Made by a program: the position numbers and the translations under genes. Shown piece by piece: positions 1 to 64,000 of a stretch of 64,000 nt of DNA. This DNA is from Sipunculus nudus (Eukaryota; Annelida; Sipuncula; Golfingiida; Sipunculidae). Position 1 is the stretch's first letter; each line of letters opens with the position of its first letter. Under the pieces are notes generated by a model. The model had not been told where the DNA came from. It saw only the letters and a program-made list of their open reading frames with translations, and made no database searches. The DNA lies in contig CM049311.1 of the NCBI GenBank assembly GCA_026874595.1, positions 39,080,676 through 39,144,675 on the forward strand, in the 5' to 3' direction.

Positions 1-236
1 ACTGCGGCTAGCCGCAACCCTCCTGCAACCTTCCAGCACACAATTCAGATTTGCTGCACACTTTCCTGCAGCCTTTGCCAGGCAGCGGGAAGCATGCAAC
101 TAGCCGCAGCCTTCCTGCACACTCTTCTTGCAGCCTATTTTGGTTTCTGCTGCTTTGCAGCACGGTTGCAGCAAAGCAGCGGCAAACTTTTCATTTTGCT
201 AAGGGTTATAAAAAGATCTCCTTGCAAACCTGAAAT
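1..236. repeat. Short degenerate repeat block rich in CTGCA/GCAGC
   Basis: The block is more GC-rich than its surroundings. It holds imperfect repeats of a CTAGCCGCAACCCTCCTGCA-like unit at the start and again around 100-125, and many CTGCA/GCAGC words. I see no coding signal; the two short open frames here overlap each other and carry no recognisable motif. It is probably the edge of a repeat that starts left of the window. Confidence 0.4.
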
Positions 237-239
237 TAG

Positions 240-1130
240 GTCACTGCGACCTATATTCTCGAAGTTATGGGGTGTGTTTGCACCCCCCAGAAATAACTCT
301 TTGAGACAAAATTTTCATCCCAAACCTTCCATCTTTCACATACAGCTCACCTACCAACAGGGGAAGAACCATAATATTTTTTAGGTCAAATGGTCAAAGG
401 TCAAGGTCACAAGAGCCTCCTCTTTGAAAAGCCTGTGGATGCATTTTAAGCCAACCCTTTCATCCCAATTCTTTGATTTTTCACATAGAGCTCACCTACT
501 AAGTTGGAGAAGAATCCTATAGATTTCGAGGTCACAAGGTCAAAGGTCAGGGTCACAGGATCCACTTCTTTGAAAAGGTTGTGGACACATTTCAAGCTAG
601 ACTTTTCATTCCAAACCTTCCAGCACTGATATCGCTTCACTGCCAACAGGGGAAAAGACCTGTTGATTTTGAGGTCAAAGGTCAAGTTCACAGCACCCAC
701 TTCTTGCGTGGAGTCATTTTCAGGCAAACTTTTCAATCTGTACCTTCCATCTGTCATATATGGCTTACCTACCAATAAGGGAAGAAGCCTATTGATGTTG
801 AGGTCAAAAAGTCAAAGGTCAAGGTCACAATATTTAATTGTTCTAAATGCTTGTGAGCATATTTCAAGTGTAACTGTTCAACCCAAACCTTCAGTCTTTC
901 ACATATGCCACATCTATGCATCACTCAGTTTGACTCAAACTTCATATTTATGGGTCTTTTTGCTTGAATAAATAAGTTATTGATTTTGGGGTCAGCTGGT
1001 CAGCAGGTCAAAGTTATTCACCCATTGGTTGCCAAGTAATTACACCAGATTTAAGTTGTTAGTAGTTACCCATCATTTAGAAAGAATCCAGTTGATATAT
1101 GGGCAAAAGGCCAAGGTCATAGGTCAGGGA
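240..1130 (+). repeat. Tandem array of ~130-145 bp units carrying AGGTCA repeats
   Basis: Each unit has the same order: a phrase like 'cttttcatcccaaaccttcc', a phrase like 'cacatatagctcacctaccaac', an A/G-rich stretch, then clustered AGGTCA half-sites. The half-site clusters fall near 383-410, 530-560, 672-690, 801-830, 983-1010 and 1105-1130. A perfect DR1 (AGGTCAAAGGTCA) sits at 672-684. The units have diverged from each other. No terminal structures were recognised, so the element class is unknown. It lies in the intron upstream of the first exon seen. Confidence 0.6.
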
Positions 1131-4070
1131 TGTTCACAATTACTTATTTTATAGACCATCTCTATTTTTCATGTATATATAACCATCCCACTCCAGCTGG
1201 TACATCTCCCTGTGTGGCTGTAATTGTGAGTGACACTGGTGACATATGACTCCCTTTTGTATCAGCCTATTAAGTGATAAGGCTCAGTGATAAGTACCTC
1301 GTTACTTCATAACAAAAACACTGTTGTCAGAATGCTTCAGCCAGGCATTAAGACTATGAGAGTATAGTATTAAGGTTTAGCTACTGATTTATAAGATGAT
1401 GGGAACATTTTGCAGTTTATTTTATGGAATCCTAGCAATAAACTTAGTTTCCTAGATATCTGAATATTTTAATATATATCACCACATATAAAAGCAAGTG
1501 TTTGTTCTCATAATATGTGGATGTGTACCTTGATTTAGGATGGCTTTTTGTTTTATTTCAAGACTCTTAGTCATGCTTTCTGCATTTCTTTTCTTTCAGG
1601 TTTGGCAGTTTACCTACCCTGCTGACCCCATTGAAAAGCAGAGTGATAATAAAAAATATTGGACTTACACTTTTTACAATTGCATATCTATAAATCTGAT
1701 ATGAGGGCCTGGACATGCCTTTTGAATTATTTTGGGCATTCATTACTGGATAATTTGCCCCAAGTTTAGTCTCTTATTGGAGAATGTGGGATATCAAATG
1801 TCATACATGTCAGAAATCCATTATGTCTGCCAGTTAGCCATCTTAGAAATTCTTTCTTCAGTGCAGTTTCAGTAATTTTTCTTTAATGTTTGGTCTGATT
1901 TAGAGAATGTTTGTTGTCTGATTTCAGACTTGTCAGAAGTTCAATATGGCCACCAGGCAACCATCTTTTAATTCCTTTTGATTATATTATCTCAAGAACA
2001 GTTAAAGTGAATGCAGTTGGATGTATATTTATGTAATCTTGTAAAGGATTGGGTCAAATATTTCTGAATAAATATTACCATCATTTATAACAGTGCAGTA
2101 CAGTTGGCTTGTATTGAATAAAAATTCATACAGAAGCACCTGTTTCTCAATAATTCTTGCATGTATTTCCTTGATTTTTGCTATATATTTTGATCTTATA
2201 TTTGCCCTTTGTGGTGTTCCTTTGAGACTGACAGGTTTCAAGCAAGCTGTTGGAATAGTTCCTGATAGCTTAACAATCATGCATTTTCCTCAGACCATCA
2301 ATTCACTGTGTTTTAACCAGACATAGGTGATATATATTTCTGTTGTCATAGAAAATTTTCAACAAATTGGCAAATTGGTTCTTCAAAATTTGACTGGAAG
2401 TTGTGAATCTCAGTCCATGATGTCACAGGTCATGCTTGGCAGCTGAGCGTCATGACCCATGGGTCACTTGTTTTATTTCTACACAGAATTTTGAAATGCT
2501 CCTCTTATGCAAATTTAGTCAAACTTTTTCAGAATCACAAAAATGACTTCTTCTCCTTTATTGCTCAACCGATTTGAATATTGTTTGTTTTGTCTGATAG
2601 GGCAGGTTGTGGGCTTTTAAACTTCTACACAGACTTCTGAACTAGTAGATAGGGCCTCCTTAGATACCAGCTTCCCATAAGGAATAGTTCATTCCATGCT
2701 CCTCATGAAAATTGCATACTGGTAATGTTATCTTGTGGGGGTACCAGATGAGCACTACATCACTTACATTCTTGTTTTGGTGACTGACAGTTTGGGTTTA
2801 TAAAATATTATATGATGCAATTAAACACGAGGTTTCTCTATATCTTGACAATTTGTATGTGAACTATAGCAAAATTTTGAGTAGAAGACAAATATACAGA
2901 TTTCTTTAGACTATTTTGTTTTTACATTCAGTCCCAATGGTTTAAAGAAAAAAATGATATTCATGCTGAAATCAATGTAATTAACCTGAAAAAGAGGCTT
3001 TGATAAGGTATGTCTGAATCCAAAAAGTTTCAATCACAATGTACAAAAATTATATAATCTGCATTTTACTTTTTTTAGGATTTTTACAGAGAAAAATAAA
3101 TCAGTCCCTTTCCTGTGTGAGATGATTATAATTCTAACTATAGGCATTGCCAGATACTTTTTTTTGTATTTTTATGTTGTTTCTTTGTGCCATCCATTTT
3201 GATATGACATGACATTGTGACATTTGACAGCTCCTCCATAGAAGGTTAAACCTATGACATTTATACATAATTATAGCAGTGACATTTTTCTATTAACATT
3301 ATGAACTCCGGCAAGCCTGCTGTTAAGGTGTCTCCTTTGTCATGTTGCCCTTCAGTATTTTTTCTACACCATACTCTACACCAGCATGTGACATTTCTGG
3401 CATTGCTTATTTTCATACTGTTCCCCCAGCATAACATTTTTGGAATATTTTTTGTCCATAATAATCAGCAGTTACATTATTAGTTTTTGAGGTCTAGGCA
3501 TGACCCAACACCCAGACATAAGGCCAGACCAACTAAAAACCCGGAGATTCATGTGTTATCATTTCTTCATAACCTAGACAGACAAGAAGAGATCCTTTTT
3601 TTCACAAATTTCCCTTGTATAGACATGGAGTAACTAAAGTAAGTGAAAACCATGGAAAGAACCATCTGTTGGTCATCGGACTAGATGGAGTCTATATTTT
3701 AAGCTTGACATATATTTTAGACATGTCTGTGCACTTTGGTAATTCTGTTTGTATTAATTAATTAAAACAGAAGACATCATTATTATACTTATCCTTTTGT
3801 GACATACAGCAAATGCCGTGAGATACTGTGCATTAATATTTCATGGCATTGTATACATAGATCTATACATTGATCTTCATTCAGAATGGCATATAATACT
3901 ACCAACAGTTGATTCAAAAGTTTATTTTATTTTTTTTTAATGAGTAAAGATTCTTTAAATGTTAGACTGATATATGTACTTTCATGTAAATGAGATGATG
4001 CAGGATTATTTATGATTATTATGTGGAGTATAATTTTTTGGTAAGTTTTTCATGTCTCCTTTATTTGTAG
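1131..4070 (+). other. Intron sequence upstream of the first visible TULP4 exon
   Basis: The stretch is AT-rich with stops in all frames. I looked for the preceding TULP4 exon and found none that would fit the 2-nt incoming phase of the next exon. It ends in an ordinary acceptor with the pyrimidine-rich tract ctcctttatttgtag (4056-4070). The only recognisable repeat is a family E 3' end at 2440-2472. The upstream exon is therefore taken to lie before position 1. Confidence 0.6.
2440..2472 (+). mobile_element. Family E element, 3' terminus only
   Basis: The sequence runs CAGCTGAGC (2440-2448), then a palindrome GACCCATGGGTC (2454-2465), then CTTGTT (2467-2472). The same order recurs near 12128-12160, 13582-13622, 19845-19875, 37523-37555, 44311-44342 and 44911-44942. 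I could not trace a matching 5' end for this copy. Confidence 0.6.
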
Positions 4071-4190
4071 CGTCTGATGCCACCTCCAGCAAAGACTACA
4101 CACTAGCGGTGGCCTTCAAGTCAGGCACAGTGTACCTGATGACGAGCCATGATGATGTTTGTCCTAAAGTCATCACTACAGGTCTGACAG
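4071..4190 (+). CDS. TULP4: TULP4 (tubby-like protein 4) exon, WD40 region, partial gene
   Basis: First visible coding exon, 120 nt. It enters with 2 nt of a split codon and leaves with 1 nt. The acceptor is ttatttgtag and the donor is ACAG|GTAAGT. It encodes 39 complete codons including DYTLAVAFKSGTVYLMTSHD and ending ITTGLT. In vertebrate TULP4 the matching segment is a WD40-type strand of the pattern TVSFxxGxxxLMxxYDD followed by xxGLK. The split codon joins exactly to the next exon as Gly, giving TGLTGLKMEW. WD40 repeats of TULP4 form the N-terminal propeller, probably for substrate binding. The gene's first exons are upstream of the window, so the start codon is not seen. Identification rests on family resemblance plus frame continuity across all seven exons. 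Confidence 0.9.
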
Positions 4191-4399
4191 GTAAGTGTTC
4201 TTCCTCACTTTGATACAACCTCAGAGGATTATGACTTCTGGTTAAATTCCTAGTCATCTGCAAATGAAAACCTGAAAGCAATGATTTAATATTAAGTAAT
4301 CATTCTTACCTAAAATGATTTTTCTTGTAATGCTGCCCCAGTGACAACTATTTCAACCAGTCGGGATGGAATATTAATTTGTGTTTCAAAACGTGTTTT

Positions 4400-4680
4400 T
4401 TTTTTTTTACACCAGAGGATTGCCACAAAACATGGTCTCTTTCATATCAGACCTCCCCAGGATTATCACAAAATAGGCAATCCCTTTATCTGAAATATTC
4501 AACTCCCAAGGAATTTCACAAAACATGGTCTCTTTCAGATCAGAGCTCCCAAATAGGAATTCAACAAAACATGGTCTCTTTCACATCAGGGGTCCCACGG
4601 AATTCAACAAAACATGGTCTCTTTCACATCAGAGCTCCCAAGGAATTAAAAAAACATGGTGTCTTGCACATCATGTACCA
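4400..4680 (+). repeat. Minisatellite, ~42-48 bp unit, about five copies
   Basis: The phrase aaaacatggtctctttca recurs at about 4427, 4519, 4567, 4611 and (diverged) 4653, between variable copies of 'cagagctcccaaggaattca'. Unit spacing is about 42-48 bp, with one double-length or decayed interval. The open frames across it are products of the repetition, not genes. It sits 0.2 kb downstream of an exon, inside the 14.9 kb intron. Confidence 0.75.
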
Positions 4681-4721
4681 CTACAGACTCAAAACACTGC
4701 TCCACTTTCCAAAACAGATAC

Positions 4722-5300
4722 AGTAGGACGCCGGATATCCGAATGCCGAATTTCCAAAAATTTGTTTTTCCGAAAATCAAAATTGGGAACCCAAAATTTA
4801 TTCGTATTTCTGAAATATATGTAATATATATTTATATATATAAAATATATATAAGTATGTAAAAACCTAATATGAGTATTGTTAGTATGAGTCACAAGGC
4901 CTGCAGTCGTGTTAAGCCCTGTGGTGACCCTAATTAATTAGTTCTGGGTCCATGTTGTCACCTGGGCAAAGGTGTGAAAACTACAGCTAGCCCCGCAACG
5001 CTCGGCCCCCTATGCTCGCTGAGCAGTTTATCCAAGAGCACTTGTGTGTTGTCAACCACATCTCGTTTGTAATCAAGCAAGCATAGTTCGTCGGTTGGGA
5101 CAGGATGTCATGCCAAATAACTGAGCAGTTTACTCGCATCAGCATAATTCATTAAACGCTTATGCTCGAGCAGCTTTTAAATGTCCCAGTCTTCAATAAC
5201 ATAGATCTATAAGAAACACCGTGTTCCTTGGCGATGTCATTTGACCTTTCCCTCCAGTGAATTTGATGAAAAAAAGCACACACGTATCCTTTCAGCAGGT
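4722..5300 (-). mobile_element. Pogo/Tigger-type DNA transposon remnant
   Basis: A terminus beginning CAGTAGGACGCCGGATATCC starts at 4722 and is preceded by TA, the target site of pogo-like elements. Pogo/Tigger termini typically read CAGTAG...TATCCGAA. On the minus strand near 5170-5260 a decayed reading frame gives SNDIAKEHGVSYRSMLLK, which resembles the helix-turn-helix (CENP-B/pogo N-terminal) domain of this transposase superfamily. There is no intact frame and the other terminus was not found. The element is dead and truncated. Confidence 0.55.
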
Positions 5301-5346
5301 TAGACTGATCTTTGCCAAATATGCTCAGCAATAACCCAATATTTTT

Positions 5347-8300
5347 TAGCGAACCTGTGAGCTTATGCGATGGTGCGGTGTCGTCCGTCGTCCGTCATCT
5401 GTTGTGCGTTGTCTGTACGTTAACCATAGCTATCTCAAAAATGGCAGGAGCTAGCATCACCAAATATTTTGCAAATAATCAGTCATCCAAAAAACTATAT
5501 CGGATTTTGTTTATTTTTTTTCTAACTGCATCTTCTTAGATTATATAAGGAAAAAGCTAAAAAAACTTTAAAAATCTTCTCCTCTGAAACTGTCCAGCCA
5601 AATTGTCCAATATTTCACAGAAATTATCCCAGGAATAATCTCTCTCAAGTTTGTTCAAATGGTTCCAGTTCAGAGATTTTTGGCCGAGTTACAGGAGGTT
5701 GGACTTTGTTACCTGTGCAAAAAAGCATATTAAAATTTAAATCTCAGAAACGGCTGGAGCTGTCATCACCAAATTTTATGCCAATGTTGGTCACATAAGT
5801 CATATCTGAAATTGAGGTATTGGTGGCGCCACCTGCATCGGCCTTTTTTGTACGGGGTCATCAGTGCCTGTATCACACTGAGGGCTACAAATAACTTCTT
5901 CTCTGAAACCATATGGCCAAAATGTTTAATATCGCACAGAAATGATCCTAGGGTAGTGCTTTCTGAAGTTTGTTCAAATGGTCACTTTTCAGTGACTTTT
6001 GGCTAAGTTATGGGAAGCTAAATTTAGTCATATGCCATAACAGCCCATATTAGCTCAGTGGCTACATAGATCTTCTTCTCAAAAACCACTGGGCCAAATT
6101 CTTAAATCTCACACATTAATTATCCTCAGATGTTGATAATTCAATTTTGTTCAAATGGTTTTGGTTCAGTGCTTTTTGGCTGAGTTACGGGAAGCTGAAC
6201 TTAGCCAGTTTTCTGTATCTTCCTATATGAGTTATAAACCTGCAAAACATTTTTCGACTGATGCCACTGAAGCCAGTTTGTTAAATATTTTACAAAAATA
6301 ATCCCTACAATTATTCTTATAATAAATGTCATTAATGGTTCCACATGAATGATTTTTGGCTGAATTATGGAGCTTGAATTGAGTCATTTTACCATATATG
6401 TTAGCTGTGTGATGCTGTTACATCTAGCCTGACACTAGTTTATCAGCATCTATTACATCATGCCACTAGACATTTAGATTTCAGGTTATCTTTGGTTAAT
6501 ATTGACAAGAAAATTTTTTTTAAAGCTTTTAAAAAATTTAGATTTATGATTTAAGTTATTCATCATACTAGGCAATGTTTCAATCATGGATATTCAGCTC
6601 TCTGTGGCTATATAAAGACAACTGTACTTGGATTATAAATTATTGATATCCCTATACTCAACTTAAATCAAAAATTTGCCATCAGTGAGATATATCTGTA
6701 TTTTATTTTTGCATTCAGTATGTATCCATAATAATTTTAAATATATTCCTGATTTCTTTCTTATAAAAAGTCGGCTGAAAAGCATTTTGTATTGGGAAAA
6801 TAAATTTCAAAGTTATTACAAGTAGGGACCACTTTTGTGTACAGATTGCAGCACTTGGTTTACCATTGGCAGTTTGCCAGTACCTTGATGTTGGCCATTA
6901 GCCAAGATGATGTCAGCTCTATAAATAGTTTTGGCACAGTGCCAGGATTGGAAGAGGTGCAGCCAAGTATAGGTCAAGAGTTCACTTAGTGCAGTAGCTG
7001 CATTCTATTTATAGCTTTGGCAGACTGCCAACTGTATCAGATTATGCAACAGGTCAAGAGTTCACTCAGTGCAGCTAGGTACAGGGCAAAAATTCACTCA
7101 GTCTAGCCAGGTGCAGGTCAAGGGTTCACTCAGTGCAGTAGCTTGAGGCAGGAATTTGTCACAGGTCACTCAGGGGCAACTGCCTTACTCACCTAAGCCT
7201 TGTCAGCCCAGTGCATCAAAATCTGGGGAAGTTTGATGTATTGGATTGATATTTTTACCTGTCTATGCGTCTTTGATGGTATTCTCATTTACAAGACAGG
7301 TGGTGCCACCTACATTGACTTTTGCAGTGTATGCGCCTGCTTATTTCTACAAAGGAATTTTATACATCAGCCTAAAATTGGGCATGTTTATACATATCGG
7401 GTAGCTTTATAGTGTACAAAACTGGTGGTGCCACCTACAATAATTTTTGCACAGTGTATGTCCCTGCTTATTTCATAGGAGGGGTTTGTTTGACATACTG
7501 GTGGTGCCAGCTACAATCATTGTATCCGCCAAAACAGAGTTTGACGGATACTATGTTTTCAGTCGGACGCGGATGCTGCAGCCATCGCCGTATAGGTTTC
7601 CGGAGAACTCCTCCATAACCACTGGGCAGAATTTTTAAAATTCCGAATTATGATCGGTCATATTTGAACTGCTGCGCCCTCAGTTTTGGTTGACCTCTGA
7701 CCTTTCCTCTCTGCCCAGCGTCCATTTGTGTGTCTGTTTCCACACATAAACCCACATATCTCCGGAACCGTTTGACCGATAAGGCTAAAGATTTTGCACA
7801 AATGTAGCCCTTGGAAAGCTTTATAACATACACTAAAAATGGTGGCGCCACCTGCAACCATTTTTGCAGAGCGTCCATCTGTTCATCAGCCTTGGGATAA
7901 AAACACTCATATCTCTGCATTGGTTGTACTTATCCACCTGAAATGTTGCATGTGTATACATTCTGGACAGCTTTCTTGATTTTATGACAGGTGGCGCCAC
8001 CTACATTCACATTTAAGCTGCAGACATCCAAGCTCATATCTCGGGAACCATTTGACCAGTTGGGCCAAAATTTTGCATGTCTATAGATCTCCCATAGCTC
8101 TTTATCATATGCAAAACTGGTGGTGCCACCTGCACCAGTTTTTGCACAGCGTCCATCTGTTCATCTGCCTTGGGATAAAATCACTCATATCTCGGCAGTG
8201 GTTTGACTTATCCACCTGATATTTTGCAGGTTTATACATCATTGACAGCTTTCTTGATTTTATGACAGGTTGCGCCACCTACATTCACTTTTAAGCTGCA

Positions 8301-9235
8301 GACATCCAAGCTCATATCTCGGGAACCGTTTGACCAGTTGGACCAAAATTTTGCATATGTATAGATATCCCATAGCTCTTTATCTAATGCAAAACTGCTG
8401 GTGCCACCTGCCACTATTTTTGCACAGCGTCCATCTGTTCATCTGCCTTGGGATAAAATCACTCATATCACGGCAGTGATTTGACATACCCGCCTGAAAT
8501 TTTGCATGTGTATAGATCTCACATAGCTCTTAATCATACACAAAATTGGTGGTGCCATCTGCCACATTTTTTGCACAGCGTCCGTCTGTTTGTCTGCCGT
8601 GGACTAAAATCACTCATATCTCAGTAGTGGTTTGACTTACTCACCTGAAATTTTGCATGTTTATTCATCTTGGATAGCTTTCTGGATTTTTTGGCAGGTG
8701 GCGCCACTTAATTTATGTATATGCTGCAGACATTCAGGCTTATAACTCAGGACTGGTTTGACTTATTCCCCTGAAATTTTGCATGTGTATAGATTGCATA
8801 TCTCTGCATTGGTTGGACTTATCCACCTGAAATTTTGCATGTGTATACATTCTGGACAGCTTTCTTGATATTATGACAGGTGGCGCCACCTACATACACA
8901 TTTCAGCTGCAGACATCCAGGCTATTATGCAACACACCTCACTCTATTTCCCCTTGCCACTGAATCTATTCCTCACTTCACCTTTCCCACTCTGATTTTG
9001 GCAGATACAGGTAGATGCTTGTTGACTACCCATATTCTAGTTTTTGTGTTGTGTGCACCCATGCCAGAATTGCAGCAGTGATGTATGTTTAATTGTTTCT
9101 TGTTCTAAGTGTTTAGTACTTGCATTGTTCATATACATGTTACACATGTTCTTGAAAAGAAATGGTCCAGCATTGAAGCATTATACCTGGTGTAAACTCA
9201 TTGCACAGGTTCGCATTAGGCCTGTAGGCCTTGTT
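5347..9235 (+). mobile_element. Family D Helentron-like element, copy D1, interrupted by A1
   Basis: The 5' end carries GCGAACCTGTG (5349-5359), and its exact inverted copy CACAGGTTCGC is at 9204-9214. The end has a hairpin AGGCC-TGTA-GGCCT and then TGTT (to 9235). Just inside the 5' end is a GTC/CGTC-rich microsatellite. The interior has repeated phrases such as 'agaaacggctggagctatcatcacc', repeated AGGTCA-AG-AGTTCA words (6971, 7051), and 'ggtggtgccacctaca' units. A family A element (7521-9041) lies inside it. There is no open frame of useful length, so it is non-autonomous. Confidence 0.75.
7521..9041 (+). mobile_element. Family A Helentron-like element, copy A1, nested in D1
   Basis: The 5' end is GTATCCGCCAAAAC followed by its imperfect complement (here mutated), forming a terminal hairpin. 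The 3' end shows GGCAGATAC (decayed from GGCGGATAC), then a decayed stem-loop and CTAG (9037-9040). A DR1-type word TGACCTCTGACCT is at 7691-7703. The interior has tandem units of about 140/280 bp carrying 'ggtggcgccacctgcaacc' and 'aaattttgcatgtgtata'. It is non-coding. Comparison with D2 shows that the host sequence was uninterrupted before insertion. Confidence 0.8.
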
Positions 9236-12200
9236 TATTAAAAACCTATTTTCACACTTCAGGACAGCCTAACTACGAAACCACTCACCTGTTTTTCCTC
9301 ATATTTACCATAAATATTCCTCTATATAGTTCCTATGTACATGCCAGAAATTAGGTCTGTATTATATGATTTAAAAAAAGTTATGGGCTCAAACATAATG
9401 AATTTTGTAAAAAATCAGGAAAGATATTTGATCACTGAACACAAAACATTTTAAAGCTATGGACTTTTTTCCAGTAATATATCTTTTATTAATAAAAATT
9501 AAATTGTATACCCAAAATTAGATCAAAATCTGTTAAATTTTTAAAAATATTAGCAAAAATAAAAAATTGGTACCTTAAATTTTGCCTAAATTTTACCATG
9601 GCACATTTTTTTCTTATAAGTACATTTGATTTAATTTTCACAGCCAGTTTACATATGGATTTAATCTGATGAATTTTGAATTTGAAAGTATAAGCTTAAA
9701 AAATAGTCTAGCTATTGAAGTTTTTTAGAAGACTTAATGTATTTGTATTTTCTAGCACCATGACCCTACTTTTGTTTACCTGGTAATCCAAAAATTGGCA
9801 TAATGTTAGATGTAATTGTAAATATTCATATTCTTCCATACATTTCCTATGTACATACCAAAATTTAGGTCAGTATTGCATAATTTGTTGAAGTTATAGG
9901 CTCAAACATAATGCACTTTGTAAAAATTCAGGATATATATTTACTCACTTAACATAAGAATGGCTGAGACTTTTTATCAGGAATATAACATCATTTAATC
10001 AAGATTCAATTGTATACAGAAAATTAGATCTGAAATTTGCAATTTTTTTAAAGTTATTAGCATAAACATAAAATCAGTACCTTAAATTTTGCCCAACTTA
10101 GGCCACGGCACAATTTTTTCCTGTAAGTACTGTGGATGTTATTTTAACAGCATGTACACAAAAGGATTAAATCTTAAAATTTTAATCTTTAAAATCTTAA
10201 ATATGAAAAATAAAAGCTGCAAATTAGGCTAGTTATTGAATTTGTTTGGAGGCTCTTGTTGTATTCCCTTACATTGTCAAGCAGTCCATTGAGGTCACTG
10301 TAGGTCATTCAATGCAACTCTCTATGCTCCCCCAGGCTGTTATGTAATCCCATCACTCCAGCAAGCCCTCTCTCTTGTTGAGCTTGATCAGGCTGCCAGC
10401 ATAAATACCACAGGGAGCCTTTCTCTCTCCCCCCCCCCCCCACCCCATTCTGTTGACAGACCTGTATTCTAAACAAAATGAATCTTATAATTTCACATTT
10501 TTTCAGCGAGGAACAGTAACAACAGAGACCCCTCACTGAACCCACCGCTTCGATACACAGGACTAATATACAAGACAAAGCTGATAATTTTAATATTAAA
10601 AAATTCTTTTTGTTGAGACTTTGACAATTTTGATTTTCAAAGAAAAAAATGTTCAGGAATTTAATCCTAATATTCATATATGGTAAAATATTAGGACCTA
10701 ATGAAAGTGCTAACTGACAAGATTTAAGAAGATATAAATACTTTGTAGCATTTCGTTTATATCTCTTAAAGTTGGTGGGGCCTAGTTATCTAGTTTTTAG
10801 CCCTCAGCCCTTAGGCTGATGGGCTATTGTCGTCACCCAAGCTGTCCGTCCGTCCGTCGGGCGTCCGTTAACTTTTACCTTGTGAGCGGGATATCTTGAA
10901 AAGGATTCACCATCACAATTTTATTTCCTCGGTAAAGATGTATATCGACAAAATCTCGGTCAAGTTCGAAGATGGGTGACCTTGACCTATTTTTCTACAT
11001 TTTAGAGCTGATTATAGAAAAACACTTAGATGCTTATTACTCAGTAACCATTTGGTGGATTTTCACAAAACTTACTATGATTATTGGGACTGATAGTCTG
11101 TACCTGCTACACAAGTTTGGTGGCGCCACCTACAATTTCTGATTTTTAATCAATTTTTATCAGATTTTTCAACTTTGGGCTTGTGAGCGGGATATCTCTA
11201 AAAGGATTCACCGTAGGAATATTATTTTTTCGGTGAAGATGTATATTGACAAAATCTCAGTCAAGTTTGAAGATGGGTGACCTTGACCTATTTTTCTACA
11301 TTTCAGAGCTGATTTAGAAGCTTATTTCTCAGGAACCATTTGGTGGATTTTCACAATACTTACTATAATCAAAGGGACTGATGGTCTCTAACTGCTGCAC
11401 GAGTTTGGGGGGGCAACCTACAATTTCTGATTTTTAATGAATTTTTCTTGGATTTTTCAACTTTGTCCTTGTGAGCAGGACATCTCTTCAATGATTCACA
11501 ATAAGAATTTTATTTCTTTGGTGAAGATCTTTATCGACAAAATCTCGGTCAAGTTCGAAGATGGCTGACCTTGACCTACTTTTCAAGGTCACAGAGCTTA
11601 TAATAGAATAAAACTTAGAAGCTGATATTTCAGGAAGCATTTGGTGGATTGTTATGAATCATGGTACAGATATACATCCATGTGAGAACAGATATTTAGT
11701 ACTTGTTACTGTTACCAACTCTAAACACTGTTTCTATTGGCTGAGGGCTTTTGTCAGCTTCTGCTGATATTCTAGTTAAAATTAGAAACATTGGTCAAAC
11801 TTTGTGGGATTAATTCTTAACTCATATGGCCATATATTTAACTTTTGAAAAATTAATTACCTTCACACATTATTTGTTTATGAAATGGAACTTTTATATG
11901 ACACTTACCGTAAGCCCATTTTTTCCCTTGGTGCATCACTAAATGGTTTCAGGCCAAAGGTTTCATTTATTACACAGTCCATATGCTTTAGCTCATGTCC
12001 ATTATTCTATAATTTACAGAGTTTCATTTAAGCTGGGCCATTTTCTCTTAGCTTTTCAAATGGTAATATACATGGAAAAACCATGAGAAACAAAAATTTT
12101 TTGCAGTTACTAATATTTTCCAAAATTCAGCTGAGCGACGTGACCCATAGGTCCCTTGTTTCCCTGTAAGCACTGTCTTTAATTTACACAGCATATATAC

Positions 12201-13621
12201 ATAAGGATTTAATCTTTTAAAATCTGAAATTTCACAGGAATTGGTTGAAAAGAGTAGCTTTTATTCAAGTTTTCATACACCATGTCAAGTGTTGTTTACA
12301 TCTAGCCCATCTAGTAGTACAGCCTTCTCTTGCATTATGTAACCCACCCAGGTTGCTTGCCTTGGCTAAGCTTGGCCACTACAAGCAGGGTTCCCCTCTG
12401 CCCTGCACTCCCCCCTCCCCCCCCCCCCCCCCCCGATGGTGCATAAACTAGATGAATGTTATAATTTTCTCTATTTTATTTTATTCTTGTTACAATGATT
12501 AAAGTTCACATTTAATTGTGTCCACAAAGTGGTGTATTGCTATGAAAGTGTGGATGTTCATCAGATAAGTAATTCCTTAATTCAGAAGAGTAAAAACTTC
12601 ACCAGGTGTGAAATTGACTATTAATTCCAGTTATAAATTATAGCTGAGATAGTAATTAGCACAATGATATTGTTTGTCCCTTATTCAAGAATTTTATTCT
12701 TGTAACAATGATTAAAGTTCACATTTAATTGTGTCCACAAAGTGGTGTATTGCTATGTAAGTGTTGATGTTCATCACATAAGTAATTCCTTAATTCAGAA
12801 GAGTAAAAACTTCACCAGGTGTGAAATTGACTATTAATTTCAGTAATAAATTATAACTGAGATAGTAATTAGCACAATGATATTGTTTGTCCCTTATTCA
12901 ACCAACAGTGTGTATACTTTATTTGAAAAGATGTTTTTATTTTATCAAATTTACTGAATCTTTTATTTTATTTCAGTGAATAAAATTAAGCATGTACTGA
13001 AAACTCTAATGTGCAAAACTTTTTAATAGTGTTTCAAGGAATAATCTTGAAGATGCCATGTTGTGGCATTATTTTCTTTTAAATTCAGTTTAAACATTTG
13101 TGATTTAAAAATAATAAAATATATGTGTATGCATAATATGACCCAATATGAGTGACACTCTGGATATATAATGATTGCAACTTAGATTTCTAATATTTTA
13201 ACGTATATTTTCAGTTTTTTTAATTACAAATTTATAAAACTTGTAAATAAAAAAATGAATCAGATAAAAACTATTAATGGAAAATGGATATGCTAAAAAA
13301 ATAGGCTTATATGTAAAATTAAATGCATTATTCCCTTGAAAGTGAAATAAAAGTATTAGTCCATTCTGTCCACCTGTAAATTTTTCATATGCATCACAGT
13401 ATCTCAAAACTTTTACTGTTTTTCTTCATGACAGTCTTGTCAGAGTATTAGTTTGCAATCATATATTTAGAACTTTACTATAACCAAGTAGGAGGGCCCC
13501 TTTCCTCTTAGCTTCTCCTATGCTTATATAAATGAAAAACATTACAATAGAATATTTTGCATTTGCAAAAATTTCAAACTTCAGCTGAGCACCGTGACCC
13601 ATGGCCCATGGGTCCCTTGTT
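9236..13621 (+). mobile_element. Family E element(s), 5'-truncated, interrupted by B1
   Basis: This is family E interior sequence: 'cctattttcacacttcaggac', repeated 'aaattttgcccaactt', and a CCTGTAAGTACTGTGGAT motif. Two E-type 3' ends occur, at 12128-12160 and 13582-13622, so at least two E copies or a duplicated tail are present. A C-homopolymer lies at about 10431-10443 and another at 12412-12434. Two near-identical ~230 bp blocks (12470-12640 and 12690-12900) are a local tandem duplication. There is no coding capacity. A family B element (10798-11776) is inserted in it. Confidence 0.6.
10798..11776 (+). mobile_element. Family B Helentron-like element, complete copy B1
   Basis: AGCCCTCAGCC (10799-10809) is part of a 5' hairpin closed by GGCTGAtGGGCT. 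The exact inverted copy GGCTGAGGGCT is at 11739-11749. The 3' end has a stem TCAGC-TTCT-GCTGA (11754-11767), then tattCTAG (11772-11775). A (GTCC)n-like microsatellite follows the 5' hairpin. The interior is about three ~290 bp tandem units, each with 'tgtgagcgggatatct' and TGACCTTGACCT (10977, 11278, 11566). One unit carries ggtggcgccacct (near 11119). It is about 0.98 kb and non-coding. Confidence 0.85.
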
Positions 13622-13967
13622 CCATATATGTTAGCTGTGTGAAGCAGATACATCTAGCCTGGCACCAGTTTATCAGCATCTATTACATCATGCCTCTAGA
13701 CATTTAGATTTCAGGTTATCTATGGTTAATATTGACAAGAATGTTTTTTAAAAGCTTTGAAAGAATGTAGATTAATGATTTTAGATATTCCTCATGCCAG
13801 GCAATGTTTACAATCACAGGTATATACAACTGTCTGTGAGTATTAAAAGACAGCTGTACATGGATTATAAATAATTGGTATCCATACTCAACTTAATTCA
13901 AGATTTTCCCATCAGTGAGATGTATCTGTATTATAATTTTGCATTCAATATGCATCTGTAGTAATTT
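13622..13967 (+). mobile_element. Family D internal fragment
   Basis: The sequence 'atatatgttagctgtgtga...catctagcctggcacc...gcatctattacatcatgcc' matches family D interior at 6400-6740, 50460-50790 and 53490-53820. It has no D terminus on its left, where a family E 3' end joins it. It is therefore part of a D copy broken by another insertion. Confidence 0.6.
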
Positions 13968-16205
13968 TTAGCGAATCGTGAGCTAATGCGATAGTGTGGC
14001 GTCGTCTGTATGTTAACCCATACTATTTTAAAAAACAACTGGAGCTAGCATCATGAAGTTTAATGCAAAAAATAGCCATCTCAAAAACTCTGCATTTTCT
14101 TAGATTTAATAGAGAAAAAGCTAAAAAAACCTTTAAAATCTTCTTCTCCGAAACGGTCAAGCCAAATTAATATTTCACAGAAATAATCTTTTATATCATC
14201 TCTCTTAAATTTGTTCGAATGATTCAAGTTCGGTGAATTTTGGCCGAGTTACAGGAAGTTGAACTAAGTCAACTGTCCAAAAAAGCATACTTAAATGACA
14301 GTCTTGCGCCACCTGCATTGACTTTTTTTTGTACGGGGGTCATTGGTCATCTGTAAATTAACCCATTATTTCTCAGGAATAGCAGGAGCTACCATCCCCA
14401 GATAATCTGTCACATATCAAATGTTGTGGGATTCAGCTTATTTTTTTGCTATCTGCATTTACTAAGATTTCATAGGGAAAAAGCTGATAAACCTTTAAAA
14501 GTCTTCTTCTTGTAAACTGGTCCAGCCAAATTGTTCAGTATTTTACAGAAATGATCCCAGAGACAAGCCCTCTCAAGTTTGTTCAAATGGTTTGCATTTG
14601 ATGAATTTCAGTGGTGTTACACAAATTTGAACAGTCATTTGGCCAATCAAGCATACTGACATAGTAATCTCAGAAATGACAGAAGCTAGCATTACTAAGT
14701 ATTGTGCAAATGTTGGTCACATGACTCATATTTGAAGTTGCAGATTTTGTGGTGCCACCTACATTTACCTGTTTTTTATGGGCAAAAACCTCATAATTTT
14801 AGCCTCTTTCAGCTTATAATGTTTATGATGAAACTGTCAAGTTGGATCGTTCAATTTTTCAGAAGAATTATCCTAGGACATAGTTCTTTCAATTATATTA
14901 GAAAAGCTTAAGTTGGTCTTATGGCCATTATTATGTCTATTTCAAACTGAGGACTGCAAAACTGTTCTTCTACAAAATTATTGTTTCAAGTCAAACTTCT
15001 GTAACATTGCACAAAAATTATTCTTAGGTGGCCTTTGTTCAAGTTTATTTGAATGATTTTTGGCAGAATTATTGGACCTTTTTATATTCTAGATATTTTG
15101 ATAAAAAGTTTATGAATATGTCAGCTTGAAAAAAAGCATTTTAGCCAAAGTCTTTCAGTATGTGTAAACAGATTTACCAACAGGCCATGATTGTGTCTGT
15201 ATCTTTAAATAGGTTAAGAAACTGCCAACTGTTTCAGATTTGGCAACAGATCAAGAGTTCATTCAGTGCAGCCAGATATAGGTCAAGAGTTCAGTCAGTG
15301 CAGCCAACCACAAGACATGTGAACACCTCATGGGCACAATGTGATCACCTCATGGGTGTCATGCCCCTAAGGGCTGCATGTGGAGCCAATCTGTGAGTTT
15401 ATGCAATGGTGTGGCTACTATTTCAGATTGGCAACAGAGCAAAGGTCAGACTGGATCTATTTATAGCTTTGGCAGACTGCCAACTGTGTCAGATTATGCA
15501 ACAGGTCAAGAGATCACTCAGTGCAGCCAGGTACAGGTAAAAAGTTCACTCAGTCTAGCCAGGTGCAGGTCATGAGTTCACTCAGTGTAGTAGCCTGAGC
15601 CAGCAAATTTGTCACAGTTCACTTGGGGCAACTGCCTTTCTCACCTAAGCCTGGTCAGCCCCATGCATCAGACTCAAGGTAAGTTTGATGTATTGGCCTG
15701 ATATTTTGACCTGTCTATGTGTCTTTGATGGCTTTATCATTCACAAGACAGGTGTCGCCACCTACAATGACTTTTGCAAAGTGTATGTGCCTGCCTATTT
15801 CTACAGAGGAATGTGATATATCAGCCTGAAATTTGGCATATTTATACATATCGAGTAGCTTTGTCCTATACAAGACTGGTGGTGCCACCTACAATAATTT
15901 TGGCACAGTGTGTGTCCCTGCTTATTTCTGAGGAGGGGTTTGATATATCAGTCTGAAATTGGGCATATGTATATATCTCTGATAGCTTCGTTGTATACAA
16001 GACTGGTGGGGCCAGCTACAATCATTTTTGTGTTGTGTGCACCCATGCCAGAATTTCAGCAGTGATGTTTGTGTAATTGTTTCTTATTCAAAATGTTTAG
16101 TACATGCATTGTTCATATACTTGAGAAGTAATGGTCCAGCATTGAAGCATTATACCTGGTGTATTTCCCAATGCACAGGTTCGCATTAGGCCTGTAGGCC
16201 TTGTT
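13968..16205 (+). mobile_element. Family D Helentron-like element, copy D2, without nested A
   Basis: The start is a slightly decayed GCGAAtCGTGAGC (13971). The end has CACAGGTTCGC (16174-16184), then AGGCC-TGTA-GGCCT and TGTT (to 16205). It is about 2.24 kb and non-coding. The interior includes 'aaacggtcaagccaaatt', AGGTCA-AG-AGTTCA repeats and ggtggtgccacc units. At 16013-16035 it reads straight through the site (cagctacaatcatttttgtg) where D1 and D5 hold a family A element, so it is a natural empty site. Confidence 0.75.
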
Positions 16206-16392
16206 ATATGTCCAGGTTGTCAATTACAAAAATCGAAAAGAAACACTGTTAACACTGGTAAAGATGGCATTAAGTTAATCATTAAATGTCGTACTAACTT
16301 GCGCTAGACCTTTGTCTGCATTTCTGAATGTTGGTTTTTACAAACAAAAAGCTTGTCCATCAACGCTTTTGGAAAAACGGCGCTCTACTGTA
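16206..16392 (-). mobile_element. Possible second pogo/Tigger-type remnant
   Basis: The stretch ends at 16390 in AAACGGCGCTCTACTG followed by TA. Read on the minus strand this starts CAGTAGAGCGCCGTTTTTCC, a pogo/Tigger-like terminus with the expected TA target site. The opposite end and any transposase could not be recognised. Only the terminus supports the call. Confidence 0.35.
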
Positions 16393-19127
16393 CCTCATTT
16401 ACATTCAGTTTAGTCCTTACGTCTGTATATCCTCAATAGTAAAGTCTTTAATAATCTCATTCAATTAATGTATCATTGTTCTCTGGCTCAAAGATGACCC
16501 TTTAAAACATCCCCCATATTAGCTGCCACCCGAGCCTGACTCTTTTTGTTTGGGTTTCCATTTTACTAAAACATAAGATGATCTTTTCCCCAACATGTTC
16601 CCATTATGTACATTACATGTTTGTGAAATCTATTAGTTCTAGAATCGTACATAATTTAACAGCATAAAGAGAACGATAAATGTTCTTCTGACCAGTCAAT
16701 GAGAATATTATATGAAAATTTGATCAGCATGCAATACCAGTAACTGGTATATATAATTGCCAGATCTTTAAGTTTCTAACAAATTTTTTATCTTTACAAT
16801 ACTCTATTTTACTACTCCTGTCAACCTGTTTTTTGTTGTTTTGATAATAAAATTAATTCAGGATTAAATATGACTGAACAGATATATGTTTTATGACATA
16901 TCATTGATGGCCTAAGTTGAAGTTCTTAAACTACATACATTTGATGGTTCATACAGATGACATCACAATGGTATCTTTATGTGACACTTGTGTTACATCA
17001 CACATATGTCCCTCCTAGATAAATAGATGATGTCCACTGGAAATGATGCCATCTTTCATGCAGCTCTGACTAGAGAGGTTGGCATTGTCCTAGCATCCGA
17101 GAGAAAATATATTTATTTCACACTTATTTTAATTATCATAAATCGCCACATTACCTCCCATCAGTACAGTTGCTCTATGGTAGCAAATGAAATAAATCTG
17201 AAGGAATTATTGCAAAAAAATTATGTGGAATTTGGTGTTGGGACAGATATATAAAGAAATATGGAAATCCTACATGTTTTAAACCAACTCACCATTCAGA
17301 CAACGATCTTGTGGAAAATAATAAGATTTTGTATATATATTAACCATTGTTTTTTTTAGTGTAATATAAATCTGCCATCCTGGCTGAGTATAACCAAATT
17401 TATAACCCAGGTTAATCTTTTTCATTTGGTAAAAGCTGATGCAAATCTGGAGGAAAATTTAGCTCAGATAAGATTTTGTGCCAAATAATACTAGTTTGTT
17501 ATGAAGCTGGGAAACAATCCGGAGCCAGCAGCCATTACTCTTGTTTAGCGATGTAGTCTAACGATGAGTTACTGACCATACTGAAACAGTAGGGTAATGA
17601 AGGTCATTTCTGTTCGGTAGCGAAGAAATTTCCTGTCACCTTAATGTCTCCCTTACCCGGGGCAGGATGTAGCTCGTTAGGTTTAGAGTGATGATGTTAC
17701 AGCTGGGCTATGAATCCTCATCAAGTATGCAAGCTTTATATCTTTAATGGTACATGTTGTCAGATCAGCCGCATGTTCATATCTGTTACAGATACTTTAG
17801 TTAATGTGTGAATTCTATGGTATTCCTTGTACCCTTTGGTAAAATGAAGATAATGCTTCAATCAGGCTTTGTATTTCAGCAGGACTACGTATAAATATTT
17901 AACAGATTTTCTAGATTTTTCCCTCTCTTACTTATATATCACCATCATACAGTCACTCATGGCTGTAAATTTTTGTGAAACCAAGTGGGTCATTGGAACA
18001 GATCCAAATTATTATTTATACAAAAGAGGATTTAAAGATACTCACCACAGCTTGTAGCTCCCATGAAAACCAGAAAATGTGGGGATTTAAAGATATCCCC
18101 CAAGGTGTGTAGCCTCTGTGAAGTACACAGATGTTAGGATATCATTTCAAGATTTCCTGTTGTATAAAAATAGTTTACTCTGGCCTAATTTGCAACATTA
18201 TATTAGGATGATTTGCATGGCATGGTCTCAGATGAAGTAAGCATGGGCTCAAGAAGCTGTCATAATAGATTAGTCTAGATACCATGTAGAACCATGGTAC
18301 ATAAATTTATCAATTTTTGTGCTAAGAAACTTTTCTACAATTGCAAAAGAAAAAAAATAAAAACTGCAGATATATTTATGTAACAGATGCCAAACAGCAT
18401 GAAAAGGGGCAGAATCAAAGTAAAATTGTTTAGTAAGTTTGTCAGTGGCATTACTTAGTCCTCTGAGTAATTCAATAGAGTCTTTGAGTCAGGCAGATTA
18501 TGCTTTGCTTCAAACTACCAAGGGGCAGAAAGGATTCCTTTGAAGTAAATTGGAGATTGCTTCCTTCAAAGCTCTGTTGATCCTGGAAGCTATCAACCTC
18601 GTGGGGTGGTCAGCCTTCCTGGCCATCAAGCTTCATGAATTACTCAGCAGGAAACTACATCAGTGTTCATCATGTTTTCTCTGTCATGTGACTCTGTAGC
18701 TAATTAATTAGGTTTATATGTTTATTGGTGTGGATGGTCCATTGAATACTTTTTGGTGCCCTGAATGAAAGCTGACAATTTTAAGGATCTGTCAAGCATA
18801 GACTGTCTTCAAAAGGAATTTTCTATTAAGACACTTGTGGCTTCTTAAATTGTTAATTCATTGATAAAGACATAGCCTTGTATTTGGAGATGAATTAATG
18901 TAAACTGGAGCCGGTAAATACCTTGAGTAAAGAACTTTAAACAGGTTTCTGCTGAAACATACATTTCTCCCCTTTGTAACCCATAACTGTTTAGGATTAC
19001 TCAGCACTGACCCTCAATTATATAACTATTTGTATTGCTAGCAACAAATTTTTTCAGTGATGAAGGAAACAGCATCATGTACTCAAAATTAAAACATAAA
19101 CTAGACATTGTTCCTTTTTATGGACAG
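16393..19127 (+). other. Intron, unique-looking sequence
   Basis: AT-rich, with no repeats that I recognise elsewhere in the window and no convincing exon. A few short open frames (17027-17254, 17869-18057) have no family resemblance and no splice context. The segment ends at the acceptor ttccttttta tggacag before the next exon. Confidence 0.5.
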
Positions 19128-19270
19128 GTTTGAAGATGGAATGGTCTAATGAAGGCGAAATCTTGGCAGTTGGAGGATTCCGACGTAAACCAGATTTATT
19201 ATGTGAAAGTCAGGTCCACTTTTATTCTGCCACTGGACATCTCCTGAAAGTCGCTGTAATCCCAAGACTG
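19128..19270 (+). CDS. TULP4: TULP4 exon, WD40 region
   Basis: 143 nt. The acceptor is tatggacag and the donor is ACTG|GTGAGT. It completes the split Gly codon and adds 47 codons: LKMEWSNEGEILAVGGF, then a variable loop, then SQVHFYSATGHLLKVAVIPRL. The family has the same order: a W-containing strand, LAVAG, a loop, then VKFYNxxG. The last WD40-type blade is split between this exon and the next. It leaves in phase 0. An apparent reading frame continues into the intron (to 19312), but the donor is strong and the family match stops here. The TTG at 19130 is an internal codon, not a start. Confidence 0.92.
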
Positions 19271-19443
19271 GTGAGTTTGGCCACAACACAAACCTCAGAC
19301 ACCCAAACATAAACCTAGCCCTCACAGTGTCTCACAATTTAGACATATTATATAACAGTTAACATGATATAACATATATAATTACTTTACAATTTATATA
19401 ATTTTTGTATTTCTAAGCAATTTTTCAAACTTCTGTGTTTTAG

Positions 19444-19671
19444 AGTAAACCACTGACAGCCTTAACTTGGGGTCACAGTGACCGGAGGCTGTTCCTTAGT
19501 GTAGGCTGTCACATCGTCACTGCCTGGGTGCACAAAATTACTCCGTCCCTTGAGTATCTATGCAGAAACTTTGTCCATGCTTTAGTAAAGGAGGAAGAAA
19601 TAGTCAGCAAACTTCCACTTCCTGCCAAGCTGAACCAGTCTGTTGCAGCAATGTTTTCCCCAACAATTAAG
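19444..19671 (+). CDS. TULP4: TULP4 exon, end of WD40 region and SOCS box
   Basis: 228 nt, phase 0 to phase 0. The acceptor is ctgtgttttag and the donor is TAAG|GTAAGT. Only 173 bp of intron separates it from the previous exon. The first part (LTALTWGHSDRRLFLSVG) is the last WD40-type strand set. The second part carries a SOCS box. Its BC box is S-L-x-x-L-C-R (residues 122-128 of the visible product), matching the elongin B/C contact. A Cullin-5 box of the LPLP..L type follows (residues 144-150). In the family this box suggests a substrate receptor of a CUL5-type ubiquitin ligase. The consensus positions seen here are intact, so that role looks retained (inference). Confidence 0.93.
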
Positions 19672-19844
19672 GTAAGTTTAGCTCTTGTATTAAATCAAAA
19701 CGGTGGCTAAGGGATTTAGCATAGTTGGTCTAGGTTGGATACTCAACAAGCCCTAAGGGAGGGCTCCAATTTGAAAGTTGCTTGAGCTATTTGGATATGA
19801 TACAGTTTTTAAAAGAATTTTTCAATGCTTTTAATTGTTCATTT

Positions 19845-19876
19845 GCTGAGCTTCATGACCCTTTGGTCACTTGTTA
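19845..19876 (+). mobile_element. Family E element, 3' terminus only
   Basis: GCTGAGC, a short stem GACC-ctttg-GTC and CTTGTT match the E-type 3' end in decayed form. It lies 0.18 kb after an exon. No 5' end was found. Confidence 0.45.
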
Positions 19877-19892
19877 TTAAGAATTGACATTA

Positions 19893-20283
19893 CCAGCTTC
19901 TGTGGTCTAGGGGTAGAGCACAGGACTCAAAGCCAGGAGATCGTGAGTTCAAATCTCAGCGGAGGCGGTAGATTTTTCAGCCCCCACCAAGGGTGAGCAC
20001 TCTGCAGGCTGAATCAGGGGAGACTGTGCCCAACAGTCAGATTTCACTCACAAACAAGTGCATCTTTCAGGTGTTCCAAGTTGGTGTTGAGTCCCAGCAA
20101 TTTAGACAAAACATGCCAAGGACCCACTAGAATGGTACACCAAGCCCAGTTGAAAACCAGGATTATCATGTGTAAGCCCCTGTGACGTATCCTGAAACTG
20201 AAATTTAATTCTGCAGATCTACATAGTTCTGAGTTAAGCAACCTTTATAAAATGAAGGTTGTTACCTCCATGAAAAAAAAAAT
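19893..20283 (+). mobile_element. tRNA-derived SINE with poly(A) tail
   Basis: The head contains a consensus RNA polymerase III A box TGGTCTAGGGG (about 19908) and a B box GTTCAAATC (about 19950), at tRNA-like spacing, with a partly complementary acceptor-like start and end. The body is unrelated (about 300 bp, 'cccaccaagggtgagcactctgcagg' type sequence) and the element ends in A10 near 20272-20281. The anticodon stem pairs poorly and the body is long, so this is a SINE rather than a tRNA gene. Target-site duplications are not clear. Confidence 0.65.
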
Positions 20284-22449
20284 TTTTATATTGACCTTGA
20301 ATCACAGATCCCTATAGCTGTAAAAACATGAAGATTCTGCAAAATATGCAGACAAAAATAGAGTCCTGCACAGTGGTAAAAAAACAAGGGTGGTTTTGGA
20401 TATAATTCCAGCAGGATCAGCTAGAAGAGTATTAATCCTGGGCTTCTTTCTCTATACAGGCTTGGTGTCAGAGTGTACCTGATGCTGGAGAATGTATGTT
20501 TATTACCATCCTTACTTGACTTTCCTTTGAGTATACATGCAATACCCTCACTGAACTCTAATTATACATCCAGTCTCATTTTAGTGACACTTCAATTGAT
20601 GAAGTCTCAGATGCAAGGTCTGGGCCTTTCCTCATTTCCCCCAGATTTGTTCATTTATAGTGTGATGTACGCTGGGATAGCGGTCACAGCTAAGACCCCC
20701 GGGATCACAAGCTGCCCTCCTTAAACCTGAACCATGCTTATTTTACCTAGTGCATGCCATCTGCTGACCTAGGTTGCCACTTTCTCTGCAGAAATAAGTA
20801 TTGCTATCAGAACTGAGGCTGAAAGTACTTTTGATAAATCATTGTAAAACATGTCCTGTCTGCACAAGTCATGCATTCTTCTTCCTCTGTGTTTCCCTCA
20901 GTCATCAATGCAGGCCTGCAACTTATCTTTATTCTAAAGGAAATAAGAGGCATTACCTGTAATGTCAGTGGATTGAATGAAGTGACAGACAGTATTTATC
21001 CTCATCTGTTCTACTTAAATAGTAAAATTTGTTACAATCAGGGAACGGATTATTTTGCTTCAGATCTCTTCTTGTCCTCATGGTCATGTCATTCCTGGAT
21101 TTCAGGCTTACTCTGACTTTTTCATTACTCACTGCCTGCTCATTTTATGACATATTTCCCTTAAATTACAGGTGGTTAATTTAAAATGCATTCTTGCAAT
21201 TATCTCTTTAAAACAGTATCCAGTCTTGCATTCCCATTCCACTGACCTCTATATTTCCTGTATATTCTTATATTTTCCTATGAAAAAAATTGTCTCATAT
21301 AATTTCTTACATTTTCCAGCATTTACTATGTAATATCTTATATTTTGTTATACTTGTTCACAGGAAAATTGTGTTTCTCAGATAACTGTTTTTAAAGAAT
21401 AATTATTGCTATAAAACCCTGTTATTTTGTAATGGGTCCATCTGTTTTGTAGGACTGTACATGTAAGTGTTACAAGTAAACCATTTTAGTCAGTTTAAAA
21501 GGCCTTCAGATGCTGCTTGGGGAACTGATGATCATAGTTAGTGTCCGGGTAAAACATGATTCTGCAGTGAAAACTCAAATTTTCTCTTTATTTTGGCTGG
21601 AAGTTCCTATAAATTCTTATATTTTTGGCTCAAATGCTCCTATAAAATTGATCTATATCATCTGGAGCCTGGTGGGAGCATGATATAAGGATCCATACAT
21701 TTGTAGGTTGTCTGGTTTATATTGTTGTCTTGGATAAAAGGATCCATACATATGTATGTTGTCAGGTTTATATTGTTATCTGGGATGTCAAACAAAACTG
21801 CTGCATGAAAATGTATTAAGACCAAAAAATAATATTGTTCTGTGGACTCTGGGAACAAAAATATTTTGAGCAGATTTTTTTTTTCTTGTCAAAACAAAAT
21901 TAGTGAAATTTTGTCAGCTTGCCTGGAAAATATGAATATTGCTGTCAGCATGGGGGTGAAGGTGGTGTACAGGCGTTTTGCCCGGAGTGGGTGTGGTTGC
22001 TGCTGCTCTGCTTGCTCGTTCGACTTCATTTCTTGGACCCTGTTGGTGCGTGCTGTTCTGCAGCTGACCTGGGAAGGCATTTGGGACCCTTTTGCACTTG
22101 GCTTGGTGTGGCATTCTCAACAATCTTCATACACATCACTTCTATTCTTCTCCTTTAATATACTGGAAGCCAAAATACTGGAATCAAACTCTACTATTGT
22201 TGGTTGTGAGGGAGCTGGTGCAGGTCCTTTTAGGGCTATATGTGATCACTTCAAGCCCAGACTCCACTTTTCTGCTGCTGCTTCAATTGTTGAAATGGTA
22301 CGTGTATATGTTCAACACCAAATATAGCCCATTTTCTGTAACCTTTTTGGGAATTTGTGCCAAAGCACAAATTAGCAACATCACCAAGGACTTAGTCTGA
22401 TTTGCAAAATAAAGAATAATCCACAAAAAATTTGGGCAATTTAGAACAA
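20284..22449 (+). other. Intron, no gene recognised
   Basis: Mostly AT-rich unique sequence. A ~58 bp tandem pair, 'aggatccatacat..gtatgttgtc.ggtttatattgtt', lies at about 21688-21780. A GC-richer patch at 21940-22270 contains overlapping open frames on both strands (longest 161 codons, 21842-22327). I see no domain or splice logic there and do not call a gene. Confidence 0.45.
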
Positions 22450-23025
22450 TAGAATTTTTTATACGCTAAGACGGCTGGGACATATTATGTTATACCTGTA
22501 GTCTGTCTGTCCATCTGTCCGTCAGTCTGTAAACTTTTAGTGTCGCCAAAATAACTTACCAGCTAGGGCTTTGATATATTATTATCACGAAATTCACTTA
22601 AACTCCTGACCAATCGATTATCTCACCCAAGTTTGGTTATAGGCAAAAGCCACACATATTTAAGGAGGTCAGACGTCATGAGGCTTCTTTGTGGTGTGGC
22701 CACGATAACTTATCAGGAATATGATGGATTTTGATGAAACTCATTATAAGTATTACCCAATACAGTTTCTCATCTTAATTTAATTTTCAAAATGATATAT
22801 TAACCAATATAATATCTTACCTTAGTTCAATTCCCGGCAAAATCCATGCATATTTAATGAGGACAGAGGTCACCAGACTTTGGTGGCACCATGTAATGAC
22901 TTACCAAAAATCTGATGGGTATTCTTGAAGCTTATTATAAATATCAAGCAATACAGTTTCTCACCTGAATTAAATTCTCAGCATAAGATGGGTGTATTAT
23001 GTGGGTTTGCAGTGCTCTTGTTTTG
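22450..23025 (+). mobile_element. Possible further Helentron-like element (G)
   Basis: A start-like segment 'cgctaagacggctgggacat' is followed by a GTCTGTCTGTCC microsatellite (22501-22535). About three imperfect ~180 bp units then follow, each with 'tgatg..tttgatgaa.ctcattataagtatta.c.aatacagtttctca', and the block ends near GCTCTTGTTTT (about 23010-23020). The plan resembles families A-F, but only one copy is present, so the termini cannot be proved. Confidence 0.35.
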
Positions 23026-24945
23026 TATGGCCTAAAGTTCACCTTTAGTGTATTTATAATTGTCAAATCTGTAAAATATATCAACAATAAATGTTTTCTG
23101 TTACCATAAGTAAAACTCAATCATAAGACCCTATCTTCAACCACATTTCCAAAAACTTTTACCTTATTTATATTGGCCAGGCCTTGGGCAAATGATAATG
23201 AGGTCAAAGGTAAGTGGGGTCAAGTGACCAATTTCATGCATTCTCTATCTTGGCCAACTAATCTTATTTATTTGTTTATCCTGGTTTGAACATCTCTGAT
23301 GGTTTAAAAAAAAAACCACTTACACCTGATGTTTTATGACATCTTGACTTGTTACAGCAGATCTCAGAGACTTATATCTAGATAAACTCATGATATATAG
23401 AAGAACTTTACAGAAGATGCTGAAAGTTTTTTCACTCTGTACCTAGGAGACACCCAGGAGCCAAAAAAGGTTGGTTTCTAGCTCACTAGCTGTTCTCATC
23501 AATTCAACCCTCAAACAACATATTTATTTTAATTTTCAGAAGATATTTAACCAATTTGAGTTCCAGCCTATCTGATAATTCATTCAAGAATCTTAACAAA
23601 ATGAAATAAAAAATTTTATAATGATGAAGTACTTTTACATGTTCAGCAAAATAACTGTGTTATGATCATGCTTAAGGTTAATAAATCCGTCCTCCAATAG
23701 TGTTTTCTGAAAAAAATACCTTAGATCCCAGCATGTTATGCCTTATTTTCTTGTATATTTTCTTCCACAGATACATATGGGTACATGCCTAAAGTGGATG
23801 CTCTTTTATAGAATAAGGATGAATCATATTTTATTAAATTTTGTTTTAATGGTTTTCTTAGTTTTAGGTTTCCTTAAGATTGGGGATGATTTGAAATAAA
23901 GGCATTAGTGATTATTAAAGCATTTAAGTGAATCATTGTAATTCAGAAATCTGTAATTTCACCTTGTATTCTCAGGTAGGAATGAGTTTGAATAAACAAG
24001 CTCAGTAATCTGTGTTAACAAACATTACAACCATCACTGTTGTATCTCATGCAGTTAATTAGGATTAAAATTTAGTCTGTGCTTGCTGTTGGATAAAAAA
24101 GACATGCAGCAAATTTGTTGACAGTGTAAAAAGTCAGGCATAATTAATTCCCATAAAAAAAACACAAATATTTTACAAGTCTTTGCATAAAGTTTATGTT
24201 TGGCTTGTGTTGCATCTCTCTTAATTTTTTTCACAACTTGGTTAACAAATTAAGCACAGAAGAAAAACATGTAGGTTTTAGTTTGCAGCCAGTAAATCAA
24301 GCATTGTCTCTCTCAATAATATTCCGGGGATACTGCATCAGAATTATTGAAAGCTTTCACATATGATTTGTGCTATACCTATTGAGCACTATTATTCATT
24401 GATTTTGCATCATTTTCAGAAGCTTGTCAATAAACTAAGCAGAAGACAGTTTTTATTCTAAAATAATCTAAAAACATTCTCAATGTAGTTTATCTTTCAG
24501 ATTTAATGAGTCATAATTTTGCTAATCTTGTTTAATTAAATGGAATAAATAATCCCGGGGGAAGTTTATTCTTAGACTTACCTGGTTAATAATGAAATAA
24601 TCTGTGACACGATCAGACATCTTGTTCAGTAAATAAAGGAAACTAAACAAAACAGATAATGATAACAGCTTAAGATAATTGTAATCAGGCTGCGGCATTA
24701 AGGTAAAATAAAAAATACTGCATGAAGTTAGTGGTTTGTGATCTGTGTGACTTGCTATGAGAATCACAGCGCCACATAATTGGTATGTGCAATAAATGTT
24801 AAAGGGGCCTAATCACCCTCAAAGCATGTTGAATTAACACAAAAATTGCTTCTTCCCTTTGAAATAAATCTATACCTGCCAAAATATTGCCTTCAAACTG
24901 TTTGCTTACTCCTGTAAATGAGTGTTAAAAACAGTGAAATGGGGG
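23026..24945 (+). other. Intron, no gene recognised
   Basis: AT-rich, with no strong repeat or exon signal. One short 'gaggtcaaaggtaagtggggtcaag' patch near 23203-23225 resembles the AGGTCA clusters of the repeats. Confidence 0.4.
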
Positions 24946-25385
24946 CTATTGTTGCGTGAGGGTAGCCCAAGCGGACTAGGCACAGTAGACCAAGAAGAGC
25001 AAGCATTAATAAACAGTCTTTAATAGATCGCCATAACTGGATACTACAGTAAACAATATAAAAATTACCATAAAGACTATTGTCTCTTATGTCCGTATGG
25101 TGGCGACACTGGCTGATGTGCCCACGTAACAGCTATCACAGGTGTCAACATAAACACAGCGCATGGGGCTGTTTGCATCGCGTGGTCAAAAACACTTGTC
25201 AATCAGGATATGCACTGACTGACTTAGCCCAAAAATGTAATACACGTTCCTGCTGCCTGAAACATAGCGTGTTGCGACGCACAATGCAAATACATGTGAT
25301 AGAATTTATAAAGTTAGCTTGTTCTTGCCTGGAGGACAAAATTCCAGTGTATATCTGTTACTGGTACCATTTTGTGTTCTGCTAA
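24946..25385 (+). other. GC-richer block, possibly a retroelement LTR fragment
   Basis: It starts TGTTGCGTGAGGG and holds a poly(A)-signal-like 'aagcattaataaacagtctttaatag' within the first 90 bp. It is clearly more GC-rich than its flanks. This is how some LTRs look, but I could not find a second LTR, a primer-binding site or a clean CA end. The 101-codon open frame inside has no recognisable motif. Confidence 0.2.
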
Positions 25386-25446
25386 AATATTGCTGCAGAG
25401 AAATAACCATCTTCATGGTGATCACTCAGTCATCATTCATGTTTTC

Positions 25447-25486
25447 TAATAATAATTATAATAATAATTATAATAATAATAATAAC
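25447..25486. repeat. (TAA)n-type microsatellite
   Basis: Alternating TAATAATAAT and TTATAATAAT units cover about 40 bp, just upstream of the large minisatellite. Confidence 0.9.
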
Positions 25487-25642
25487 AGTTGATTAATATG
25501 TACCCTCTCTATTGCATGTTCAGGTTTTACATACACTTTGTAAAATTGAAACTAAACTGAGGTTTTTCAGGTGTTTAAGATTAGGAATAAGTTCTTTAAT
25601 CATGTTTGATGATTGAACTTATGACAAAAGCAATCAATGGTA

Positions 25643-27095
25643 AATCATCAGTCAGTAATTTAATGTACCAGTCAGTGATCAGTTATCAGTCAGTAATTTT
25701 ATGTACCAGTCAGTGATCAGTTATCAGTCAGTAATTTCATGTACCAGTCAGTGATCAGTTATCAGTCAGTAATTTTATGTACCAGTCACTTATCATTTAT
25801 CAGTCAGTAATTTTATGTACCAGTCAGTGATCATTTATCAGTCAGTAATTTTATGTACCAGTCAGTGATCAGTTATCAGTCAGTAATTTAATGTACCAGT
25901 CAGTGATCAGTTATCAGTCAGTAATTTAATGTACCAGTCAGTGATCAGTTATCAGTCAGTAATTTTATGTACCAGTCAGTGATCAGTTATCAGTCAGTAA
26001 TTTTATGTACCAGTCAGTGATCAGTTATCAGTCAGTAATTTTATGTACCAGTCAGTGATCAGTTATCAGTCAGTAATTTTATGTACCAGTCAGTGATCAG
26101 TTATCAGTCAGTAATTTTATGTACCAGTCAGTGATCAGTTATCAGTCAGTAATTTCATGTACCAGTCACTTATCATTTATCAGTCAGGAATTTCATGTAC
26201 CAGTTAGTGATCAGTTATCAGTCAGTAATTTTATGTACCAGTCAGTGATCAGTTATCAGTCAGTAATTTCATGTACCAGTCACTTATCATTTATCAGTCA
26301 GGAATTTCATGTACCAGTTAGTGATCAGTTATCAGTCAGAAATTTCATGTACCAGTCAATAAACAATTATCTGTCAGTAATTTCATGTACCAGTCAATGA
26401 TCGATTATCAGTCAGTAATTTTATGTACCAGTCAGTGATCAGTTATCAGTCAGTAATTTCATGTACCAGTCACTTATCATTTATCAGTCAGGAATTTCAT
26501 GTACCAGTTAGTGATCAGTTATCAGTCAGGAATTTCATATACCAGTCAATAAACAATTATCTGTCAGTAATTTCATGTACCAGTCAATGATCGATTATCA
26601 GTCAGTAATTTTATGTACCAGTCAGTGATCAGTTATCAGTCAGTAATTTCATGTACCAGTCACTTATCATGTATCAGTCAGGAATTTCATGTACCAGTTA
26701 GTGATCAGTTATCAGTCAGGAATTTCATGTACCAGTCAATAAACAATTATCTGTCAGTAATTTCATGTACCAGTCAATGATCAATTATCAGTCAGTAATT
26801 TTATGTACCAGTCAGTGATCAGTTATCAGTCAGAAATTTCATGTACCAGTCACTTATCATGTATCAGTCAGGAATTTCATGTACCAGTTAATGATCAGTT
26901 ATCAGTCAGGAATTTCATGTACCAGTTAATGATCAGTTATCAGTCAGGAATTTCATGTACCAGTCAATAAACAATTATCTGTCAGTAATTTCATGAACCA
27001 GTCAATGATCGATTATCAGTCAGTAATTTCATGTACCAGTCAATGATCAATTATCAGTCAGTAATTTCATGTACCAGTCAATAAACAATTATCAG
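25643..27095 (+). repeat. 38-bp minisatellite array with 190-bp higher-order repeat
   Basis: About 38 copies of a 38-bp unit built from CAGTCAGTGATCAGTTATC, then AGTCAGTAATTTTATGTAC. The unit length is almost perfectly constant. A variant containing CACTTATCAT occurs at 25787, 26167, 26281, 26471, 26661 and 26851. Those distances are 380, 114, 190, 190 and 190 bp, all exact multiples of 38. The 3' half is therefore organised as a five-unit (190 bp) higher-order repeat. The 93-codon open frame at 26119-26400 is a product of the repetition. It lies in the 18 kb intron and ends at 'cagtcgaactaag'. Confidence 0.95.
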
Positions 27096-28640
27096 TCGAA
27101 CTAAGAGAAAGGAATTACATATGCAGGCCTGAGTTATTAATAATATTGCCAGATTGTTGTAACAGTAATATTTACATGGTCAAGTGCAACAATAAAACAA
27201 AAACTGTAACTTCTTTTCTGTCCACCAGGATTTGATATTTTTCTGATATTAGGCAAATACAGCTGAGTGAAGTAACCCATGGGGCCCTTTTTTTTCTTCT
27301 TTTCACAGAATGTTCGGCCCGGATTTTGAATTGATAAAGAAGCATGAATCTAATCTCAGTATTAGCATTCATGCATCATAATGACTTCCACAAGTTTATT
27401 GTACACAGCTATTACAGGCCTTCTCTGTCTTTAATCTGGTGATATAGCTGAGGCTTTGAATTAAGTAACAATGATCAGAAGCTTTTTAAACAGGACAGAA
27501 GTAATCACTGAACATGTACGTTGGACACTGAATGGGACTGTTTGTGTTATTTCTTTCCTTCTTGTTGTAATCTGCTGCCACTCAACACAGAAAGCTTGAT
27601 TAAATCTTAAAATAGATACACTGTTCATTGTATAAACAAGGTTTTATTGGGCATGGCAATTGATTTGTCCAGGCTATGGCTTTTTAATCATGTAACCTTT
27701 CCTCTCTAAATAAAGAGACTACCAGTATTTTTCTCAGAAAACTATATGTAAAATTATAGAATTTGAAATCCTGGGAGGTTTTACTTTAACTGAATTTCCA
27801 TGATTCCAGCCTTTGGTAATCCAAATATTAATATCCAGATTAAGTCATGTTCAAGTAGTTAGGACATCAGCCTGTTTAAGTCATTAATAATTCAGCCTTG
27901 GACAGTCTTAATCTGAATATGCTTATTAAGTCATGTTCTAGTAGTCAAGACATCAGTCTGTTTAAGTCATTAATACTTCAGCCTTATACAGTCAAAACTT
28001 GATTATCATAATTAAGTCATATAAAAATGGACAAACTCTTAAGATATTAGTCCATTTAGTCAGTGACTTGAGTCCATTACAGTCTCATCTGTAATCTATT
28101 GTAAGTCCAAGTTTAATTTTTGTATGTAAGATTAGATGACGAATGGACCCTCTGACTTAGCAATCCACAGTAATTTTCTCAGCTTAATTTAAAGCATACA
28201 TTTAACAAATGCTTTCTGGGTAGATTATATTTTTAATATTCACACATCATTATATAACCATGCAGGCAAGTGCCATGTAATTGAAACAGCTGCAAAACTG
28301 CTTGCTCAGCATGTTTTCATAAAAAAAAACAGTGCTGCAGACAAGTTGAAAGAACACACATATTTTACTGCTCACCCACACACGACCTGCTGGAAGATAA
28401 GAACTGGGAATGTATATTGAATTTCTGATGGTTCCCGCAAAGATGACCCTGCAGCGCTAGAGTGAGCACCCCTGGAAACGGTCTGCTGCGGCAGAAACTG
28501 TCCGTTATATTGCCCTGCTGCCAGACTGAGTAGATTAGCTATGCCAGTTTGTTGGGCCCTGTTACCAATTCCATTGTGTAGTTGGCACAAATTGCCAATA
28601 TTGTCAGATTTCTTTTACTTGTCATGCAATTTTCAGAACC
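27096..28640 (+). other. Intron with a local ~105 bp tandem duplication
   Basis: At about 27825-28065 a unit 'ttaagtcatgttc.agtagt.a.gacatcag.ctgtttaagtcattaat' is repeated twice plus a partial copy. A decayed family E-like 3' end (cagctgagtgaagtaacccatgg) is at 27260-27282. A GC-richer patch at 28370-28560 has no recognisable coding content. Confidence 0.45.
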
Positions 28641-28884
28641 TGGGAGAGAGACAATCTATTTTCCATGTGACTGTCATTGTCACCAGACAATAGGTGACAA
28701 TATGTACGGTGTTTTGTATCATAGTTTAACGAAGTCTGTTCTCTATTGATATTGACGTGAAGCGTCATCCTAAAGCGTTGACAGGTCTTGATTGTATATA
28801 TATATTGTGTATTCTTGTATGGAATCCCATCGGCTATCAGCTGATTTATCCGTGTCACGCATCGTGTGTAATTATTACATTTGG

Positions 28885-29586
28885 TATGTGGGTCGCCATG
28901 GTGACGCTAACAGTCAAACTAGGTCACATATATCCTTATATGGGACACTTGAGAAATAAGCCAATCAGAGAACCGGATTGCCGTACACAGTGAACAGGCG
29001 ATTGTGACGTCAGACTTCAAGAAGAGACGCTGAATGTTGATTCAGTTGGGTCTTGAAGCTTGAGGTGGCAGCACGCACGCACGGGAGTAGGAACATTGAA
29101 ACGCCAGGAACGGCATAGAAGCAAGCTTCTACATGAGGCAAGGACCCAGCTCATGAGAACTCAGCCGTGCTGCCGACAGAGCTTCGTATTGGCGATAAAG
29201 TGAAAGAGCGCTCGTCACCTGCCGGCCTATTTCAGCTTGACCTAGATACATAACCGCCGTAAGCCGTGAAACCATTGCTACACGAGCAAGGTCAAGGACT
29301 CTAAGCTCTACGTAAACAAAGAGCGCTATTGCATTCATGTGAACGTAAACCTACCCGGGTCGCTGACAAGCAAGATCAGTTGAAGATCGCTAAACTCAGA
29401 AAGACTAGATCTATATGGTACTAACCATACGCTAGATTCTACACAAAACAGTAACCAGAGATCTCTGAAGGAACTGGACTTTATGGTTTTTTTATACAAA
29501 CCATGGACTCAGTAAATATCCTGTAATTTTAATGTGAAGAACTGTCGTATTGACACATCAACGCACACACTCACATTTGTGTCTCT
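28885..29586 (+). promoter_or_regulatory. Candidate internal promoter and first exon in the 18 kb intron
   Basis: Four palindrome-type motifs cluster in 120 bp. They are an RFX-like X-box GTCGCCATGGTGAC (28892-28905), a perfect CArG box CCTTATATGG (28934-28943), a CCAATCAG box (28961-28968) and a full CRE TGACGTCA (29005-29012). The following ~570 bp are unusually CpG-rich for this window, free of the local repeat families, and end at a strong donor TCTCT|GTAAGTATT (29586/29587). No ATG frame reads through to that donor, so an exon here would be untranslated. It could give a TULP4 transcript spliced to 37665, or a non-coding RNA. Motif evidence only. Confidence 0.4.
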
Positions 29587-32500
29587 GTAAGTATTGTCTT
29601 GAATTATATTTGTGAATTTAACCTGATGTCTCATAGTTTCTATTGATCTGGGTGTATGATTGTCTGGTATTTTAATACACGTCCTTAAAAGAACCTGGAA
29701 ATGTCACCTGTAATGACCGGGATCTAATTTCTTGATGAGTGAAATCAAGTGGCGAGCGTAAACCCATCTTATGGTTTTATAGGATATATCCGTTGTAAAG
29801 TTTTCACGTTAAGTTAGGGGTGACAGTCATTTAGAAGATACAATGAAGGGTGTTCCAGCTGTGACTTGGCCACCCAAGATTGACTGAAAATGAGATGAGG
29901 TGTTTTAACAGAAAACGCGAAACTCGTGATCTACTTCAATGCCTTAGGTTGTCTTGAAAGTCCCTCCAGAGTACCTTAAACAACGGAAAAACCTTTACCA
30001 TCAGAGTGGTCTAAATTCTTAAGTATATAGTGCCTGAGGTTTCCTCTAGGGCAGTCATTACCGACACCATGCAACCAGCTTTTTATGCAAAGGTCAGATT
30101 ATCAGAAGTAATCAATAGTTATATTTACATGAGAGCTTGAACTGAAATGTTTCATCTCAAGATGATATTTTTTTTTAACCTGATTTAGCCACAATTAATA
30201 GCACTCAAAACATCACTTCCTCTGAGTCCACATTGTAAATTAGAATAGCCTATATGATTACATTAAGCTTACCCTGTTTCCCAATCAAATCTTGTAAGGG
30301 TTTCTTAATAATTCTTTATTCCGTTTAATATATGTTTAGTTTTCATATAAGGACTGTACCAACAGGACATGTTAACGCAGGATAAACTGTTGTTGGGTAT
30401 TTTTGCCAGCACAAGTTAAAACATTGGGGTCATTTGTGACATAGTGCCAGACGTGATGTCAACACACCCAAGATTACAGGCTTGGCCACACATATGCTAA
30501 CCAGGTCACATGGTAACTATTCTGTGAACTTGGAATTTTAATTTTTCCTGTTGTAAGGGAACCACATTCTGCATACCAAGTGGTTCATTAAAAATTGCTA
30601 CAGGCAAAATGAAAACATTTCCCAATGTTTTCACTTATGGTTTGCCAAGGAAACACAGATTCAGGGATTTTTAAACACATGTATTCATACAGTAATTCCT
30701 TAAAGACATGGAAATAATGGACTTTCAAATGCCAAATAAAACCCTTGAAAATTTTTGAAATTTTAAAGACATGGAAATAATGGACTTTCAAATTTCAAAT
30801 ATAAGCCTTGAAAATTTTAGAAATTTTAAATTCCTACTTTCAGATTCTATTAAATGTATTTTGCAGTGCTCATAATATTGTATGGCTGTTGTAACTGAAA
30901 ATTGTTGAACACTTTATAAATTTTATTTTAGTGTAGTTTGACTTTGAGCTGATCGAGCTAGTTGATTTTTTCAGATGTTTGCAACAAGTTTTATCTATCT
31001 AATATGGAAAGGTTTAAATCACTGCAGATTTTTTTTGAAGTACCTCAAACATTCAAAACTACAAGTGCACAAATATAGAGCTATATAATCACCAAGTGGA
31101 TACTAAGAGTGTACAGTTTCCCTAAAACATCTTGAAAACAACAATGACTGAGGAAATTTATACATTTCTCAGGCCACTTTTATTTCTAATGGTAATAATA
31201 TTGATTTTACCCTTTCATTTATTTATTGAAACAAATTAATTAGGACAGTATTTAAAGAGACCTCCAGACAGGTGAAGATAAAACAAAATTTTATATGCAG
31301 ATTCAGCAGGGAAATGTATCAGTTTTCCTTAAACCTTAAGCTTATAGTCTTTAATCATTTAAATAGTGTTTCAACCTACAGAGAAAAAGTCAGTAAAACC
31401 TATGGACCCGTTGCGGGAGTTGGGTCAAAAGAGCAGGCAGCATGTTTGGAATACATTTCTTGCAGAAAACACATAAAGAGCAAAACCTGGTCATGCCTGC
31501 TGTAACAGACAGTGGTAAATCAATCCCAGCCTGAAGCAAGAAACAGCCCAGCCTAAGCCAGCATTACTGATCTGTATCAATAAAGAGATATTCAAACAGC
31601 AACGGAGACCTAAAAGATTGACCTATTTTATCAACCCTATAATTTCTTAGGGCAACATTTACTTGTTTTTTATCCATAGCATAAGCAGCCATATTGATGT
31701 ATGACTAGAAATATGAACTTTAAACATTGATGTATTTCATTTAGGAAAATATCTTCATTTTTTTATATGTTGACTCTGGTACAGTTGTTTGATGTTTTAC
31801 TCAAAACATTATGTCAAGGAAATGTATTCTGATGTATGATATTTCTGTGATTTTTTCACAGTTTACTTGCAAATAGCAAGTTTCCTGTAACATGTTTCAC
31901 TAATTTCCTAGTAAATGGCTTATGTAACCATGTGCCACACAAACATGGTCTCATATTTAGAAACCTAAACAGACTCTTAGAAGACATAATCCCAGTCAAG
32001 AGCCAAAGGTGCCCCTGACTGCATCATCCCAGCCATTTTGGTAGTTTTGTAAATTTATAATTCCTAAATTTAAACAAAACCTGTTTTAGGTGGGGCAGTT
32101 TTAACCAGGTTTATAACCTTTTGTTAAAACCTTCTTGCCTAAAACTTGCCAACCGTGTCCCTAGTTTAATAGAGTGCAGGATCAATATTTTGATAAACAA
32201 ATTATATTCTTATAATCCATGCCAGGTAAGGGTTTGGTTATACCTGTGATTTTATAAAGAATACTTCATCTTTCCCTATCCTCACAAGGTGCTCCTTGGC
32301 TGTAAATTAATTCCCTCCTGTTTCAAATCCAGTTTGTAGACTACATCAATTGCATGAACAGCTATTGGTAAAGTTGCCCAATAGACTCAATCTAATTAGA
32401 TTAGAAGCTACAAAGATTAGACATATATTGAAAAGTTCTTTATCTAATCAATACACATATGGCTGAAATATCTGACACATTATTGGAGAACTTCAGTAAA

Positions 32501-33021
32501 AGGAAGATATTTTTTCTAAGTTTGATAACAGCCAATTACATTTAAGTTCACTGTGATGTTATTTGTTGCAGAGTGGTCAGAAAATATACACATTTAGTAT
32601 ATGGCTGCATGATCAGCCTGTAATGAATGAAGGGTTGGCTCTTTTACATAATCCTGGATAATGTGCTTTCACATTCCTGCATATATAGGGCCAGAAAACT
32701 ATAGGTCTTCAGACTGCTTGTATCAGTGACACAATTGCATTAACTTTGGTGTTCCTTATATTAATTAAATTCACTCAGAAGTCTAGATTCAGGTTATAAT
32801 TATCTTTATTGGTTTGCTGTGCCCTTCCCATCCAATTCCATCTCTGTACCTGAAATTTCTTCACCACATGGTGGAGGGGCAAATTTTCCTTTGACACCAT
32901 GGAAATTTTATTGGCTGAAATGTCTGCTTCAACAAAAATATATTTTTTGGGGTGATTTTTAAAGAAATTTTTTTTTAATGTGTTTTTCCCATACCTGGAG
33001 TACTCTAAATATGTGAAATAG

Positions 33022-33023
<2 letters not shown>
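29587..33023 (+). other. Intron, no gene recognised
   Basis: AT-rich. A short tandem pair, 'taaagacatggaaataatggactttcaaat', lies at about 30700-30795. No exon-like segment with matching phase was found. Confidence 0.45.

Positions 33024-33061
<38 letters not shown>
33024..33061. repeat. (TA)19 microsatellite
   Basis: Uninterrupted alternating TA of 38 bp, flanked by 'aatagg' and 'aagttg'. Confidence 0.97.
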
Positions 33062-33065
<4 letters not shown>

Positions 33066-33253
33066 TGATTTATTTACTTGAAAGATGCATGGATAGTGTT
33101 TTATCAGCGACCAAAATTATTCTGTTTTCCCCCAATGCAACAAGATTCTGACCAAAACTGTTCCAAGGTGTGACTCCCATAACAAGTGTATAGGACGTAA
33201 CTTACTGTGAGCATCGCAGGGTGTTAAGTTATATGTGACTTAAACTGATGACA

Positions 33254-33513
33254 GTTATTAACTCAGCTGACTTTAAGTCAACTGAGCTATAGCGATACTC
33301 CTTTGTCCATTGGCTGACTTTTGGTACGTCTTAGCATCCATCTGTCTGTCTGTCCATTAAACTGGCACATATTGAAACCATTGGAACTACAAATCCGAAA
33401 TTCAGCATACAGTTAGATGTCCCCAAAATCCCTTACCATACTGAAAATTTGGTCACTACGACTTTGTCCCTTCAAGATTAGAAAGAACATTATATGTCAA
33501 ATGTCAAAATTGT
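33254..33513 (+). mobile_element. Family E 5' fragment (decayed)
   Basis: It opens with CTCAGCTGAC ... GTCAACTGAGC, a hairpin like the family E start, followed by a CTGTCTGTC-type microsatellite and 'gtttgaaaccattggaactacaaatccgaaattc'. A second, better-preserved E start follows at 33516. This copy is therefore a truncated E into or next to which another E inserted. Confidence 0.55.
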
Positions 33514-36500
33514 TAGCTCAGCTGACTATAAGTCATCTGAGCTATAGTCGTGCTCCATTGTCCGTCGTCCGACTGTCTGTCCGTCCGTCCGTCAGTAAGT
33601 AGATGTGGCACGTTTTGAAACCGTAAGACCTAGGAATCCAAAATTGGGCATAATGTTAGATGTCCCCAAGATCTCCTACCAAGCCGAAAACTGGGTGTTT
33701 GCAACTTCGTTCCTTTGAGAAATTAAGGAAAATCCTCAATTTTTTATTAAAAACCTATTTTCACACTTCAGGACTGCCTAATATCAAAACCACTCATCTG
33801 TTTTACCTCATATTTACCATAAATATTCCTCTATATAGTTCCTATGTACATGCCAGAAATTATGTCTGTATTATTTAATTTAAAAAAGTTATGGGCCCAA
33901 ACATAATGCATTTTGTAAAAAATCAGAAAAGATATTTGATCACTTAACACAAAAAATGTTAATGCTATGGACCTTTTTTCCAGTAATATAACTTTAATTA
34001 ATCAAAATTAAATTGTATACCCAAAATTAGATGAAAATCTTTAAAATTTTTAAAAATATTAATAAAAATAAAAAATTGGTACCTTAAATTTTGCCCAACT
34101 TTGACCATGGCACGTTTTTTTCCTGTAAGTACTGTGGATTTAATTTTCTTCCCATGTTTTTGTTACCATTTTGTCTGTTAACACCAAAAATTTGAAACCA
34201 GTTGATCAAAAACTGTAGATTTTAATCAAGTTTTCAAGCACCATGTAACATATTGTTTACATCAAGCTAGTGTTATGCAGTTTGCAAGAGCTCAGCTCCC
34301 CAGCTTCAGCTCTAAGTTCCTTAAATTCGGCATACAGTTAGATGTCTCCAAAATGCCCTACCATGCCAAGAATTTGGTCACTATGACATTCGAGATATTA
34401 ATGAAAAATTTCATTTTTCCATTAAAAACCCATTGTTACATTTCAAGACTGCCTAATATCAAAACCACTGATCTGACTTTAATTATAAATAATATACATA
34501 TTTTTCATTCTCTATGCACATGCCAGAATGATGTCAGTATTGTGTAATTGTATCCGCCAAAACAGAGTTTTGCGGATACTATGTTTTCAGCTGGTCGCCG
34601 CCGCCGCCGCCGCCGCCGCGTAGGTGTCCGGAGAACTCCTCCGTAACCGCTGGGCGGAATTTTCCGAAACGCGGGATCATGTTCGGGTCACATGTGAACT
34701 GCTGCGCCCCGATTTTGTTTTGACCTCTGACCTTTCCTCTGCGCTCTGCGTCCGTTTGTGCGTCTGTTTCCACACATAAACCCACATATCTCGGGAACCG
34801 TTTGACCGATCAGGAAAATTTTTTTGCACAAATGTAGCCCTCGGAGAGCTTTATAACATACACCAAAAATGGTGGCGCCACCTGCAACCATGTTTGCACA
34901 GTGTCCATCTGTTCGTCTGCCTTGGGTTAAAATCACTCATATCTCTGCAGTGACTTGACTAATTCACCTGAAATTCGGCATGCGCAAACATCCTGGATAG
35001 CTTTTCTTATTTTATGACAGGTGGCGCCACCTACATTCACGTTTACGCTGCAGACATCCAAGCTCATATCTCGGGAACCGTTTGACCGATCAGGAAAATT
35101 CTTTTGCACAAATGTAGCCCTTGGAGAGCTTTATAACATACACCAAAAATGGTGCCGCTACCTGCAACCATGTTTGTACAGTGTCCATCTGTTTGTCTGC
35201 CTTGGGTTAAAATCACTCATATCTCTGCAGTGACTTGACTAATTCACCTGAAATTTGGCATGCGTATACATCCTGGATAGCTTTTCTGATTTTATGACAG
35301 GTGGCGCCACCTACATTCACGTTTACGCTGCAGACATCCAAGCTCATATCTCAGGAACCGTTTGATTGATCAGGAAAATTTTTTTGCACAAATGTAGCCC
35401 TTGGAGAGCTTTATAACATACACAAAAAATGGTGGCGCCACCTGCAACCATGTTTGCACAGTGTCCAGCTGTTCGTCTGCCTTGGGTTAAAATCACTCAT
35501 ATCTCTGCAGTGGTTTGACTAATTCACCTGAAATTCTGCATGCTTATACATCCTGGATAGCTTTTCTGATTTTATGACAGGTGGCGCCACCTACAATCAA
35601 GTTTACGCTGCAGACATCCAAGCTCATATCTAGGGAACCGTTTGACCAATTGGGCCAAAATTTTGCATGTGTATAGTTCTCACAAAGCTCTTTATCATAC
35701 GCTAAACTGGTGGCGCCACCTGCAACCCTTTTTTGCACAGCGTCCATCTGTTTGTCTGCCAAGGGCAAAAATCACTCATATACAATATAGTGGTTTGACT
35801 TATCTGCCTTAAATTTTGCATATGTATACAACTTGGACGGCTTTCTGGATTTTTTGGTAGGTAGCGCAACCTACATACACAATTTGGCTGCAGACATCCA
35901 TGCTGATATGCAACACTTCACCCGTTCCACTCTGATTTAGGCGGATACAAGTAGTCGCTTGTCGACTACCCGTATTCTAGTTGTTTTAAGTTATGGGCCC
36001 AAACATAATGCACTTTGTAAAAAATCAAGAAATATATTTACTCCCTTAACAAGAGCATTGCTGAAGCTAGAGATTTTTTTGTCAGGAATGTAACATTATT
36101 TAATCAAGATTCAATTGAATACCCAAAATTAGTTCTGAATTTTTCAAATTTATTTAGTATAAATATAAAATTAGTACCTTAAATTTTGCCCAACTGTGAC
36201 CATGGCACGTTTGTTTCCCGTGAGCACTGTTGATATAATTTTCATATCATGCACACATAAGCATTTCAGCTTTTTAGTTTAGAAAGCTGAAAGAAATCGG
36301 CCAAAAATTGTAGCTTTTATTAATGATTTTTATGAGACCCTGTCAGACTTTGGCTCTCTCCAGCCCCTCTTGAGTCACCTGTATGTTGACCTTGTTGACC
36401 TTTCATCAAATTATGCACGCTTGAGGCGAGGCATACATGGAATCCAGGCAGCTTATGGCAAGCCACAGTTGATCCAGGTGTCCAACCCAACTCATCTAGT

Positions 36501-37555
36501 AGTTTTAACCAAGAACATAACAAAAAACAATAAATTAATAAATTTTTATTGGTTTTTAATATCAAATTAAAGAAAAATAGAAAAGGAATTTGTTAGTTTA
36601 TAATAACAGGAAATTAACTTGCAGTTACTGATGATATAAGAATCTTGTATCGATGGGTAGAATGTCACATATTCCAAATAACACCATGCAGTCACCTATG
36701 GCATTTTTCAGTTCAATTTTAATGATAAAGAAGTAAATCATATTATTCATTACTAATCATTAGGGATCATATGAAGGAAATTAGACAAAGATGCAGTTGA
36801 TAATATTAATCTAGATTCCTGCTGTGTCTAGTGTGTACATTGATGTGAAATTAGTCCAAAATGAATTTTTTACAGTTATTTTTTAATATAAATAAAAGCC
36901 ATAAAACCGGGTACTTATGATCATTATTTAAATGTGTGAATTTTGTACATTATGGATTCTCAACACCATTGTTTGGTGAAAACTGAATAAATACCAGACA
37001 TGGTGGGAATACTTTGCAATTGTATTTAAATACAAATATGATTATTTACTCCATTAAAAAATTTCTTGCATATAGAATGGGAATTCAGGTAAAAATGAAA
37101 GTATATGAATACCAGTGCAAATACTTTCCAAATGTATTCATGAATGCATTCATGAATATATTCTTTAATATTATTTTAATAATCATTTCAGTTATATTTC
37201 ATTTTAAAAATCATACGATTCTCTTATTATTTTTAATAAAAATTATATCTGGGACAATATTTGTAATTTTTTTTAATAAATAGTTAAACTCTTATATTAT
37301 ATGTTCTGCTTCTAAGTTATATGGCCAAGTCAAAATCTGTGTGACAATAGTACTCCATTTGTTAATAAAATAAATGAAATCAATCCTCTTCCCTGTCTCC
37401 AAAGGTACTATCAAAATCATACATAAGTTAAACAACAACAACTCATAATACAGCTTATACTTATTACCACACAAAACCAGCATGTGCCTCATTTCTAAAT
37501 CATATTTTTTTATCATATATAACAGCTGAGCGCCGTGACCCATAGGTCCCTTGTT
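33514..37555 (+). mobile_element. Family E Helentron-like element, interrupted by A4
   Basis: The 5' hairpin is GCTCAGCTGAC-tataa-GTCatCTGAGC (33516-33542), followed by GTCCGTCCGTCCGTCAG. The 3' end is CAGCTGAGC (37523-37531), inverted relative to the start, then GACCCATAGGTC and CTTGTT (37550-37555). The interior has characteristic 'ttttcacacttcaggactgcctaatatcaaaaccact' and 'caaacataatgcattttgtaaaaaatcag' units. A family A element sits at 34549-35981. No coding capacity. Confidence 0.75.
34549..35981 (+). mobile_element. Family A Helentron-like element, complete copy A4
   Basis: The 5' hairpin starts GTATCCGCCAAAAC and is closed by GTTTTGCGGATAC. A (GCC)n tract follows near 34597-34620. 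TGACCTCTGACCT is at 34721-34733. Four ~280 bp tandem units follow, each with two ggtggcgccacct palindromes (about 34872, 35021, 35301, 35432, 35581, 35711). The 3' end has GGCGGATAC (35940-35948), a perfect 7-bp stem GTAGTCG-CTTGT-CGACTAC (35951-35969) and CTAG (35977-35980). It is 1.43 kb and non-coding. Confidence 0.88.
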
Positions 37556-37664
37556 TTTTATTCTCAAATATTCCCAGATTAGTCTTTATTAATAAGTATT
37601 TATTGATTTCTTCCTAAATTCTTTTTAATTTCTAATTAAATTTATTTCTAATGTCTCTAAACAG

Positions 37665-37899
37665 GGCTGTATTCCTGACCCCTACAAGCTGAGAGAATTT
37701 GTATGTATACCGCCCCCTGGTGGTGAGAGGTTGTACTGCACCATGATGCGTCACGGTGAGGAGAGCATCGGAGGTTATTACACGTTGTACCTTGAGTACC
37801 TGGGGGGTATGATCCCCCTTCTGAAAGGAAGGAGGGCGTCCAAAATAAGACCAGAGTTCATCATCTACGACCCAAAGATCAGAGTCATGGATAAAACTG
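37665..37899 (+). CDS. TULP4: TULP4 exon, conserved TULP4-specific region
   Basis: 235 nt. The acceptor is gtctctaaacag and the donor is ACTG|GTATGT. It enters in phase 0 and leaves 1 nt of a split codon. The product begins GCIPDPYKLREFVCIPPPGG and contains CTMMRHGEE, YYTLYLEYLGGMIPLLKGRR and ASKIRPEFIIYDPK. These segments are nearly invariant in TULP4 (family form: CTM, YTLYLEYLGG, LKGRR, LRPEFVI). The exon follows directly on the SOCS-box exon although an 18 kb intron lies between. The first internal ATG is at codon 27, which would be the earliest start for any transcript begun inside the preceding intron. Confidence 0.95.
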
Positions 37900-39605
37900 G
37901 TATGTAGAAAAAGACTAGCATGAATCTTACAACATGAATATAGACTGCTGGAGTGAGGGGAATATCTTAGGCATGGGACACAACAGTGAACTGTTTCAGA
38001 CAGTTTTATTAGCTCAGCTGACTTTAGGTAATCTGAGCTAAAGCAATGGCCAAAATCTGTTAACAGGACACTTTTTGAAACTGTTTGAGCAATAACATCT
38101 AAAATTTAGTATATGGTAAGATGTCCCTAAAGTCTCCTACCAAATGTGACTTTGTTCCTTCGAAAAATAAAGGAAAACCCACTGTTTTCCAGAGAGAACC
38201 TTTTGTTACACTTCAAAAGTGCCTAATATTCAAAATTCCAAACTTTCTAAATATATTTGATACCAGAAACATAATAACACCAGTCACTAAATCACCAAGG
38301 AAATAATCCAGTTATCAAACACAGCGAAGGGCAGCTTTGTGTGGAAGAGAAGTACCACATCTTGTGCAACAAAAGAAACACAGATTAGTTTAAATGAGCT
38401 TATTTCAAAATGTGCAAACACTAACTTCAAATATAAGCTCATTTATATGCATGTTTAAACTATATATATGAAAGTGTGTTTGTGTGTTAATTAATGAGAC
38501 AGGATTAAAATCCAAGAAAAATTTAGATCTGCCAAGAATCAGACTAGAATTTCAATATGTTTGTAAAATGTTTAATCCTCAAAACAAGAGAAATATATGC
38601 CACAGCTTTAATGAAATATTGGAAAGATGTTAAAATGTGTCAATTATTACAGTCAATTTATTAATTAATTACTTTTGGATACATGTCTCCTTATCTTCAG
38701 TTTCTTAATTATCTCATGACATTTAATCAGAAATAATTTCCCTGGGATATATCATCTATGTATTAACAGTTGCAGATGAAAGGGTGCTATAATGTCACAT
38801 TAGTGATATTTTGCTGATTTGAAACTATTTTCACACTATAATGTTCCTAGGATCTGGTAACTTTATCGTCATTTTTATAGGCAAAGTGGGAAAGAGGGTG
38901 GGGGTTGTGGCTGAAGGGGGGGGGGGGGGACTGTGACCCCCTGGAGCACTGCCCCCTGGCTTAGCCATGACAATTAACCCGACTCAATAGGCAATGATAA
39001 TTGGGCTTGTAAGGCTACTTATGTTGTGATACAAGCAATATCGAGGAATGCATCGCAGTGGTTTTCCATCATGTTGCATTCATATTGTGCTAAACAGCCT
39101 ATAATCTTAACATTATGCTAGGAATGATGAATAAACATACGAGAATACATTGAACTCACAACCGAAACTGAAACCCCATCTCTATGGTAAAGTATCATTT
39201 CCTGTATGGCATACAAGTCAGCTGCATCTAGTAACCCATGTGAGCCAGGCATGTATTCATGCGGTCAGAAATTCAACAAACATATGGAGGGGTTTACCAA
39301 TATGCTGAGTTAAAACAGAACTTTTCTAGCTCATGTTTTGTGTTATAAGAAAGTAAATAAAAATGCTTACGATTAGTCTGGTTTATGTCAATTGAAACTC
39401 ACTCACAATGTACCTGTAGGCCATGAGGTGTTGTCAAAAATTTCAAAATTTGCATCCTCATTGGGCCTTATAATGCATTCCTCAGACCTGGATGTAAAGG
39501 CACTCTGACAGCCAGTAATCTGGTTGTAATGTCAGAGGGCGGATATGGCGCTACCCCTGGCTATGCCCCTGATTGACGTTTTTCTTATTTATTGTTTGCA
39601 TGTAG
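37900..39605 (+). other. Intron with E fragment and G-rich block
   Basis: A family E 5' fragment lies at about 38010-38310 (agctcagctgac..gta.tctgagct, then 'gatgtcccta.agtctcctacca'). A G-rich run lies at 38888-38930, followed by 'gactgtgaccccctggagcactgccccctggc'. A related phrase, 'gcgctacccctggctatgcccctgatt', sits 30-60 bp before the next exon. The rest shows nothing recognisable. Confidence 0.5.
38888..38930 (+). other. G-rich tract with quadruplex potential
   Basis: At least four runs of three or more G occur within 43 bp (GGG, GGG, GGGGG and a G14 run) on the transcribed-sense strand of the intron. It may be part of a GC-rich transposon end, since matching C-rich text follows at 38935-38960. 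Confidence 0.5.
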
Positions 39606-39814
39606 CAGTAGTGATGGACGACCTGTTACTGAGCAGCCCATCTGAACAGGAAAGTGAGTCTGAGGATGATGTGGTCGTGGATGGGTGTGGATCACCAAGA
39701 ATGCAGAGAAGGAAACTGTCAAGGTCTTCTCAGGGTCAAATCTACAGCAGACGAAACAGCACAGTCTCCCAAAGGCCGATTGATGACGTCATGTATGATG
39801 AGAATCTTCCAGAG
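39606..39814 (+). CDS. TULP4: TULP4 exon with tandem (NAGNAG) acceptor
   Basis: The acceptor region reads tgTAGCAGTAGtg, so splicing may begin at 39606, 39609 or 39612. All keep the frame and change the product by one Ala or one Val. Using 39609 gives 206 nt. The donor is AGAG|GTACTT and the exon leaves in phase 0. It encodes VVMDDLLLSSPSEQESESED, then a basic/serine stretch (RRKLSRSSQ) and a second acidic patch (DDVMYDENLPE). In the family this position is a low-complexity acidic and serine-rich linker that is poorly conserved. The call rests on position and exact phase fit on both sides. Confidence 0.85.
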
Positions 39815-39819
39815 GTACT

Positions 39820-40441
39820 TTTATGTTATCAGTACAATTGTACATTTTGACTTTATTATTTATCTTATCAGTGCAGTAGTACAGTAATTATTCATTAAGA
39901 TCACACACTGAGGGTATTTTTTAACATGTGCCAAAGACAAGAGCTAAGGCTTTTTCAGATCACAGTTTCAGTGTATTAGCTCCAACACAGTGGAATAATC
40001 TTCCAAGAATGACCAGGCAGATTGTTAATACTCAGAAATTCAGGTAGACCCTTAAAACACATTTGTTTGCTGAGGCATTTAAGTAATTGAAATGTAATGA
40101 GTATTAAGATTATATGTGGATATAATTCATAGCATGTACACTTATCTACCTTTCTCATTTCATTAAAGCACCACAGAATAATTGTATTGGAAACAATATC
40201 ATGCACCAGTTGAGCGCTGTATAAAACATTTAATAATAATAATATCAGTTCAGTAGTACATTTTGACTTTATTTTGTAACTTATCGGTACAGTAATACAG
40301 TAGTACATTTTAACATCATTATTTATCTTATCAGTACAAAAGTATATTTTGACTTTATTATTTATCTTATCAGTACAGTAGTACATTTTGACTTCATAAT
40401 TTTTATCTTATCAATACAGAATGCATTTTGACTTTATTATT
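39820..40441 (+). repeat. Minisatellite of ~40-50 bp units beside the splice donor
   Basis: Units read 'cagtacagtagtacattttgactttattatttatcttat'. They start within 20 bp of the donor (39825-39890), resume at 40245-40440 after a LINE tail, and reappear at 41900-42000 after a family A insertion. The repeat thus reaches from just after one exon to just before the next. Several units contain 'aatttcag', an acceptor-like word, at about 41911 and 41972. Confidence 0.75.
39905..40250 (+). pseudogene. LINE retrotransposon 3' tail (RT C-terminal remnant)
   Basis: One frame gives AFSDHSFSVLAPTQWNNLP, then RQIVNT, a stop and TLKTHLFAEAFK. That is the usual C-terminus of CR1/L2/Jockey-like LINE reverse transcriptases (pattern AFSxxAPxxWNxLP ... 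F+xxLKTHLF). The 3' end has GCGCTGTATAAAA and a short (TAA)n tail near 40236-40248, also typical. It is strongly 5'-truncated, carries an in-frame stop and is not functional. It lies within the minisatellite. Confidence 0.7.
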
Positions 40442-41899
40442 TGTATCCGCCAAAACAGAGTTTTGCGGATACTATGTTTTCAACTGCACGCCGCCGCTGC
40501 CGCCGCCGCGTAGGTGTCCGGAGAACTCCTCCGTAACCGCTGGGCGGAATTTTACGAAACCCGGGATTATGTTCGGGTCACATGTGAACTGCTGCGCCCC
40601 GATTTTGTTTTGACCTCTGACCTTTCCTCTGCACTCTGCGTCCGTTTGTGCATCTGTTTCCACACATAAACCCACATATTTCCAGAACCGTTTGACCGAT
40701 CAGGAAAATTTTTTTGCACAAATGTAGCCCTTAGAGGGCTTTATAACATACACAAAAAATGGTGGCGCCACCTGCAACCATGTTTGCACAGTGTCCATCT
40801 GTTTGTCTGCCTTGGGTTAAAATCACTCATATCTCTGCAGTGACTTGACTAATTCACCTGAAATTCGGCATGCGTATACATCCTGGATAGCTTTTCTGAT
40901 TTTATGACAGGTGGCGCCACCTACATTCACGTTTACGCTGCAGACATCAGAGCTCATATTTCCAGAACCGTTTGACCGATCAGGAAAATTTTTTTGCACA
41001 AATGTAGCCCTTAGAGGGCTTTATAACATACACAAAAAATGGTGGCGCCACCTGCAACCATGTTTGCACAGTGTCCATCTGTTCGTCTGCCTTGGGTTAA
41101 AATCACTCATATCTCTGCAGTGACTTGACTAATTCACCTGAAATTCAGCATGCATATACATCCTGGATAGCTTTTCTGATTTTAGGACAGGTGGCGCCAA
41201 CTACATTCACGTTTACACTGCAGACATCCAAGCTCATATCTCGGGAACCGTTTGACCGATTGGGCCAAAATTTTGCATGTGTATAGATCTCACATAGCTC
41301 TTTATCATACGCAAAACTGGTGGTGCCACCTGCAACCATGTTTGCACAGTGTCCATCTGTTCGTCTGCCTTGGGATAAAATCACTCATATCTCGGCAGTG
41401 GTTTGACATATCTGCCTTAAATTTTGCAGGTTTATACATCCCAGACAGCTCTCTTGATTTTATGACAGGTGGCGCCACCTGCATTCTAGTTTATGCAGCA
41501 GACATCCAAGCTCATATCTTGGGAACCGTTTGACCGATTGGGCCAAAGTTTTGCATGTGTATAGTTCTCACATAGCTCTTTATCATACGCAAAACTGGTG
41601 GTGTCACCTGCACCATTTTTGCTCAGCGTCCATCTGTTTGTCTGCCACGGGCTAAAATCACTCATATACATGTAGTGGTTTGACTTATCTGCCTTAAATT
41701 TTGCATATGTATACAACTTGGACGGCTTTCTGGATTTTGTGGTGGGGGGGCAACCTACATACACAATTTGGCTGCAGACATCCATGCTTATATGCAACAC
41801 TCTATTTCCCCTTGCCACTCAACCCATGCCTCACTTCACCCGTTCCACTCTGATTTAGGCGGATACACGTAGTCGCTTGTCGACTACCTGTATTCTAGT
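40442..41899 (+). mobile_element. Family A Helentron-like element, complete copy A5
   Basis: The 5' hairpin is at 40443-40472 (GTATCCGCCAAAAC / GTTTTGCGGATAC). A GCC-rich tract is at about 40490-40508 and TGACCTCTGACCT at 40611-40623. Tandem ~280 bp units carry ggtggcgccacct (about 40762, 40911, 41042, 41469). The 3' end has GGCGGATAC (41858-41866), the perfect stem GTAGTCG-CTTGT-CGACTAC (41869-41887) and CTAG (41895-41898). It interrupts a minisatellite unit cleanly at a TT, so the insertion site can be read. It is 1.46 kb and non-coding. Confidence 0.9.
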
Positions 41900-42002
41900 T
41901 ATCTTATTAATTTCAGACATATTTCTCTAATCAATACAGAATACATTTTGACTTTATTATTTATCTTATCAATTTCAGACATATACATTATTCCTGTTTT
42001 AG

Positions 42003-42243
42003 ACCCACCGACTAGCAGAGGTCATGTCAAACATCTGGGGGACCAAGTTTCGTCTTAGGTCAGTGGTTTCATTTCTACCCGAGGATCTGGGTCATGTGAT
42101 TTACCGCACCAGTTTACTCCACCTTCAGCCACGACAGATGACAGTGAGCTTAGCGGAGCTGGGAGGGAACATCAATGTGCAGACCAGTGGAGAAGCAGCC
42201 TCCACTCACAGTTGTGGTATGAGTGAAAGTGAGGATGATAACG
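42003..42243 (+). CDS. TULP4: TULP4 exon, SNIWGTKF...LLHLQPRQMT region
   Basis: 241 nt. The acceptor is attcctgttttag and the donor is AACG|GTAAGT. It enters in phase 0 and leaves 1 nt. The product includes LAEVMSNIWGTKFRLRSVV, SFLPEDLGHVIYRTSLLHLQ and PRQMTVSLAELGG, then MSESEDD. Vertebrate TULP4 has the same block (SNIWGTKFKI, FLPxxLGxVIYKTSLLHLQPRQM, and a trailing SEDEDD), which is the best identifier in the window. The block resembles the first part of a tubby-type fold interrupted by the long insertion that TULP4 is known for. In the family the remaining tubby segment is C-terminal. Confidence 0.96.
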
Positions 42244-42468
42244 GTAAGTTTAAGTTGATTGAGTGAACTCAAACAGTGCTCAGTTGCTTCAGAAGACGTA
42301 ATCACTATACCAACTGGGTCCAAGCTGTGACGTACAGTACTTCAGGTGTATCCTGGGGGGCAGCACCTTCCAGATAAGTTCTACCATTTAATTATTTCAG
42401 AGAAGTGTTTGCACATGACTGATAGAGTATAAGTGCTTATTTAGGCTTTATTTTGTAAGATCATTTTT
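42244..42468 (+). other. Intron start, no repeat recognised
   Basis: Short unique-looking intron sequence between the donor and the following family E element. Confidence 0.5.
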
Positions 42469-44342
42469 CAGCTCAGCTGACTATAAGTCATCTGAGCTAA
42501 AGTCCTGGTCCTTTGTCTGTCGTCCGGACGTTAACAGGGCACGTTTTAAAACCGTTGGACCTACGAATCCAAAATTCTGCATACCCTTAGATGTCCCCAA
42601 AATCTCCTACCATAACGAAAATTGGGTCATTAGGACTTCGTTCCTTTGAGATATTAAGGAAAAAACTCCGTTTTCCATAAAAAAAGCCATTGTTACACTT
42701 CAAGGCTGCCTAATATCAAAACCACTGATCTTTTTTTCATCATATTTAGTATTCATATTCTTCCATACATTTTCTGTGCACATACCAAAAATAAGGTTAG
42801 TATTGGGTATTATTTTGAAGTTATTGGCCCAAATATAATGCAATTTTTAAAAAATCAGGAAATATATTTGCTCACTTAACATGAGAATTGCTGAAGCTGG
42901 AGACTTTTTTTTCAGGAATATAACTTTATTTAATCAAGATTCAGCTGTTTAACCAAAATTAGATCTGAATTTTGCAAATTTTTCAAGTTATTAGCATAAA
43001 TAAAAAATCAATACCTTAAATTTTGTCCATTTTTGGCAATGGCACGTTTTTACCCTGTAAGCACTGTTGATTTAATTTTCACAGCATATATACATAAGGT
43101 TTCAATCTTTTAAAATCTGAAATTTCAAAGGAATTGTTTGAAAAGAGTAGCTTTCATTCAAGTTTTCATACACCATGTCAAGTGTTGTTTACAGCTAGCC
43201 CACCTAGTAGTACAGCCTTCACTTGCATTATGTAACCCACCCCAGGCAGCTTGCCTTGGCTCAGCTTGGCCACTACTAGCAGGCTTCCCCTTTGCCCTGC
43301 ACCCCCCCCCCTCCCCCAGCTTGTGCATAAACTAGATGAATGTTATAATTTTCTGTATTTTATTTTATTCTTGGCTATGCTACATTTTAGATTTTGTATT
43401 GTACTACCAGGGTTACAACGATTAAAGTGCACATTTAATTATGTCCACAAAGTGATGTATTGCTATGAAAGTGTGGATGTTCATCAGATAAGTAATGCTT
43501 TACTTCAGAAGAGTAAAACATCACCAGGTGTGAAATTGACTATTAATTCCAGTAATTAATTATAGCTGAGATTGTAATTAGCATAATGATATTGTTTGTC
43601 CCTCATTCAACCAACAGTGTGTATACTTTATTTGAAAAGATGTTTTTATTTTATCAAACTTACAGAATCTTTTATTTTATTTCGGTGAATAAAATCAAGC
43701 ATGTACTGAAAATTCAATATGCAAAACTTTTTAATAGGGATTCAAGGAAAAATCTTGTAGATGCCATGTTGTTGCATTATTTTCTTTTAAATTCAGTTTA
43801 AACATTTGATTTAAAAATAATAAAATATATGTGTATGCATAATATTACCCAATATGAGCTACAATCTGGATATATAATGATTGCAACTTAGAATTCTAAT
43901 ATTTTAACTTATATTTTCAGTTTTTTTATTACAAATTTATAACACTTGTAAATAAAAAAAATGAATCAGATTAAAACTATTAATGGAAAGAGTGGATATG
44001 CAAAAAAATAGGTTTATATATAAACTTAAATGCATTATTCCCTTGAAAGTAAAATAAAGGTATTAGTCCATTCTGTCCACTTGCCTGTCCATCTGTAGAT
44101 TTTTTCATATGCATCACAGTATCTCAAAACTTTACTGTTTTTCTTCATGACAGTCTTGTCAGAGTATTAGTTTGCAATCATATGTTTAGAACTTTAGTAT
44201 AACCAAGTAGGAGGGCCCTTTTCCTCTTAGCTTCTCATATGCTTATATAAATGAAAAACATTACAATAGAATATTTTTCACATTTTGCATTTGCAAAAAT
44301 TTCAAACATAAGCTGGGCGCCGTGACCCATGGGTCCTTTGTT
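42469..44342 (+). mobile_element. Family E Helentron-like element, apparently complete
   Basis: The 5' hairpin GCTCAGCTGAC-tataa-GTCatCTGAGC begins at 42471. A 'gtctgtcgtccggacg' microsatellite remnant follows. The interior matches other E copies ('ttacacttcaaggctgcctaatatcaaaaccact'; a C-tract at about 43301-43316). The 3' end is AGCTGGGCGCC, GACCCATGGGTC and CTTTGTT (to 44342). It is about 1.87 kb. Its interior from about 43130 to 44342 is closely similar to 12240-13621. Confidence 0.8.
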
Positions 44343-44942
44343 TATATTCTGGATTTTTCAACATCATTGTTTGGCTAAAACTGAATAAATACCAGACATG
44401 GTGCAAATACTTTGCAAATGTATTTGAATACGAATATGAATATGTACTCCATTATAAAATTTCTTGCATAAGAATGGGAATTCAGGTAAAAATGGAAGTA
44501 TTTGAATACCAGTGCAAATTAATACTTTCAAAATGTATTCATGAATGCATTCATGAATATATTCTATAATATTATTTTAATAATCATTTCAGTTATATTT
44601 TATTAAAAAAATCATATGATTCTCTTATTATTTTTAATAAAAATTATATTTGGCACAATATTTGTTATTAAGTTTTAATAATTTGTTAAACTCTTATCTG
44701 ATATGTGCTGCTTATCAGTTATATGACCAAGTCAAAATCTGTATGACAATAGCTCTCCATTTGTTAATAAAATAAATGAAATCAATCTCTTCCCTGTCTC
44801 CAAAGAAACTATCAAAATCATACATAAGCTAAACACCAACAACTCATAATACAGCTTATATTTATTTCCACACAAAACCAGCATGTGCCTCATTTTTTAA
44901 CATATATAACAGCTGAGCGCCTTGACCCATGGGTCCCTTATT
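44343..44942 (+). mobile_element. Family E 3' fragment, related to 36950-37555
   Basis: Closely matches 36950-37555 ('caccattgtttgg..aaaactgaataaataccagacatgg', 'tgaatgcattcatgaatatattct'). It ends CAGCTGAGC-GCC-TTGACCCATGGGTC-CCTTATT (44911-44942). It directly follows the end of a complete E element, so it is either a second E inserted at that end or an E tail broken by it. Confidence 0.65.
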
Positions 44943-45087
44943 AATTGGTTAATTTAGTAATTCAGAAGTAAAAAATATGTATAAGTCTTGGTTAGAAATA
45001 AAGAATTCTCAAAGGTCAAGGTAGAATAAAGGTAAAGGTATGGAGTTGGGAATACAGGGCTTTATGTTAACTTTTTACATTTAGATA

Positions 45088-45355
45088 TACTTGCCCTACA
45101 TGGTTTTTACTTGCCCTATTTAAATCAGTGATCCTTACTACTAAGAGGAATTGTGTTCCACATGACTGTGGTGCTTGTTTCATTGTTTGTAAACAAAAAA
45201 TCATATTCAAATGTATGTGAGAAGATCATTGGGATTCAGACCTTTGGAGAAGTCTTATATTGGACCCACATCCACTTGTCCACTAGCAAGTGGGAGCCAT
45301 CTTTTAGTTGCCCTACCAGCATTATCTGGAACTATTTAGTTGCCATGGGCAAGTA
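45088..45355. mobile_element. Possible small inverted-repeat element
   Basis: TACTTGCCC (45088-45096) and GGGCAAGTA (45347-45355) are exact 9-bp inverted repeats 268 bp apart, with further 'cttgcccta/gttgcccta' words inside. It could be a MITE, but a single copy with short ends is weak support. It lies 75 bp before the next exon. Confidence 0.25.
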
Positions 45356-45429
45356 GTCAATGGTTAATGTTGAGCCCTTGAATATTTCAATGTCAAGATA
45401 AGATCATATAAGATGTGTCATTTTTGCAG

Positions 45430-46577
45430 GTACACAGGAGGAGCAAGAAAACAGTGCAGCCGTGGCACTAGCAATTGATGCATGTCTGCCCATCTCCCCT
45501 GAGACTCCTGCCAAAAACTTTTTCCCAAATCTAACAAGGCCACCAGGAGCTCCAGGTCTCCCTAGTCCCGGTTTCGTAGATAGTTATGCCCCTGGTCACA
45601 TGGACCCTGGTGGCCAAATGATGCAAGCTGCAGCTGTGGTCAGAAATAATCGCAATGATATTCGGCGAGGGTCTCCAAACACAAACTTACTACGGAAACA
45701 AGCTGGAAATTTACCAAGCCTCATGCAGAGTGGGAGTACATCTGTTCCCGGTGCTAGCAGGACTATGAAAATTAATGGCAATTCACAAAAATCTGATAGG
45801 ACGTTCAGTTTATCTAATGATAATGTGAAAGATAAATGTCGAATGAACGGCAAGTCGCCCTCAAAATGTGTGAACCAGGATGCAGCAGGTGTTTCTAATG
45901 AAACAACCTCCATCAAGACTTGCCCATGGAATAAAGCAGACCGTCCTATCATTACAGGGGAAATATTATATATTGACGATGATATTGGTGACGCTCCAAA
46001 TAATGCTAGCATTATTGATGACAGAAACACAGTAGCATTATGTTCTCAGGATCTGACTAGCGGGGATGTTCGCTGGCGGTGTACAGATGAAATTTGCACG
46101 GGTACGCTAAGTGAAACTTCACCATGCCGTTCGTCACCCAGTAAACATAATGGCCGGCCAACCACCTTGAAAAGCAGTACAGAAGACATACTGGTACTGA
46201 CTCAAACAGATACAGGAGATTCTAACAGACAAGTTCTCCTGGAACTGAAAACCAGTACAAATAAAATGAGTGACCAAATCACTATGCAAGAACCAGGTTC
46301 AGCCAATAGGAGCATAGATACAGATTCAGTGCAGAGCTTTTCTTTACCTTCCTCTCCACTTCATAGATTTTTCTCCTCCAAGTACAGAAAATCAAAAGCA
46401 AAGAAAGAACCTAAGCCTCAAAAAGGACGAATTAATGCTCCCAAGCAGCGCAGGTTGCGTAAATATAACGCGGTTGACAGTTCTGATGAGGATGTAGCTC
46501 ATAGTGCCGATGAAGTGCTAACGTGTGAGAACTACACAGATCTGGAGTCATTTCAAAAAGCTCAGCTCAAACAAAAG
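45430..46577 (+). CDS. TULP4: TULP4 long exon, disordered region before the tubby domain
   Basis: 1148 nt. The acceptor is tgtcatttttgcag and the donor is AAAG|GTAGGC. It completes a Gly codon and adds 382 codons in one open frame, leaving in phase 0. The product is Ser/Pro/Asn-rich and low in hydrophobic residues. Near the end come a basic patch (KYRKSKAKKEPKPQKGR, then KQRRLRKY), an acidic patch (DSSDEDVAHSADE) and ESFQKAQLKQK. Vertebrate TULP4 has the same order just before its C-terminal tubby domain (basic Lys-rich stretch, then SSESEPE..SGDE). The basic patch could be a nuclear localisation or phosphoinositide-binding stretch (inference). The frame runs on to a stop at 46605, but the donor is good and stopping there would lose the tubby domain, so splicing is preferred. 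Confidence 0.92.
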
Positions 46578-47008
46578 GTAGGCCCCAATACAAATGTTAG
46601 TGCATGAAAGCTGAACACTGTTTCTTATATATTATATTTATTTCATTTTTATAAGCTAAGCTAAATTCAGTGATTGTGATAACCTTCCATCCATTATCTG
46701 TATGTGCAGGCAGACATTTATAAACAGGGTACATTTCACAGTCACTAAAGATGCAGACATGCAATTTTGCACAAGTTCAGTTTGCTGATAGTAAAATTGC
46801 TTGCCACTCTTTTAGCTAGATTTCTAAAAAATAATTTCCTGTAGTAATAACCTGGAAGATAAAGTGTATTTAACTATATTTGTCCTCTGTATCATTAACA
46901 GTGTATTTAATTATATGTGTTGTCTTTATCATTGTTTCTTATATATGTTGTAATCTTTTAGATGATTTAGAGTAGAGTGTCAGAGTGATGTTCTTTCTTT
47001 ACTTGGGA
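46578..47008 (+). other. Intron start (unbounded to the right)
   Basis: AT-rich. Three imperfect repeats of 'gtgtatttaa.tatat.tgt.ctttatcatt' lie near 46864-46950. This intron continues to the window end. I found no tubby-domain exon (no YQLDFGGRV- or NFQI-type frame) in 46578-64000. Confidence 0.5.
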
Positions 47009-49431
47009 GTGAACCTGTGAGCTTATGTGAGATTGGCATCATCTGTCTCCTGTCGTCTGTCGTCAGTATGTTAATTAACCCATACTATGTTGAAAATGGC
47101 AAGAGCTAGCATCACAAAATTATATGCAAAAAGTCATTAAAAAAAAAACTATCAGAATTTGCTTATTTTTTTGCTATCTTCATTTACTTAGATTTTATAG
47201 GGGAAAAGCAAAAAACCTTTAAAAATCTTCTTCTCAGAAACTGTTGAGCCAAATTGTTCAGTATTTCATAGAGATGATCCCAGGAACAATCTCTCTCAAG
47301 TTTGTTCGAATGGTTCCAGTTCAGTGATTTTGGCCAAGTTACAGGAGCTGAACTTAGTCATTTGGCAAAAAGCATACTAAAATTTTAATTTCAGAAATGG
47401 CAGGAGCTATCATCACCAAATTTTGGTGACATGAGTTATATTCAAAATTGAGGTATTGGTGGCTCCACTTTTTTGACCATTCCTGTAAAGGGTGACCGGT
47501 CATCAGTTAAGTAACCCATAATTTCTCAGGAACTGCAGGAGCCAGCTTCCCCAAATTTTATGCAAAAATCAGTTCCATGTCAAATGTTGTGGGATTAAGC
47601 TTTTTGTGGCGCCTACTGCATTGATTTTTCTGGGGGAAAACTAGAAAACCTTTGAAAATCTTTCAAAATTGTTTAGCCAAATTGTTCAATATGTCACAGA
47701 ATGATCTCAGAGATGAGCTCTCTCAAGTTTGTTCAAATGGTTTGGGTTTGATAAATTTTGCCAGAGATACAGGAATTTGAACTTCGTCGATTTTCCAGGT
47801 AAGCATAATGACATAACAGTTTCAGAAACAACAGGAGCTAACATCACCAGGTTTTGTGCAAATGTTTGTCACCTGACTCATTGAAATTGAGGTTTTTATG
47901 GCACCACCTACATTGACCTGTTTTTTATGAGCATAAACCTTGTAATTTTAGCCTCTTTCAGCTTAAAAATGATTTAAGATGAATCTGTCAAGCTGAATGG
48001 TTTAATTTAGCACAAAAATTATCCTAGGTTAGAGTTCTCACTAGTTGCATAAGAATAGATTGGAATCATTGATTTTTGGCAGAATTATTGTACTTTTATT
48101 AATGAAAGGACTGTGAGATACTTTGGTAAACAAACATTGTAGGTTTAAAGTAATAACAAACAGTGCCCTTTGGTTATATATAATATAAGTAGAAATGTAC
48201 AGGCAACACAAATAATTAGTTTCCGTATCCAGTTAATGTGTAAGATAAATCCATGGATAAAAAATATATCTGTTTTCTGATTTGCTTTCAATGGGCATCT
48301 ATTGTTATTCTTGACATTTTGATAAACAAAAATCTTATGAATATGAAGCTTGAAAAAAGCACTGTAGCCAAAGTCTTTTAGTATGTAAAAACAGATATTT
48401 CATTATGCCAACATTTTGTGTCTGTCCATAAATAGCTTGGCAGACTGCAAACTTTTCTCAGACTTTAACAGGCCAAATTTCAGTCTGGATCTATATAAAG
48501 CTTTGGCAGACTGCCAACTGTACAGACTGCCAACTGTATCAGATTTTGCTATAGGTCAAGAGTTCACTCAGTGCAGTAGCTGCTGCTAGCAATTAGCTTT
48601 GCTTGACTTGGGGCAACTTCCTGCCTCAGCTGAGCTTGGTCAGCCCAGTGCACCCGACTCAAGAGAATTCAGTGTATCAGCCTGAAATTTTGGCCTTTCT
48701 ATGCATCTTTGATGACTTTTATGTACACAAGACTGGTGTCGTCACCTACAAAGAGTTTTGCTCAGTGTATGTCCCTGCTTATTTCTCTGGAGGGATTTGA
48801 TATCTCAGCCTGAAATTTTGCTTATCTATACAAATTTGATAGCTTCTTAGGATACAAGACTGCTGGCACCAACTGCAATAATATTTGCAAAGTGAATGTC
48901 CCTGCTTATTTCTCAGGAGGAATTTGATATATCACCCTGGAATTGGGCATATGTATACATTTGGATAGCTTTGTCATATAAAAGATTGGTGGCTCCACCT
49001 ACAATAATTTTTGCACAGTGTATGTCCCAGCTTATTTTTCAGGAGTGATTAGACATATCATCCTGAAATTGTGCATGTCAATACAACTCAGATAGTTTTG
49101 TTTTAAACAAGTCTTGTGGCATCACCTATAACTTTCTTTGGGTTTCATGTATCTGTGCACATAGCTCAAGAGAGGTTTGAAGTATTAGCCTTGAATTTTG
49201 CATGTCCATACATGTTTGATGGCTTTTCTAATACACAAGGCTGGTGGCATTATCTACAATCATTTTGTGTTGTGTACATTCATGTCAGTATTTCAGGAGT
49301 GATGTTTATATAATTGGTGCTTATACTTGGGTTCAAAATGTTTAGTACTTGAAAAGTAATGGTCCAGCATGGAAGCATTATACCTTATGTATATCCCATT
49401 GCACAGGTTTGTATTAGGCCTATAGGCTTTT
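47009..49431 (+). mobile_element. Family D Helentron-like element, copy D3
   Basis: It starts with tGAACCTGTGAGC (one mismatch) at about 47010, with CTGTCGTCTGTCGTC after it. It ends with CACAGGTTtG (about 49402), AGGCC-TATA-GGCTT and TTT at 49431. The interior shows D features ('gaaatggcaggagctatcatcaccaaa', 'ttggcagactgccaactgtatcagatt'). It is more diverged than D1, D4 and D5. At 49255-49270 it reads through the site where other D copies hold a family A element. Confidence 0.7.
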
Positions 49432-50796
49432 TAAGCGAACCTGTGAGCTTATGCGATGGTGTGGCGTTGTCCGGCGTCCGTACGTTTACCCATACTATCT
49501 TAAAAACAGCAAGATTTAGCATCATGAAATTTTATGCAAAAAATTAGTCATCTAAAAAACTCTATCAGATTTTGCTTATTTTTTGACTAACTGCATTTTC
49601 TTGATTTTATGGGGAAAAAGCTAAAAAAGCTTTAAAAATCTTCTTCTCCGAAACTGTTCAGCTAAATTGTCCAATATTTCACAGAAATGATCCTTGGAAC
49701 AATCTCTCTCAAGTTTGTTGAATGGTTTAAGTTTGGTGATTTTTGGCTGAGTTACAGGAAGTTAAACTTGGTCATCTGTCCAAAAAAGCATACTAAAATT
49801 ACAATCTTAGAAACGGCTGGAGCTATCATCACCAAATTTTATGCTAATGTTGGTCACATGAGTCATATCTGAAATTGAGATATTGGTGGCGCCACCTACA
49901 TCTGCCTTTTTTGTACTGGGGGTCATCAGTGCCTGTATCATACTGACAGCTACAAAAAACTTCTTCTCTGAAACCATATGGCAAAATTGTTTAATATCGC
50001 ACAGAAATGATCCTAGGGTAGTGCTTTCTGAAGTTTGTTCAAATGGTCTCTTTTCAGTGACTTTTGGGTAAGTTATGGGAAGCTGAATTTAGTCATATGC
50101 CATAACAGCCCATTTTAGCTCAGTGGCTACAAAGATCTTCTTCTCAAAAACCACTGGGCCAAATTCTTAAATCTCACACATTAATTATCCTCAGATGTTG
50201 ATAATTCAAGTTTGTTCAAATGGTTTTGGTTCAGTGCTTTTTGGCTGAGTTACAGGAAGCTGAACTTAGCCAGTATGCTGTATCTTCCTATATGAGTTAT
50301 AAACTTGCAAAACGTTTTTCAACTGATGCCATTGAAGCCAATTTGTTAAATATATTACAAGAAAAATCCCAACAATAATTTTATATAAAAATTGTCATTA
50401 ATGGTTCCACATGAATGAATTTTGGCTGAATTATGGAGATTGAATTGAGTCATTTTACCATATATGTTAGCTGTGTGATGCTGTTACATCTATCCTGGCA
50501 CAAGTTTATCAGCATCTATTGCATCATGCCACTAGACATTTAAATTTCAGGTTATATTTGGTTAATATTGACAAGAAAGTTTTTTTAAAAGCTTTTAAAA
50601 GATTTAGTTTTATGATTTAAGTTATTCATACCAGGCAATGTTACAACCATGGATATTCAGCTCTCTGTGGCTATATAAAGACAACTGTACTTAAAATATA
50701 AATTATTGATATCCCTACTCAACTTAATTCAAGAATTTGCCATCAGTGATATATATCTGTATTTTAATTTTGCATTCAGTGTGCATTCGTAATAAT

Positions 50797-51685
50797 TGTA
50801 TCGCCAGACATAGTCTGGAGATACTATGGTTTAGGCACGGTCGCGCCGCCGCCGCCGCCGCCGCAGAGATTTCTTTTGGACACAATAACTCAAAAAATAT
50901 TTCACGGATCTTTACCAAACTTGGTATATGTATAGATATGGGTGAGAGGACGACGCCTATTTAAAATGAGGTCATGACCTCAACTAGGAGAGTGACCTTG
51001 ACCTTGAATAGGTTCAATTTTGGGGAAAATCACACAAATTCTTAAATATCTCAAGAAAACTTGCATTGATTGATCCCAAAATCAAGTTGATCGAAGATCA
51101 TGGATAGGGTTGTCATGTTCCAGAAACTGGTGGCGCCACCTATTATTCTTTACTTGTTTTCATGCCGTTTAATATCCCCATCATTGCCATTTATCAGTAC
51201 TGAGAGCATTATAAGTCAAAAACTAATGGACAAATTTCTTTCATATTATGCATATACATGGATATGGGTTATAGGATAATGTTTATTTGAATAGGGGTCA
51301 TGACCTTTCCAATGAGTGGCCTTGACCTTGAATATTGCCATATATGGTGAAAATTACACAAAAACATTAATATCTCAATAAGGGATGCATGCATTGGTCC
51401 AAAAATCAACATGTTCGAAGATCTTGGAAAGTATTGTCATGTACCGGAAACAGGTGGCGCCACCTGTTATTCTTTTACTTGTTTTGTGCCATTTTATACC
51501 CCATCATTGCCATTTATCAGTACTGTGAGCATTATAAGTCAAAAACTAATGGACAGATTTCTTGCATATACATAGACATGGGTTAGGGGATGATGTATAT
51601 TGAAATTTAGATCATGACCTTTTCTATGAGAATGACCTTTTCTATGAGTGTGGTCTGATATTAATTGTTGCTGAAGATGGGGGGC
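50797..51685 (+). mobile_element. Family F Helentron-like element, inside D4
   Basis: The 5' hairpin GTATC-g-CCAGAC-ATA-GTCTGG-a-GATAC (50798-50824) is followed by a (GCC)n tract (about 50846-50863). AGGTCATGACCT, an inverted AGGTCA pair, is at 50969-50980, and TGACCTTGACCTTGA at 50993-51007. Two ~320 bp tandem units follow, each with 'ggtggcgccacct' (about 51131 and 51453). The 3' end is not clear; D-type sequence resumes by about 51690, and some D sequence was lost there. Non-coding. Confidence 0.6.
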
Positions 51686-52448
51686 AAGGTATAGGTCAAG
51701 AGTTCACTCAGTGCAGAAGCTGTATTCTATTTATAGCTTTGGTAGACTGCTCACTGCATCATATTTGGCACCATATTTAAGTTCAGCCTGAATCTATTTA
51801 TAGCTTTGGCAGACTGCCAACTGTGTCAGATTATGCAACAGGTCAAGAGTTCACTCAGTGCAGCCAGGTACAGGTCAAAAGTTCACTCAGTCTAGCCAGG
51901 TGCAGGTCAAGAGTTCACTCAATGCAGTAGCTTGAGGCAGCAATTTGTCACAGGTCACTCAGGGGCAACTGCCTTACTCACCTAAGCCTTGTCAGCCCAG
52001 TGCATCAAACTCTGGGGAAGTTTGATGTATTGGACTGATACCTGTCTATGCGTCTTTGATGGTATTCTCATATACATGACAGGTGGTGCCACCTACATTG
52101 ACTTTTGCAGTGTATGCACCTGCTTATTTCTACATCAGCCTAAAATTGGGTATGTTTATACATATCCAGTAGCTTTAGAGTGTACAAGACTGGTGGAGCC
52201 ACCTACAATAATTTTTGCACAGTGTATGTCCCTGCTTATTTCAACAGAGGGGTTTGACATATCAGTCTGACATTGGGCATATGTATATATCTCATCGTTG
52301 TATATAAGACTGGTGGTGCCAGCTACAATCATTGTATCTGCCAAAACAGTTTTACTATGTTTTACTATGTTTCTAGTCGGAGGCCGACGCTGCCGCCATC
52401 ACCGCATAGGTTTCCGGAGAAGTCCTCCATAACCACAGGGCAGAATTA

Positions 52449-55400
52449 TTAGCGAACCTGTGAGCTTATGCGATGGTGCGGCGTCGTCCGTCAAGTGTCG
52501 TGCGTCATCTGTACGTTAACCATAGCTATCTCAAAATGGCAGGAGCTAGCATCCCCAAATATTTTGCAAATAATCAGTCATCCAAAAAACTATATCAGAT
52601 TTTGTTTATTTTTTTTCTAACTTCATTTTCTTAGATTTCAGAGGGAAAAAGCTGAAAAAGCTTTAAAAATCTTCTTCTCCGAAATTGTCCAGCCAAATTG
52701 TCCAATATTTCACAGAAATGATCCCTGGAACAATCTTTCTCAAGTTTGTTCGAATCGTTCCAGTTCAGAGATTTTTGGCTGAGTTACAGGAGGTTAAACT
52801 TTGTTACCTGTGCAAAAAAGCATATTAAAATTTAAATCTCAGAAACGGCCAGGGCTATCATCACAAAATTTTATGCCAATGTTGGTCACATAAGTCATAT
52901 CTGAAATTGAGGTATTGGTGGCGCCACCTGCATCTGCCTATTTTGTACGGGGTCATCAGTGCCTGTATCACACTGAGGGCTACAAAAAACTTCTTCTCTG
53001 AAACCATATGGCCAAAATGTTTAATATCGCACAGAAATGATCCTAGGGTAGTGCTTTCTGAAGTTTGTTCAAATGGTCTCAGTTCAGTGACTTTTGGCTA
53101 AGTTATGGGAAGCTGAATTTAGTCATATGCCATAACAGCCCATTTTAGCTCAGTGGCTACAAAGATCTTCTTCTCAAAAACCACTAGGCCAAATTCTTAA
53201 ATCTCACACATTAATTATCCTTAGATGTTGATAATTCAAGTTTGTTCAAATGGTTTTGGTTCAGTGCTTTTTGGCTGAGTTACGGTAGCTGAACTTGGCC
53301 AGTTTGCTGCATCTTCCTATATGAGTTATAAACCTGCAAAATGTATTTCGACTGATGACATTGAAGCCAGTTTGTTAAATAATTTCCAAGAATAATCCCT
53401 ACAATTATTTTTATAATAATTGTCATTAATGGTTCCACATGAATGATATTTGGCTGAATTATGGAGCTTGAATTGAGTCATTTTAACATATATGTTAGCT
53501 GTGTGATGCTGTTACATCTAGCCTGGCACCAGTTTATCAGCATCTATTACATCATGCCACTAGACATTTAGATTTCAGGTTATCTTTGGTTAATATTGTT
53601 AAAGAAAGTTTTTTTTAAAAGCTTTTAAAAAATTTAGATTTATGATTTAAGTTATTCATCATACCAGGCAATGTTACAATCATGGATATTCAGTTCTCTG
53701 TGGCTATATAGAGACAACTGTTCGTGGATTATACATTATTGGTATCCCTACTCAACTTAATTCAAGAATTTGCCATCAATGAGATATATCTGTATTTTAA
53801 TTTGCATTCAGTATGTATCCATAATAATTTTACATATATTCCTGATTTCTTTATTATGAAAAGTCAGCTGAAAAGCATTTTGTATTGGGAAAATAAATTT
53901 CAAAGTTATCACAAGTAGGGAGCACTTTTGTGTACAGATGGCAGCACTTGGTTTACCATTGGCAGATTGCCAGTGCCTTGATGTTGGCCATTAGCCAAGA
54001 TGATTTCAGCTCTATAAATAGTTTTGGCACAGTGCCAGGATTGGAAGAAGTGCAGCCAGGTATAGGTCAAGAGTTCACTCAGTGCAGTAGCTGCATTCTA
54101 CTTATAGCTTTGGCAGACTGCTCACTGCATCATATTTGGCACCAGAGTGCAGCCTGAATCTATTTATAGCTTTGGCAGACTGCCAACTGTGTCAGATTAT
54201 GCAACAGGTCAAGAATTCACTCAGTGCAGCTAGGTACAGGTCAAAAGTTCACTCAGTCTAGCCAGGTGCAGGTCAAGGGTTCACTCAGTGCAGTAGCTTG
54301 AGGCAGCAATTTGTCACAGGTCACTCGGGGGCAACTGCCTTACTCACCTAAGCCTTGTCAGCCCAGTGCATCAAACTCTGGGGAAGTTTGATGTATTGGA
54401 TTGATTTTTTTACCTGTCTATGCGTCTTTGATGGTATTCTCATTTACAAGACAGGTGGTGCCACCTACATTGACTTTTGCAGTGTATACGCCTGCTTATT
54501 TCTACAGAGGAATTTTATACATCAGCCTAAAATTGGGCATGTATATACATATCGGGTAGCTTTATAGTGAACAAAACTGGTGGCGCCACGTACAATAATT
54601 TTTGCACAGTGTATGTCCCTGCTTATTTCATAGGAGGGGTTTGTTTGACATACTGGTGGTGCCAGCTACAATCATTGTATCCGCCAAAACAGAGTTTTGC
54701 GGATACTTTGTTTTCAGTCGGACGCCTAAGCTGCCGCCATTGCCGCATAGGTTTCCGGAGAACTCCTCCATAACCACTGGGCAGAATTTTTTAAAATTCG
54801 GAATTATGATCGGTCATATGTGAAATGCTGCGCCCTCATTTTTGGTTGACCTCTGACCTTTCCACATAGGTTTCCGGAGAACTCCTCCATAACCACTGGG
54901 CAGAATTTTTTTAAAATTCGGAATTATGATCGGTCATATGTGAAATGCTGCGCCCTCATTTTTGGTTGACCTCTGACCTTTCCACACATAAACCCACATA
55001 TCTCGGGAACCGTTTGACCGATAAGGCTAAAGATTTTGCACAAATGTAGCCCTTTGATATCTTTATAACATACACTAAAAATGGTGGTGCCACCTGCAAC
55101 CATTTTTACACAGCGTCCATCTGCTGTTCAGCCTTGGGATAAAAACACTCATAACTCTGCATTGGTTGGACTTATCCACCTGAAATTTTGCATGTGTATA
55201 CAAGCTTTCTTGATTTTATGACAGGTGGCGCCACCTACATACATATTTTGGCTGCAGACATCCAGGCTATTATGCAACACACCTCACTCTATTTCCCCTT
55301 GCCACTCAATCTATGCCTCACTTCACCTTTCCCACTCTGATTTTGGCAGATACACGTAGTCACTTGTTGACTACCCATATTCTAGTTTTTCTGTTGTGTG

Positions 55401-55580
55401 CACCCATGCCAGAATTGCAGCAGTGATGTTTGTTTAATTGTTTCTTGTTCTAAGTGTTTAGTACTTGCATTGTTCATATACATGTTACACATGTTCTTGA
55501 AAAGTAATGGTCCAGCATTGGAGCATTATACCTGGTGTAATCTCATTGCACAGGTTCGCATTAGGCCTGTAGGCCTTGTT
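52449..55580 (+). mobile_element. Family D Helentron-like element, copy D5, inside a family A element
   Basis: GCGAACCTGTG (52452-52462) and CACAGGTTCGC (55549-55559) are exact inverted repeats. The 3' hairpin AGGCC-TGTA-GGCCT and TGTT end at 55580. Its interior is very close to D1 over most of its length, and like D1 it holds a family A element (A3) at the same internal position. The shared nested insertion indicates that D1, D4 and D5 descend from a D that already carried A. Non-coding. Confidence 0.8.
54676..55386 (+). mobile_element. Family A element, short copy A3, inside D5
   Basis: The 5' hairpin starts GTATCCGCCAAAAC at 54677 and is intact. CTAG at 55382-55385 ends it. It is only 0.71 kb, against 1.4-1.5 kb for full copies, because fewer internal units are present. 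A 120-bp segment with 'ataggtttccggagaactcc' and TGACCTCTGACCT is duplicated in tandem (54747-54866 and 54867-54986). Confidence 0.8.
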
Positions 55581-57123
55581 TAAAATTCGGAATTATGATT
55601 GGTCAAATGTGAACTGCTGCGCCTACATTTTTGGTTGACCTCTGACCTTTCCTCTCTGCCCAGCGTCCATTTGTTTGTCTGTTTCCACACATAAACCCAC
55701 ATATCTCGGGAACCTTTTGACCGATAAGGCTAAAGATTTTGCACAAATGTAGCCCTTGGAAAGCTTTATAACATACACTAAAACATGGTGGCACCACCTG
55801 CAACCATTTTTGCACAGCGTCCATCTGTTCATCTGCCTTGGGATAAAAATACTCATATCTCTGCATTGGTTGGACTTTCCATCTGAAATTTTGCATGTGT
55901 ATACATCCTGAACAGCTTTCTTGATTTTATGACAGGTGGCGCCACCTACATTCACATTTAAGCTGCAGACATCCAAGCTCATATCTCGGGAACAGTTTGA
56001 CCAGTTGGGCCAAAATTTTGCATGTGTATAGATTTCCCATAGCTCTTTATCATACGCAAAACTGGTGGTGCCACCTGCAACCATTTTTGCACAGTGTCCA
56101 TCTGTTCATCTGTCTTGGGATAAAATCACTAATATCTAGGCAGTGCTTTGACTTATCCACCTGATATTTTGCAGGTTTTTACATCCTTGACAGCTTTCTT
56201 GATTGTATGACTGATGGCACCATCTACATTCAAATATATGCTGCAGACATTCAAGCTCATATCTCAGGAACCATTTACCCGATTTGGCAAAAATTTTGTG
56301 TGTTTATAGATCTTACATAGCTCTTTTTCATACGCTAAACTGGTGGTGCCACTTGCAATCATTTTTGCACAGCATCCGTCTGTTTGTTTGCCGTGGCTTA
56401 AAATCACTCATATCTCGGCAGTGGTTTGACAAAGCTGCCTAAAATTTTGCAGGTTTATTCATGTTGGATAGCTTTCTGGATATTGTGGCAGGTGGCACCA
56501 CCTACATTTATGTATACGCTGCAGACATTCAGGCTTATATCTCAGGACTGGTTTGACATATCCCCCTGAAATTAGGATGTGTATAGATCTCACATAGCTC
56601 TTAATCATACACAAAATTGGTTGCGCCACCTGCCACCATTTTTGCACAGCGTCCATCTTCTTTCTGCCACGGGCTAAAATCACTCATATCTTAGTAGTGG
56701 TTTGACTTATCTGCCTAAAATTTTGCATGTTTATTCATCTTGGACAGCTTTCTGGATTTTGTGATAGGTGGTGCAACCTACATACACATTTCAGCTGCAG
56801 ACATCCAGGCTATTATGCAACACACCTCACTCTATTTCCCCTTGCCACTCAATCCATGCCTCACTTCACCTTTCCTACTCTGATTTTGGTGGATACACGT
56901 AGTCGCTTGTTGACTACCCATATTCTAGTTTTTCTGTTGTGTGCACCCATGCCAGAATTGCAGCAGTGATGTTTGTTTAATTGTTTCTTGTTCTAAGTGT
57001 TTAGTACTTGCATTGTTCATATACATGTTACACATGTTCTTGAAAAGTAATGGTCCAGCATTGAAGCATTATACCTGGTGTAATCTCATTGCACAGGTTC
57101 GCATTAGGCCTGTAGGCCTTGTT

Positions 57124-57251
57124 GCTTGCCGGAATCAAAGATTTCGGCAAGCATATTGGTCAGTTGCGTATGTCTGTTTGTCTGTCTGTCTGTCTGTTTG
57201 TTGCTTGCCGGAATCAAAGATTTCGGCAAGCATATTGGTCAGTTGCGTATA

Positions 57252-57288
<37 letters not shown>

Positions 57289-60200
57289 TTGTTTGTCACC
57301 ACTCTCCTGGCCACAATTTTGCCACAATAACCTTGAAACTTACAGGGATGTTGGAAAACATAATTTCTAGATGCCCTATTGTTTTTGGTTAAAATAGGTC
57401 AAAGGTCAAGGTCAAGGTCGTCAAAACTTCTCAAAACGTTTTTTTCTTCATATCTTTGTGACTATTAGTCCTATCTACTTCAACAATAGCTCATTTTAAT
57501 CGTCATTCCAAGGCCTGTCATCTGGTGTGTAGCTGACTCAAATTTGCCGTAACCATGGTTACAATTTTTGGGGGAAAAGTCATGATATTCGAAAATAAGG
57601 GATCTTATTTTTCTAACTTTGTCAGTTTTAAAGCTAGAGTGATCTAGTTTTTTGCATCAGGTAGCATTCAACTAGTACTACAAGATTTTATTACAAGTCT
57701 TGCAGTATCTCGTAAAATATCTCGTGAATAGAGATATTTCGAGATTTCATTCATCTTGCGCCAAAGGCCACATTATTGCAGGAATCTTTTTGAATCTGAC
57801 ATATCATAAGTCCTACACTAGTATCTCGAAATTGTTTTTTCATTTTTTGAATATGGCTGCTAGGGGGCGCTGCACACGACCCTCACAGATATCATTACAT
57901 TGGCCATATCTCTAAAACCCAAAGCCTCAATTACATAAACTATAGCTTATTTTTCCCTCTGAGTCTTCTCCATAAACGGATAATGTCATCTGGTCTCAAT
58001 GTTGTGTCACTGTGTCATTGTGTCCGTCTGTTTGTCAGTTGTCCTCAAATTTGCCTGCTTGCTTTTGCGTCTCACATATAGCATTCTACAGGCCACAGTT
58101 TTGAAAGAATCCTTTTGAAACTATTACATCTTAAGTCTTACACTAATATCTCGAAACGAATTTTTCATTTTCCGGATATGGCCACTAGGGGGGGCTGAAC
58201 TCGAACCTCTCCCAGCATATCATGCTTTTTTGTTTGTTTGTTTGTCATCAATCTCCTGACCACAATTTTGCCACAATAACCTTGAAACTTACAGGGATGA
58301 TGAAAAACATAATTTCTAGGTGTCCTTTTGTTTCTGGCCAAAATAGGTCAAAGGTCAAGGTCAAGGTCGTCAAAACTTCTCAAAAGGGTTTTTTCTTCAT
58401 ATCTTTGTGACTATTAGTCGTATCTACTTCAACGATAGCTCATTTTAATCATCATTCCAAGGCCTGTCATCTGGTGTGTAGCTGACGCAAATTTGCCGTA
58501 ACCATGGTTACGAATTTTGGGGAAAGTCATGATATTTGAAAATAAGGGGTCTTATTTTTCCAACTTTGTCAGTTTTAAAGCTAGAGTGATCTAGTTTTTT
58601 GCATCAGGTAGCATTCAACTAGTACTACAAGATTTTATAAAAAGTCTTGTAGTATCTCGTAAAATATCTCGTGAATAGAGATATTTCGAGATTTCATTCA
58701 TCTTGCGTCAAAGGCCACATTATTGCAGGAACCTTTTTGAAACTGTCAAATCATAAGTCCTACACTAGTATCTCGAAATTGTTTTTTCATTTTTTGAATA
58801 TGGCTGCTAGGGGGCGCTGCACACAACCCTCACACACATATCATTACATTGGCCATATCTCTTAAACCCAAAGCTTACATTACATAAACTATAGCTTATT
58901 TTTTCCCTCTGAGTCTTCTCCATAAACTGATAATGTCATCTGGTCTCAATGTTGTGTCACTTTGTCGGTGTGTCTGTCTGTTTGTCAGTTGTCCTCAAAT
59001 TCGCCTGCTTGCTCTTGCGTCTCACATATAGCATTCTACAGGCCACAGTTTTGAAAGAATCCTTTTGAAACTATTACATCTTAAGTCTTACACTAATATC
59101 TCAAAACAAATTTTCCATTTTCCGGATATGGCCGCTAGGGGGCACTGAACTCGAACCTCTCCCAACATATCATGCTTTGGCAATATCTCCAAATCTATAA
59201 ACCTCAGTTACATAAACTGTAGCTTTTTTCTTCCTTTGAGTCTTCTTCATAACCTGGAGAAGTCATCTGGACTCAATCTTGAGTCACTTTGTCAGTGTGT
59301 CCGTCTGTTTGTCAGTTGTCCTAAAATTCGCCTGCTTGCTGGTTCTTGCGTCTCACATATAGCATTCTATAGGCCACAGTTTTGATGAAATCCTTTTGAA
59401 ACTATTACACCTTATGTCTTACACTAATATCTAGAAAATAAATTTTTCATTTTCCGGATATGGCCACAAGTGGGCGCTGCACACGACCCTCACACACATA
59501 CCAATGTATTGGCCATATCTGTACACCCAAAGCCTCAGTTACATAAACTAAAGCTTATTTTCTTCCTTTGAGTCTTCTGCATAACCTGATTAAGGCATCT
59601 GGTTTCAATCTTCTGTCACTTTGACAGTGTGTCCATCTGTTTGTACGTTATCCTCAAAGTCGCCTGCTTGCTGGTTCTTACGCCTTACATATAGCATTCT
59701 ACAGGCCACAGCTTTGACGGAATCCTTTTGAAACTGGGACATCTTATGTCATACACTAATAATACGAAACGCATTTGTCATCTTCGGAATATGTCCGCTA
59801 GAGGGCGCTACAGACGAACCTCCCAAGTATATAATTAATTCGCCATACCTCCAAAACTATAAATCTAAATTACATAAATTATAACTCATTTTCTTCCTTT
59901 GAATCTTCTCCATAACTAGGTAAAGTCATCTGGTGTCAATCTTGTCTCACAAAGTCAGTATGTCTGTCTGTTCGTCTTTTGTTGTCAGCTTTGTCTGCTT
60001 CCCTGTTCTTTTGTCTCATATGTCATTCTACAGGCCACATATTCTCAGCAATGTCCCTGAGAGTCATTCCATTAATAGAAAACCGACAATATGTACTGTC
60101 TGTCTGTCTGTGTTTCACTTCTGATTTCCGGCAAGCGTTCGACCTATGGTCGTCTAGTTTGTTTGTTTGTCACCACTCTCCTGGCCACAATTTTGCCACA

Positions 60201-62857
60201 ATAACCTTGAAACTTACAGGGATGTTGGAAAATATAATTTCTAGGTGCCCTATTGTTTTTGGTTAAAATAGGTCAAAGGTCAAGGTCAAGGTCGTCAAAA
60301 CTTCTGAAAAGGGTTTTTTCTTCATATCTTTGTGACTATTAGTCGTATCTACTTCAACAATAGCTTATTTTAATCGTCATTCCAAGGCCTGTCATCTGGT
60401 GTGTAGCTGACTCAAATTTGCCGTAACCATGGTTACAAATTTCTAGGGAAAAGTCATGATATTCGAAAATAAGGGATCTTATTTTTCTAACTTTGTCAGT
60501 TTTAAAGCTAGAGTGATCTAGTTTTTTGCATCAGGTAGCATTCAACTAGTACTACAAGATTTTATTACAACTCTTGCAGTATCTCGTAAAATATCTCGTG
60601 AATAGAGATATTTCGAGATTTCATTCATCTTGCGCCAAAGGCCACATTATTGCAGGAATCTTTTTGAAACTGACATATCATAAGTCCTACACTAGTATCT
60701 CGAAATTTTTTTTTCATTTTTTTAATATGGCTGCTAGGGGGCGCTGAACACGACCCTCACACAGATATCATTACATTGGCCATATCTCTAAAACCCAAAG
60801 CCTCAATTACATAAACTATAGCTTATTTTTTCCCTCTGAGTCTTCTCCATAAACTGATAATGTCATCTGGTCTCAATCTTGTGTCACTTTGTCAGTGTGT
60901 CCGTCTGTTTGTCAGTTGTCCTCAAATTCGCCTGCTTGCTCTTGCGTCTCACATATAGCATTCTACAGGCCACAGTTTTGAAAGAATGCTTTTGAAACTA
61001 TTACATCTTAAGTCTGACACTAATATCTCGAAACCAATTTTTCATTTTTTTGATATAGCCGCTAGGGGGCGCTGAACTCGAACCTCTCCCAACATATCAT
61101 GCTTTGGCAATATCTCCAAAACTATAAACCTCAGTTACATAGACTGTAGGTTTTTTCTTCCTTTGAGTTGTCTCCATAATCTGGAGTAGTCATCTGGACT
61201 CAGTCTTGAGTCACTTTGTCAGTGTGTCCGTCTGTTTGTCAGTTGTCCTCAAATTCGCCTACTTGCTGGTTCTTGTTTGTTTGTCACCACTCTCCTGGCC
61301 ACAATTTTGCCACAATAACCTTGAAACTTACAGGGATGATGAAAAAGGAAATTTCTAGGTGCCCTATTGTTTTTGGTTAATATAGGTCAAAGGTCAAGTC
61401 AAGGTCGTCAAAACTTCTTAAAACGGTTTTTTCTCCATATCTGTGTGACTTTCAGTTGTATCTATGTCAACAATAGCTCATTTTAATCGTCGTTCCACGG
61501 CCTGTCATTTGGTGTGTAGCTGATTAAAATTTGGTGTAACCATGGTTACAAATTTTGGGGGAAAAGTCAGGATATTCGAAAATAAGGGGTCTTATTTTTC
61601 TAACTTTGTCAGTTTTAAAGCTAGAGTGATCTAGTTTTTTGCATCAGGTAGCATTTAACTAGAACTACAAGATTTTATTACAACTCTTGCAGTATCTCAT
61701 AAAATATCTCGTGAATAGAGATATTTCGAGATTTCATTCATCTTGCGCCAAAGGCCACATTATTGCAGGAATCTTTTTGAAACTGACATATCATAAGTCC
61801 TACACTAGTATCTCGAATTTGTTTTTTCATTTTTTGAATATGACTGCTAGGGGGCGCTGCAAACGACCCTCACACATATATCATTACATTGGCCATATCG
61901 CTAAAACCCAAAGCCTCAATTACATAAACTTTAGCTTATTTTTTTCCTCTGAGTCTTCTCCATAAACTGATAATGTCATCTGGTCTCAATCTTGTGTCAC
62001 TTTGTCAGTGTGTCCGTCTGTTTGTCAGTTGTCCTCAAATTTGCCTGCTTGCTGGTTCTTGCGTCTCACATATAGCATTCTACAGGCCACAGTTTTTAAA
62101 AAATCATTTGAAAACTGATGCATATTATGTTTCACAGAAATATCTCTAAACTTTTTTTCTATTTTCCGGATATGGCCGCTAGGTGGCGCTGCACATGACC
62201 CTCACACACATATCATTATATTGACCATATCTCTAAAACCCAAAGGCACAATTACAGAAAGTATGGCTTATTTTCTTTCCCTGAGTCTTTTCCATGACCT
62301 AGTAATGTCATCTGGTCTCAATCTTGTGTCACTTTGTCAGTGTGTCTGTTTGTCAGTTGTCCTAAAATCCGCCTACTTGCTGGTTCTTGCGTCTCATATA
62401 TAGCATTCTAAAGGCCACAGTTTTTTTTTCAGGAATCCTTTTAAAACTGGTACATCTTATGTGTTACACTAATATCTCAAAACAGATTTTTCATTTTTCG
62501 GATATAGCCACTAGGGGGCGCTGCACTTTCACCTCCCCAACATATCATATTTTGGCTATCTCTCCAAAATTATAAACCTTACATACATAAACTATCACTA
62601 ATTTTGCTCTTCTTCACCTTCGGCGCTTTTGTCTGTAATCTGTTATCACAGATGTGTCAGTATGTCTGTCTGTTCGTCTTTTGTTGTCAGCTTTGTCTGC
62701 TTCCTCGTTGCTTTGTCTGATATGTCATTTTACAGGCCACAATTTCTCAACAAACGCTGAGTGTCATTCAAATAATAGAAAACCCACAATATGATCTGTC
62801 TGTCCGTCTGTCTGTCATTTCAACTTCTGGCAAGCGCTCGACCACTGGTCGTCTAGT
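57124..62857 (+). mobile_element. Family C Helentron-like element or concatemer with ~330 bp tandem units
   Basis: The 5' hairpin GCTTGCCG..CGGCAAGC is present twice (57124 and 57203), each followed by a (GTCT)n tract. The inverted copy TTCCGGCAAGC is at 60126-60136, followed by stem CGACC-TAT-GGTCG and CTAG (60154-60157). A second 3' end at about 62830-62856 has stem CGACC-ACT-GGTCG and CTAG. Four 'head' modules start at about 57289, 58231, 60169 and 61272 with 'ctcctggccacaattttgcc' and AGGTCAAAGGTCA. Each is followed by ~330 bp units containing 'cgtctgtttgtcagttgtcctc' and a CTCF-like 15-mer. Non-coding. Confidence 0.8.
57857..62522 (+). promoter_or_regulatory. Array of eleven CTCF-like motifs, all in one orientation
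   Basis: Motif starts are 57857, 58182, 58804, 59132, 59464, 59795, 60731, 61059, 61844, 62176 and 62508. Copies at 59132, 59795, 61059, 62176 and 62508 match the consensus CCRSYAGRKGGCRSY at all 15 positions; four copies have a single C-to-T change (CTGCTAGGGGGCGCT); 58182 has one mismatch and 59464 has two. Neighbouring motifs are mostly 325-332 bp apart, the length of the tandem unit. CTCF is present in molluscs as in most bilaterians; whether it binds here is not known. Confidence 0.55.
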
Positions 62858-63667
62858 TTAATATTTTACAAGAATAATCACCTGAATGATTCTTATAATA
62901 ATTGTCTTTTATGGTTCCAAATAATGAATTTTGGCTGAATTATAAAGATTGAATTGAGTCATTTTACCATATATGTTAGCTGTGTGAAGCAGATACATCT
63001 AGCCTGGCACCAGTTTATCAGCATCCATTACATCATGCCTATAGACATTTAGATTTCAGGTTATCTTTGGTTAATATTGACAAGAATGTAGATTTATGAT
63101 TTTAGATTTTCCCCATGCCGGGCAATGTTTACAATCACAGGTATGCGTTAACCCATACTATTTCGAAAACGATTGGAGCTAGCATCATGAAATTTAATGC
63201 AAAAAATTAGCCATCTGAAAAAATCTGCATTTTCTCAGATTTTATAAAGAAAAAACTAAAAAACCTTTAAAAATCTTCTCCTATGAGACGGTGAAGCCAA
63301 CTTGTTCAATATTTCACAGAAATAATCTTTTATACCATCTCCCTCAAGTTTGTTCAAATGGTTCAAGTTTGGTGAATTTTGGCCGAATTACGGGAAGTTG
63401 AACCTATTCATCTGTCCAAAAAAGCATACTAAAATGACAGTCTCAGAAACGGCCAGAGCTATCATCACCAAATTTTATGCCACTGTTGGTCACATGAGTC
63501 ATATATTCATGTATTGGTGGCACCACCTGCATTGACCTTTTTTTGTACGGGGGTCATTGGTCATCTGTATATTAACCCATAATTTCTCAGGAAAAGCAGG
63601 AGCTACCATCCCCAGATTTAATGCAATAATCTGTCACATATCAAATGTTGTGGGATTCAGCTTTTTT
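62858..63667 (+). mobile_element. Family D fragments, rearranged
   Basis: 62858-63140 matches D interior ('aatattttacaagaataatc', 'tatatgttagctgtgtgaagc', 'catctagcctggcaccag'). At about 63143 it switches to near-5' D sequence ('gttaacccatactatttcgaaaacgattggagctagcatcatg'), as at 14010-14060, and runs on to a family B start. Neither D terminus is present, and the left neighbour is the end of family C. Confidence 0.6.
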
Positions 63668-64000
63668 TAGCCCTCAGCCCTTAGGCAGATGGGCTATTAT
63701 CGTCACCCAAGCTGTCCGTCCGTCCGTCCGTCCATCCGTCCGGCGTCCGTTAACTTTTACCTTGTGAGCGGGATATCTTGAAAAGGATTCACCGTCAGAA
63801 TTTTATTTCCTTGGTAAAGATGTATTTCGACAAAATCTCGGTCAAGTTCGAAGATGGGTGACCTTGACCTATTTTTCTACATTTTAGAGCTGATTATAGA
63901 AAAACACTTAGATGCTTATTACTCAGGAACCATTTGGTGGATTTTCACAAAACTTACTATGATTATTGGGACTGATAGTCTGTACCTGCTATACAAGTTT
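63668..64000 (+). mobile_element. Family B Helentron-like element, 5' part, runs off the window
   Basis: AGCCCTCAGCC at 63669-63679 starts the same hairpin as B1, followed by (GTCC)n and 'aacttttaccttgtgagcgggatatcttgaaaaggattcacc'. TGACCTTGACCT is at 63859-63870. It is nearly identical to B1 up to the end of the window. Confidence 0.85.

What the first reader, a model, noticed from the sequence alone, without database searches (positions are those of the whole stretch)
57857..62522. Mobile element carries eleven co-oriented CTCF-like sites at a ~330 bp repeat
Seen: a 15-mer of the form CCRSYAGRKGGCRSY or with few mismatches occurs eleven times, always on the + strand. Seven of the ten neighbour distances are 325-332 bp. 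Four blocks each begin with the variant CTGCTAGGGGGCGCT and go on with CCGC/CCAC variants. Known: this is the core of the bilaterian CTCF motif, and in mammals SINEs have spread CTCF sites. Inference: a non-autonomous Helentron-like element may be scattering dense CTCF arrays in a mollusc genome, here in an intron of a very long gene. I know of no description of this.
Basis: partly seen in the sequence, partly recalled or inferred. Interest (0 to 1): 0.75.

Follow-up and report, generated by a model that had tools for sequence, protein, structure and literature searches.

The report
Jumping DNA carrying CTCF-like site arrays
An abundant jumping element in this animal genome carries head-to-tail copies of a sequence that looks like a good landing site for the genome-folding protein CTCF, nearly always pointing the same way; whether CTCF really binds there has not been tested, but the sequence evidence makes it a sound and directly testable idea.

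Summary
In detail: 11 co-oriented CTCF-like 15-mers, seven of ten gaps 325-332 bp, inside a HINE-type (non-autonomous Helentron-like) composite. The family is genome-wide: GCTAGGGGGCGCTG occurs 5,915 times against 1 for the reversed control. In C1:1-18.92 Mb, 90 of 155 strict CCRSYAGRKGGCRSY matches are of family type with a tandem neighbour. The genome encodes a CTCF orthologue whose fingers 3-5 have human-identical recognition residues and which keeps SVYDF. Non-family sites that I picked show CTCF-like flanks that the search did not impose. Individual copies decay at the motif as fast as elsewhere or faster. Subfamily consensuses mostly keep it: rank 1 of 267 with 12 aligned consensuses, but raw rank 56 with all 13 (cut 0.10). 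A branch-based test did not replicate in a second sample. Best reading: a rolling-circle element spreading oriented arrays of bindable CTCF sites, a new carrier and format for a process known from mammalian SINEs. Binding, looping and benefit to the element are inferred. No paper in the held library has both 'Helentron' and 'CTCF'.

The parts
57119..57297 (+). 5' module of the HINE-type element: two tandem 79-bp copies holding GCTTGCCGGAATC..GATTTCGGCAAGC (palindromic subterminal repeat), then a TCTG/TTTG microsatellite
57298..57850 (+). leader block A (first copy), sequence ahead of the first 330-bp unit; further copies from about 58232, 60157 and 61270
   Evidence: (families D3-D5)
57857..57871 (+). 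CTCF-like site 1, CTGCTAGGGGGCGCT (type A, matrix 17.3)
58182..58196 (+). CTCF-like site 2, CCACTAGGGGGGGCT (22.1)
58804..58818 (+). CTCF-like site 3, CTGCTAGGGGGCGCT (17.3)
59132..59146 (+). CTCF-like site 4, CCGCTAGGGGGCACT (25.1)
59464..59478 (+). CTCF-like site 5, CCACAAGTGGGCGCT (20.9)
59795..59809 (+). CTCF-like site 6, CCGCTAGAGGGCGCT (22.2)
60126..60157 (+). internal 3' terminus: CCGGCAAGC subterminal repeat, GACCTATGGTC hairpin, TCTAG, followed by T and a TTTG tract
   Evidence: (D17)
60731..60745 (+). CTCF-like site 7, CTGCTAGGGGGCGCT (17.3)
61059..61073 (+). CTCF-like site 8, CCGCTAGGGGGCGCT (24.2)
61844..61858 (+). CTCF-like site 9, CTGCTAGGGGGCGCT (15.9)
62176..62190 (+). CTCF-like site 10, CCGCTAGGTGGCGCT (25.0)
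62508..62522 (+). CTCF-like site 11, CCACTAGGGGGCGCT (27.0)
62825..62856 (+). outer 3' terminus: GGCAAGC subterminal repeat, GACCACTGGTC hairpin, TCTAG, followed by T
   Evidence: (D17)

Best explanation
A non-autonomous Helentron (HINE-type) element whose central satellite-like unit of about 330 bp carries one bindable CTCF core site per unit. Shown: the element anatomy; several thousand copies; one site per unit in one orientation; a CTCF orthologue with the matching core-reading fingers and the SVYDF motif; retention of the motif in most subfamily consensuses. Inferred: (1) CTCF binds a good part of the young, intact units. (2) Because insertion is between Ts, and many copies sit in T-rich TTTG/TCTG tracts of other copies, composite arrays grow head-to-tail in one orientation, so the sites stay co-oriented. 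(3) Such arrays act as one-way cohesin stops or open, unmethylated patches. (4) This has helped element lineages to keep amplifying or be tolerated, so the site is kept in lineages that amplify while dead copies decay neutrally.
For: Copy number and specificity: GCTAGGGGGCGCTG 5,915 v 1 reversed control; CCGSYAGRKGGCRSY 9,477 v 53; CCASYAGRKGGCRSY 4,264 v 41; unit anchor 5,924 v 0. Orientation: 69 of 70 close neighbour pairs of family sites on the same strand in C1:1-18.92 Mb; 25 of 25 strict CCG sites on - in C1:307634-327026. CTCF: fingers 3-5 identical to human at -1, 2, 3, 6; finger 7 keeps R(-1) and D(3); finger 6 keeps Q(-1); SVYDF aligns with human. The species uses this motif: 37 non-family sites show T at -12 (30/37), T at -15 (24/37) and A at +15 (27/37), none imposed by the pattern, where the mammalian second half-motif M2 would lie (distance from PMC3368268 section 8; side recalled). 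Constraint: rank 1 of 295 after correction for base and CpG class; 138 of 160 units reach 12.5 bits v 95.4 (sd 6.0) under simulated drift; 12 aligned subfamily consensuses rank 1 of 267, tolerance-profile p 0.011 (cut 0.10). Rough control: the palindrome of the 278-bp arrays in the same window is not conserved, rank 231 of 266 (16 units, indels at the palindrome). Helentron-type ends: 44 of 44 3' ends found precede T, 13 of 14 5' ends found follow TT, 26 of 44 3' ends run straight into a TYTG tract or another 5' end.
Against: No binding data. Individual copies: the motif gathers more terminal changes than average (8.07 v 5.72 per column), raw rank 233 of 294. The branch test that put the motif first of 58 in sample 1 gave rank 21 of 59 in sample 2 and 11 of 58 combined at the same threshold (8 to 24 of 58 at four other thresholds). 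With one random member per clade the adjusted rank is 1 for 58 clades, 18.5 for 40, 75 for 19 and 77.5 for 10. With the 13th consensus kept, raw rank is 56 and adjusted 7 at cut 0.10, and 98 and 43 at cut 0.18. The tolerance test is weak on distinct 15-mers (p 0.056) and singletons (0.107). Type A units (CTG...) break a nearly invariant CTCF position: 27 of 154 units have T at position 2. The family core (CCG...GGCGCT) differs from the commonest form in the sites I picked (CCA...GGCAGC), and its consensus has A, not T, at -15. The core has two CpGs; if methylated in place, binding may be blocked (recalled). The simulation treats units as independent, which overstates its z.
Confidence: 0.55

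Rival explanations
1. Neutral passenger: the founding unit held a CTCF-like sequence by chance, and rolling-circle amplification, tandem duplication and homogenisation copied it. CTCF may bind some copies incidentally, but the site did nothing for the element and the apparent conservation reflects shared recent ancestry.
For: Individual copies decay at the motif at least as fast as elsewhere; the branch test did not replicate; rank drops with stricter thinning by relatedness; other windows, such as AAACTATAGCTTATT and ACTTTGTCAGTGTGT (the latter beside the anchor used for fetching), are more conserved in raw terms.
Against: Rank 1 of 295 after base and CpG correction; subfamily consensuses rank 1 of 267 when aligned (cut 0.10); variants tend to fall at CTCF-tolerant positions (p 0.029 over 154 units, 0.014 over 13 recurrent 15-mers; 0.056 over 60 distinct and 0.107 over 47 singletons); the palindrome of the 278-bp arrays is not conserved (rough).
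Confidence: 0.28
2. The conserved 15-mer is read by another factor: one of the many poly-zinc-finger proteins of this genome, or the Helentron Rep-helicase, and the CTCF likeness is secondary.
Against: The tolerance profile leans towards CTCF; the flank TGG before and G after the core in many units also fits the CTCF matrix; a site repeated in every satellite unit is not where a Rep acting on the ends is expected (inference).
Confidence: 0.12
3. Mostly silent: sites are bindable in vitro but the arrays are methylated or heterochromatic, so they play no part in genome folding. This can be true together with the best explanation's step 1 in vitro.
For: Two CpGs in the core (sequence); these columns change often (18 and 15 changes at the first CpG, 14 and 19 at the second, mean 9.6 per column).
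Against: Other CpGs in the unit change at similar rates (12-25 changes), so there is no sign of extra decay at the site; no chromatin data either way.
Confidence: 0.3

Closest known systems
Cg_HINE non-autonomous Helentrons of Crassostrea gigas (PMC7492417; abstract, passages and section 9 seen)
   Same: Same plan: 5' subterminal repeat with complementary inverted repeat, GTCY-type microsatellite, satellite-like central repeats, 3' subterminal repeat and palindrome, preference for TT, dispersal through the genome.
   Different: The term CTCF does not occur in the main text of that paper; unit sequence not compared with Cg_HINE monomers (their letters were not available here).
Mammalian SINE-borne CTCF sites (rodent B2, dog SINEC-Cf, opossum MAR_Mdo; PMC3368268, abstract and sections 8 and 10 seen)
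   Same: A mobile element carries a CTCF core to many places; core-only (M1) format as in dog and opossum.
   Different: Carrier has the anatomy of a rolling-circle DNA transposon, not a SINE; several co-oriented sites per array; not a mammal; binding unproven here.
DXZ4 and similar CTCF-bearing tandem arrays of mammals (PMC3218863, abstract seen)
   Same: Tandem array with CTCF binding; [quoted passage not shown]
   Different: DXZ4 is one X-linked locus of 3-kb units; here many mobile arrays of about 330-bp units.
Mutator TIR motif at placozoan chromatin-loop anchors (PMC12221973, passages seen)
   Same: A DNA transposon carries a loop-anchor motif in an invertebrate animal.
   Different: No CTCF in non-bilaterians; terminal repeat, not a central array; there loops were measured.

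Membership tests
Helentron / HINE | 5' subterminal palindromic repeat with complementary 3' subterminal repeat | tested here: met
   GCTTGCCGG...CGGCAAGC at 57124 and 57203; CCGGCAAGC / CTGGCAAGC before the two 3' ends in the window
Helentron / HINE | Short palindrome (stem-loop) near the 3' end | tested here: met
   GACC/GGTC hairpin followed by TCTAG at both window 3' ends; the 44 ends were found by this hairpin, so they are not an independent count
Helentron / HINE | Insertion between Ts | tested here: met
   44 of 44 3' ends followed by T (37 TT, 7 TC); 13 of 14 recognised 5' ends preceded by TT
Helentron / HINE | No target-site duplication; empty sites | not tested
   no empty-site search was made
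Helentron / HINE | Microsatellite in the left module and central tandem repeats | tested here: met
   TCTG x 11.5 at 57252-57297; 331/332-bp arrays at 58712-60039 and 61750-62569
Helentron / HINE | No coding capacity, moved by an autonomous partner sharing the ends | not tested
   Helitron-like Rep domains exist in the genome (at least 143 matches); a partner sharing these ends was not sought and ORFs of the element were not listed
TE-borne CTCF site dispersal (B2 type) | CTCF core in the element consensus and in thousands of copies | tested here: met
TE-borne CTCF site dispersal (B2 type) | CTCF bound at element copies in vivo | not testable with these tools
   no ChIP data held
TE-borne CTCF site dispersal (B2 type) | Host CTCF reads this motif | tested here: inconclusive
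   recognition residues of fingers 3-5 identical to human, finger 6 partly changed; CCASYAGRKGGCRSY about 100-fold over reversed control, family copies included, and picked non-family sites have unimposed flanks; no direct binding
TE-borne CTCF site dispersal (B2 type) | Motif more conserved than the rest of the element | tested here: inconclusive
   subfamily consensuses: yes when aligned (12 of 13; rank 1 of 267), raw rank 56 with all 13 (cut 0.10); individual copies: no in raw terms, yes after base and CpG correction, weaker when thinned by clade

The most novel reading that the evidence does not exclude
A rolling-circle transposon has captured the host's genome-folding protein: oriented multi-site CTCF arrays, grown by same-orientation insertion into T-rich tracts of sister copies, supply the majority of the strong CTCF core sites in this genome, act as movable one-way cohesin barriers, and are maintained by selection on amplifying lineages because CTCF occupancy keeps the donor copy open.
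Probability: 0.2. Interest if true: 0.88.

Novelty: new variant of a known kind. Interest (0 to 1): 0.62.

Why it matters
Repeat-driven spread of CTCF sites has been described in mammals (PMC3368268). Passages read in two reviews call spiralian 3D-genome data very sparse, with CTCF-like motifs linked to domain borders in one squid (PMC10658182, PMC10658181). A genome in which one DNA-transposon family supplies over half of the strict CTCF core matches in the stretch counted (90 of 155), nearly always co-oriented (69 of 70 close pairs), gives a natural test of whether motif orientation and clustering stop cohesin outside vertebrates, and of whether transposons drive the evolution of genome folding in invertebrate bilaterians.

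Tried and rejected
Branch-based constraint test (internal v terminal changes): the first run was biased because the tree was built without the motif; redone with every window left out in turn (motif rank 1 of 58), then tried on a second sample (rank 21 of 59; 15 of 59 at the other threshold) and combined (rank 11 of 58; 19, 14, 24 and 8 at four other thresholds). Not relied on.

A second CTCF-like family in the window (palindrome GGTGGCGCCACC in 278-280-bp arrays) was considered as convergent support; the palindrome is not conserved among 16 units (rank 231 of 266), so it is not counted. The alignment has indels at the palindrome, so as a control it is rough.

CTGSYAGRKGGCRSY was searched to see whether type A sites are acceptable to CTCF (2,291 v 36). 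Many listed places are this family or CAGGTGGCRCC words, so the question stays open.

Rows dropped: the search profile was built from 10 of the 11 window units, the chimeric unit at 58182 left out. Sample 1: 250 hits, 210 spanning, 196 used. Sample 2: 143 hits, 104 used. Combined: 390 hits, 298 spanning, 171 after removal of 97% duplicates, 160 after removal of 11 chimeric units, 154 without gaps in the motif for the tolerance test. One of 13 consensuses (10 at cut 0.20) with under 8 of 15 identities at the motif columns was dropped in the 'aligned' rows and kept in the 'all' rows; at cut 0.15 one consensus reads as the motif shifted by one column, which I take to be the same one. Of 40 non-family sites, 3 were dropped as relatives of L135, leaving 37; L133 and L139 share an exact 22-base match and were both kept; one search used 39 sites with complete flanks.
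Full report
OBSERVATION. Shuffles of the window give 2.78 matches on average and never more than 7 in 100, against 19 observed in the whole window. With a CTCF matrix (JASPAR MA0139.1, recalled, unverified) 13 places in the window reach 12.5 bits and 11 of these are the finding; 30 first-order Markov sequences give 1.37 on average and at most 3.

CARRIER. The sites lie in 331/332-bp tandem units within a composite that has two tandem copies of a palindromic 5' module at 57124 and 57203, a TCTG microsatellite, four copies of a leader block, and two 3' ends at about 60126-60157 and 62825-62856. The 3' ends have a subterminal GGCAAGC repeat complementary to the 5' one, a GACC/GGTC hairpin and TCTAG. 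In the fetched family loci plus the window, 44 of 44 3' ends found by the hairpin are followed by T and 13 of 14 recognised 5' ends are preceded by TT. This is the plan of HINE elements: subterminal inverted repeats, 3' palindrome, microsatellite, central satellite-like repeats, TT preference (PMC4067079, passages; PMC7492417, abstract, passages and section 9). Empty sites, coding capacity and an autonomous partner with the same ends were not tested; Helitron-like Rep domains are present in the genome (at least 143 matches).

COPY NUMBER. In the 1.43-Gb genome G000 the word GCTAGGGGGCGCTG occurs 5,915 times and its reversed control once; a 23-mer from the unit about 110 bp away from the motif occurs 5,924 times with at most two mismatches, control 0. 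CCGSYAGRKGGCRSY occurs 9,477 times (control 53) and CCASYAGRKGGCRSY 4,264 times (control 41). In C1:1-18.92 Mb, where the capped lists overlap, there are 155 strict CCR sites: 90 of family form with a tandem neighbour within 2.5 kb, 10 of family form alone, 55 others; 69 of 70 close neighbour pairs of family sites are on one strand. Family was judged by the 15-mer and its neighbours, not by flanks. A dense cluster read off the list has 25 strict CCG sites in C1:307634-327026, all on -.

CO-ORIENTATION. 26 of 44 3' ends run directly into a TYTG tract or another 5' end on the same strand, and none into the complementary tract. Since insertion is between Ts and the tract is T-rich on one strand only, insertion into sister copies should be in the same direction. 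This would explain the co-orientation without selection. It is an inference; the loci were picked by anchors inside the family, so composites may be over-represented.

DOES THE HOST READ THIS MOTIF? The best CTCF match in G000 is an open frame at C11:67037578 with 56% identity to the human fingers (L001, protein P0001). It has 11 C2H2 fingers. Residues -1, 2, 3, 6 of fingers 3, 4 and 5 are identical to human; finger 7 keeps R and D at -1 and 3; finger 6 keeps Q at -1 and differs at 2, 3 and 6. The N-terminal SVYDF aligns with human CTCF; that YDF contacts cohesin is recalled knowledge. I then took 40 CCASYAGRKGGCRSY places that did not look like the family (my choice among the first 100 listed; not all non-family places were taken); none matches the family loci by BLAST. 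In 37 of them, columns that the pattern did not fix carry signal: T at -12 in 30, T at -15 in 24, A at +15 in 27, and in 39 with complete flanks the four flank columns fit the CTCF matrix better than in any of 20,000 random draws from the same flanks. The upstream signal sits where the second half-motif M2 of mammalian CTCF sites is expected, 21-22 bp from the core centre (PMC3368268 section 8; that M2 lies on this side in this orientation is recalled). So this genome very likely uses the CTCF core at dispersed single sites. The family core is a core-only form: consensus TGGCCGCTAGGGGGCGCTG, with T at -12 in 151 of 160 units, in a T-rich stretch, but A at -15 in the consensus.

IS THE MOTIF KEPT? 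Sample 1 was 80 loci fetched by downstream anchors (60 by the exact anchor, 20 by a variant) plus the window; sample 2 was 40 loci fetched by an upstream variant anchor. Units were found with a profile in which the motif was masked. Against the idea: raw parsimony changes put the 15-mer at rank 233 of 294 in sample 1, with 8.07 terminal changes per column against 5.72 on average; the branch test was first of 58 in sample 1 but 21 of 59 in sample 2 and 11 of 58 combined. For it: in 160 thinned, non-chimeric units the motif has consensus frequency 0.898 against 0.848 overall, raw rank 49 of 295, and after correction for base and CpG class rank 1 of 295 (the CpG class outside the motif rests on 6 columns only). 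Non-CpG G columns outside average 0.80, while G7, G10 and G11 of the motif stand at 0.962, 0.950 and 0.987 and the tolerant G8 and G9 at 0.795 and 0.881. 138 of 160 units reach the 12.5-bit threshold, against 95.4 (sd 6.0) if the consensus had drifted like the rest of each unit (units treated as independent, so the sd is too small). Permuting the CTCF tolerance profile among positions with the same base gives p 0.029 (154 units), 0.014 (13 recurrent 15-mers), 0.056 (60 distinct) and 0.107 (47 singletons). With one random unit per clade the adjusted rank is 1 for 58 clades, 18.5 for 40, 75 for 19 and 77.5 for 10, of 264-266 windows, with median tolerance p 0.021, 0.05, 0.109 and 0.04. With clade consensuses of at least three members, 12 aligned consensuses give rank 1 of 267 raw and adjusted and tolerance p 0.011 (cut 0.10); keeping the 13th, which has under 8 of 15 identities at the motif columns, gives raw 56, adjusted 7 and p 0.0045. 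At cut 0.18 the aligned set gives raw 12 and adjusted 1, all 13 give 98 and 43. As a rough control the palindrome GGTGGCGCCACC of the 278-bp arrays in this window is not conserved (rank 231 of 266, 16 units, indels at the site).

READING. Old single copies decay at the motif; the subfamilies that amplified have mostly kept it, with changes leaning to positions CTCF tolerates. That is the pattern expected if the site mattered while elements were multiplying and not for each host locus. Shared ancestry and homogenisation could give part of it. The clear exception is type A, with T at a position that is nearly always C in the recalled mammalian matrix.

WHAT IS KNOWN. B2, SINEC-Cf and MAR_Mdo SINEs spread CTCF sites in mammals (PMC3368268 section 10). 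DXZ4 is a CTCF-bearing tandem array (PMC3218863, abstract). Cg_HINE elements have the same architecture and the term CTCF is absent from the main text of that paper. A Mutator terminal repeat carries a loop-anchor motif in placozoans (PMC12221973, passages). In two echinoderms CTCF motifs are enriched at boundaries without an orientation pattern (PMC13317027, passages), so one-way barrier function must not be assumed here. A search of the held open-licence library for papers with both Helentron and CTCF found none. Among the papers listed by related searches no title or abstract start speaks of CTCF sites carried by Helitrons or Helentrons; several listed reviews and one pig SINE paper hold both 'Helitron' and 'CTCF' in their text and I did not open them.

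VERDICT. Observation confirmed; interpretation partly supported. New carrier and new format (mobile, oriented, multi-site arrays from a rolling-circle-type element) of a known process. Binding is the missing fact.

Noticed in passing
window 37708-37726 (-): A strong single CTCF-like site outside the element, TCACCACCAGGGGGCGGTA, 26.5 bits, holding an exact match to CCRSYAGRKGGCRSY.
   Followed up: no
window 7835-8518, 34785-35909, 40675-41793, 55772-56811 (about 278-280 bp); 15743-16030, 48675-49128 (about 127 bp): Several tandem arrays of different unit length carry GGTGGCGCCACC or a variant in their consensus unit; in the 278-bp arrays it is not more conserved than the rest.
   Followed up: partly
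window 57396-57419 and other leader copies: The leader holds AGGTCAAAGGTCAAGGTCAAGGTC, a run of nuclear-receptor-like half sites (motif name recalled).
   Followed up: no
G000 C16, C7, C9, C11: At least 201 matches to the CTCF finger stretch at E <= 1e-20, many close together on a few contigs in long open frames: a large expansion of poly-zinc-finger genes.
   Followed up: no
L123-L162: Picked non-family CTCF-like sites have an unimposed upstream signal (T at -15 and -12) where the mammalian M2 half-motif would lie; L135, L137, L145 and more weakly L156 share flanks, hinting at another small repeat with a CTCF-like site.
   Followed up: partly
G000 C1 about 65.1-66.9 Mb: Very dense block of family copies with repeated spacings, possibly a segmentally duplicated or pericentromeric region.
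   Followed up: no
window 25647-27097: Minisatellite of 38 bp, 38 copies, 91% matches.
   Followed up: no
window 7049-7138, 15501-15587, 51838-51927, 54204-54293: The same 32-bp consensus unit ACAGGTCAAGAGTTCACTCAGTGCAGCCAGGT in 2.7-2.8 copies at four separate places.
   Followed up: no
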